Source: a virus. Taken from it: a stretch of DNA of 30,160 nt. The notes under the pieces are model-generated. The model did not search any database and was not told where the DNA came from. It worked only from the letters and a program-made list of their open reading frames with translations. The stretch lies in the IMG/VR virus record IMGVR_UViG_3300042893_000605, positions 1 through 30,160 of that record; one strand, 5' to 3'. Shown in pieces: positions 1 to 30,160 of this stretch (within the stretch, counting starts at the first letter, position 1; each line of letters begins with the position of its first letter). A program made the translations under genes and the position numbers.

Positions 1-453
1 TTTAATTGATTTGTCATCAAGTCCGAGGTTTCGTGCCATGTCTGCAATATCTCGTTTATCATTGATTTTTGCCATCAGGTCTATTTCATCAGATTTCATA
101 TTAGGATATAACTTAGCCAAGAACTTTTGACTTTTGTTATCTCCCTCTTTTTTCTTTGCCGCTAGCCAATAATGGAACTGTGGTCCCATTTGTGGGCTTA
201 CGCTAGTACAGGTTAACCATTGTAGTTTGGTATGCTTAGATCCCAGATCAAAGAAATGTTTGTTTACACGTTCATTAGTAGCCATTAGATAATAGGCCTG
301 CAGATCTTTATTACCACTGACATTAGCACCATACTTCAGCATGAGATATGTTGAGAATTTCTTACGATCTTCATCTGTGAAGTTGTCATAGTAAGCACGA
401 TCCTTGCGATCGTATGCCTGCATTTCATATTTGATTTCTAAACTACTACTCAC
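1..453 (-). CDS. Probable clamp-loader small subunit (T4 gp62-like), C-terminus cut off by window edge
   Basis: An open frame starts at a GTG (451-453) and runs off the left edge; 151 codons are visible. The GTG overlaps the TGA of the upstream gene (GTGA), so the two are translationally coupled. The central part has an N-E-x-V-N-K stretch, then H-F-F-D-L, then a W-L-A-A-K-K-K basic run, followed by a helical tail. This order resembles the NExN...FxxWxKK pattern I remember for gp62 proteins of marine T4-like phages, which hold the gp44 ATPase ring that loads the gp45 sliding clamp. The match is by pattern only. No gp44 is recognisable in the window. It could be another conserved T4-like protein. 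Confidence 0.5.
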   Translation of the reverse strand, partial: MSSSLEIKYEMQAYDRKDRAYYDNFTDEDRKKFSTYLMLKYGANVSGNKDLQAYYLMATNERVNKHFFDLGSKHTKLQWLTCTSVSPQMGPQFHYWLAAKKKEGDNKSQKFLAKLYPNMKSDEIDLMAKINDKRDIADMARNLGLDDKSIK

Positions 454-695
454 TTCTTATTCCATCCCTTGCTGAGATAACCCAATATCCTGTCTACGCT
501 AGACTGCATGTTATTATACTTGTTTTTTAGTGCGGCAATTTCATCGGCTTGCTGATTGACTAAATCTCTTAACCTATCAAATTCTACCCTGCTTTCGCGG
601 ATAGTTTTATCATGTGACATCAGATTCGGGCGTGGCGGAGCATTTGGATCCACTTCACGTTTCTTTTTCTGTTTGAACATTTTTGGATTAAACAT
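450..695 (-). CDS. Small coiled-coil protein, conserved type in T4-like marine phages
   Basis: This 81-residue protein has a basic, proline-rich N-terminus (KQKKK near residue 9, then PNAPPRPNLM) and a long helix from about residue 30 to 70 whose heptad spacing of L/I/V (LRDLV, ADEIAAL) suggests a coiled coil. The start is supported by an AGAGGA ribosome-binding site 9-10 bases upstream. It overlaps its upstream neighbour by 8 bases and its downstream neighbour by 3, so it belongs to a compact operon with the gp62-like gene. The PNLMSxDKTIRE stretch is familiar from small proteins of T4-like cyanophages, but I know no function. Confidence 0.75.
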   Translation of the reverse strand: MFNPKMFKQKKKREVDPNAPPRPNLMSHDKTIRESRVEFDRLRDLVNQQADEIAALKNKYNNMQSSVDRILGYLSKGWNKK

Positions 696-936
696 CTTTA
701 TATTCCTCTGAGAGCTTATATATAATTATACATTCTTCCACCGCATGTTGTAAAGCACGATTACGATTACGATGCTTATATATGTCCGTCCACATACGTT
801 GCTCAACCAATTCTCGAGCCTGCCAGCTTTGCCCGATCATTACACGGTCTTTGGTGCCTTCTAAGCGAGCATAGGTAGTTAGCCCACCATCCGGACTTTC
901 GTATATATAGGTTCCGCCTGGTACTAAATTACCCAT
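688..936 (-). CDS. Small hypothetical protein (82 aa), T4-like phage type
   Basis: Eighty-two residues beginning MGNLVPGGTYIYE, with a G-x-TY-IYE/S-PDGG-TYAR arrangement that I associate with short conserved proteins of marine T4-like phages. The predicted secondary structure would be a few beta strands followed by a C-terminal helix (residues 40-75). No catalytic motif is visible. Its ATG lies inside the end of the upstream 51-residue membrane protein gene (8-base overlap), and its own end overlaps the coiled-coil gene, so it is part of the same operon. Function unknown. Confidence 0.75.
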   Translation of the reverse strand: MGNLVPGGTYIYESPDGGLTTYARLEGTKDRVMIGQSWQARELVEQRMWTDIYKHRNRNRALQHAVEECIIIYKLSEEYKDV

Positions 937-1084
937 TCCAATGTCTCAATATACCAGCTATGATAAACAAGTTTGTAACGATATATAATGCCACGATCGC
1001 TGTCCTGATCGCCGCAACCACGTCTGCTTCACTATCCGTGATGCCTTCTTTTTGCCCAAGAGCTTTAGCCCAAAGTCTCCACAT
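929..1084 (-). CDS. 51-residue single-pass membrane protein
   Basis: A short gene read directly from the minus strand: it starts MWRLWAKALGQKEG and ends RHWNG. Residues 24-46 form one hydrophobic segment (AAIRTAIVALYIV...IIAGIL), so a single transmembrane helix is likely, with the charged N-terminal 22 residues facing one side. The stop overlaps the ATG of the following gene by 8 bases. The MWxLWAKALG opening is a form I recall from small proteins of T4-like cyanophages. The role is unknown; it sits among replication genes, so a membrane-anchoring role is possible but unproven. Confidence 0.7.
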   Translation of the reverse strand: MWRLWAKALGQKEGITDSEADVVAAIRTAIVALYIVTNLFIIAGILRHWNG

Positions 1085-1097
1085 TAACAATCCTTTC

Positions 1098-1982
1098 TTA
1101 ATTGCCATATAATTCTATCCATTTATCATGTAGTCTTTCAGCCCATAATTTATGGCTTTGTATTCCATAATGACTACCATCCGCCGCCACATCAATTTGG
1201 GTACCAATGGTCGAACTAAACTCTTCAAATCCATACAAGAATTCATTACATTTAAGAGCATCAGCATTTTCAATATTACAAGTATAAGTAATCAAAAACT
1301 TATTATTTCCATCTCGCAATCGACTCACAATTCTATTAACAATATTTTTAAAATTAAAAAATAAATTTTCTTCGCTAAACAGTAACGAATTAGTCAAATT
1401 ACTGTTTATGTTGTATAACATTTTAGATTGTTCTTTATTTCCTTCTAGGTATCTTACCCTGTAGATATCAGTAAATTGAATAATTAATTTTGCATTTTTT
1501 ATAGAAAATGTAGATAATAAATCCTCAATAGCATAATTACCTTTTCCAGGTAAAGCAAAATTATTATAACTTATGTTTAGCATATTTGATAAAACACAAG
1601 GATAGGTTGTAGTTAAAGATGTATGACCTACCCCACCAGTATGACTACAACCAAAAAAATTTATTTTATTTTGATCTAATATTCTAAAATTATGATTGGG
1701 CTTATTATTAGATCGTAAAAACTCCAATTCGGTTTGTTGTAGTCTGACTATATAGTTTTCATGATCCTTTAAAAAAACTACATGATCAAATCTATTAATC
1801 AGAGATTGTGTATTATCAAATCCAACTTCTACAGGTGAAACAGCATAACTGAGTCCAGGTTTAATTTCATCTGTGATTGAAAACAATGTACCACCAAGAG
1901 GTAGTTTTTGTTCTTGACAAATACGTTCTACTTCTTTGTACCCGCCAAGGTGATTATTTACAAATAATGTCGTTTTTACCAT
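1098..1982 (-). CDS. SGNH/GDSL-like hydrolase family protein
   Basis: The 294-residue product has the two signature blocks of SGNH hydrolases: a nucleophile block GCSHT with Ser113 after a hydrophobic strand (INFF), and a C-terminal DGSHYG block supplying Asp268 and His271 (DxxH). A GKGNYAIEDLL stretch fits block II-III. Known members remove acyl or acetyl groups from sugars or lipids; the substrate here is unknown. The first 100 residues form a separate uncharacterised region. The gene is visibly more AT-rich than those on either side, with frequent AAT/ATT codons, which suggests separate acquisition. Its ATG overlaps the upstream stop (ATGGTAA). Placement among replication genes gives no clue to substrate. 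Confidence 0.7.
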   Translation of the reverse strand: MVKTTLFVNNHLGGYKEVERICQEQKLPLGGTLFSITDEIKPGLSYAVSPVEVGFDNTQSLINRFDHVVFLKDHENYIVRLQQTELEFLRSNNKPNHNFRILDQNKINFFGCSHTGGVGHTSLTTTYPCVLSNMLNISYNNFALPGKGNYAIEDLLSTFSIKNAKLIIQFTDIYRVRYLEGNKEQSKMLYNINSNLTNSLLFSEENLFFNFKNIVNRIVSRLRDGNNKFLITYTCNIENADALKCNEFLYGFEEFSSTIGTQIDVAADGSHYGIQSHKLWAERLHDKWIELYGN

Positions 1983-2440
1983 ATTTTACCGTAGTCCACC
2001 ACCTCACTCTGCCGACTGATGTCTTTGACAAAATAAGCACACAGTGGATGTGGACTATCATTAATTGGCACTGCTAGCATCTGCCCTGGACGTAGTTTGG
2101 GGAAATACCATTTAACGTCTTGATAGATATCTACGATCTCAATTGGATGGAACTCTGGTTTAAAACTGTCTAGGGGATTAAAACAGAACACGCTGAATCC
2201 ACGATCGTTAATACTTGTCAATGGAATAACTTCCAAGTCACCAAAGTCTGGTTCACCGATGAGTATCTGCCAATCCACAGGCATTTTAACTAGGTTGCCA
2301 CCAATACGTAATACCAGCGCAGGGCTATTAAATGATTCTAAGAAGATCAATGGAATAAAGAAGTAGTCGGGATTCTTTGGATCGCTGTTATCTAATATAG
2401 CAAAACGCAGATCCTCAACTTCATCTGGAATCTCATTCAT
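1976..2440 (-). CDS. Conserved hypothetical protein next to UvsW
   Basis: A 154-residue acidic protein (starts MNEIPDEVEDLR) that I cannot assign. It is mostly beta-strand-like, with hydrophobic strands such as FFIPLIFLE, PALVLRIGGN, VDWQILIGE and GQMLAVPIND, and has a tryptophan-rich middle (VKWYFPKLRPG). No transmembrane helix, signal peptide or metal-binding motif is visible. It follows UvsW by 54 bases and overlaps the SGNH-like gene by 7, so it is co-transcribed with both. Its start has only a weak ribosome-binding site; no better ATG lies downstream near the N-terminus. Confidence 0.65.
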   Translation of the reverse strand: MNEIPDEVEDLRFAILDNSDPKNPDYFFIPLIFLESFNSPALVLRIGGNLVKMPVDWQILIGEPDFGDLEVIPLTSINDRGFSVFCFNPLDSFKPEFHPIEIVDIYQDVKWYFPKLRPGQMLAVPINDSPHPLCAYFVKDISRQSEVVDYGKIW

Positions 2441-2494
2441 CTCATACGCTGTGTTTTCTAGGGTTAATATATAAATTTTTAATGCTCCTTTAAA

Positions 2495-3958
2495 TTACTT
2501 TGATTGCCAATCCGTTTTTTCAACGATAAACGGATATGAAGCATCTTTGTAAAACTGTTTACGTTTAGTTAAATGCCTCTTGGCAAACTTACAGGTACTT
2601 GTTATGTCCCAGATTTGGACGAAGTCTTTGTCTTCCGCTTTACGGATACCACGCCCGATACTTTGGATGACCCTAACAAAGCTCTTACCGGGCTCAATAA
2701 GCACAAGGTTAAAAACACGAGGAATGTTGATGCCAACAGCAGCAACCCCATAAGTGGCAACAATAACCTTATCGTCCATAGTTGCAATGTCGTCATATTG
2801 TTCTTTTCTATCATCTGCTTTAGTGCCTCCAGACACGAATACAGCATCTTTAATTTTTTCTATCAATGCCCTACCTGGGGCGATACGATCTACTAGAACC
2901 AATGTATTGCCCGACTTACGTATCGACTCTACCAATTTGGCAATATAATCCAATCTTGCTTCTGTTTCAAGTAAGTACCGCAACTCACTTTGGTAATCTT
3001 TATACTCTACATGATCAACTAACTGTAGGACGTTTACATGACAGTTAGCAAGTACACCTTGCTCTTGTAATTCACTGGCACTTAACCGGCCAATAACGTC
3101 TCCTATTGAACACTTTAGGCTGACAAATTCGTAGTCTTCTTTAGGAATCGTGCCGGTTAATCCCCAGCGGATAGGTATATGTGCCATTACACCAGTAAGC
3201 AGAGTTTTAAGCGCATCTGCTTTGGCCATATGTACTTCATCAACCATGACACAGACAACGTCTTGTAGAAACTCACCGATGGTAATATCTACTTCATGGT
3301 TACGTGATCCTTTTAATAAGATGTTCAAACTTTGCCAAGTGCAGATAGTATGTGTCTTACCAAACTCTTTACGATCTCCAAAATAGACTCCAACATCCAG
3401 GCCCATGTTCTTATAGTCAGCTTCTGTTTGTGTGACCAAACTCTTGTTTGGAACAATGACTATAGTGCGTCCATGTGACTCACAACAATAACTCAGTGCG
3501 GCTGTGATTAAAGTCTTGCCAGCACCCGTGGCGATTTCTTGCAGGCACTGTGGGTTCTCAAGGAACTTGTTGATGATTTCAACTTGGTAATCACGTAGGA
3601 CGATTGGTTGCCCTGCTATTGGATGTTTAGCAGGCCACATAATATGCTTGAATGTGTCTTCTGTTACTTCTTCAAAGTCATATTGTGTTTTGTAATCACG
3701 TAGGTCTTCTAGTTCTAAATGATAGCCTTGACTATCTAAGTAAGGAATGATCTCTGGCAATAGATTAACATAGGTGCTGCCACCCATTTGGAAGAATGCT
3801 ATCTTGCCATCCCAGCGGCCTAGACGGACTGCGGGCAGATAACGTGCACCAGGGATCTCATACTTGAACTTATTACTAAGTTCTTTACGTTCATGTAAGT
3901 CTAAGCCTTCTATCTTTACATTAACTTCATCTTTGATTATTAGTCTAGCCAAGGCCAT
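2495..3958 (-). CDS. uvsW: UvsW-type superfamily 2 DNA/RNA helicase
   Basis: At 487 residues it is close to T4 UvsW (503). It carries helicase motif I ATGAGKT (about residue 142-148), motif Ia (IVIVPNKSLV), motif II as VDEVH (DExH box, about 240), motif III GLTGT, and motif VI QSIGRGIRK near 430. The first 100 residues match the UvsW N-terminal substrate-binding region (ARYLPAVRLGRWDGK). In T4, UvsW unwinds branched DNA and R-loops, switching replication from origin-dependent to recombination-dependent initiation. Its ATG shares one base with the TAA of the HARP-like gene (TAATG), so translation is coupled and the two proteins may act together. Confidence 0.95.
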   Translation of the reverse strand: MALARLIIKDEVNVKIEGLDLHERKELSNKFKYEIPGARYLPAVRLGRWDGKIAFFQMGGSTYVNLLPEIIPYLDSQGYHLELEDLRDYKTQYDFEEVTEDTFKHIMWPAKHPIAGQPIVLRDYQVEIINKFLENPQCLQEIATGAGKTLITAALSYCCESHGRTIVIVPNKSLVTQTEADYKNMGLDVGVYFGDRKEFGKTHTICTWQSLNILLKGSRNHEVDITIGEFLQDVVCVMVDEVHMAKADALKTLLTGVMAHIPIRWGLTGTIPKEDYEFVSLKCSIGDVIGRLSASELQEQGVLANCHVNVLQLVDHVEYKDYQSELRYLLETEARLDYIAKLVESIRKSGNTLVLVDRIAPGRALIEKIKDAVFVSGGTKADDRKEQYDDIATMDDKVIVATYGVAAVGINIPRVFNLVLIEPGKSFVRVIQSIGRGIRKAEDKDFVQIWDITSTCKFAKRHLTKRKQFYKDASYPFIVEKTDWQSK

Positions 3959-5088
3959 TAGTTGTGTTCTCTTATTTGTGTTGCGCCGTAGTAGATGATC
4001 TTTTCTGCTCTACGTGTCCAGTCCATCTTACGTCCACCAAACATCATCTCAAATGTTGTGACCATCAATGGCACAGGAAAGTCCCAAGTCGCAGGTATCT
4101 TTCCAGCATATACTACTTTAACACGATACGGATCATAATCGCTAGTCTTAGTCTTACCGTTTCTGTCAAAGCGTACTATCTCTTCTTCTTCAAAGCGACT
4201 TAGATCTATGTCAAACAGGGTAGGATTGTAAATGCAAACAGGATAACGATCTGTTATTTCAGCATAGTCAAATATCATGTTTAAGTGTGCGGGGCTCGGT
4301 GGTAAGTGTATGCTATGCTTACTACCAATGGCCACCAATGCTATAGGATAATGTTCCATGCAGTAGTTTTTAATATCATCATCTATGTCATACCCACATA
4401 GGCCAGCATAGTCAATTAACTTGACTAGGTTGTCTCGACCAAAGCCACCATGCTGTTCAATATACTCAATTAAACTTGTTGATGCATTGGTAATAGCATA
4501 CCTACTACCTTGTTGGACTAGTTTAATCTCATAAAGTTGCTGTTCACACTCAAGTATTTGCGCAAATAATTCCTGCACACGATGGTCAACTTCAAATCCA
4601 TAATCGTTGGCCCAAGGTATTATCCAATTGACATTGTATTCTGTTATGGCCAAGTTCCATAGTTTTTTATCGCGATCATACCAGGCCCGACCTTGGCTAG
4701 CTTCTCTGAAGTTTTGTAGCTCTTTGATCAGATCATTGTCATAGGGGAACTTGACTACTATGTGGTCGCCATCTAACCAAACAGCTTTGGTACGATCCAT
4801 CTTACGTGGAGCCATACGGAACACAGGCGCTTCAACTGGACTTACATCTATGCCCATCTTAGCGAACTGACGACGGTACTTTAATATTAGTTTAACTGCT
4901 AGTTCTGCTTGCTTATCTGTAAGTGCTGTACCAAACACAGTCGTTGATGCCATGCTATTGACTATGGCTATATCATAGCGGGCTAGGCTTATTCTATTCA
5001 CGCTGTGTGGGGTTATTAAAGCAGTAAGGCCCACTTCATAACCACCAAGATATTCCAAATAGTCTTCTACATTAGGATAGGTTAACAT
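3958..5088 (-). CDS. HARP-like domain protein coupled to UvsW
   Basis: This 376-residue protein has a segment at residues 103-160 with the pattern VVKFPYDNDLIKEL...GRAWYDRDKKLWNLAI. It closely resembles the HARP domain found in front of SMARCAL1-like annealing helicases, where it binds branched DNA and drives strand reannealing. No helicase motifs of its own are visible; the remaining C-terminal 200 residues are unassigned. The next gene, overlapping by one base, is UvsW, so I infer that an annealing/fork-regression activity is split over two polypeptides. A sigma70-like promoter (5095-5123) places the transcription start at or next to the ATG, so the message may be leaderless. Confidence 0.7.
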   Translation of the reverse strand: MLTYPNVEDYLEYLGGYEVGLTALITPHSVNRISLARYDIAIVNSMASTTVFGTALTDKQAELAVKLILKYRRQFAKMGIDVSPVEAPVFRMAPRKMDRTKAVWLDGDHIVVKFPYDNDLIKELQNFREASQGRAWYDRDKKLWNLAITEYNVNWIIPWANDYGFEVDHRVQELFAQILECEQQLYEIKLVQQGSRYAITNASTSLIEYIEQHGGFGRDNLVKLIDYAGLCGYDIDDDIKNYCMEHYPIALVAIGSKHSIHLPPSPAHLNMIFDYAEITDRYPVCIYNPTLFDIDLSRFEEEEIVRFDRNGKTKTSDYDPYRVKVVYAGKIPATWDFPVPLMVTTFEMMFGGRKMDWTRRAEKIIYYGATQIREHN

Positions 5089-5094
5089 ACTATT

Positions 5095-5123
5095 ATTATA
5101 CCTTCAACGGAATTGGAATGCAA
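5095..5123 (-). promoter_or_regulatory. Sigma70-type promoter for the HARP-like/uvsW operon
   Basis: On the minus strand, TTGCAT (5118-5123) and TATAAT (5095-5100) are separated by exactly 17 bases. Only six bases lie between the -10 box and the ATG at 5088, so transcription would begin at about the start codon. It lies directly after a terminator-like hairpin. Confidence 0.7.
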
Positions 5124-5125
5124 CC

Positions 5126-5160
5126 TAAAAAGAAGCCCGGGTATTTCTACACGGGCTTTG
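5126..5160 (-). terminator. Intrinsic terminator, minus strand
   Basis: Read on the minus strand, AAGCCCG (complement of 5152-5158) and CGGGCTT (complement of 5133-5139) form a GC-rich stem, followed by CTTTTT. It would end transcripts coming from the AAA ATPase operon just before the HARP/uvsW promoter. Confidence 0.75.
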
Positions 5161-5164
5161 AGGT

Positions 5165-5201
5165 CATCGCACTAGGAGCTAGACAATAGATAAGTGCGAT
5201 G
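5165..5201. repeat. 9-bp inverted repeat (stem-loop)
   Basis: CATCGCACT (5165-5173) and AGTGCGATG (5193-5201) are perfect inverted copies around a 19-base loop. It lies between the terminator at 5126 and another stem-loop at 5222, in a stretch without a gene. Possible processed 3' RNA or small RNA; function not shown. Confidence 0.6.
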
Positions 5202-5221
5202 AAAACTGTTACTAATATATA

Positions 5222-5243
5222 GCTATCTAATTATACAGATAGC
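5222..5243. repeat. 7-bp inverted repeat downstream of small membrane gene
   Basis: GCTATCT (5222-5228) and AGATAGC (5237-5243) form a perfect stem with an 8-base AT-rich loop, 12 bases beyond the stop of the gene ending at 5256. It may be a weak terminator or 3' stabilising hairpin for minus-strand transcripts. Confidence 0.5.
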
Positions 5244-5255
5244 GTAATATTGATA

Positions 5256-5426
5256 TTAGATCTTTCTTAGTGCGTAGTTAAGTCCGGCTAGACCAAAGTT
5301 GATTAATGCGCCAATCAAATTACCAGTGCCCAGGGCATCAATACCAAAGGCCGTAAATAAGCCTATTAAGAACCAAGTAACCTGCACTGAGTTTATATAC
5401 ATCCACGTTCTAAATTTGTCATACAT
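5256..5426 (-). CDS. 56-residue membrane protein
   Basis: A short gene read from the minus strand: it begins MYDKFRTWMYIN and ends LNYALRKI. Residues 13-28 (VQVTWFLIGLFTAFGI) and 33-50 (GTGNLIGALINFGLAGL) are hydrophobic, so one or two membrane segments are likely, with positive charges at both ends. An AAGGAG ribosome-binding site sits 8 bases upstream and includes the TAA of the AAA ATPase gene, so the two are co-expressed. No homologue with a known function is recognised; a holin-like role is possible from size alone but not supported by context. Confidence 0.75.
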   Translation of the reverse strand: MYDKFRTWMYINSVQVTWFLIGLFTAFGIDALGTGNLIGALINFGLAGLNYALRKI

Positions 5427-5436
5427 ATACTTCTCC

Positions 5437-6441
5437 TTAAACTGATGATTTCATACAAGTTGTTGAAGCCAACGCAGACCATTTCAATGGAAAGCTCTTA
5501 CGTAACTGAGCGATCTTGATAGCCATACGCAATGATACTTCACGTAACTTGTTTTGGTTAGTGACCATGAAGTCAATGATTTCATCCTGTTGGATTTGAT
5601 CAAAGTCATAGTCTTCAAATAATACACCTGTGCGAGCGATCTGTTTGATACGCAAGATCTTATCGTGCATAGTGTCTAAAGTCAGATCCAAATAGTGACA
5701 GCGTGATTGGATAGCATCCAAGTGATCACGTGTTTTTTGCGATTTCATTTGATCAAACTTTAGATTTGTGATAAAGATAACTCCGCCTTTGAAATCGAAC
5801 TGGTCTGGAATACCTTCGTTGCGTAGGCTATGGCTATCTGCTAACCATGAAATCCTACGTTTTTTGCCTGAGTCAAGTGCGCCTTTAAGCAAGTTCAAGC
5901 AAACATCATCAAGTAATATACTGTCACAGTCGTCAAATACCACAACTGAGTTACTATCACTATACTTGTAAAGTGCCTTATACATACCTAATGCGGATGC
6001 CGTACCTTTGATCATCTCTGACTTAACACGACGTCCTGAGATCTGATCAAAGAGGTTTGCTTTTTCTAACTGTGCTTCAATACCAAATGACTTACCAACA
6101 CCCGGAGGGCCTGCTACGATCATAGCACGGATATCTCCGTTTAATACTGCCTTGGTCATGTCATCTAAGATTTCAAAACGTTCAGCGATTTCACTAATAC
6201 GTTGTTCTTCTACAGCTGGATCTACTGCTTCAACTGCGGTAGCAGGTGCTTCTACTAGTTCATAGTCTGTAAGACTAGATACATTAACACGGATTTTGTC
6301 TTTACCAAAACGACCAGTGCCATCTACTGTGATGTAACCACCTTTACTACCTAATTGGAATTGTTTGATGAGTGGAAACACTTCATCTCGAACTTCTTGA
6401 TTGCGATAACTACCGTTCTTAATTTTTACGAATGCCTGCAT
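5437..6441 (-). CDS. AAA-family ATPase, phage type
   Basis: The 334-residue product has a Walker A motif GPPGVGKS at residues 111-118, a Walker B strand VVVFDDCD at 166-173, and a sensor-1 strand VIFITN ending in Asn226, which together define an AAA+ ATPase. The first 65 residues are a separate basic/beta-rich region (FVKIKNGSYRNQ) of unknown role, joined by a linker rich in Ala, Val and Glu. It lacks the gp44 clamp-loader hallmarks (WVEKYRP N-terminus). Known relatives remodel proteins or DNA complexes; the target is unknown. It starts after AAGGAC and is driven by the consensus promoter at 6509-6537, about 70 bases upstream, as the first gene of an early operon. Confidence 0.85.
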   Translation of the reverse strand: MQAFVKIKNGSYRNQEVRDEVFPLIKQFQLGSKGGYITVDGTGRFGKDKIRVNVSSLTDYELVEAPATAVEAVDPAVEEQRISEIAERFEILDDMTKAVLNGDIRAMIVAGPPGVGKSFGIEAQLEKANLFDQISGRRVKSEMIKGTASALGMYKALYKYSDSNSVVVFDDCDSILLDDVCLNLLKGALDSGKKRRISWLADSHSLRNEGIPDQFDFKGGVIFITNLKFDQMKSQKTRDHLDAIQSRCHYLDLTLDTMHDKILRIKQIARTGVLFEDYDFDQIQQDEIIDFMVTNQNKLREVSLRMAIKIAQLRKSFPLKWSALASTTCMKSSV

Positions 6442-6508
6442 TTGTCTAGTCCTTTATATTAGTTAAAATATTGTGAAGCAGTTGTCTGCTTTCTTATTTT
6501 ATAATACT

Positions 6509-6537
6509 ATTATAGCACCAAAAAGTGGTTTTGTCAA
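6509..6537 (-). promoter_or_regulatory. Consensus sigma70 promoter of the AAA ATPase operon, with inverted repeat
   Basis: TTGACA (6532-6537) and TATAAT (6509-6514) on the minus strand are perfect and 17 bases apart. The -35 box lies in the loop of a perfect 10-bp inverted repeat (6521-6530 with 6536-6545), which could be an operator or a terminator for the gene upstream. Confidence 0.85.
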
Positions 6538-6573
6538 CCACTTTTGGACTATGTAAGTCATTGATCTATAACG
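6521..6573. repeat. 53-bp direct repeat, copy 1
   Basis: Matches 7230-7282 at 49 of 53 positions by eye. It contains the AAAAGTGG...CCACTTTT palindrome and the TTGACA -35 box, and reaches into the last codons of the gene ending at 6566. Confidence 0.85.
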
Positions 6574-6817
6574 AGCATTGAGACAAATAAATTGGAGTTT
6601 CTGCATCAAATTTATCAGGAATAAGACCACATTTTATAAGTTCTTCTTGATCATACTCATCCAATAAAGCATACCAAGCTATTTCAAACTCATCCCAAAA
6701 ACTATCAACATAAATGTCCCACTCGTGTTCGTCCATTTCTTGTTTTTTTGCTATGGCTTCTCGGAGTTCTCTTTTAGCTCGAAGAAAATCTTCTAATAGA
6801 AGTGCGTTGATTTTCAT
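6566..6817 (-). CDS. Small acidic protein (83 aa)
   Basis: I chose the ATG at 6815-6817 (MKINALLLEDFL) because AAGGAA lies 9 bases upstream and the upstream gene stops 4 bases before it; longer readings have no ribosome-binding site. The protein is helical and strongly acidic, with WDIYVDSFWDEFEIAWYALLDEYDQEEL in its middle, a pattern seen in small phage inhibitors and DNA mimics, though that is only a compositional likeness. No known domain is recognised. It is the second gene of a two-gene unit under the promoter at 7169-7197, and its 3' end overlaps direct-repeat copy 1. Confidence 0.7.
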   Translation of the reverse strand: MKINALLLEDFLRAKRELREAIAKKQEMDEHEWDIYVDSFWDEFEIAWYALLDEYDQEELIKCGLIPDKFDAETPIYLSQCSL

Positions 6818-6821
6818 GATA

Positions 6822-7097
6822 TTATTCCTTATTAAAAGGAATAAGTCCAACACGAACAGATATTTTGTTACCTACTTTTAAGGCAGACTCGGCACCTTCT
6901 TTACGTGTTGACTGCCAGTAATCTACACATCTTCCAGAATCGGCATCACGTTGCCAATCGCGTTGAAGAGTTTGAAGACTCTTATAAGTTTTAGGGAATG
7001 AAATACTATCTATTACTTTAACATCTTGACCTGTCTTTCCATCAACTTCAACAAAAACTAAACACGGTCTTAAATTACTGATTTTTAAATCTTCCAT
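6822..7097 (-). CDS. Small hypothetical protein (91 aa)
   Basis: The start is placed at the ATG of MEDLKISNLRPC (7095-7097) because an AAGGAG site lies 6-7 bases upstream; the frame stays open upstream but those starts lack such a site. The protein has beta-strand-like segments (CLVFVEVDG, KISVRVGLIPF) around a helical centre with a WQRDADSGRCVDYWQ stretch. No motif identifies a function. It is first in a two-gene early unit, behind a strong consensus promoter and a roughly 65-base leader that contains a CACTAAA/TTTAGTG stem-loop (7142-7159). Confidence 0.7.
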   Translation of the reverse strand: MEDLKISNLRPCLVFVEVDGKTGQDVKVIDSISFPKTYKSLQTLQRDWQRDADSGRCVDYWQSTRKEGAESALKVGNKISVRVGLIPFNKE

Positions 7098-7168
7098 TTG
7101 TTTCTCCTTAAGGATTATGCGATTATTCGCTAACAACTCAACACTAAATTTCTTTAGTGTATGTAAAC

Positions 7169-7197
7169 ATTATAGCACCTTAGGAGTGCTATGTCAA
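7169..7197 (-). promoter_or_regulatory. Consensus sigma70 promoter with hairpin in the spacer
   Basis: TTGACA (7192-7197) and TATAAT (7169-7174), spacer 17 bases, minus strand. The spacer contains a TAGCAC/GTGCTA inverted repeat (7173-7178 with 7186-7191). It would drive the genes at 7097 and 6817. Confidence 0.85.
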
Positions 7198-7229
7198 GCT
7201 CTTTTTGATACTATTATTTTGGTGTCACT

Positions 7230-7282
7230 AAAAGTGGGTTTGTCAACCACTTTTGGGCTATGTAAGTCATTGATCTTCAACG
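7230..7282. repeat. 53-bp direct repeat, copy 2 (decayed promoter)
   Basis: Copy of 6521-6573 with about four differences. It keeps the palindrome (8-bp stem, 7230-7237 with 7247-7254) and the TTGACA box but has lost a recognisable -10 box at 17 bases. It overlaps the last codons of the gene ending at 7267 and may serve as its terminator hairpin. Confidence 0.8.
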
Positions 7283-7485
7283 CCTAAATACTGCTGGGCC
7301 ATGTCAATTATGCCAGCTAAACAAGTAGGGCAAAAAGCCACGGGTAATATGCCAATATAACCCACAGTACCGCCTTCATCTTCTGTATAATCGCATGAGC
7401 ATACGGAACACACGTGGTTTTCTTCTAGGTATTCTTGGTGTTCTAATTCTTGTTGGTGTGCTTCTGCGCTAGTCAATTTGGCCAC
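7267..7485 (-). CDS. Small zinc-ribbon-like protein (72 aa)
   Basis: Two CxxC pairs, CSVC (about residue 26-29) with a nearby further Cys, and CPTC (about 52-55), with a strand between them, fit a small treble-clef or zinc-ribbon fold. The N-terminal 24 residues are a charged helix rich in Glu, Gln and His. The start is a GTG that overlaps the previous gene by 17 bases. Such small zinc proteins of phages often bind host polymerase or nucleic acid, but nothing here shows the partner. It is the last gene of a four-gene coupled operon from the promoter at 8127-8155. Confidence 0.7.
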   Translation of the reverse strand: MAKLTSAEAHQQELEHQEYLEENHVCSVCSCDYTEDEGGTVGYIGILPVAFCPTCLAGIIDMAQQYLGVEDQ

Positions 7486-7681
7486 CTTCGGACTCTACTA
7501 CCGCTTTTTGTAATTCACGATTAACCATTTTATAAGCACTACGTTCCATGCTGTCTAGATCATCCCAATTTTCTTCCATGCTGTTTAGGGCACCAAAGAG
7601 ATTGCTATGACCATATGCTTCGCCGGCAAATTGCACTATGCTATAGGCTTCTTCAATTTCCATATAAAAAGGTGTACCCAT
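7469..7681 (-). CDS. Small hypothetical protein (70 aa)
   Basis: A helical acidic protein starting MGTPFYMEIEEAY. The ATG overlaps the TAA of the upstream gene (TAATG), which argues for the first Met over the internal one at residue 7. It has no recognisable domain. Two helices can be expected (8-30 and 40-62), with a NWDDLDSMERSAYKMVNREL stretch. It is the third gene of the 8093-7267 operon and overlaps the zinc-ribbon gene by 17 bases. Confidence 0.65.
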   Translation of the reverse strand: MGTPFYMEIEEAYSIVQFAGEAYGHSNLFGALNSMEENWDDLDSMERSAYKMVNRELQKAVVESEGGQID

Positions 7682-7857
7682 TAGTTGTCCCCAAGTTGGA
7701 ATTTTTTAAGATATTCTTTGGATTCGGTCAGATCAGTCACGGGTTCAACTGTGTCTAATAACATAGCATGGCGTGATAATTGTAAGATCCTTTGGGCGCG
7801 ATACAAGCGTTCATATCGGCTTTCACCTGGGTAGGGTTGGCTCCATTTTAAGTTCAT
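7681..7857 (-). CDS. Small hypothetical protein (58 aa)
   Basis: Read from the minus strand: starts MNLKWSQPYPGES and ends KKFQLGDN. A GAGGAG ribosome-binding site lies 4-5 bases upstream and its ATG overlaps the upstream TGA (ATGA); its TAA overlaps the next ATG. The residues 12-32 form a basic helix (RYERLYRAQRILQLSRH). This tight overlap on both sides is good evidence that it is a real gene despite its length. Function unknown. Confidence 0.75.
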   Translation of the reverse strand: MNLKWSQPYPGESRYERLYRAQRILQLSRHAMLLDTVEPVTDLTESKEYLKKFQLGDN

Positions 7858-8093
7858 TTGATCTCCTCACTGATGGCTGATTTAAAATCGTTATCCCAAG
7901 GTTGGTCATCTCTAATGCTAGTTGGAACTCCTTGGATGATTTCTTCTAAGGTTTTAGTAGGTGTATTGTGAGGAATGATCTTCTTTGCTGGCACTGAACT
8001 GACTAGAGAATAGATCAGATATGGTGTTATGATGACACCCAATAATACCAAGGTTCCATTGGATCTTAATAATTTGCCAAAAGCATCAAACAT
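7854..8093 (-). CDS. Small membrane protein (79 aa), first gene of early operon
   Basis: Residues 13-32 (NGTLVLLGVIITPYLIYSLV) form one clear transmembrane segment; the remaining 45 residues are polar and acidic. An AAGGAA ribosome-binding site lies 10 bases before the ATG, behind the consensus promoter at 8127-8155. It heads a chain of four overlapping small genes that ends at 7267. No family is recognised. Confidence 0.75.
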   Translation of the reverse strand: MFDAFGKLLRSNGTLVLLGVIITPYLIYSLVSSVPAKKIIPHNTPTKTLEEIIQGVPTSIRDDQPWDNDFKSAISEEIK

Positions 8094-8126
8094 AGTATTT
8101 TGTTCCTTTTCTAACTTTATAGAAAC

Positions 8127-8155
8127 ATTATACTATCTTTTGGTTGTTTTGTCAA
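8127..8155 (-). promoter_or_regulatory. Consensus sigma70 promoter with inverted repeat over -35
   Basis: TTGACA (8150-8155), 17-base spacer, TATAAT (8127-8132), minus strand. The -35 box lies within a TTGGTTG/CAACCAA inverted repeat (8140-8146 with 8153-8159), as in the promoter at 6509-6537. Drives the operon 8093-7267. Confidence 0.85.
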
Positions 8156-8184
8156 CCAATTTATAAGTCTTTGATTTTACTAGA

Positions 8185-8367
8185 TTAACAACAGTCACTG
8201 ATACTATCAATCCAGCGTTTAGTGCAGGCTTTATCGTTGTCTGCGCAAGGTGTTACTGTTTCTGCTGGTTGTGTAGTTTCTAGTGGCTTGCTAGGAATGC
8301 CTTTGATAGCCGCTTCGTGGGCTAGATCAGCCAGGGATTGTAACCCTGATACATTATAGTTTGCCAT
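8185..8367 (-). CDS. Small cysteine-containing protein (60 aa)
   Basis: A 60-residue protein with an N-terminal helix (LQSLADLAHEAAIKG), a Pro/Thr-rich linker, and a C-terminal part with four cysteines: C41, C48 and the terminal CC pair. The arrangement could bind a metal or form disulfides. A good AAGGAAG site lies 6-7 bases upstream of the ATG. It is flanked by a terminator upstream and a promoter downstream, so it may be a single-gene unit. Not a family I recognise. Confidence 0.65.
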   Translation of the reverse strand: MANYNVSGLQSLADLAHEAAIKGIPSKPLETTQPAETVTPCADNDKACTKRWIDSISDCC

Positions 8368-8394
8368 TTTACTTCCTTTCGCCTTTTGGGCATA

Positions 8395-8422
8395 GTTAAA
8401 ATATAGCGATTGTGTCGCTATA
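8395..8422 (-). terminator. Intrinsic terminator of the membrane-protein gene at 8437-8727
   Basis: TATAGCGA (minus strand, complement of 8415-8422) pairs with TCGCTATA (complement of 8402-8409) around a 5-base loop and is followed by TTTTAACT. It lies 15 bases beyond the stop of the upstream gene. Confidence 0.6.
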
Positions 8423-8436
8423 CAATTATTTAGTTG

Positions 8437-8727
8437 TTATGGTAGTTTAGGTGCGCCTAATGCGTCTAATAAGATGTCCACGCTGGCATACCAGTTTTCT
8501 GTAATGTTAATACCATAGAATATCACACCGCGAGCTGTGTCACTAAACCCACCAAGTAATATAAAAAATAAAATTATCCAAACTATTATCCATGGACTAG
8601 TTTTATAATTATAAGACTCGTTAGAATCGATATCACTACGCTGATAATTACGCTGATATCTGTACCAACTGTCTCGATTTGGGTTACCGTGCTTGCCCCA
8701 ATTTGTATCGTCGTGTCTATAGCTCAT
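8437..8727 (-). CDS. Membrane protein with charged N-terminus (96 aa), possibly leaderless
   Basis: A hydrophilic N-terminal 45 residues rich in Arg, Tyr, Asn and Asp is followed by a single strong transmembrane segment (WIIVWIILFFILLGGF). The frame extends five codons further upstream, but that ATG lies inside the -10 box of the promoter at 8734-8762, so the ATG of MSYRHDD at 8725-8727 is the first start that a transcript could contain. It would fall at about +1, giving a leaderless message. It lies directly downstream of the cell-wall hydrolase, so a lysis accessory role is possible but unproven. Confidence 0.65.
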   Translation of the reverse strand: MSYRHDDTNWGKHGNPNRDSWYRYQRNYQRSDIDSNESYNYKTSPWIIVWIILFFILLGGFSDTARGVIFYGINITENWYASVDILLDALGAPKLP

Positions 8728-8733
8728 GTAAAG

Positions 8734-8762
8734 ATTATACATGAACTATAGGCAGTTGTCAA
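8734..8762 (-). promoter_or_regulatory. Consensus sigma70 promoter
   Basis: TTGACA (8757-8762), 17-base spacer, TATAAT (8734-8739), minus strand. Placed in the 38-base gap after the hydrolase gene; the -10 box is six bases from the ATG at 8727. Confidence 0.85.
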
Positions 8763-8765
8763 GGA

Positions 8766-9332
8766 TTATTTTTGTCTTTTGTAGAACACGTGGTTACCAA
8801 TTTTAGTAGCAACCTTGTGTGGCCAACGTGGGTTGACCTTTACTGAGTCTTCGTGGAACCACATAACGTCTTGATCGATCTTAGCCACCTTTTGCCCTTC
8901 TAAAAAAACTCGCTTGGCGGCGATGTAACTCGACTCCGATGGTTTGATGATGCGTGCTTTGTTAAGGTCGCTGTCACAGTACCATGAGAATTGGCATACC
9001 TTGGTATTGCTACCCACTATAGTAGATTGTGCTACTACAGCACATAAGTCATTAGGAAATAGTCCACTGCGGGCACGATTCACCGTGACCTGGGCCACTG
9101 CCATTTGCCCTGCCATGGGTTCGCCGTTAGCTTCGTAAAATACATTACGAGCTAGGCAGGCCAATTGACGTTCTAAGACTTTGGTCTGTTGTTGCTGTGC
9201 TTTGGCTATCTTAAAACCAAACGCACGATCTTCGGTGGCATTGGTCATCATTGGTGTTGCTGTTAGTGCTAAAACTGCTGTGGACATTATTGTCCAGGTT
9301 AGTATTTTTTTGAGGCGTGAAATCCCGCTCAT
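8766..9332 (-). CDS. SleB/CwlJ-type cell-wall hydrolase with signal or anchor peptide
   Basis: The 188-residue protein starts with a basic N-terminus and hydrophobic helix (residues 10-27, ending ALTATPM), which suggests export or membrane anchoring. Residues 55-185 match the Hydrolase_2 (SleB/CwlJ) family: NVFYEANGEP around residue 63-72 with the catalytic Glu67, GQMAVAQVTVNRA, a CQFSWYCD motif, and a late WFH. The family cleaves peptidoglycan as lytic transglycosylases or amidases. In this phage it may act in lysis or in local cell-wall opening. The start has a strong GGAGGG site. The downstream gene encodes a small membrane protein. Confidence 0.88.
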   Translation of the reverse strand: MSGISRLKKILTWTIMSTAVLALTATPMMTNATEDRAFGFKIAKAQQQQTKVLERQLACLARNVFYEANGEPMAGQMAVAQVTVNRARSGLFPNDLCAVVAQSTIVGSNTKVCQFSWYCDSDLNKARIIKPSESSYIAAKRVFLEGQKVAKIDQDVMWFHEDSVKVNPRWPHKVATKIGNHVFYKRQK

Positions 9333-9372
9333 ATCTTTCCCTCCTGTTAGTCTTGTCTTAAGGCTGATCTTC

Positions 9373-9567
9373 CTAAGATTTTACACCGGTCGCGACATCG
9401 CGATCGATATAATGTTGGCATGGTTTAGTTTTTAATGCTACTAAATCATAGTCTTCAAATGGAGCACGATTAACTCCTGTGCTTGATGTGTGTCTGTGAC
9501 ACTGTTCTCTCATTGTGCAATATCTCCCTGCGCAATAGTATCTTGATTCGGTTGCGTCATTACTCAT
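9373..9567 (-). CDS. Small Cys/His-rich protein (64 aa)
   Basis: Residues 11-29 contain Y-C-A-G-R-Y-C-T-M-R-E-Q-C-H-R-H, and a further CQHY lies near residue 50, so at least four Cys and three His could bind one zinc ion or a cluster. The ATG follows a near-perfect CGGAGGA site. It ends 40 bases before the hydrolase gene, so the two probably share a transcript. I recall similar short proteins in T4-like marine phages but no function. Confidence 0.7.
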   Translation of the reverse strand: MSNDATESRYYCAGRYCTMREQCHRHTSSTGVNRAPFEDYDLVALKTKPCQHYIDRDVATGVKS

Positions 9568-9649
9568 TCTTAATCCTCCGAACGTAGTAATATGTAGCCA
9601 TATGGATATGGACTTTTATGCGTATATTACTCTGATTTGATTGAGATAA

Positions 9650-10483
9650 CTACTCTAATCCCAAAATTGACGGGTTCCTGCGTAGATAATCCATGCGGAA
9701 ATAATTCCAAATGTCGTATAACTCATCACTGTTATATTTGTTAGTCAAGACTTTTAGGTCTGACAGATACTTGATGTCATTGGCATATGGTCTATATTTT
9801 TCTGGTAGAGTTTCATTGGTGTAGACATAAGGGCAAACACGATAATCATTAAGATCTAAAAATGTAGGGATCAATCGTTCAATAAGAAAAGTAAACATAG
9901 GCAGAGAATTGTCATGTGCATACTTGCTTAATCCCTCTCCAAACACCTGATGTTTAAAGTCTGTATCCTTATCAGCCTCTGTGAATAACTGGCGACTAAA
10001 TGCCATAAACTCACGCCAAAATCTCTGATTTCCTACCACATAATTAGCAAAAATCGTACGATTTCTGTCTAATAATGTCGCCAGCACATCTACATCATTA
10101 TAGCCCAATTTAGCAAAAAATGTATTACCTATTTGACTAATACCCGGATGATGGATATCACCTTGTTCCCAATTATTTGTAAACAATGCTTCATTGACGA
10201 TACAAGGATTGAACAGGTAAACATCATATCCAGGATTATCGTTGATATGGGCGAATGCCTGTTCTGCTGAGAGGTTAGTTTTTTCTTTAAACTTCCAACT
10301 AACGTATCCCCAAAGATCTAAATTTTGTTCTAAAATATTTTCATGTTCACGATTCCATACGTCCCATTCGCGTAGTTCTGGTCGTGGATTACTAGTATTG
10401 TCCAATGGAGTGAATAATGGATCACATTGTGATTTTAATTCTGGCTTAAAGTATATTTGAAAGATCTTTGTGCGTATTGACAT
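9650..10483 (-). CDS. Putative glycosyltransferase-related protein
   Basis: This 277-residue protein opens TKIFQIYFKPELKSQCDP and has P-L-F-T-PLDN, W-G-Y-V-SWKFKEKT and YDVYLFNP blocks. That order resembles a family of bacterial proteins found in polysaccharide clusters that begin with (Y)F-D-P-x-F-x-PLDN; I believe they are glycosyltransferase-like, but no catalytic motif can be pointed to with certainty. Its start overlaps the preceding glycosyltransferase gene by 38 bases, and an AGAGAAG site precedes the ATG. It is the last gene of the glycan cluster that begins near 16.9 kb. Confidence 0.55.
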   Translation of the reverse strand: MSIRTKIFQIYFKPELKSQCDPLFTPLDNTSNPRPELREWDVWNREHENILEQNLDLWGYVSWKFKEKTNLSAEQAFAHINDNPGYDVYLFNPCIVNEALFTNNWEQGDIHHPGISQIGNTFFAKLGYNDVDVLATLLDRNRTIFANYVVGNQRFWREFMAFSRQLFTEADKDTDFKHQVFGEGLSKYAHDNSLPMFTFLIERLIPTFLDLNDYRVCPYVYTNETLPEKYRPYANDIKYLSDLKVLTNKYNSDELYDIWNYFRMDYLRRNPSILGLE

Positions 10484-11228
10484 ACTTCTCTATTTCCTTT
10501 GATATATTTCTTGCTCGAGGCATGAATTCATTTTCAAGCCTATAGGTTAATGTTTCTTTATTTGTTATATGATGGAACCCACGATTTAACTGACGATCGA
10601 TCAAGGGTATCTGTGTTTGTATCTGTAGCTTGCGAGCAAAGCCACCTTGATCCATTGGGCACCAGCCGTAATAGAATGTCACCAACTTGTCTGTATTATA
10701 TGTATTCCAATGACGACCTGGGGCCATGCATGCCTGTGTTGACTCTGCTGGGTAGTGTACCGGAACGTTATGTAGGCTACGGCTTCTACGTTCTAAAAAG
10801 TTTTGTTGATTGTCGCTGAACAAGAATCCATCAAACTTTTGTTCATACAATGGTAGATCATGTGTAACTTCTCGAGCTCTATCACAGTCAACAAAAAACA
10901 CACTAGGTACCAGCAGTTGGCGAGGCTCATCATCTAAGATACTGTAGTCACCAATTAGTTGTTCTGTAACATTTAAACAGATCTTCCATCCATCAATTTG
11001 ACTTTCGATATCATTGACTTCAGTGTCAATAGTATCTGCTTGGAAGTCTGGGTTACGACTAGTTATGATTGTCCAAGTTGGACAAATGCTTTTAATAATT
11101 TCAACTGAACGATCAGTGCTATGATAATCAATCATGATACCGTGATCAAATATCTGCTTATGGTGATTAAGGAACCATGGTAGCATATATTCTTCGTTAT
11201 AGAAATGACATAGTAAGGTTTTTTTCAT
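10446..11228 (-). CDS. GT-A type glycosyltransferase-like protein, tandem paralogue 2
   Basis: At 260 residues, it starts KKTLLCHFYNEEYMLPWFLNHH, followed by FDHGIMIDYHSTDRS: this NEE...HSTD(R)S pattern is typical of the glycosyltransferase family 2-like (PF13704, GT92-like) proteins that use DxD-like residues to bind the sugar nucleotide. A VFFVDCD strand at about residue 112 supplies a possible DxD-type metal site. It is clearly a paralogue of the next upstream gene (same N-terminus and the same YYGW C-terminal motif), so one arose by tandem duplication. The ATG overlaps the previous stop by four bases. Confidence 0.75.
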   Translation of the reverse strand: MKKTLLCHFYNEEYMLPWFLNHHKQIFDHGIMIDYHSTDRSVEIIKSICPTWTIITSRNPDFQADTIDTEVNDIESQIDGWKICLNVTEQLIGDYSILDDEPRQLLVPSVFFVDCDRAREVTHDLPLYEQKFDGFLFSDNQQNFLERRSRSLHNVPVHYPAESTQACMAPGRHWNTYNTDKLVTFYYGWCPMDQGGFARKLQIQTQIPLIDRQLNRGFHHITNKETLTYRLENEFMPRARNISKEIEKYVNTHKDLSNIL

Positions 11229-12064
11229 CCAATCACCCTTGGCTCGGCTTGTATTAGTTTAGATTCAATTGTTATAGGATCAACAATCACTGTACTAATT
11301 TCATTCGAGTACTGATAAGAACATATATGTTTTATGGATTCTCTAAGATCTTTACTCAAATTTCTCAATTCTGTATATGCTCCACGAAAAGTATCCTCAT
11401 CTCGATGATGTACCGTGCCGCCTTCATTGATTTTACTTTTTATCTGCGTTTTCCTTTTCAACCCGGCTGTACTAGAATCCGCCCAGCCATAATAGAAGAT
11501 CACCAAATCATCAAATGATTTTGGATAATCTTTGCCACCCCAATGCCTTCCGCCAGTGTATGTTACAGGATAATTGTGTAGGCTACGATTCATCCTGCTC
11601 ATCGCTCCGCCTTTTTGGTGTCCGTTGTTTGCGAAATCATCATACCCCCAATAGCGTTGTTCATGTAAAGGCTTATCATGAGATAATGTCCGCGGACCTT
11701 TGGTTTCGTCTTCCATATCAACAAATACATAATTACCAACGAAATACTGTGTTGGTTCTGTACGATCATCGAGATGACTGGTATTTCCATATAGGAATTC
11801 TGTGGTATTTAAGCACATGTGCCAGCCGTCTAATTCTCGTTCGATATCCATGACTTCTTGATCAATCGGAACACTGTCAAAATATTTGTTGCGTGTGTAC
11901 CTAAGTTCCCAGTCTGGACATATCTCACGAATGATCTCCATGCTGCGATCAGTTGAATGATAATCAATTAAAATACCATGATCAAATATTTTTTTATGAT
12001 GATCCAGCCACCAAGGTAATAAATGCTCTTCATTATAAAAGTGTGAAACAACAGTTTTCTTCAT
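11225..12064 (-). CDS. GT-A type glycosyltransferase-like protein, tandem paralogue 1
   Basis: A 279-residue paralogue of its downstream neighbour with HFYNEEHLLPWWLDHH, ILIDYHSTDRS, VFVDMED, RSLHNYPV and VIFYYGW in the same order. These are the marks of a GT2/GT92-like fold (PF13704) that would transfer a sugar from a nucleotide donor; acceptor unknown. The C-terminal 60 residues differ from the paralogue, which may mean different acceptors. The ATG has no ribosome-binding site; an AATAAATA box lies five bases before it, so expression may depend on a late promoter with a leaderless start or on read-through. Confidence 0.75.
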   Translation of the reverse strand: MKKTVVSHFYNEEHLLPWWLDHHKKIFDHGILIDYHSTDRSMEIIREICPDWELRYTRNKYFDSVPIDQEVMDIERELDGWHMCLNTTEFLYGNTSHLDDRTEPTQYFVGNYVFVDMEDETKGPRTLSHDKPLHEQRYWGYDDFANNGHQKGGAMSRMNRSLHNYPVTYTGGRHWGGKDYPKSFDDLVIFYYGWADSSTAGLKRKTQIKSKINEGGTVHHRDEDTFRGAYTELRNLSKDLRESIKHICSYQYSNEISTVIVDPITIESKLIQAEPRVIG

Positions 12065-12069
12065 GCATG

Positions 12070-12077
12070 TATTTATT
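12070..12077 (-). promoter_or_regulatory. Possible T4-like late promoter box (variant)
   Basis: AATAAATA on the minus strand, one mismatch from TATAAATA, five bases before the ATG at 12064. The spacing is tight, so this may be chance. Confidence 0.3.
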
Positions 12078-12081
12078 TGGC

Positions 12082-12948
12082 CTAAAATACGCTACTGATA
12101 CTACCGCCTCTATTAGGCATGGAAAATGTTGGAGTTGGGATTTCTGGTACAGGTTCTGTATTTTTAAATCTATGTTCTATTTTGTCAGCATCAAGTTCTT
12201 TATTTTTTACCCAATATACTGAACTGTTATCAATAGTAATATACTCGCTGTCGATGCCATGAAATTCTCTATAGTCAGACAATGCACGACGACAATTAGG
12301 TAATCCGTAATCGTCAACGATAACATACCCGCCCACTGATAGTCTAGGATATAAGTTTTCTAATGCTACAATAGTTGACTCATACATATCACCATCAAGT
12401 CGTAGGATAGCTAATTTTTCTACAGCAAGCGTTGGTAAGGTGTCACTGAACCAACCTTTGACAAATTTTACTTGATCAGTGAGTAAATCATATCCAGCAA
12501 AGTTTTGTTGTACTTGCTCAAGATTAACTGCTAGGAATGGTGCTGTATGATGTGTGTCACCACGATCCACTGGATATTCATGATCCTTTGGCGGTGGTAA
12601 TCCTTGGAAACTGTCGCATACATAAACATTACGATCAGTGACGCCATAAGCACGTAAGATAGCTGACATGAATATACATGCGCCTCCGCGCCATACCCCA
12701 GTTTCAATAAAGTCGCCTGGAATATTTTTGTTGATCACATCTTCAGCAAGTTCTTGGATATTTAATAATCGTTTGTTGCCAGCCATGGAATGTGCTAGTA
12801 CTGGCCAATCTTCTCCAAGTTCTCTAGCAGTTTGATTAAATGCGATTTGCTGACCTTTGCCAGAATCAAATGATGGATCTCTATAGGTTAACCCAAGTAT
12901 GGTTTTTCTTACTATGTCTAGGTACATCTGTCTTAAATTTTGTTCCAT
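12082..12948 (-). CDS. TylF/MycF-family O-methyltransferase
   Basis: The 288-residue protein carries the SAM-binding motif IETGVWRGGA (81-90), CDSFQGLPPP (111-120), the RLDGDMYES motif (183-191) and VIVDDYG (209-215). These match the macrocin O-methyltransferase family, which is metal dependent (Asp ligands) and methylates sugar hydroxyls of glycosylated products. I infer sugar O-methylation in the cluster. A clean AAGGAC site lies upstream of the ATG. It sits between the C-methyltransferase-like gene and the glycosyltransferases. The S-adenosylhomocysteine it makes could be removed by the AhcY encoded at 20180-21466. Confidence 0.88.
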   Translation of the reverse strand: MEQNLRQMYLDIVRKTILGLTYRDPSFDSGKGQQIAFNQTARELGEDWPVLAHSMAGNKRLLNIQELAEDVINKNIPGDFIETGVWRGGACIFMSAILRAYGVTDRNVYVCDSFQGLPPPKDHEYPVDRGDTHHTAPFLAVNLEQVQQNFAGYDLLTDQVKFVKGWFSDTLPTLAVEKLAILRLDGDMYESTIVALENLYPRLSVGGYVIVDDYGLPNCRRALSDYREFHGIDSEYITIDNSSVYWVKNKELDADKIEHRFKNTEPVPEIPTPTFSMPNRGGSISSVF

Positions 12949-12960
12949 GATTTGTCCTTG

Positions 12961-14172
12961 TTAATTTGTGCTAACTACAGGAAAGTATTTGATGAATACG
13001 TCACCTTCTTGATCGCGTTTAGTTTTAATTTTACTGCTAATTTCTTTAAAGAAGTTCCAAGCCAAAGGAACAAATGCTACTTTGGTATCACCTAGTGACT
13101 CTAATGCATCAATCGCTAGCACAGGAATACTCATACCTGGACTATATAAACCTTGTTTCATTGGATTATCATCAATGATCATATCTAGTTCGGTCTTACC
13201 AAAGTTTAATAGAGTGTTGCCTTTAGCTGCCGCACCATAGCCAACGAGTTTATAGCCAAGACCTCGATAATGATCAAGGGTAGAATTTAAATCACCGATG
13301 ATAGTATAACAATGATCAGCATAGGCAAGATAGGTATTCATGTCTTGCAAGCCTTGTTCACTCTCGTGATCCAATTGAAGTTGTACACTTGGTCTCGCAC
13401 CAGGTGTCTTAGCCATAACAAACAAATAACTATTACCATGTATAGGCGTTTTTTGTATATCAATAATATGTAAGCCGGCCCGTGCCGCAAGTGCGGACAT
13501 TGAGCTTGAATTAAAGAAACTTAGGTGTTCGTGATAGATAGTATCAAACTCATTGTTCTTGATCATGTCAGCTTGACTGGTTTGTATAAACAAACGGCTC
13601 TTATCATGCATGATCTCTTTACATTGTAGTAAGAAGTCCAACGGATAGTCGTTATGTGCAAATACATTTTGAGCTGTGATAATATCTAATTCTTTCATCT
13701 TATAATGATAAACATATTTTTCTTTAAAATAATCACAGACCACTTCGTGATTGGCATTACTTAATACGTGTAGGTTTTCAGCAGGGTCAATACCGTAGGT
13801 CTTTAATCCTAGAGTTTTAAATGAATTTAGTTGGCTGCCGTCATTACAGGCAATGTCTAATACTGTTTGTGGCGGCATTTCAAAATATTCTAAGGTACGT
13901 TTAGCGAACCAATCAAAGTAGTCACGAAGTGTTTGGCTCGTACCCGACACATAAAGATAGTTTTTAAATAACAAATCTGGATTTACCGCATGACTTAATT
14001 GTAAGTGTGTGCAGTCTTCGCAGATGTTTAAGCGCAATGGAAATGTTGGTTCATCTTCCTCGGCAGTTTTCTTAAAACTATTAGCGAGTGGTTGCTCGTT
14101 TAAGTCTAAGACTAGGGTAAGTCTTTCGCTGCCACAGCAAAGGCATTCATTAAGTTGTTTAGCGTCTTCCAT
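12961..14172 (-). CDS. Sugar C-methyltransferase-like protein (NovU/TylC3/EvaC type)
   Basis: A 403-residue protein with the three-part layout of this family: an N-terminal zinc site (CLCC at 10-13 and CEDC at 51-54), a central SAM domain (VLDIACNDGS at 104-113), the catalytic YHEH motif at 213-216, and a C-terminal Rossmann-like domain with GYGAAAKGN near 308. Family members methylate the carbon next to a keto group of a dTDP- or NDP-4-keto-sugar. That substrate is just what an RmlB-like dehydratase (15831-16862) would supply. Its start is set by a GAGAAG site 4 bases upstream and overlaps the SDR gene end by 14 bases. Confidence 0.88.
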   Translation of the reverse strand: MEDAKQLNECLCCGSERLTLVLDLNEQPLANSFKKTAEEDEPTFPLRLNICEDCTHLQLSHAVNPDLLFKNYLYVSGTSQTLRDYFDWFAKRTLEYFEMPPQTVLDIACNDGSQLNSFKTLGLKTYGIDPAENLHVLSNANHEVVCDYFKEKYVYHYKMKELDIITAQNVFAHNDYPLDFLLQCKEIMHDKSRLFIQTSQADMIKNNEFDTIYHEHLSFFNSSSMSALAARAGLHIIDIQKTPIHGNSYLFVMAKTPGARPSVQLQLDHESEQGLQDMNTYLAYADHCYTIIGDLNSTLDHYRGLGYKLVGYGAAAKGNTLLNFGKTELDMIIDDNPMKQGLYSPGMSIPVLAIDALESLGDTKVAFVPLAWNFFKEISSKIKTKRDQEGDVFIKYFPVVSTN

Positions 14173-15085
14173 AATCTTCTCGTTCCCAATTATAAATTAT
14201 ATATTTGTCTCTCCATTGCGGAGTTGATTGTTCGTAACTTTCTATTAAGCTATCTACTATTGTAGCAGGAGTTTCGGTAAACGTAAAGTCAAACGTTTGT
14301 TCAAACAGAGCAGTATCTATAGCAAAATCGTAGGCATTAACAGTAGCACCTCGATCATTGATATCAACACCTAGTTTAGCACTGACTGCCTGTGCTATAT
14401 TACCTACGGTTGCATTGAAACTGGCAAGATTATAAATGCCCGGTACTGGTTGCTCAATACAGCGATTTATAGCACGACATAAATCTTCTATACCCAACAT
14501 AGCACGGCTAATCTGCTTATTCATTACCTGTATACCTGTGCCCATTTGCACACTATGGTACATACTGTTAATCATAACATCAACACGTAGGTTAGGCGCC
14601 CAACCATTGACTGTACCAAAACGTAGACCAATTACTCGTTTGCCGCGTAGATTAGCAATAGTTGCCTGTTGATCTAATGCGTACTTGGTAACATCATAGT
14701 TGTTAACAGGTGTGAAGTGTGTATTAGTTTCTTTGTGACATTCACCAGGAGCACTGTTACCATAAACACTAGCACTACTAGCATAGATAACCAATTGATC
14801 ATCTAATTTTTCTAATAAGTCTGTAAAGTTAGTAACATTGTTTAACCACGGACCCGGCAGTGCACCGTTACAACTAGGAACACTACTGTGACCAGCTAAA
14901 ACTACAACTACCTCAAACTCTGCTAGTTCTTCTTTAGTAAGTTTTTGATAGTCTCTGCGGTCACTGGTTTCGTCATGATTAAACCAACAAATGTCGTTGG
15001 TTTTAACAAAATGATTTAGTCTAAGTACCTGACGTAGCCTAGATCCAATGTAACCATTGCCACCCAGAATTAGTACTTTTTTCAT
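14159..15085 (-). CDS. NAD-dependent epimerase/dehydratase-like SDR
   Basis: This 308-residue extended SDR has the dinucleotide motif GGNGYIG (8-14), an SSASVYG strand (103-109) and the catalytic YDVTK (130-134). The family acts on nucleotide sugars as epimerases, dehydratases or reductases; with the neighbouring 4,6-dehydratase and C-methyltransferase it probably works on the keto-sugar intermediate as a reductase or epimerase. I use the ATG at 15083-15085 (MKKVLILGG), which overlaps the upstream TGA (TGATG), not the TTG one codon upstream. Confidence 0.85.
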   Translation of the reverse strand: MKKVLILGGNGYIGSRLRQVLRLNHFVKTNDICWFNHDETSDRRDYQKLTKEELAEFEVVVVLAGHSSVPSCNGALPGPWLNNVTNFTDLLEKLDDQLVIYASSASVYGNSAPGECHKETNTHFTPVNNYDVTKYALDQQATIANLRGKRVIGLRFGTVNGWAPNLRVDVMINSMYHSVQMGTGIQVMNKQISRAMLGIEDLCRAINRCIEQPVPGIYNLASFNATVGNIAQAVSAKLGVDINDRGATVNAYDFAIDTALFEQTFDFTFTETPATIVDSLIESYEQSTPQWRDKYIIYNWEREDYGRR

Positions 15086-15822
15086 CAATCAATGATCATC
15101 ATGCCGTTTGGTGCGATATTACCTTGCAAGCCAACAATGTCTAATTCAACTAGTTTATCTTTGGGGATAAATTTAGCCATCGCATGCTCATTGTCGATAT
15201 ATTTGTTTTGATTGAATAATCCCACCATAGTTTCAATAATTTTGTTATACATACTGATAGTATTAGCCAATAGACTAGGAGTAAATGACCATAGACGAGT
15301 TTGTAATAAAGTATTCACTCCAGTATCAGCTGGATTGATCCAGCTTGGTTGTGCTCGCTTAAACACATACTTGTCTTTGGTAGTAGCATTATCAAATTGT
15401 TTAATATCAAACTTATCTGTGACTTGATAGCGGCCACTGAGCTTAAAAATACGATCAGCATCTTTAACTTCTTTCATCATATCTTGGTCGTTGCTAATAT
15501 AAGTCAAGGCTTTCATGATTCCTAATGCTTCCATAGCATTTTTACCAATGTCATAGTTCTGTACATTGTCATGAAAGTACTTGATGTCAGCATCATCACT
15601 GTTGTCGATGTAATAGTCAACTAGATCAATCAGTTCTTCAAACTCTGCGCTGGTATCATTTTGTACATCAACTTTACTGTTATCTACCAGAATGATAACT
15701 GTCCCCGGAATATATTTCTTAGCACTCTTAGCAGTTTCTAATGTCTGTTGGATACGTTGTGTTGGATCATATATACCATAGTTAGTATACACTGCTGAGG
15801 TTAGCAATACAATATTTTTCAT
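15085..15822 (-). CDS. Hypothetical glycan-cluster protein, WavE/glycosyltransferase-like
   Basis: The start is placed at the ATG at 15820-15822 (MKNIVLLTSAVYTNYG) because AAGGAC lies 6-7 bases upstream, immediately after the dehydratase stop; 245 residues. The stretch R-I-F-K-L-S-G-R-Y-Q-V-T-D-K-F in the middle is common in putative glycosyltransferases of the WavE-like type, and the N-terminal VYTNYG...R-x-Q-x-T-L-E-T is seen in the same set. No proven catalytic residue can be named. The stop overlaps the ATG of the SDR gene, so it is coupled to it. Probably a transferase for a sugar made nearby. Confidence 0.6.
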   Translation of the reverse strand: MKNIVLLTSAVYTNYGIYDPTQRIQQTLETAKSAKKYIPGTVIILVDNSKVDVQNDTSAEFEELIDLVDYYIDNSDDADIKYFHDNVQNYDIGKNAMEALGIMKALTYISNDQDMMKEVKDADRIFKLSGRYQVTDKFDIKQFDNATTKDKYVFKRAQPSWINPADTGVNTLLQTRLWSFTPSLLANTISMYNKIIETMVGLFNQNKYIDNEHAMAKFIPKDKLVELDIVGLQGNIAPNGMMIID

Positions 15823-15830
15823 ATTAGTCC

Positions 15831-16862
15831 TTATTCGCAACGCAACCAACGGTCGTTCTTTAATGTCCATTCAACCACTTCACCAATACGTTCTGTTAAA
15901 CTAACCTTAGGTTCCCAACCTAAACTGCGCATGTAGTCACCGCTTAGAGCATAACGTAGGTCATGTCCTGGGCGTGAGCTATGGAAGTCGACCATTTCGT
16001 ACTTCAATTCTTTTCCTTGCGCATCAGCGATAATCTGTGCTAATTGTAGATTATTGATTTCTTGTTTGCCTACTAGATTGAACTTGGGACAACGTGCATC
16101 ACCATAGTCTGCTTCTAGCTTGGTACTGTCTAATCCCAGCAAGAACATCATAGCATCTGCTACGTCTGCCGCATGGATATAAAAACGACTGCCCGGAATA
16201 GTACGGGTTGCATCACTGTGGATAGTAATAGCATCACCATCGTTTACCTTACGGATACACATAGGAATAAACTTCTCTGGGTGTTGGCGTTGACCAAATA
16301 CGTTCATGGTATGTGTGATGTAGATAGGTAACTTGTAGGTATTTTCAAATGCCACTGCTAGTTCTTCACCACCAGCTTTAGTAGCTGAATATGGATTACT
16401 AGAATTGTAACGGTCACGTTCACCGTAATTAACACCGTTGGGTGCTGGACCGAACACTTCGTCTGTTGAGAAGTAGATGAAACGTTCTAGATTTTTTAGT
16501 TTACGAGCGAACTCTAAGATATGACCTGTACCAACTACGTTGTCCCAGACAAACTCCATTGGGAATTCAATTGATCGATCAACATGGCTACCTGCGGCCA
16601 AATGTAATACATAGTTTACATCACCGATATCACGTACTACCATCGGGTTTAGTTCAGCACGCAGATCATGGAATACTATCTTCACACGCTTTTTGATTTC
16701 TACATCAAAATCTGCCATCATATCTGATAGTCGATTTAGATTACCCGAGAAGTCTAGTCTGTCTAAGCTGACTACGTTCCAATCGGTATTTCTTAAAATA
16801 TTTTCAATAACGTGGTGTGCGATAAATCCCGCACCGCCAGTCACCAAGACGGTTTTTGACAT
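15831..16862 (-). CDS. dTDP-glucose 4,6-dehydratase-like enzyme (RmlB family)
   Basis: A 343-residue SDR with TGGAGFI (8-14), the dehydratase-specific STDEVFG motif (132-138) whose Asp-Glu pair removes water, and the catalytic YSATK (158-162). Length and the SRFYIHAADVADA region fit RmlB. It would convert an NDP-hexose (probably dTDP-glucose) into the 4-keto-6-deoxy sugar, the first committed step to many deoxysugars. The C-methyltransferase and the second SDR downstream could act next. No RmlA is present, though the nucleotidyltransferase fusion at 27726-29324 or a host enzyme could supply the substrate. A GGAGAA site precedes the ATG. Confidence 0.9.
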   Translation of the reverse strand: MSKTVLVTGGAGFIAHHVIENILRNTDWNVVSLDRLDFSGNLNRLSDMMADFDVEIKKRVKIVFHDLRAELNPMVVRDIGDVNYVLHLAAGSHVDRSIEFPMEFVWDNVVGTGHILEFARKLKNLERFIYFSTDEVFGPAPNGVNYGERDRYNSSNPYSATKAGGEELAVAFENTYKLPIYITHTMNVFGQRQHPEKFIPMCIRKVNDGDAITIHSDATRTIPGSRFYIHAADVADAMMFLLGLDSTKLEADYGDARCPKFNLVGKQEINNLQLAQIIADAQGKELKYEMVDFHSSRPGHDLRYALSGDYMRSLGWEPKVSLTERIGEVVEWTLKNDRWLRCE

Positions 16863-16900
16863 TGATTTCTCCAGTTTTCGTTGAATTTACTGCTATAACG

Positions 16901-16908
16901 TATTTATT
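16901..16908 (-). promoter_or_regulatory. Probable T4-like late promoter box (variant AATAAATA)
   Basis: AATAAATA on the minus strand followed by CG, 38 bases before the RmlB-like ATG, which leaves a leader of about 30 bases with a good ribosome-binding site. One mismatch from TATAAATA. Confidence 0.45.
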
Positions 16909-16930
16909 TTAGCTAAAATCAGCGGAAAAA

Positions 16931-17104
16931 TTATGCTTCTGTTCTGTCTGCGACTGTACGAGCAACTTTAGTTTCTACGTATTCTTTGATAAACTTGATA
17001 GCTTTACGGCTAGTATCAAAAACATATTCACTGGTTTCATCTTCCTGTGTCAGGATCACTACGAATCCATTTGTTACTTTACGAATTTCAATTGAATCAA
17101 ACAT
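16931..17104 (-). CDS. Small hypothetical protein (57 aa)
   Basis: Read from the minus strand: starts MFDSIEIRKVTNGF and ends VADRTEA. It shows two or three beta strands (SIEIRKV, GFVVILTQ, EYVFDTS) followed by a helix (RKAIKFIKEYVETKVA), a compact alpha/beta fold. No family recognised. It has its own promoter (17139-17167) with a short leader and is followed by the RmlB-like gene 68 bases later. Confidence 0.75.
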   Translation of the reverse strand: MFDSIEIRKVTNGFVVILTQEDETSEYVFDTSRKAIKFIKEYVETKVARTVADRTEA

Positions 17105-17138
17105 GTTTTACTCCATAATTATAGATTATTACCCTATA

Positions 17139-17167
17139 AGTATAACAGATTTAAATTATAATGTCAA
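17139..17167 (-). promoter_or_regulatory. Sigma70-type promoter
   Basis: TTGACA (17162-17167), 17-base spacer, TATACT (17139-17144), minus strand. It overlaps the end of the gap behind the radical SAM gene and would drive the gene at 17104. Confidence 0.75.
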
Positions 17168-17168
17168 C

Positions 17169-19319
17169 CTAACAGCTTAATTTTTCTAACATTTGAATTA
17201 TCTTATTAAGATATAATTGGTTATCTGAATCGTATAGGGTTGGAACAGCGATCGCCGTTATCATATTTCCATCATAAGTAGAATTCATGTCAGATCGTTG
17301 AGCATAGTCTAAGAAAAAAGGACTCTGGAAAACCAGTTGCATACTTGATCCATTGATCCAAAATCCCGGTTTAGCGACTATTGATACTCCATTTTCTATA
17401 TAAATTAATTCAGTGTAGTAAAAATTTGGGTCCTCTAATAGAGATATTCCATTGATTACGAATTTTTTAATTAATACAAACGTATCTTTTAAAATTTCAC
17501 CCGATGCTGACACTATTGTATCCTTGTTTGATTTTCCATAAAATTGAATTGAAATATTATTTTTAGTATCAGTATTAGGAACTACCGTATACCTATAAGA
17601 TTGGTGATCTATTACAGCATCATCAAATAATATTTGATCATTAAATTTGATTTGGATTTTAGGATCTTGATTCACAACTGATGATTCAAATTCAAATTCA
17701 ATAATAATTTCTTTTTCAGGATTTCTGTCTAAGATGGTCTTCAAGAAATTTTCATAATCGAAATAAGATGATTGTGCTAGATTGTTAATCATCTTACCAT
17801 TGATTTTAGAACTATAAAACTTTTCAGCTTGATCATGTGATCGTTCTATCACACTGTATATATAAGGTATTACACTTTCAACTATTGGGATTTTTAAATC
17901 ATTACAAAGCCTAGATATTAATAATATTCTAAAATATCTTTCTTTAAATGTCAGTGTTGGATTGTCTTTAGTCCACCATATGGTTTCTGATTCTGTCTCG
18001 ATATTGTTTTGATTTCTATTTACGTCAGCAGGAGTATGTACCAAAACTTCTCCTGTCCCTCCCAGATTAAGTCCAACCACAGTGCCATTACGAGCGTAAG
18101 GTACTAAACTGTAAATAAAGTCACAGGTTTTTAAAAAATCTTCCCATTGTTCTGCCCAATGGCCAATGATCAATAGTCCTAGAACTTTCATATTGTGTTT
18201 GTTAAATTGATCTATTTCATATTTGTAGGCATTAGTATTAGTCTTTTTATTCATTGCGATCAACACAGAATCACTACCACTTTCAAATCCAGTGGATAAT
18301 GAAACACAGCCTGATTCTGAAATTATTTTATAATACTTCTCTGGCATTTCGCCTACAGGCCTGCATATATAACTACCATTCCATGTAATACGTTTATCAG
18401 GATTTTTTTTATTATGTTCTGCTAGTTTAGTTACCCATTCCATAAAACTTGATAAACTACCATTTACCAGTGAATCAGTAAAATTAAAGTCCCTGATACC
18501 ATACTTATCTGCCAGATATAACATTTCATCAACAATATTACCACCAACACGAAATCTGAATCGTCCTTGGACCGCTTCAACATCACAGAAATCACATTTT
18601 CTCACACAACCTTTACTACCAATGATTGGTATTTGTGGGATATTTCTATTTAATTGTCCGGGATAACGTGTTAGGTCATAGTCATCAAAATTTGCGAATG
18701 CTAAGTTTGTGTCTTTATAATTTACTACATATTTTTTATCAGATACATTTTCTTTAACTGTTTGATTGGTGCTCAGAAAATCATTGAGGATTTCTTCGCC
18801 GTCCCCCAATAATACATATTCTGCCAGTTTACGTTTTTGTAGTAATTTACCATATAATAGCATCGTTTCTAATTTGGTCAAATTAGCCACATCCTTAATT
18901 ACAGATGTTGGTTCTGTTCCGGCACCGGCGCCGCCTAGCACAATTTTTTTATCTTTTGATAATTCTTTGATTTTAGTTAACAATAGGTAGGTAAAATAAT
19001 GTCCAAAATAAGAAAAAATACTAATGCCTATATATCTACTAGGTATGTTAATTAATGCTCTGGCACTATCATCAATGAATTTATTAATAAAATTTATATC
19101 ATTTAATGTATAAACATTTGAATTTGATGATAAAAAATAAGTTTGTATATAATCAAAATATTTTCTATTATAGTCACAGGTTCGATATAATTCCATCCCA
19201 AGATCAATGGTCTTAACCTTAAAGCCCTCGGATTCGGCAGTACCTTTTAGCACAGCTGGCGCTAACGGAGGAATAGCAATATGCGTATATGGAACATGGA
19301 CTATTATAATATCATACAT
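17169..19319 (-). CDS. B12-type radical SAM protein with extra C-terminal beta-sandwich-like module
   Basis: At 716 residues, the N-terminal part looks like a cobalamin-binding domain (VHVPYTHIAIPPLAP start and LGGAGAGTEPT near 128). A radical SAM domain follows, with CxxxCxxC at Cys238, Cys242 and Cys245 holding the 4Fe-4S cluster. The GFESGSD motif near 340 is also typical. Residues about 535-660 form an unusual beta-rich region (F-N-D-Q-I-L-F-D-D..., Y-G-K-S-N-K-D-T-I-V) that resembles beta-sandwich modules I associate with marine phage proteins. Known relatives carry out methylation or ring rearrangement on unactivated carbons. The gene is AT-rich, with no good ribosome-binding site. Confidence 0.85.
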   Translation of the reverse strand: MYDIIIVHVPYTHIAIPPLAPAVLKGTAESEGFKVKTIDLGMELYRTCDYNRKYFDYIQTYFLSSNSNVYTLNDINFINKFIDDSARALINIPSRYIGISIFSYFGHYFTYLLLTKIKELSKDKKIVLGGAGAGTEPTSVIKDVANLTKLETMLLYGKLLQKRKLAEYVLLGDGEEILNDFLSTNQTVKENVSDKKYVVNYKDTNLAFANFDDYDLTRYPGQLNRNIPQIPIIGSKGCVRKCDFCDVEAVQGRFRFRVGGNIVDEMLYLADKYGIRDFNFTDSLVNGSLSSFMEWVTKLAEHNKKNPDKRITWNGSYICRPVGEMPEKYYKIISESGCVSLSTGFESGSDSVLIAMNKKTNTNAYKYEIDQFNKHNMKVLGLLIIGHWAEQWEDFLKTCDFIYSLVPYARNGTVVGLNLGGTGEVLVHTPADVNRNQNNIETESETIWWTKDNPTLTFKERYFRILLISRLCNDLKIPIVESVIPYIYSVIERSHDQAEKFYSSKINGKMINNLAQSSYFDYENFLKTILDRNPEKEIIIEFEFESSVVNQDPKIQIKFNDQILFDDAVIDHQSYRYTVVPNTDTKNNISIQFYGKSNKDTIVSASGEILKDTFVLIKKFVINGISLLEDPNFYYTELIYIENGVSIVAKPGFWINGSSMQLVFQSPFFLDYAQRSDMNSTYDGNMITAIAVPTLYDSDNQLYLNKIIQMLEKLSC

Positions 19320-19326
19320 AGATTAA

Positions 19327-19334
19327 TATTTATA
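19327..19334 (-). promoter_or_regulatory. T4-like late promoter box near the radical SAM gene
   Basis: A perfect TATAAATA on the minus strand, but only seven bases before the ATG at 19319, so a transcript would be almost leaderless. AT-rich context makes chance occurrence possible. Confidence 0.35.
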
Positions 19335-19362
19335 GATTACAAATCAAACCTAAAGTAATTTA

Positions 19363-19392
19363 AGTATAACATATTATATAATCTTGGGTCAA
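19363..19392 (-). promoter_or_regulatory. Sigma70-like promoter of the radical SAM gene
   Basis: TTGACC (19387-19392), 18-base spacer, TATACT (19363-19368), minus strand, starting directly after the terminator at 19394-19424. Confidence 0.55.
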
Positions 19393-19393
19393 G

Positions 19394-19424
19394 AAAAAGC
19401 CCCATAATAAATATGAGGCTTTTT
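19394..19424 (-). terminator. Intrinsic terminator of the outer-membrane protein gene
   Basis: On the minus strand AAAAAGCCTCAT pairs with ATGGGGCTTTTT around a 7-base loop, with a run of T at its end. It lies about 50 bases after the stop of the beta-barrel gene. Confidence 0.8.
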
Positions 19425-19471
19425 GGATACTAATAAAGGTTGCGCATTATTAAGAGGCGTTATTAGTTTGA

Positions 19472-20062
19472 TTAAAACTTAATCATGTAACCCGCATTGT
19501 AACCAATGAAGTCACTGGCACCATAGCTACGATCAACGCCCAATGTCACAGCTTGATCTTTAGCGATAGCGTATTCAGCACCAAATCGCACTGTGTTTGT
19601 TTTTTCATTGTATGAGTCACTAAACGCATCACGGAAACGGTATCCTGCTTTAACTGCTAATGCATCTGTTAAAGAGTATTTGATACCCGGTTCAACTGAA
19701 TAGTATGTATAGTCTTGATTTGAAGTAAACTTCTGGCCTAGACCACCACGTGTGTATAATGACACAGCTGGAAGTAGATTGTATGAGTATGTAGCACCTG
19801 CTTCTAAACGTGTTGTACTTACACCAGCATCATTGTTTAGACGTTCAGTACGGAACTGTTCACCTAGGTCGATCGTTAGGTTATCTAACACCTTGCGACC
19901 AATTGTAAAGTTAACACCTTGACGATTAGTGTCAGCCTTATTGTCAGCGATCGTGTCACGGAATGTGTATTGGATGTGAGCAAAATTTTTGCCGTCTTCG
20001 GCCAAGACTACTGTACCAAATGATAGGCCAGCGATAAGTGTTGCGATTAAAGTTTTTTTCAT
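19472..20062 (-). CDS. Secreted outer-membrane beta-barrel protein
   Basis: The 196-residue product has a clear Sec signal peptide (MKKTLIATLIAGLSFGTVVLA, cleavage after Ala21 by the VLA pattern). The mature part shows repeated amphipathic strands with alternating residues (e.g. NFAHIQYTFR, LTIDLGEQFR, TRLEAGATYSYNLL, VSLYTRGGLG, LAVKAGYRFRD, VRFGAEYAI) and ends in YMIKF, the C-terminal aromatic signature used for BAM-mediated insertion. About eight strands fit the OmpA/Ail-like barrel size. I infer that the phage remodels the host outer membrane, perhaps to block superinfection or change permeability, as the Lom-type proteins of lambdoid phages are outer-membrane proteins too. GAGGAA precedes the ATG, a late promoter and a terminator flank it. 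Confidence 0.88.
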   Translation of the reverse strand: MKKTLIATLIAGLSFGTVVLAEDGKNFAHIQYTFRDTIADNKADTNRQGVNFTIGRKVLDNLTIDLGEQFRTERLNNDAGVSTTRLEAGATYSYNLLPAVSLYTRGGLGQKFTSNQDYTYYSVEPGIKYSLTDALAVKAGYRFRDAFSDSYNEKTNTVRFGAEYAIAKDQAVTLGVDRSYGASDFIGYNAGYMIKF

Positions 20063-20133
20063 TGTGTTTCCTCAGTTATAAATTGTTGCAAAAAAGCCAC
20101 AGAATAAAATCTTGTTGCTTTAAAGCCACGTTT

Positions 20134-20141
20134 TATTTATA
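20134..20141 (-). promoter_or_regulatory. T4-like late promoter (TATAAATA) of the outer-membrane protein gene
   Basis: Perfect TATAAATA on the minus strand, 72 bases before the ATG at 20062, leaving a leader of about 65 bases with a good ribosome-binding site. The leader contains an imperfect direct repeat, GTGGCTTT followed by a GCAACAA run, at two places. Confidence 0.65.
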
Positions 20142-20179
20142 TACATAATCCGTAGGTTAAAATATTACTTAATGATCAA

Positions 20180-21466
20180 TTAATATCGATAACTATCAGG
20201 TTTATAAGGGCCATCAACCGCGACGCCAATATACGTGGCTTGATCAGCGGTCAGTGCTGTTAGTTCTGCACCAATCTTGGCCAAATGTAATTGAGCAACC
20301 TTCTCATCTAAATGTTTTGGCAATAGATATAAATGTCCAATTTGATAATCTTCAGTGTTGTTAAACATTTCAATCTGTGCTAGAACTTGGTTAGTAAATG
20401 AATTACTCATTACATAACTAGGGTGGCCTGTGGCACAACCTAGATTAACTAATCGACCTTTAGCCAAGATGATGATCTTATTACCGTTTGGTAAAGTTAC
20501 ATGATCAACTTGAGGTTTGATTTCGTCCCAGACTAGATCTTGTATACCAGCGATGTCGATCTCACTGTCAAAGTGACCAATGTTACAGACGATGCTGTTA
20601 TGCTTCATCTTGATCATGTGTTCACGAGTGATAACATCGATATTACCTGTGGCTGTTACAAAGATGTCTGCCTTGTCTGCGGCATAGTCCATGGTAACTA
20701 CTCGATAGCCTTCCATGGCCGCCTGTAAGGCGCAGATTGGATCGATCTCAGTTACCCATACCTGTGCCGACAGTGCTCGTAATGCCGCGGCTGATCCTTT
20801 ACCTACATCACCAAAGCCTGCTACCACAGCAACTTTGCCTGCGATCATCACGTCAGTGGCACGTTTAATACCATCTACTAGACTTTCACGGCAGCCATAT
20901 AAGTTATCAAACTTGGCTTTGGTCACTGAATCGTTTACGTTGATAGCACGTAGTTTGAATTTACCTGCGGCGATCGCTTCGTTAATCTTATGGATACCTG
21001 TGGTTGTTTCTTCTGTTACTCCACGGATTCCTTCTATTAGATGCGGATGTTTTTCATGGATATACCAGGTTAAGTCGTGCCCGTCATCAAGTAACATATT
21101 TGGCCGCCAGTCATTAGGACCACTCAGTGTGCGTTCTATACAATCCCAATATTCTTCTTCTGTTTCGCCTTTCCAGGCGAATACAGGAATACCTAGATCA
21201 GCAAGTGCGGCAGCAGCGTGATCCTGTGTTGAAAATATGTTACATGAACTCCAACGTACTTCTGCACCCAAGGCAACCAGTGTTTCAACTAATACTGCTG
21301 TCTGGATAGTCATATGTAATGATCCAGAGATACGGGCACCTTTGAGTGGTTGAGCTTCTTTAAACTCTTCCCTAACAGACATTAATCCTGGCATTTCTGT
21401 TTCAGCGATAGCTATTTCTTTATGCCCCCAGCTAGCTAAACTAATATCTTTTACTTTATAATCCAT
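20180..21466 (-). CDS. ahcY: S-adenosylhomocysteine hydrolase
   Basis: A full-length 428-residue AhcY: the N-terminal [17 protein letters not shown] block, [10 protein letters not shown], the NAD-binding [10 protein letters not shown] near residue 215, and the C-terminal K-P-D-S-Y-R-Y signature (last seven residues). It splits S-adenosylhomocysteine to adenosine and homocysteine and so removes the inhibitory product of methyltransferases. The phage encodes two clear methyltransferases and a radical SAM protein, which makes this placement logical. Its length lacks the roughly 40-residue insertion of many bacterial forms. ATG follows the acyl carrier protein stop by one base. Confidence 0.96.
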
Positions 21467-21467
21467 A

Positions 21468-21704
21468 TTATTTTTTCTCTATTTTAGTATTAATTAAATC
21501 GACTATTTTTTGTACTGTATCTGCATCTTGATATTCTTCATCTTCAATTTTGATACTAAACGCATTTTCTACGTCCATCACTATTTCTACTATATCTAGT
21601 GAATCTGTTCCTAAGTCATCAACAATTTTATTTTCAAGAGAAATAGAATTTGGTTCTATGCCCAGTTGATTGGCTATAATTTTTTTAAGTTTTTCTGCTG
21701 TCAT
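21468..21704 (-). CDS. Acyl carrier protein
   Basis: A 78-residue protein with the phosphopantetheine attachment motif D-L-G-T-D-S-L (Ser35 modified in the holo form), in the right place before helix 2, followed by [13 protein letters not shown]. It is a standard ACP fold. I set the start at the ATG at 21702-21704 because AAGGAC lies 6 bases upstream; a TTG two codons earlier would have no spacing. No ketosynthase or acyl-ACP synthetase is in the window, so it must be loaded by host enzymes. With a NeuD-like acyltransferase and sugar genes nearby, it may donate an acyl group to a sugar. It is translationally coupled to ahcY. Confidence 0.93.
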
Positions 21705-21717
21705 GGACAAGTCCTTT

Positions 21718-21725
21718 TATAAATA
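21718..21725 (+). promoter_or_regulatory. T4-like late promoter on the plus strand
   Basis: A perfect TATAAATA in plus-strand orientation, 37 bases before the ATG at 21762, the only plus-strand gene in the window. The transcription start would fall near 21731. Confidence 0.6.
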
Positions 21726-21761
21726 GATAATACAATTATAGTATATATTCTCGATTATATC

Positions 21762-22433
21762 ATGTCAATTAAAATATATTTTTTAAAAACACACAAAATT
21801 AACCTTACTAATTTATTAGTAGGGCAATTATTAAAAAATGCAGGTGAATCTTGTTATGGGCCTTGCGAATATTTTCTAGATGGTAAATTTATTGAATCTA
21901 CCTTAGGTGATTTCGCTAAATTCCAAATACAGTCCATTAGTAAAGATTTTAGGAATATAAAATGGAATGAACATTTACCCTCTCTCAATACTAGTATTAG
22001 TCTGGCTAAAAATGAAAATAAAGTATTAATCTTTGGTAACTACGATTCAGATCAATTATTATTTTTAAAATCACAACGTGGGTCTGATATAAAAACTATC
22101 AGTATTGACTATACAGAAACATGTTACGATTTACTGCTTGAAAATTTAGCCGAATATCATTTATATTTGTTAAAAAAACAGACTTTGTTACCAAATGAAC
22201 AAGATTTAGAACTTATTTCCACATTGTCAGACCAACAACTAATCCAACATTATAAATCAAAATTTGATTTAAACAACTATATTCCGCATTCTAGTATCAC
22301 CAACGCTGACTATAATGTTTTCGTTGAAGATTTTTTTAATCCCCAACTTATGTCAAATCATTTTGACAATATCGGTTTACCATTTAACGATGAATCGAGG
22401 GTCTTTTATGATTCTTGGTTGTCTGTTATATAA
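21762..22433 (+). CDS. Plus-strand protein of unknown function (223 aa)
   Basis: This is the only plus-strand gene in the window. The 223-residue protein starts IKIYFLKTHKINLTNLLVGQLL and has a strand KVLIFGNYDSDQLLFL at about 86-101, then a helical half rich in Leu and Lys, and ends VEDFFNPQLMSNHF...GLPFNDESRVFYDSWLSVI. A parallel alpha/beta start followed by helices would fit a transferase-like fold, but I find no catalytic motif and name no family. It is strongly AT-rich. No Shine-Dalgarno site precedes the ATG, though a late promoter does. Its last 28 bases overlap the end of the convergent acyltransferase gene. Confidence 0.7.
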   Translation: MSIKIYFLKTHKINLTNLLVGQLLKNAGESCYGPCEYFLDGKFIESTLGDFAKFQIQSISKDFRNIKWNEHLPSLNTSISLAKNENKVLIFGNYDSDQLLFLKSQRGSDIKTISIDYTETCYDLLLENLAEYHLYLLKKQTLLPNEQDLELISTLSDQQLIQHYKSKFDLNNYIPHSSITNADYNVFVEDFFNPQLMSNHFDNIGLPFNDESRVFYDSWLSVI

Positions 22434-23194
22434 TTTATAACTCTTTTCGTATTTGCACCATTCATCGACACCACTTCGTTTTCTATCGTGCCACGACGGA
22501 TATAAATACCTTCATGGATAAAAGACCCTCGACCGAATACTGCTCCGCTTTTAAATGCTTTTACAGATATGCCCATATAAACTTCGTCCTCTACAGTACA
22601 TTCACTGGCTAAACAAGTAACTCTTTGTAGCACACAGTTTTCCCCTATCACAGAATCATGGCCTATATGTGCATGACTATAGACGTTAGTAAAATCACCT
22701 ATAGATACTTTAGGTTCAATATTTACATATCCGTCTATATAAACTCCTTTTCCGATCTTTACTGACTTACTAACCTTTGTTGAAAATACATCAACCAAAC
22801 TAATACAATTAAGATCAAACTTTTTTATACAATCTAATAGTTTCTTACGTTTGTTCTTATTTCTAATAGAAACAGTGTCAGTTAACGGAGTCCAGTTAGT
22901 AGCACAAAAAAAATTAAAATTATTTCTATAATTTTCAATTTTGTTATAGTCAGTAAAAAACTCTTCAGAATCTATAATCGGTATACCGCTAATTTTAGAA
23001 GTATTACCATAATAGTCATTGTCAATTATTCCATGTACAACTACACCCTGTTCTTCACAGATCTCAGTATATTTTTCCATAATACTGTTAGATCCTAAAA
23101 AAATCAGAGGTTTGCTATTATCATTAATTAACGAGTTCAAACTCTTCAAATGTTTTTTTCCTATCAATATCAATAATTTTAGCAAACTCTTCAT
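22406..23194 (-). CDS. NeuD/PglD-like sugar acyltransferase (left-handed beta-helix)
   Basis: The N-terminal part (KPLIFLGSNSIMEKYTEI...VVVHGIIDND) is the nucleotide-fold domain of NeuD/PglD-type enzymes, and residues about 145-245 contain hexapeptide repeats (VKIGKGVYIDG, VSIGDFTNVYSHAHIGHDSVIGENCVLQ, CTVEDEVYMG) that form a left-handed beta-helix. The SHAHIGHDS stretch holds a His that would be the base in acetyl transfer. Such enzymes acetylate amino or hydroxyl sugars with acetyl-CoA. The listed start overlaps the TauD-like gene by 71 bases and lacks a good ribosome-binding site; a TTG at 23143 is an alternative that keeps the N-terminal domain. The 3' end overlaps the plus-strand gene. 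Confidence 0.8.
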   Translation of the reverse strand: MKSLLKLLILIGKKHLKSLNSLINDNSKPLIFLGSNSIMEKYTEICEEQGVVVHGIIDNDYYGNTSKISGIPIIDSEEFFTDYNKIENYRNNFNFFCATNWTPLTDTVSIRNKNKRKKLLDCIKKFDLNCISLVDVFSTKVSKSVKIGKGVYIDGYVNIEPKVSIGDFTNVYSHAHIGHDSVIGENCVLQRVTCLASECTVEDEVYMGISVKAFKSGAVFGRGSFIHEGIYIRRGTIENEVVSMNGANTKRVINYITDNQES

Positions 23195-24161
23195 GAGATA
23201 GTTGTTGTCCTTTAAATCTCACTGTAGTCCAAGGTTTATGTTGTGGGTATAATTTATCTAAATAAGTGATCACACGTGCCATTGTACGTTTACTACCATG
23301 GCCAACATTTGTGGGTCGTTTGTGTAAAGTAATTTCTTGATCCATAAACACTATTTGACCATCTTGCCAATCTTGTGTATAAACGTACTTTTCTTGATAT
23401 ACTAATCTTAAAATTTCTTTAAGTAGTTTTACACTTTCAGCATCACTCATACCAACGAAACCGTTGAAACTATGACTAGGAATCTTCATACCACTTAATC
23501 CTGTAGCGGTTTCTGTATATAATTTTGTTTCTAATCCGTCTAGAGGTACTGAATTATATCGAGCTAATAATCTCTGTGCAGGATCACTGAGCCCGGGTGC
23601 TAGTGCACCTTCTACCCATTTATGTTTGACTACTAGTTCTTTGATAATGCTGCGCATATCGCTAGACATTGACTCATAAGCATCATGGGTACATAAGAAT
23701 TGAGTTTGGCTATTGGCACTATCACTGACGCTTTGTAAGCCAATAGTTCTCGGGGCGTCATCGATAGCACATTGGTCACTGTGCCAATCTAATTCACCAT
23801 CAGCAAAAATGCCGATCGGCTTACCTTTTTCGTCTTTGCGATAACTAACAATAGCTGTGGCGGCTGATATATCTTTAACATTTTTAGCAACCAGTCCCAA
23901 CATTAATAGCAAATCTCTCCAATGGCGGCCTTCTAGTTTTTTATTGAGTACATATTCATGGGTTAAAGCACGACTTGGGCTACCCCACTGTGTCATAATT
24001 TCATATAAACGAGTGGTAGAGATATTTTGATTAACATAAACAATACATTGATGTGCGACTAGTCTACCTAGTTCTAAGATTTCTTCACTACTAGTCAAAT
24101 CTATATCATAGACTTCTAATCCAACAGTGGAATCGTAATTTTTTAATGCACGAGTTTTCAT
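23124..24161 (-). CDS. TauD/TfdA-like Fe(II)/2-oxoglutarate dioxygenase
   Basis: A 345-residue protein with the iron-binding triad of this family: HxD in DWHSDQC (His127, Asp129) and a distal His280 in EITLHKRPT, with Arg296 (RTMARVITY) placed to bind 2-oxoglutarate. The N-terminal G-L-E-V-x-D-I-D-L-T is also typical (TauD-like). Members hydroxylate small substrates. The target here is unknown; a sugar, amino acid or other cluster intermediate is plausible. It starts with AAGGAA 7 bases upstream, after a leader of about 140 bases that contains stem-loops, behind a TATAAATA box at 24308-24315. Confidence 0.85.
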   Translation of the reverse strand: MKTRALKNYDSTVGLEVYDIDLTSSEEILELGRLVAHQCIVYVNQNISTTRLYEIMTQWGSPSRALTHEYVLNKKLEGRHWRDLLLMLGLVAKNVKDISAATAIVSYRKDEKGKPIGIFADGELDWHSDQCAIDDAPRTIGLQSVSDSANSQTQFLCTHDAYESMSSDMRSIIKELVVKHKWVEGALAPGLSDPAQRLLARYNSVPLDGLETKLYTETATGLSGMKIPSHSFNGFVGMSDAESVKLLKEILRLVYQEKYVYTQDWQDGQIVFMDQEITLHKRPTNVGHGSKRTMARVITYLDKLYPQHKPWTTVRFKGQQLSHEEFAKIIDIDRKKTFEEFELVN

Positions 24162-24302
24162 GACATTTTTCCTTTAAATTTATTAAATTATATAATGCTA
24201 GCAGTAACTCTGCACACGGACGGCGTTCTACATGTAACACAGTAGTAAAAGGGTTAATACCCTAAGCGTCTAAGATACCGGCGTCAACAATGTTGGCGCT
24301 GC
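24162..24302 (-). promoter_or_regulatory. Structured 5' leader of the TauD-like operon
   Basis: A gene-free leader with at least three stem-loops on the minus strand: a 7-bp GCG-(mismatch)-CAAC hairpin near 24281-24302, GGGT/ACCC around 24252-24263, and GCAG/CTGC near 24199-24212. It is much more GC-rich than the surrounding gaps. It may be a cis-regulatory RNA; no named class is assigned. A coding-like reading of part of it is discussed as a rejected item. Confidence 0.4.
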
Positions 24303-24307
24303 ATAAT

Positions 24308-24315
24308 TATTTATA
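24308..24315 (-). promoter_or_regulatory. T4-like late promoter (TATAAATA) of the dioxygenase operon
   Basis: Perfect TATAAATA on the minus strand just inside the end of the upstream gene's trailer. Transcription would start near 24302 and read through the structured leader into the dioxygenase and acyltransferase genes. Confidence 0.6.
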
Positions 24316-24317
24316 TC

Positions 24318-24959
24318 TTAAAATAGTTTGTCTAAATGCTGCTGAAACGCATCTAAATAATCTTGGCGCTTGTCAATGGTTTGAGAAGTCCCCCAAGTGA
24401 TGTGTGGATCCATCCATTCATACCCAACAAAATCAAATACTGATTTAATTGGATTTAACATATTATCTACGCTACCCATAACATAATTACAGCAAGGAAT
24501 ACCAGTGCCCATAACCAACGACACAAAAATTTTTTTTCCCTCTAATAGTTTGTCTATATGAAAATCTTCTGACCATATGTCGTGTGGTACGAATGTGCCC
24601 TCGGGTACAATTACACTTTCAATATATAATTTTAAAATTGCAGGTACCATCCATACCAAAATCGGTGTTTGTATATAAAGTATGTCTGCATGTTTTAGTT
24701 TTTCTATTTCTCTGGCAGAAAATTCGCTGATAATTTTAGTATAGTTGTGATGATAAGATGACCGATATTTTTTAACTGGGTCTGGTACAGGATTACTATA
24801 TAATATTTCTACCGATTCCTGCAATGCATCATGCACTTGAAATAAATCTAATGTTTCAACTTCATACCCTTTACTAACAAAGTGTTTATTTGCTATGTTA
24901 AATAATCTAGCGGTTAAACTTTGGGCATTAGGATGAACAAATATAGAATAAACTTTCAT
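24318..24959 (-). CDS. Flavodoxin-fold NAD(P)H oxidoreductase-like protein
   Basis: The 213-residue product opens MKVYSIFVHPNAQSLTARLFNIA, a form typical of the NQO1/MdaB/KefF flavodoxin-like family (Flavodoxin_2), with the flavin loop SLTARL and a central TPILVWMVPAILKLYIE helix that matches the conserved W-x-(F/M)-P-x-x-L-K block. It probably binds FMN or FAD and reduces a quinone-like or other organic substrate with NAD(P)H. It might supply reducing equivalents in the cluster. Its ATG overlaps the upstream TAA (TAATG). Confidence 0.8.
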   Translation of the reverse strand: MKVYSIFVHPNAQSLTARLFNIANKHFVSKGYEVETLDLFQVHDALQESVEILYSNPVPDPVKKYRSSYHHNYTKIISEFSAREIEKLKHADILYIQTPILVWMVPAILKLYIESVIVPEGTFVPHDIWSEDFHIDKLLEGKKIFVSLVMGTGIPCCNYVMGSVDNMLNPIKSVFDFVGYEWMDPHITWGTSQTIDKRQDYLDAFQQHLDKLF

Positions 24960-25162
24960 TATAAAGTCTCTGAGGATACCTTATTTGACCCTTTTTGTGC
25001 TGTTGCTGGATCGCTAAATTTACGATTCTTAGCAGATGCTAGTGCAGCTTCAGCATCAATCATCATCTTTTTATAAAAATTACGTGCTACTGGGTCAGTG
25101 TAACTAGCTAGTTTATATTTTGTTACTCTTGACATATTAAAACTTGCATTGGTTTTAGCCAT
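24959..25162 (-). CDS. Small basic protein (67 aa), T4-like phage type
   Basis: Begins MAKTNASFNMSRVTKYKLASYTDPVARNFYKKMM, followed by an Ala-rich helix and a polar tail. The FNMSRxTKxKLAxxxDPxA layout recurs in small proteins of T4-like marine phages as far as I recall; I know no function. A good AAGGAAA site precedes the ATG, and its TAA overlaps the ATG of the flavodoxin-like gene. Confidence 0.75.
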   Translation of the reverse strand: MAKTNASFNMSRVTKYKLASYTDPVARNFYKKMMIDAEAALASAKNRKFSDPATAQKGSNKVSSETL

Positions 25163-25176
25163 TTTATTTCCTTTTA

Positions 25177-26283
25177 TTAAGTTATTATTTTAGCACTTAG
25201 TAAATGTTTTGTAAACCATTCTTTAGGGTGACATTCATAATTAAACACGTGTCCATGTGCTTTCATTGGTATCCTAGTCATAGCCAAAAATGCGGCATCA
25301 CGTGCTTGACTTAATAGATCAACATCTTGATCAGGATTAACATCCAATTCGGATATATAATATTTCCAAAATAGAGGAATATCTTCTTCCGCCCAACGTG
25401 CTTCTACACCATTCGGGTCCATACTGTACAATCTTTCTGCCGCTGAATATAAGTTAGTCCAACCGTCCTTGCGTTCTGGATAACCAACACGCACTCGCAT
25501 AGAGGATTCTAAAAATCCAGGAGGCACAAATAATGGAGGTGCTATAGTACCTAATAGATGACCTACATGACTATAACCATCATAGTGTCGTATTAACTCT
25601 TTTGTGGGAGAATATACTGTGCTAGGTATTTTTAGTCCGTATTGCCAACCAAGCGAGTCTGAACGGTATATATTATCCTCGCCGCAATCTGTATCAAACC
25701 AATACTTCTTAAATCTACCTGCTTTCATCATTAGTAGACTATCAACAGTGTCCCAATGGAACTTGATAAAATTACCGTCTAGTGTTAATTCACCTTTATG
25801 TAACAAGCTCATTCGCATCTGTTCAGGCCAATGACTATAATACATCACCGCTAAAGGATCAGGATCGGCATTTAATATGTCAATACTTGCACGAATCATA
25901 TCTAGATTACTGTCTATAAAGATATGATCATCGTTACCTTCATACCAAATTAACTTATTATCATTGGTAAATTGGCTATCACAAAGGTCTCTCCAAGTCT
26001 GTGTGCGATCTATTCTATACCAATGGATTTCTAACTTATCTGCAGGGAATATACTCAACATATATTCATATAATTCAGCTTGACGAGGGGAAAATTCAGC
26101 TAGGTCGATATAGAACACGAACTTGTCTACTACCGGAGTCATTACTGCACGACTGGCAAGACAGTATTTAAATATATCAAAACGATTGTTTACAGGAAAC
26201 CAGCTAGCACGATCGTATACTGTACCAGCATACGGGTGTGTCATTTTCACATCAGTGATCTTTACATTGAATAAAACGATCAT
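25177..26283 (-). CDS. Glycosyltransferase-like protein (368 aa)
   Basis: A 368-residue protein with VVDKFVFYIDLAEFS, LEIHWYRIDR, then NDDHIFIDSNLDMI near residue 117-130. The DDH-type acidic stretch after a hydrophobic strand, and the Rossmann-like first half, fit a GT-A-like glycosyltransferase. The YSPTKELIRHYDGYSHVG segment is a conserved pattern I have seen in phage and polysaccharide loci but cannot name. It lacks a signal peptide or membrane helix. The ATG overlaps the aldolase-like gene's TGA (ATGA). Confidence 0.6.
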   Translation of the reverse strand: MIVLFNVKITDVKMTHPYAGTVYDRASWFPVNNRFDIFKYCLASRAVMTPVVDKFVFYIDLAEFSPRQAELYEYMLSIFPADKLEIHWYRIDRTQTWRDLCDSQFTNDNKLIWYEGNDDHIFIDSNLDMIRASIDILNADPDPLAVMYYSHWPEQMRMSLLHKGELTLDGNFIKFHWDTVDSLLMMKAGRFKKYWFDTDCGEDNIYRSDSLGWQYGLKIPSTVYSPTKELIRHYDGYSHVGHLLGTIAPPLFVPPGFLESSMRVRVGYPERKDGWTNLYSAAERLYSMDPNGVEARWAEEDIPLFWKYYISELDVNPDQDVDLLSQARDAAFLAMTRIPMKAHGHVFNYECHPKEWFTKHLLSAKIIT

Positions 26284-27266
26284 TTTAGATTATTTGTGTA
26301 TAGATCTAAAATATATTCAATTTCGCTAGTGATAGTAGCTTTCCAATCTGTTCTTTGATTAAGTACATTTATCAAGGCTTGATATTTGCTTGATGAGAAA
26401 CAATAGTGCCCAGCAACATTGATCTGATGTTCGCGATCGTTACTGTCAGTCCATTTACGCCAACGACCGCTATCAACTACTTCGCTAGCAAAGTCTGCCC
26501 ATTGGCCTTGTGCATCTGGATATTGCTCAACTAGTCTACGTAATAGTTTAGTCTGCACTACACCTAGTTGTGGGGCTATGTTAAGAGCATGTACACCTAC
26601 AGCACTGCGTAGGCTAATTTCTTCAGCTGACAAATAATCAGCATTATGTTCTTTCATCTTAACGCCGTTGGTATTAGCCACTTCGACTAGTTCTTTAACT
26701 GTAGCTGTTTCAAATCCGCCTGCTTGATGATCTTCATGACATAGACTACCTGTTTGTGCTACAACAAATTGTATATTAGGAATATCTTTAGCAAAGGCCA
26801 CATCTGCTTTATATTTGATCGCCCCTGCGGCTACTCCTACATTTTCTTCTGTGCCAAATTCAAATTGTATATTAGGATTAAGATCTAAGCAGAATTTAAA
26901 TAGTTCTTCAGCGATACCATATGTATCATCAACACGGCTAGTATCAATATGGATTAGATTAAATCCCTGTTCGATATCGTAGGCAATGGTCTTCTTGGTT
27001 GCTTCTACAGCATCACGTATACTTAAATTCTTTTCTGCATCTAGGAAGTATGGACCACAATGGTCACGACACATCCAGATATAATCTGTAGGTAATGTAG
27101 ATAACTGCTCACGTATCTGCGGGGTAGTCATCACATAACCACTTTCAGCATCTACTTGATTACGACTTGCGATAATCATCAATGGTTTTTTATTATTGTG
27201 ACTGTAATTGCACAATATCTCAATGACCTCACGGCTCATTGGGCCAAACCCTAGTCTAAAATCCAT
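26280..27266 (-). CDS. GatZ/KbaZ-like class II aldolase family protein
   Basis: I use the ATG at 27264-27266 because GGGG lies seven bases upstream; the frame also allows a TTG two codons earlier. The 328-residue product has a TIM-barrel layout with RLGFGPMS, MCRDHCGPYF, NLIHIDTSR, FEFGTEENVG, QTGSLCHEDHQAGGF and KEHNADYL at the ends of strands, which match the tagatose-1,6-bisphosphate aldolase subunit GatZ/KbaZ and related sugar-phosphate aldolases. It would join or split a ketose phosphate. In this position it may build the carbon skeleton of the sugar that the three upstream-transcribed genes activate. It is shorter than GatZ (about 420). Confidence 0.75.
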   Translation of the reverse strand: MDFRLGFGPMSREVIEILCNYSHNNKKPLMIIASRNQVDAESGYVMTTPQIREQLSTLPTDYIWMCRDHCGPYFLDAEKNLSIRDAVEATKKTIAYDIEQGFNLIHIDTSRVDDTYGIAEELFKFCLDLNPNIQFEFGTEENVGVAAGAIKYKADVAFAKDIPNIQFVVAQTGSLCHEDHQAGGFETATVKELVEVANTNGVKMKEHNADYLSAEEISLRSAVGVHALNIAPQLGVVQTKLLRRLVEQYPDAQGQWADFASEVVDSGRWRKWTDSNDREHQINVAGHYCFSSSKYQALINVLNQRTDWKATITSEIEYILDLYTNNLK

Positions 27267-27726
27267 GTTCAATCCCCATTAAATACATAATATGCACGCA
27301 AGCATCCATGACTGCGCCTTTACCGCCTTCACGGTCTGTAACAACATCTGCGTTTTCAATTGCTGTTCTCCAAGCCTGTGCTGGAGCAAAACTTAATCCC
27401 ACATGTGGAAATATTTTTGCATCGTAAGGTCCGTCACCCATGAAGATAGTTTCCTTTGGATCTCCTTTACTCAAGACCCAGTTAAGTCTATCTTTTTCTT
27501 TAACCATGGTACAAGGAAATTTCATATGATCAATAATACGACTTTCTGTAATAGGCCAACCCATTTCATCGGCTGATACAAATTCTATTTCTAAGTGTTT
27601 GCGTAATAATTTAAGTCCATCGTGATCATAGTTACCAAATGCCTTGAATGGTTTACCATCTACACCCCAATAGAGCATGCCGTCATTTAGTACACCATCT
27701 ACATCCATGATAAAACGTTTATACAT
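27256..27726 (-). CDS. KdsC-like HAD-superfamily phosphatase
   Basis: At 156 residues, it has the HAD nucleophile motif DVDG (Asp8, Asp10), motif II in FVSADE, and motif IV MGDGPYDAK (Asp98, Asp102). The small, capless form with GVLNDG after motif I resembles KDO-8-phosphate phosphatase (KdsC) and related sugar-phosphate phosphatases. It would remove phosphate from a sugar phosphate, probably at a non-anomeric position. It overlaps the aldolase-like gene and is coupled to the kinase/nucleotidyltransferase gene (TAATG), so it is very likely one step of the same pathway. Confidence 0.85.
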   Translation of the reverse strand: MYKRFIMDVDGVLNDGMLYWGVDGKPFKAFGNYDHDGLKLLRKHLEIEFVSADEMGWPITESRIIDHMKFPCTMVKEKDRLNWVLSKGDPKETIFMGDGPYDAKIFPHVGLSFAPAQAWRTAIENADVVTDREGGKGAVMDACVHIMYLMGIEHGF

Positions 27727-29324
27727 TACCCAAGCACCTTGTTAAAGTGTAGTTGTGCTAGTGCTATCAAGAACTTGTCAAACGGTGCTTCGTGTAATGG
27801 ACTCATGTTCAAGTAGATGATTGGCACCAATGTCTTAACTTTCTTCCAATCTAGTCCTTGTTTCGCCACCCAACGCTGTAAGATGTCTTCATATACCTGT
27901 ACATCTTTTACGCTGGGAACTTCTATCGTAGCATAGTCATTGCGTTCTGCATACATGTAACGCTCGTGTTTAATGTCTTTATAGCTCAAGTGTAAGCCAC
28001 CTAGCATTTTTGCCAGATCATAATATTGATCACCATAAAGTGCGCCACCAAAGTCAGTTCGCCAATCGATAGCAGTGAACTTATCTTTATAATGTTCTCT
28101 ATGTATTTCGGTATCAGTTAGAGGGCCAAGATATTGTCCATGTTGATAAATGGTATTATCAAAGTGTAGATCACCGTGGATAAACTTCCATGATGTTTCT
28201 GTGGTTAACCAAGTAAAGTCAATCTTGCTTAGGTATGTGTCGATGGTATCTACTTCAACGCCATTGACCACACAAGGTTCACTCCAGGTAGCATACTTGG
28301 CACGGAACATTTCTACACGTTCTATGGTTTTATCATGATAGAATTTATTACAGATAGTAAGATGATCGATATCAGCATCGTTCTCAGATGGAGCAGGTTT
28401 CCATAATGTCGTTTCACACCAAGCCAACATACTTTCAAATACCTCAGGTGAGTATTGATTATAAACGATATCACCCTTGGCAAAGTCATGTATTAGGAAG
28501 TTGCCTGATTGCTCAACATTGTTAGGCATGGCTTCAGGATTACACTTTGCTCGTTTTACACGCATCTCTGCCTGCTTGGGATTAGTCCAGAACTTGACGA
28601 TCTTTTTATTATCGTTGTAGAATAGTTCATCTGGCTTAGGAAAACTTACATCAGTAAACTCATTTGATAGCTCTTCCCATTTCTCATAAGTGCCGAAGTC
28701 TTTCCAACCACGCACTGTGTGTGCTTTTAATTTAAGTCCATCAAATCCTTCTGGAGTTTCTTTGGCCTTGCGATTGATTAAATTACGTAGATAGTTATCA
28801 TCTTTAGCATACATCAATCCAATGAACGCATCAACTGCGGTCTTGCTAGGTAGTTTATTCTTTACACTGATGATATTGTCTGCTTCACGTTCAATCCAAC
28901 AGTAGTCTTGTGCGATAGCACTGTCGACTGGATGTACTCCGATCCAATTGTGATCTAGTTTATCTCTGTATTCAAAGTCAAATAATGTATCGCAGGCCAA
29001 CCACATGAACCCACCATGTAGATATTTGGCACAGGCCTGTATGCTGGTAGCAGGTCCTGTATCACCTTCTGCGTAGTTGGGAATGTCTACAAATACCACG
29101 TCTTTATCACTGTGGACTACACTGACATAATCTTTAATATATTGGCCCATATGACCACAGGCCACAACAAAGCGTGTTCCTTGATCAAACTTTTCCATGA
29201 TGTGACTGATTAGTGGTTTGTTGTCATATGGAATAAGTGCTTTAGGTATCATACGACCAAATGGTCCCATACGACGACCATAGCCTGCCGCAAGGATTAA
29301 TACTGTGAGTTTAGTTGTGTTCAT
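27726..29324 (-). CDS. Bifunctional sugar-phosphate nucleotidyltransferase-kinase fusion
   Basis: A 532-residue two-domain protein. Residues 1-225 are a nucleotidyltransferase: LILAAGYGRRMGPFG (9-23) with the P-loop-like GxGxRM and later PKALIP (27-32). Residues about 240-532 are an APH/choline-kinase-like phosphotransferase with the catalytic HGDLHFDN (383-390) and the metal-binding IDWR (419-422). It would first phosphorylate a sugar (kinase) and then join it to a nucleotide, as the separate HddA/HddC enzymes do for heptoses, or as LicA and LicC do for choline. The sugar and nucleotide are not identifiable from sequence. A fusion in this order is unusual. Confidence 0.85.
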   Translation of the reverse strand: MNTTKLTVLILAAGYGRRMGPFGRMIPKALIPYDNKPLISHIMEKFDQGTRFVVACGHMGQYIKDYVSVVHSDKDVVFVDIPNYAEGDTGPATSIQACAKYLHGGFMWLACDTLFDFEYRDKLDHNWIGVHPVDSAIAQDYCWIEREADNIISVKNKLPSKTAVDAFIGLMYAKDDNYLRNLINRKAKETPEGFDGLKLKAHTVRGWKDFGTYEKWEELSNEFTDVSFPKPDELFYNDNKKIVKFWTNPKQAEMRVKRAKCNPEAMPNNVEQSGNFLIHDFAKGDIVYNQYSPEVFESMLAWCETTLWKPAPSENDADIDHLTICNKFYHDKTIERVEMFRAKYATWSEPCVVNGVEVDTIDTYLSKIDFTWLTTETSWKFIHGDLHFDNTIYQHGQYLGPLTDTEIHREHYKDKFTAIDWRTDFGGALYGDQYYDLAKMLGGLHLSYKDIKHERYMYAERNDYATIEVPSVKDVQVYEDILQRWVAKQGLDWKKVKTLVPIIYLNMSPLHEAPFDKFLIALAQLHFNKVLG

Positions 29325-29784
29325 GTTCTGCGGCTATCCTTCCATGTCCTCTGTTAGCAGAGTCTTCAAGACGTATAACGTCATCTAATTGAGTAGTGCT
29401 AGCTTCTGTGTAATGTAGATCATCATGTGCGATCATACGGTGGATAGTACGAGGTGGGGTATGGAACACTGCACCTGGTGCTAGTTCTTCAGTGATTAAC
29501 TCGCTTTTAATCTGTGCTATTTCTTCTGCTGTATACCCACCTGCTAAGAAACGCTCACAGTCAAACGGCGTTGGATGGTATGCTAGTGCACCATGCCCAA
29601 TATGTAAATGGATACTTTCTGATTTAAATTGGTGAACTTGTAGGCTAGTAACAAAGCCTGCTCGTAAGATTAATTCTTTGAGTGCAAACGGATAAACATC
29701 ACTACCTGGCATTAACCAAGTTTCGGTTCCCCATGGTTTATGTACCACGTGGCAATCTTCAATTCTTAGGAATTCTACAGTCAT
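29311..29784 (-). CDS. Cupin-fold protein, phosphomannose-isomerase (type II)-like
   Basis: The 157-residue protein has a V-H-K-P-W-G-T-E-T-W opening and a QVHQFKSESIHLHIGHG...RTIHRMI pair of cupin motifs, with His residues that would bind a metal. This is the layout of the ManC/type II phosphomannose isomerase C-terminal cupin. It may isomerise a sugar phosphate or bind a sugar nucleotide. It is the first gene of the operon behind the promoter at 29805-29833, with AGAGG before the ATG, and overlaps the next gene by 14 bases. Isomerase function is inferred from the family only. Confidence 0.8.
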   Translation of the reverse strand: MTVEFLRIEDCHVVHKPWGTETWLMPGSDVYPFALKELILRAGFVTSLQVHQFKSESIHLHIGHGALAYHPTPFDCERFLAGGYTAEEIAQIKSELITEELAPGAVFHTPPRTIHRMIAHDDLHYTEASTTQLDDVIRLEDSANRGHGRIAAEHEHN

Positions 29785-29804
29785 ATCGGCCTCTTATGTA
29801 GATA

Positions 29805-29833
29805 ATTATATACTACTATTTAACTTTTTACAA
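29805..29833 (-). promoter_or_regulatory. Sigma70-like promoter of the sugar-activation operon
   Basis: TTGTAA (29828-29833), 17-base spacer, TATAAT (29805-29810), minus strand, between tRNA-Glu and the cupin gene. Confidence 0.6.
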
Positions 29834-29852
29834 GGCCAAGCTAAAATAAATT

Positions 29853-29928
29853 TGGTACTCCCAACGAGATTCGAACTCGTGTTACCTGCGTGAAAGGCGG
29901 GTGTCCTAGGCCTCTAGACGATAGGAGC
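29853..29928 (-). tRNA. tRNA-Glu (anticodon TTC)
   Basis: A complete 76-base minus-strand tRNA with encoded CCA. Anticodon loop CTTTCAC gives anticodon TTC. The GTCTAGAGGCCTAGGACACC and TTCGAAT parts match bacterial tRNA-Glu closely, and the acceptor stem (GCTCCTA with TGGGAGT) pairs fully, with one G-T at the end. Confidence 0.95.
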
Positions 29929-29937
29929 GTTGATATA

Positions 29938-30111
29938 TTATTTTTCTTTTTTCTTAGGTCTTCCCCACGCAGCCTGGGGACTTCCTTCTTCTACACCACT
30001 GACTCCCCTGGCAATTTGTTGCACGATTCCGCCATCTGCTAAAAAACTTTTCATAGCGGCATCTATCGCCTGTGATTCTTCCAATTCTTGTTGCTTAGTG
30101 TCTTTTGACAT
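29938..30111 (-). CDS. Small protein between two tRNA genes (57 aa)
   Basis: Read from the minus strand: begins MSKDTKQQELEESQAIDAAM and ends WGRPKKKEK. The N-terminal half is a charged amphipathic helix, then a Gly-rich segment (ADGGIVQQIARGVSG), then a basic tail. AGGAA lies 7 bases upstream of the ATG. It is flanked by tRNA-Glu and the partial tRNA, so it is probably transcribed with them and processed. No family is recognised; a nucleic-acid-binding role would fit the basic tail but is not shown. Confidence 0.7.
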   Translation of the reverse strand: MSKDTKQQELEESQAIDAAMKSFLADGGIVQQIARGVSGVEEGSPQAAWGRPKKKEK

Positions 30112-30130
30112 GTATTATTCCTATTAAAAA

Positions 30131-30160
30131 TGGCGGAAACGAAGAGATTCGAACTCTTGA
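30131..30160 (-). tRNA. Partial tRNA, probably tRNA-Ser (3' end only)
   Basis: The last 30 bases of the window hold a minus-strand tRNA 3' end: T-arm AAGAGTTCGAATCTCTT, acceptor strand CGTTTCC, discriminator G and CCA. The G discriminator and GTTTCCGCCA end resemble bacterial tRNA-Ser. The anticodon lies outside the window. Confidence 0.7.

Follow-up and report, generated by a model that had tools for sequence, protein, structure and literature searches.

The outer-membrane proteins known to be encoded by phages belong for the most part to temperate phages that infect enteric bacteria, and are barrels of eight or sixteen strands; the OmpA, Ail and Lom families have eight. The adhesin OpcA of Neisseria meningitidis makes its ligand site from long extracellular loops, omptins carry a catalytic Asp-His couple above the membrane, and the small acid-sugar channels KdgM and NanC have twelve strands and a basic pore lining. 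According to the excerpted text of PMC9004378, the T4-like phage Melnitz and pelagimyophages, which infect aquatic bacteria, carry genes for outer-membrane CsgGF pores, for which lysis control or uptake was proposed. This is the nearest published idea found, as set out in that excerpt, in another fold: CsgGF pores differ from the barrel described here in both fold and oligomer (PMC9004378, same excerpt). Open-access papers on phage-encoded porins or barrels yielded no description of the present family.

Here, we describe a gene for a predicted outer-membrane beta-barrel in a 30,160-base virus record (the window, meaning the whole stretch of DNA analysed). The barrel family occurs in many T4-type lineages, and in the clade tested it evolves under purifying selection. 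Its lumen is conserved, and with one small gene it becomes possible to test directly what lytic phages do, late in infection, to the outer membrane of the host.

An intact, selected gene for a predicted ten-stranded barrel with a basic, conserved lumen

The barrel gene occupies positions 19472 to 20062 on the minus strand (ATG start; 196 amino acids, stop codon included in the coordinates), with an unbroken frame behind a GAGG ribosome-binding site (20070 to 20073, minus strand). By sequence, residues 1 to 21 (codons at 20000 to 20062, minus strand) form a Sec signal peptide with a KK n-region, a hydrophobic stretch and an xLA/ED cleavage site; the A21-E22 cleavage pair is invariant in a 15-sequence alignment (A2), and the structural model places a low-confidence helix at this N terminus. 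The C-terminal residue is Phe in the window protein, as the first-pass annotation had noted, and among 45 non-redundant sequences it is Phe in 42 and Tyr in 3. The window protein scored 34.2 bits against Pfam OMP_b-brl (PF13505; cut-off, 28.7) and so belongs to this broad family, which has no one function and within which the phage group is a distinct branch. DUF2490 and YfaZ also matched, both below their Pfam cut-offs, and PHROGs returned no family for the protein at E values up to 1.

AlphaFold2 gave the same ten strands with 10 and with 33 aligned sequences (mean pLDDT, 83.6 and then 87.9; pTM of the second model, 0.79). The original proposal of a phage-encoded barrel with a Sec signal peptide is upheld by the intact 196-residue frame and by the ten strands of both runs, and none of the outcomes named in advance as contrary to it came about: the genome scans turned up no close cellular gene, the reading frame has no break and the structure prediction gave a barrel. 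The host type of the virus would be Gram-negative bacteria, in whose outer membrane the barrel is predicted to sit.

In a second-look structural alignment the top fold match was OpcA (PDB 1k24; Z, 20.0; 169 residues; 2.2 Å), followed by Legionella Dot/Icm porin I, a designed ten-stranded barrel and omptins; these other top matches are ten-stranded barrels as well. The likeness to OpcA lies in that shared fold, whereas identity is 11%, the mature phage protein is shorter (about 175 residues, compared with 249 for the OpcA chain) and the long loops of OpcA are absent, the surface loops of the window protein measuring 3 to 9 residues (9, 9, 5, 8 and 3). OmpA, Ail and Lom, suggested earlier as comparators, proved unsuitable: both models have ten strands, the nearest solved fold is OpcA and no Ail/Lom Pfam family matched at E values up to 1, and kinship with Ail/Lom/OmpX or OmpA was rejected. 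An omptin protease was also rejected; the ten-stranded fold fits (Pla and OmpT; Z, 14.8 to 17.7), but there is no catalytic His, and the sole His of the window protein, H29, lies in strand 1 and was assigned to the lumen. KdgM and NanC are likewise small barrels (Z, about 12), but at 8 to 12% identity no kinship was detected. The VIA-align lists also contain OmpT, Pla, NanC, KdgM and the barrels of autotransporters, all with smaller Z values, and absence of a family from those lists carries no weight.

When residues of this barrel family alone were assigned to lumen or lipid by alternating hydrophobicity in the sequence, the lumen of the window protein held 13 basic and 5 acidic residues; across the family the mean net lumen charge was +6.5, with a net positive lumen in 44 of 45 sequences. 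Conservation is also highest in the lumen (mean column entropy, 1.45 bits, compared with 1.96 for lipid-facing positions and 2.02 for loops and turns). E87, G109 and Y120 are invariant in all 45 sequences, and R85, R105, K111, E124, R159 and D177 are kept in 41 to 44 of them. Distant relatives were fetched with the patterns QY[TA][FLY]RDT[IV] and YR[FY]RD[AS]F[SN], because of which conservation at residues 31 to 38 and 141 to 148, including the invariance of Y141-F147, is partly built in; R85, E87, R105, K111, E124, R159 and D177 all lie outside these patterns. A lumen this basic would prefer anions.

Relatives of the barrel are encoded at 67 other viral loci, the viral contig searches with 1, 10 and 15 query sequences having returned 14, 20 and 67 distinct loci, respectively. 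Sequences under 170 amino acids were left out of the conservation, neighbourhood and lumen counts; of the 64 sequences of at least 170 residues (63 relatives and the window protein), 45 remained at <95% mutual identity, with 23 to 95% identity to the window protein. Purifying selection was evident in eight near-clade genes (mean dN/dS, 0.16; strands, 0.135; surface loops, 0.225), and the loops gave no sign of diversifying selection.

Patterns built from near relatives, which remote cellular relatives could escape, were scanned twice against 84,980 bacterial and archaeal genomes; the 30 and 39 stretches that they matched included no relative. A plasmid search returned nothing real. Across 50,697 phage records, tblastn with the window protein gave one weak match (an "outer membrane protein" of Ochrobactrum phage vB_OspM_OC; E, 0.4), queries with the family members L062 and L042 gave none, and no named phage held a convincing relative. 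The six best matches in BFVD were proteins of uncultured Caudovirales phages (TM-scores, 0.71 to 0.84; next match, 0.53). The uncultured Caudovirales proteins A0A6J5LHQ2, A0A6J5TAD3, A0A6J7X0F0 and A0A6J7WWH4 (TM-score by query, 0.79 to 0.84; 22 to 27% identity to the window protein), annotated as uncharacterised or porin-domain, probably belong to the same family. The cyanophage outer-membrane-like barrel Phage_OMP (PF24653) is likewise phage encoded; its profile matched 4 of 33 family members at E values up to 0.01 (best, 9.8e-5), while L062 scored 18.3 against a cut-off of 27 and the window protein had no match at E values up to 1. As far as searched, the barrel family is apparently phage specific.

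Promoter-type box, leader and terminator of the barrel unit

A late-promoter-type box, TATAAATA, lies at 20134 to 20141 (minus strand), 71 bases upstream of the barrel ATG, and is kept at that site in nine of ten aligned upstream regions of close sequences, window included, L012 being the exception; the upstream alignment (A3) left out L003, L005 and L009 as duplicates and L010 and L011 for their different upstream DNA. The box is no commoner in the window than chance would have it (5 found, 5.32 expected; as many in 61 of 100 shuffles). In 16 contig pieces, where each repeated context contributed a single count, it stood upstream of genes 26 times in the right orientation versus 8 in the wrong one (p, 0.003), a strand bias ranking first among 56 words of like composition. 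It occurs within 250 bases of the barrel at 13 of 66 loci (L059 and L068, with truncated gene starts, were left out), namely those of L036 and of close kin of the window, one of the 13 falling outside the clade of the window, and is absent from the other 53.

The T4 late coactivator gp33 (PF16805) exceeded its cut-off in 7 of 22 family records, although the records nearest to the window, fragments like the rest, gave no gp33 match, and a gp33 gene lies near the barrel at 24 of 64 loci. Two of the 22 records have a Gp23-type capsid gene, and the capsid genes of G001 and G019 have no TATAAATA in the 200 bases upstream. Neither gp55-type late sigma families nor the gp45 clamp family was found in the 22 records, all of them fragments, in a search with no control scoring. 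Sigma-70-like promoters are in use on these contigs too, TTGAC-N16-19-TAnnnT occurring in 24 of 113 upstream regions in the forward direction and once in reverse (near set). From the conservation and orientation bias of the box, gp33 and Gp23 set against the missing gp55 and gp45, the 13 of 66 loci and the sigma-70-like promoters, TATAAATA is likely the late promoter of the barrel gene in the clade of the window and is not general to the family. The T4-type late promoter claimed at the outset is likely right for this clade: the conserved, oriented box, gp33 and the capsid gene speak for it. The box count in the window is at chance level, and gp55 was not found in the 22 fragment records.

The 5' leader (20063 to 20133, minus strand) contains two GTGGC-N6-GCAACA repeats, of which the second hardly varies across ten sequences. 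The leader hairpin did not reach significance (fold z, -0.88), and a structured leader was rejected. Downstream, an intrinsic terminator (19394 to 19424, minus strand) consists of a 13-pair hairpin with a T run at its end (-16.3 kcal/mol; z, -3.9; 1 of 200 shuffles as good), although a simple terminator scan did not pick it up. The unit accordingly has its own terminator, as had been asserted, though the hairpin (19424 to 19394) falls beyond the interval first assigned to the unit, 19472 to 20141.

Between gene and terminator lies a conserved 37-base element (19430 to 19466, minus strand), which eight viral contigs carry exactly if a single variable base is tolerated; in seven of them it follows a barrel gene, at barrel identities down to 66% (L011). 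The near relative L123 has no barrel unit at this junction: no more than four bases lie between the stop codon of the upstream S-adenosylhomocysteine hydrolase (SAHase) gene (20180 to 21466 in the window, minus strand; PF05221; E, 3.4e-129) and the 37-base element after it. Promoter and barrel gene, about 710 bases, are therefore present or absent as one block. Loss from L123 is the simpler reading, because the barrels of L010 and L049 (67% and 40% identity) sit upstream of the same epimerase island as that of the window, and a copy may lie elsewhere in the partly read L123 contig.

Candidate roles and gene neighbourhood

Tentatively, and with slightly more doubt than confidence, we favour a narrow barrel with a basic, anion-favouring lumen that changes outer-membrane permeability late in infection. 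In the clade of the window, phage late transcription would express the gene, the host Sec system would export the protein, the host BAM machinery would fold it into the outer membrane, and the barrel would then act through its lumen as a narrow, anion-favouring channel. Late timing, BAM insertion, outer-membrane location, a conductance or permeability role and a benefit to the phage are what we infer from the ten-strand model, the basic conserved lumen, purifying selection, the promoter tests and, in clade 3, a neighbouring gene for a TctC-type solute-binding protein. The conserved basic lumen and the short surface loops together make a permeability barrel preferable to a loop-based receptor mask. 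Several points tell against the channel. Packed charged side chains close the barrel of OmpA, and charged side chains may likewise close a ten-stranded barrel; the window gene has no TctC neighbour; and late timing is called into question by the box missing at 53 of 66 loci and by gp55 and gp45 unfound in the 22 fragment records.

An envelope-stage lysis factor, in which the barrel would weaken or breach the outer membrane at the end of infection together with the endolysin, replacing spanins or acting beside them, is a serious rival but a rather unlikely one; it is the gene neighbours that suggest it. The window encodes a SleB-type endolysin (Hydrolase_2; 8766 to 9332, minus strand; PF07486; E, 4.7e-22) about 10.7 kb downstream of the barrel on the same strand, and of the 64 loci with a complete barrel, 37 have such a gene within 11 kb on the same strand, in 36 cases downstream. 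The distance is under 3 kb in clades 1, 3 and 4 wherever an endolysin was seen, and in L023, L031 to L035, L036 and L077, with the two genes directly adjoining in L031 to L035 and L077; a GH19 gene (PF00182 in L023) stands upstream of the barrel on the same strand at seven loci, and the promoter of the window clade is of late type. Against a lysis role, the divergence of the barrel showed no clear correlation with that of the endolysin (Mantel rho, 0.17; 547 of 5,000 permutations as high; 18 loci), so their co-inheritance is not supported, and the common synteny may be mere inheritance. The endolysin is 5.0 to 10.7 kb from the barrel in L024, L010, L049 and the near relatives of the window, and in the window clade it is 6.7 to 10.7 kb off with a sugar island between. 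At 27 of the 64 loci no endolysin was seen; many of these have short flanks, yet all ten loci of clade 2 are among them. A still more doubtful reading is that this family, confined to phages, made up of ten-stranded barrels with a basic lumen, expressed late and encoded close to endolysins in phages of T4 type, is a dedicated outer-membrane conduit that finishes lysis or controls permeability without spanins or disruptin peptides.

Superinfection exclusion or receptor masking, with the barrel covering or displacing a phage receptor and so blocking competitors, or keeping progeny from binding debris, is also improbable, if a little less so than such a conduit. A precedent exists in S-layer proteins of phage Melnitz, proposed in the excerpted text of PMC9004378 to protect against superinfection, and the sugar-nucleotide and methyl-transfer genes of the window could remodel the surface. 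Masking or exclusion would predict longer or varying loops and early expression, but the surface loops span only 3 to 9 residues with a dN/dS of 0.225 and no diversifying selection, and the promoter is of late type. The T4 exclusion factors Imm and Sp are made early. The initial suggestion of a superinfection stop or receptor mask is weakened, because the loops are short and not diversifying and the best-conserved positions face the lumen; altered nutrient entry, suggested alongside it, may still hold.

That the gene is a passenger, a captured host barrel gene decaying or with no specific role, is very improbable: its absence at the same junction of L123 may mark it as dispensable there, but purifying selection, the conserved lumen, 67 viral loci and the lack of a confirmed cellular relative in two scans argue otherwise, and a decayed host gene was rejected on the intact frame, the dN/dS of 0.16 and those same two genome scans.

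Around the barrel, a 716-amino-acid radical-SAM gene (PF04055; 17169 to 19319) lies between it and a 57-amino-acid gene (16931 to 17104), which in several near relatives comes straight after the barrel, with a terminator and a promoter of sigma-70 type in between. In the window, barrel and endolysin are separated by an island of sugar-nucleotide and methyltransferase genes; the blocks at 9653 to 16862 and 24321 to 29784 hold epimerase, TylF and C-methyltransferase, glycosyltransferase-like, GatZ-like and nucleotidyltransferase genes and, with the SAHase, possibly serve surface glycan or hypermodification synthesis. Among plasmids the SAHase is nearest to Azospirillum megaplasmids (72%), which reflects the makeup of the plasmid collection, and its relatives in phages were confined to three records, at 54.5% at most. 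In clade 3, a TctC-type periplasmic solute-binding protein (PF03401) is encoded two genes upstream of the barrel at six of six loci (L060, L063, L069, L070, L071 and L072). A UvsW-like helicase (2495 to 3958) is nearest to those of the jumbo phages Phosso (55.6%) and Atu_ph07 (52.0%), so the window probably represents a fragment of a very large phage. A tRNA-Glu(ttc) gene lies at 29853 to 29928 on the minus strand.

Follow-up and report, generated by a model that had tools for sequence, protein, structure and literature searches.

A five-gene phage block built around a nucleotidyltransferase-kinase fusion: a candidate route to nucleotide-activated rare aldoses shared by phages, bacteria and archaea

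The window analysed here, a viral stretch of 30,160 nucleotides (IMGVR_UViG_3300042893_000605:1-30160), carries five overlapping open reading frames on its minus strand. We propose that the enzymes of this block make a rare aldose in nucleotide-activated form in the cytosol, starting with the C4 epimerisation of a ketose 6-phosphate, and we give this proposal an even chance of being correct. Four of the genes, for a cupin, a nucleotidyltransferase (NTase) fused to a kinase-like domain, a HAD phosphatase and a GatZ-like protein, had been reported earlier in a reading of the sequence alone, and all four were found where this sequence-only reading had placed them. The fifth gene is added by the present analysis. 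When sought in other genomes, the four-gene block was found to recur in distant bacteria, archaea and phages. All four proteins look like working enzymes, judging from catalytic positions that are nearly invariant over 98-128 aligned sequences.

Consecutive genes overlap by 14 nt (cupin and fusion), 1 nt (fusion and HAD), 17 nt (HAD and GatZ-like) and 4 nt (GatZ-like and fifth gene), the third of these values shrinking to 11 nt should an internal ATG, instead of TTG, be the start of the GatZ-like gene (Table 1). A search of PHROGs placed the fusion only in families of unknown function and returned no match for the GatZ-like protein or the HAD protein.

Table 1. Features of the window, in nucleotides from its first letter
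Feature	Position	Strand	Remarks
PMI-type cupin, predicted aldose-ketose (phosphate) isomerase	29311-29784	-	157 aa
Nucleotidyltransferase-APH kinase fusion	27726-29324	-	532 aa
NTase domain (fusion residues ~1-229)	28637-29324	-	PF12804; profile and fold matches
APH/choline-kinase-like domain (fusion residues ~230-532), predicted anomeric sugar kinase	27726-28636	-	PF01636 in relatives
KdsC/YrbI-like HAD phosphatase	27256-27726	-	156 aa
GatZ/KbaZ-like Zn enzyme, predicted ketose-phosphate C4-epimerase (or aldolase)	26280-27272	-	330 aa
Fifth overlapping gene	25177-26283	-	368 aa; no family match
Candidate promoter TTGTAA-17-TATAAT	29805-29833	-	Upstream of cupin gene; 10/12 sigma-70-like match
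tRNA-Glu (TTC) gene	29853-29928	-	Just upstream of operon
Apparent 3' end of a second tRNA	~30130-30160	-	Runs off window end
C-methyltransferase-like gene, possible tailoring enzyme	12961-14172	-	Family F3 model, 2.6e-29
Surface-sugar type genes	12082-19319	-	Large phage glycan island
S-adenosylhomocysteine hydrolase gene	20180-21466	-	Near block in most close relatives
Acyl-carrier-protein-like gene	21468-21710	-	Adjoins S-adenosylhomocysteine hydrolase gene

The fusion proposed from the sequence is borne out by domain searches, in which the N-terminal half matched NTP_transf_3 (PF12804; MobA-like NTP transferase) with an E value of 2.7e-13, and the motif HGDLHFDN lies further along the same chain at residues 383-390. 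No Pfam family matched the kinase half of the window protein itself, and PF01636 (APH) was matched by 26 of 44 relatives of the fusion. Profile searches gave weak matches of this half to the APH enzymes 3uzr and 3ham, while a Foldseek search with the whole fusion was filled by matches to the NTase domain and yielded no structural neighbour for the kinase half. In an alignment of 128 sequences, the ATP-binding lysine K244, the triad H383-G384-D385, N390 and the metal-binding D420 show 98-100% conservation, so that the catalytic residues expected of a kinase are kept.

For the NTase half, the residues G14, G16, R18, K28 and D112 are conserved, and profile comparison identified G1P thymidylyltransferase (3hl3, E 3e-16) and LicC (1jyk, E 1.5e-13), with a weak reach to ribitol-5-P cytidylyltransferases. 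The AlphaFold2 model of this domain (pLDDT 91.6) resembles MurU (4y7t; TM 0.78, by target length), although its score with the MurU model is below the cut-off (34.2 bits against 250). The fold fits both MurU and RmlA types, and base specificity is not readable from it.

No Pfam match was obtained for the cupin of the window. PF01050 (MannoseP_isomer, mannose-6-P isomerase) is matched by six of the seven cupin homologues scanned, one of which also matches Lyx_isomer, and the metal ligands Q49, H51, E56 and H115 are 99-100% conserved in 115 aligned sequences. The labels "cysteine dioxygenase" (PHROG) and "adenylate kinase" (NCBIfam) were judged uninformative, as the relatives of this protein are PMI-type cupins. 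The HAD protein is of the KdsC type (TIGR01670, E 2e-17), with 63.4 bits falling below the cut-off of 106.95. It also matches KdsC in the PDB (E 2e-13), and its catalytic aspartates D8, D10, D98 and D102 are invariant in the alignment.

The GatZ and KbaZ proteins had long been regarded as chaperones of an aldolase but were shown to be C4-epimerases that turn Fru6P into Tag6P, with D87, H88, E171 and H257 of E. coli GatZ serving as the catalytic Asp and Zn ligands (PMC11907403). These four residues align with D70, H71, E142 and H209 of the GatZ-like protein, and among its relatives the D and H columns are invariant and the E142 column holds E or D. PF08013 (GatZ/KbaZ-like) is matched above its cut-off (37.7 bits against 26.7, E 1.3e-9) over residues 15-113 only, a stretch of 99 residues, whereas the TIGR02810 GatZ/KbaZ equivalog is not reached (35.4 bits against 568.8). 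Structure prediction gave an AlphaFold2 model with a pLDDT of 95.3. The best structural matches of this model were 3txv and 2fiq (TM 0.82-0.86), to which a sequence profile pointed as well, two GatZ/KbaZ family structures deposited as putative tagatose 6-phosphate kinases. Because the second-shell residues of GatZ are not kept (C20 is replaced by G10, E44 by I34 and K279 by N231), the sequences place this protein in a sister group of GatZ and not in GatZ itself. These replacements, and a score far below the equivalog cut-off, suggest that its substrate and even its reaction may differ from those of GatZ.

Relatives of the block are widespread. The window encodes a phage-type helicase whose nearest relatives belong to jumbo phages, Atu_ph07 and PA5oct among them. 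Gene content and order are shared with ten close virus contigs, all five genes being present if the contig extends far enough. When virus contigs were scanned with profiles, 362 GatZ-like proteins and 269 relatives of the fusion were obtained, and among the loci fetched, 67 distinct phage GatZ genes have the cupin and the fusion at the same locus. A genome scan found 227 GatZ relatives, and about half of the best 80 of these are encoded in clusters of this type; the groups concerned are Woesearchaeota, Pacearchaeota, Parcubacteria-type CPR, Omnitrophota, Planctomycetota, Pelagibacteraceae, Prochlorococcus, Magnetococcales, Halieaceae and others. Most of the remainder of these 80 come from Firmicutes, are about 422 aa long and stand outside any such cluster, and a search of two such Firmicutes genomes found no fusion. 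When about 1,900 genomes were searched with the fusion only, it was present in roughly 1-3% of the genomes per group and often adjoined the cupin, HAD and GatZ genes. GatZ is found in 37 of the 49 distinct cellular fusion loci; since fusion-only searches also gave loci with GatZ, the link between the two is not just an artefact of querying with GatZ. The HAD gene is absent from some sets, including one phage group.

The phage-borne set of the sequence-only reading recurs in 67 distinct phage clusters, but it is not specific to phages, being found in 37 cellular clusters as well, and an origin confined to phages was rejected for the same reason. Its scattered distribution would be in keeping with that of surface-glycan genes passed between genomes. 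Four records labelled "Listeria phage" (OR846732.1, OR846727.1, OR848100.1 and OR848179.1) were not accepted as phage relatives. They encode a 422-aa bacterial-type GatZ and look like host chromosome contigs, and in the one record read, a PTS operon stands beside GatZ as in Firmicutes chromosomes. Gene sets can also be arranged differently: locus L133 (4513-9602) has two divergent half-sets on opposite strands, one with a distant GatZ, a 119-aa HAD and a fifth-gene relative, the other with cupin, fusion and an AroE-like gene, and L012 has a small HAD, cupin, fusion and GatZ.

Four cellular loci (L262, L291, L292 and L293) hold the fusion and HAD genes without cupin and GatZ, and have in their place a 6-phospho-3-hexuloisomerase-like SIS protein and a ribulose-phosphate-3-epimerase-like protein. 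Where such proteins were scanned, they exceeded the NCBIfam cut-offs for the SIS/RPE types, with 192.8 and 194.9 against 160, and 213.8 to 218.8 against 212.6. This pair occurs in none of the GatZ loci (P about 0.002). The simplest reading of these arrangements is that a SIS isomerase replaces the cupin isomerase and a ketose epimerase replaces GatZ. Other fusions are found as well, of NTase with HAD in L167 (6349-7518) and L184 (5835-7025) and of NTase with SIS in L291 (10766-12025), which speaks for a link between the isomerase, phosphatase and NTase activities.

Many relatives of the block include a dehydrogenase. An AroE-like gene occurs in 39 of the 67 phage clusters, which take three forms: HAD without AroE (22 clusters with the fifth gene and 4 without it), AroE with HAD (13 clusters plus variants), and AroE with a SnoaL-like protein and no HAD (16 clusters). 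Among cellular loci, AroE-like genes are present in 10 and SDR genes in 8, and the two never occur together (P about 0.06), which is only suggestive of mutual exclusion. The N-domain of shikimate dehydrogenase is present in the AroE-like protein. In true AroE, SxSP forms the carboxylate-binding motif; because this position appears to be replaced by GNFG or GKTG, the substrate of the AroE-like protein probably has no carboxylate there. The SnoaL-like protein (105-130 aa) is encoded next to the cluster in one group of phages (L061, L070, L079 and others) and also in loci of Prochlorococcus, Pelagibacteraceae and Magnetococcales (L191, L192, L239, L264-L268 and L270).

No AroE or SDR homologue was found in the window. 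In a tree of GatZ proteins, 51 phage sequences form one clade (SH-aLRT 99), and while each of the two main phage subclades includes members with the AroE-like gene, the 11-row clade that holds the window has none, an absence most simply explained as loss. GatZ, cupin and HAD occur without a dehydrogenase in eight cellular clusters whose flanks are complete, and dehydrogenase-free sets of HAD, GatZ, GT, cupin and fusion are found repeatedly, in Prochlorococcus, Magnetococcales and other groups. The recurrence of these cellular sets suggests that a core without dehydrogenase may be functional. In the suggestion that the window holds a complete pathway, the isomerase, phosphatase, kinase and NTase logic is supported, as it is kept as a block in very distant genomes, but completeness is less certain, as many relatives add an AroE-like or SDR gene that is absent here.

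In the route that we propose, the GatZ-like Zn enzyme would invert C4 of a ketose 6-phosphate by retro-aldol/aldol chemistry, in the way that E. coli GatZ and KbaZ act on fructose-6-P and tagatose-6-P. Next, the PMI-type cupin would turn the resulting ketose phosphate into an aldose phosphate, the KdsC-like HAD protein would remove the phosphate from the aldose-6-P, the APH-type domain would phosphorylate the anomeric carbon to give an aldose-1-P, and the NTase domain would form the NDP-aldose. Finally, a transferase, perhaps the product of the fifth gene, would place this sugar on a phage or host surface glycan. Starting from fructose-6-P, the product would be NDP-talose or NDP-galactose, and since UDP-galactose is already obtainable through GalE, talose would be the more sensible of the two. 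What the analysis shows directly is the genes with their conservation, catalytic residues and folds, the linkage of the block and the exchange of modules; the direction of the route, its substrate, the nucleotide, the order of phosphatase and kinase and the use of the product are all inferred. The SIS/RPE variant would by the same logic lead to sugars of the allose or altrose type. It is thus possible, at slightly worse than even chances in our judgement, that bacteria, archaea and phages share a widespread pathway to rare NDP-aldoses through epimerisation of ketose 6-phosphates, with two exchangeable front modules (GatZ-like protein plus PMI cupin, or ribulose-P-3-epimerase-like protein plus SIS isomerase) feeding one fusion. 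GatZ-like proteins would then serve in biosynthesis, as might AroE-like (shikimate-dehydrogenase-like) orphans.

Points against the C4-epimerase scheme are that the AroE-like or SDR enzyme of many relatives has no use in it and that the HAD is missing from one phage group. In a rival version, which follows the sequence-only reading, the GatZ-like protein would act as a genuine class II aldolase on DHAP, or on a C2/C3 donor, and an aldehyde. The new ketose phosphate, possibly supplied or modified by the dehydrogenase, would then be isomerised, dephosphorylated, phosphorylated at C1 and activated. The class II aldolase fold and Zn site would allow aldol addition, the second shell of GatZ is not conserved, and AroE-like or SDR genes often accompany GatZ and were not found with the SIS/RPE module. 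Yet class II aldolases themselves reach a TM of only about 0.5-0.57 with the model, far from the values of the GatZ/KbaZ structures, the metal ligands correspond in the alignment to those of GatZ, Glu included, and not to three His, and exchange for a ribulose-P-3-epimerase-type protein favours an epimerase. We therefore regard the aldolase as unlikely. The GatZ/KbaZ Zn site and the exchange in four genomes make it more likely, by analogy, that the GatZ-like protein epimerises a ketose phosphate than that it builds one by aldol addition, and the aldol step with which the sequence-only reading had opened the pathway gives way to epimerisation followed by isomerisation.

The dehydrogenases bear on two further explanations. 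The phage set might be an incomplete copy, reduced by loss of the AroE-like step, whose role is only to strengthen or redirect a similar host pathway, which would be in keeping with the distribution of AroE-like genes in the phage subclades, with the lack of AroE and SDR in the window and with the retention of other subsets by other phages; the dehydrogenase-free cellular sets speak against it, and we consider it decidedly improbable. Alternatively, the product could be an activated alditol or another non-aldose (a CDP-alditol, or a CDP-aminoalcohol as with LicCA), made by reduction of a ketose to a polyol by the dehydrogenase, phosphorylation of this polyol by the APH domain and transfer by an NTase acting as cytidylyltransferase. 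Consistent with this are the proximity of the NTase to LicC and, more weakly, to ribitol-5-P cytidylyltransferases, the membership of choline kinases in the APH superfamily and the frequency of SDR or AroE-like genes in relatives. However, such a route needs neither a PMI-type isomerase nor a sugar phosphatase, the lineage of the window keeps cupin, HAD and fusion without any such dehydrogenase, and sugar-1-P NTases are equally close to the NTase domain, so that this outcome seems about as improbable to us.

Among known systems, the closest in logic is the MupP-AmgK-MurU salvage of UDP-MurNAc in Pseudomonas, where MurNAc is released by a HAD phosphatase, receives a phosphate at its anomeric carbon from AmgK and is then uridylylated by MurU (PMC5371407). 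The block would likewise employ a HAD sugar-6-phosphatase, an anomeric kinase and then an NTase with a MurU-like fold, but it has NTase and kinase in one protein, a HAD of the KdsC type, and a GatZ-like enzyme and PMI cupin in addition. By analogy, this fits better than the synthesis of NDP-heptose on which the sequence-only reading had modelled the pathway. The NDP-heptose (GmhA/HddA/GmhB/HddC) and Kdo (KdsD/KdsC/KdsB) routes do share an isomerase, HAD and NTase logic with the block, and Kdo synthesis a KdsC-type HAD; however, the block has a cupin isomerase instead of SIS, an APH instead of a GHMP or ribokinase-type kinase and the extra GatZ-like enzyme, and its NTase scores far below the cut-off of the HddC model (21.4 bits against 300). 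Compared with GatZ and KbaZ of E. coli, the GatZ-like protein has the same fold and the same Zn/catalytic D, H, E and H, but it differs in length (330 aa instead of 420), second shell and sub-equivalog score, and its gene neighbours are those of a surface-sugar cluster and not of a sugar-use operon. In LicCA of Treponema, a choline kinase and a cytidylyltransferase are fused, and the window protein likewise has an NTase followed by an APH-type kinase in one chain. We know of no sugar isomerase, GatZ or HAD partners of LicCA, whereas a fusion of the window type usually has them nearby.

Our searches of open papers found no description of this gene combination, nothing relevant on NDP-talose and no described pathway that the set matches. 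If the proposed route is right, proteins now annotated piecemeal as tagatose-bisphosphate aldolase-like, KdsC-like, MobA-like transferase and cupin would form a single pathway to an unusual surface sugar, in an enzyme set that is both compact and widespread, spanning many uncultured bacteria, archaea and their phages. The GatZ family would gain a biosynthetic role and the two-domain fusion would be explained. Phages would then bring their own supply line for a rare sugar, which bears on receptor modification and virion glycosylation.

The fifth gene stands behind GatZ in most loci of the phage lineage of the window. Neither Pfam nor the PDB gave a match for it, also when it was searched as a profile, and a transferase using the pathway product is our guess. 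At the other end of the block, the single promoter expected by the sequence-only reading has a candidate directly after the tRNA-Glu gene, but sigma-70-like sites are no commoner in the window than in shuffled sequences (20 against 17.7, sd 4.7), which leaves position alone in its favour. The T4 late promoter motif is also at chance level.

The pathway sugar may be methylated, because C-methyltransferase-family genes recur in cellular loci and have a homologue in the window. Genes of this family, F3, lie beside or inside the operons in 20 of 39 cellular loci, and one member has Methyltransf_14. The glycan island of the window includes genes for a radical-SAM-like protein, two NAD-epimerase family proteins, the C-methyltransferase and a TylF-like methyltransferase. 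With many methyltransferases nearby, the phage S-adenosylhomocysteine hydrolase may relieve build-up of S-adenosylhomocysteine. The acyl-carrier-protein-like gene next to it also has a homologue in L004.
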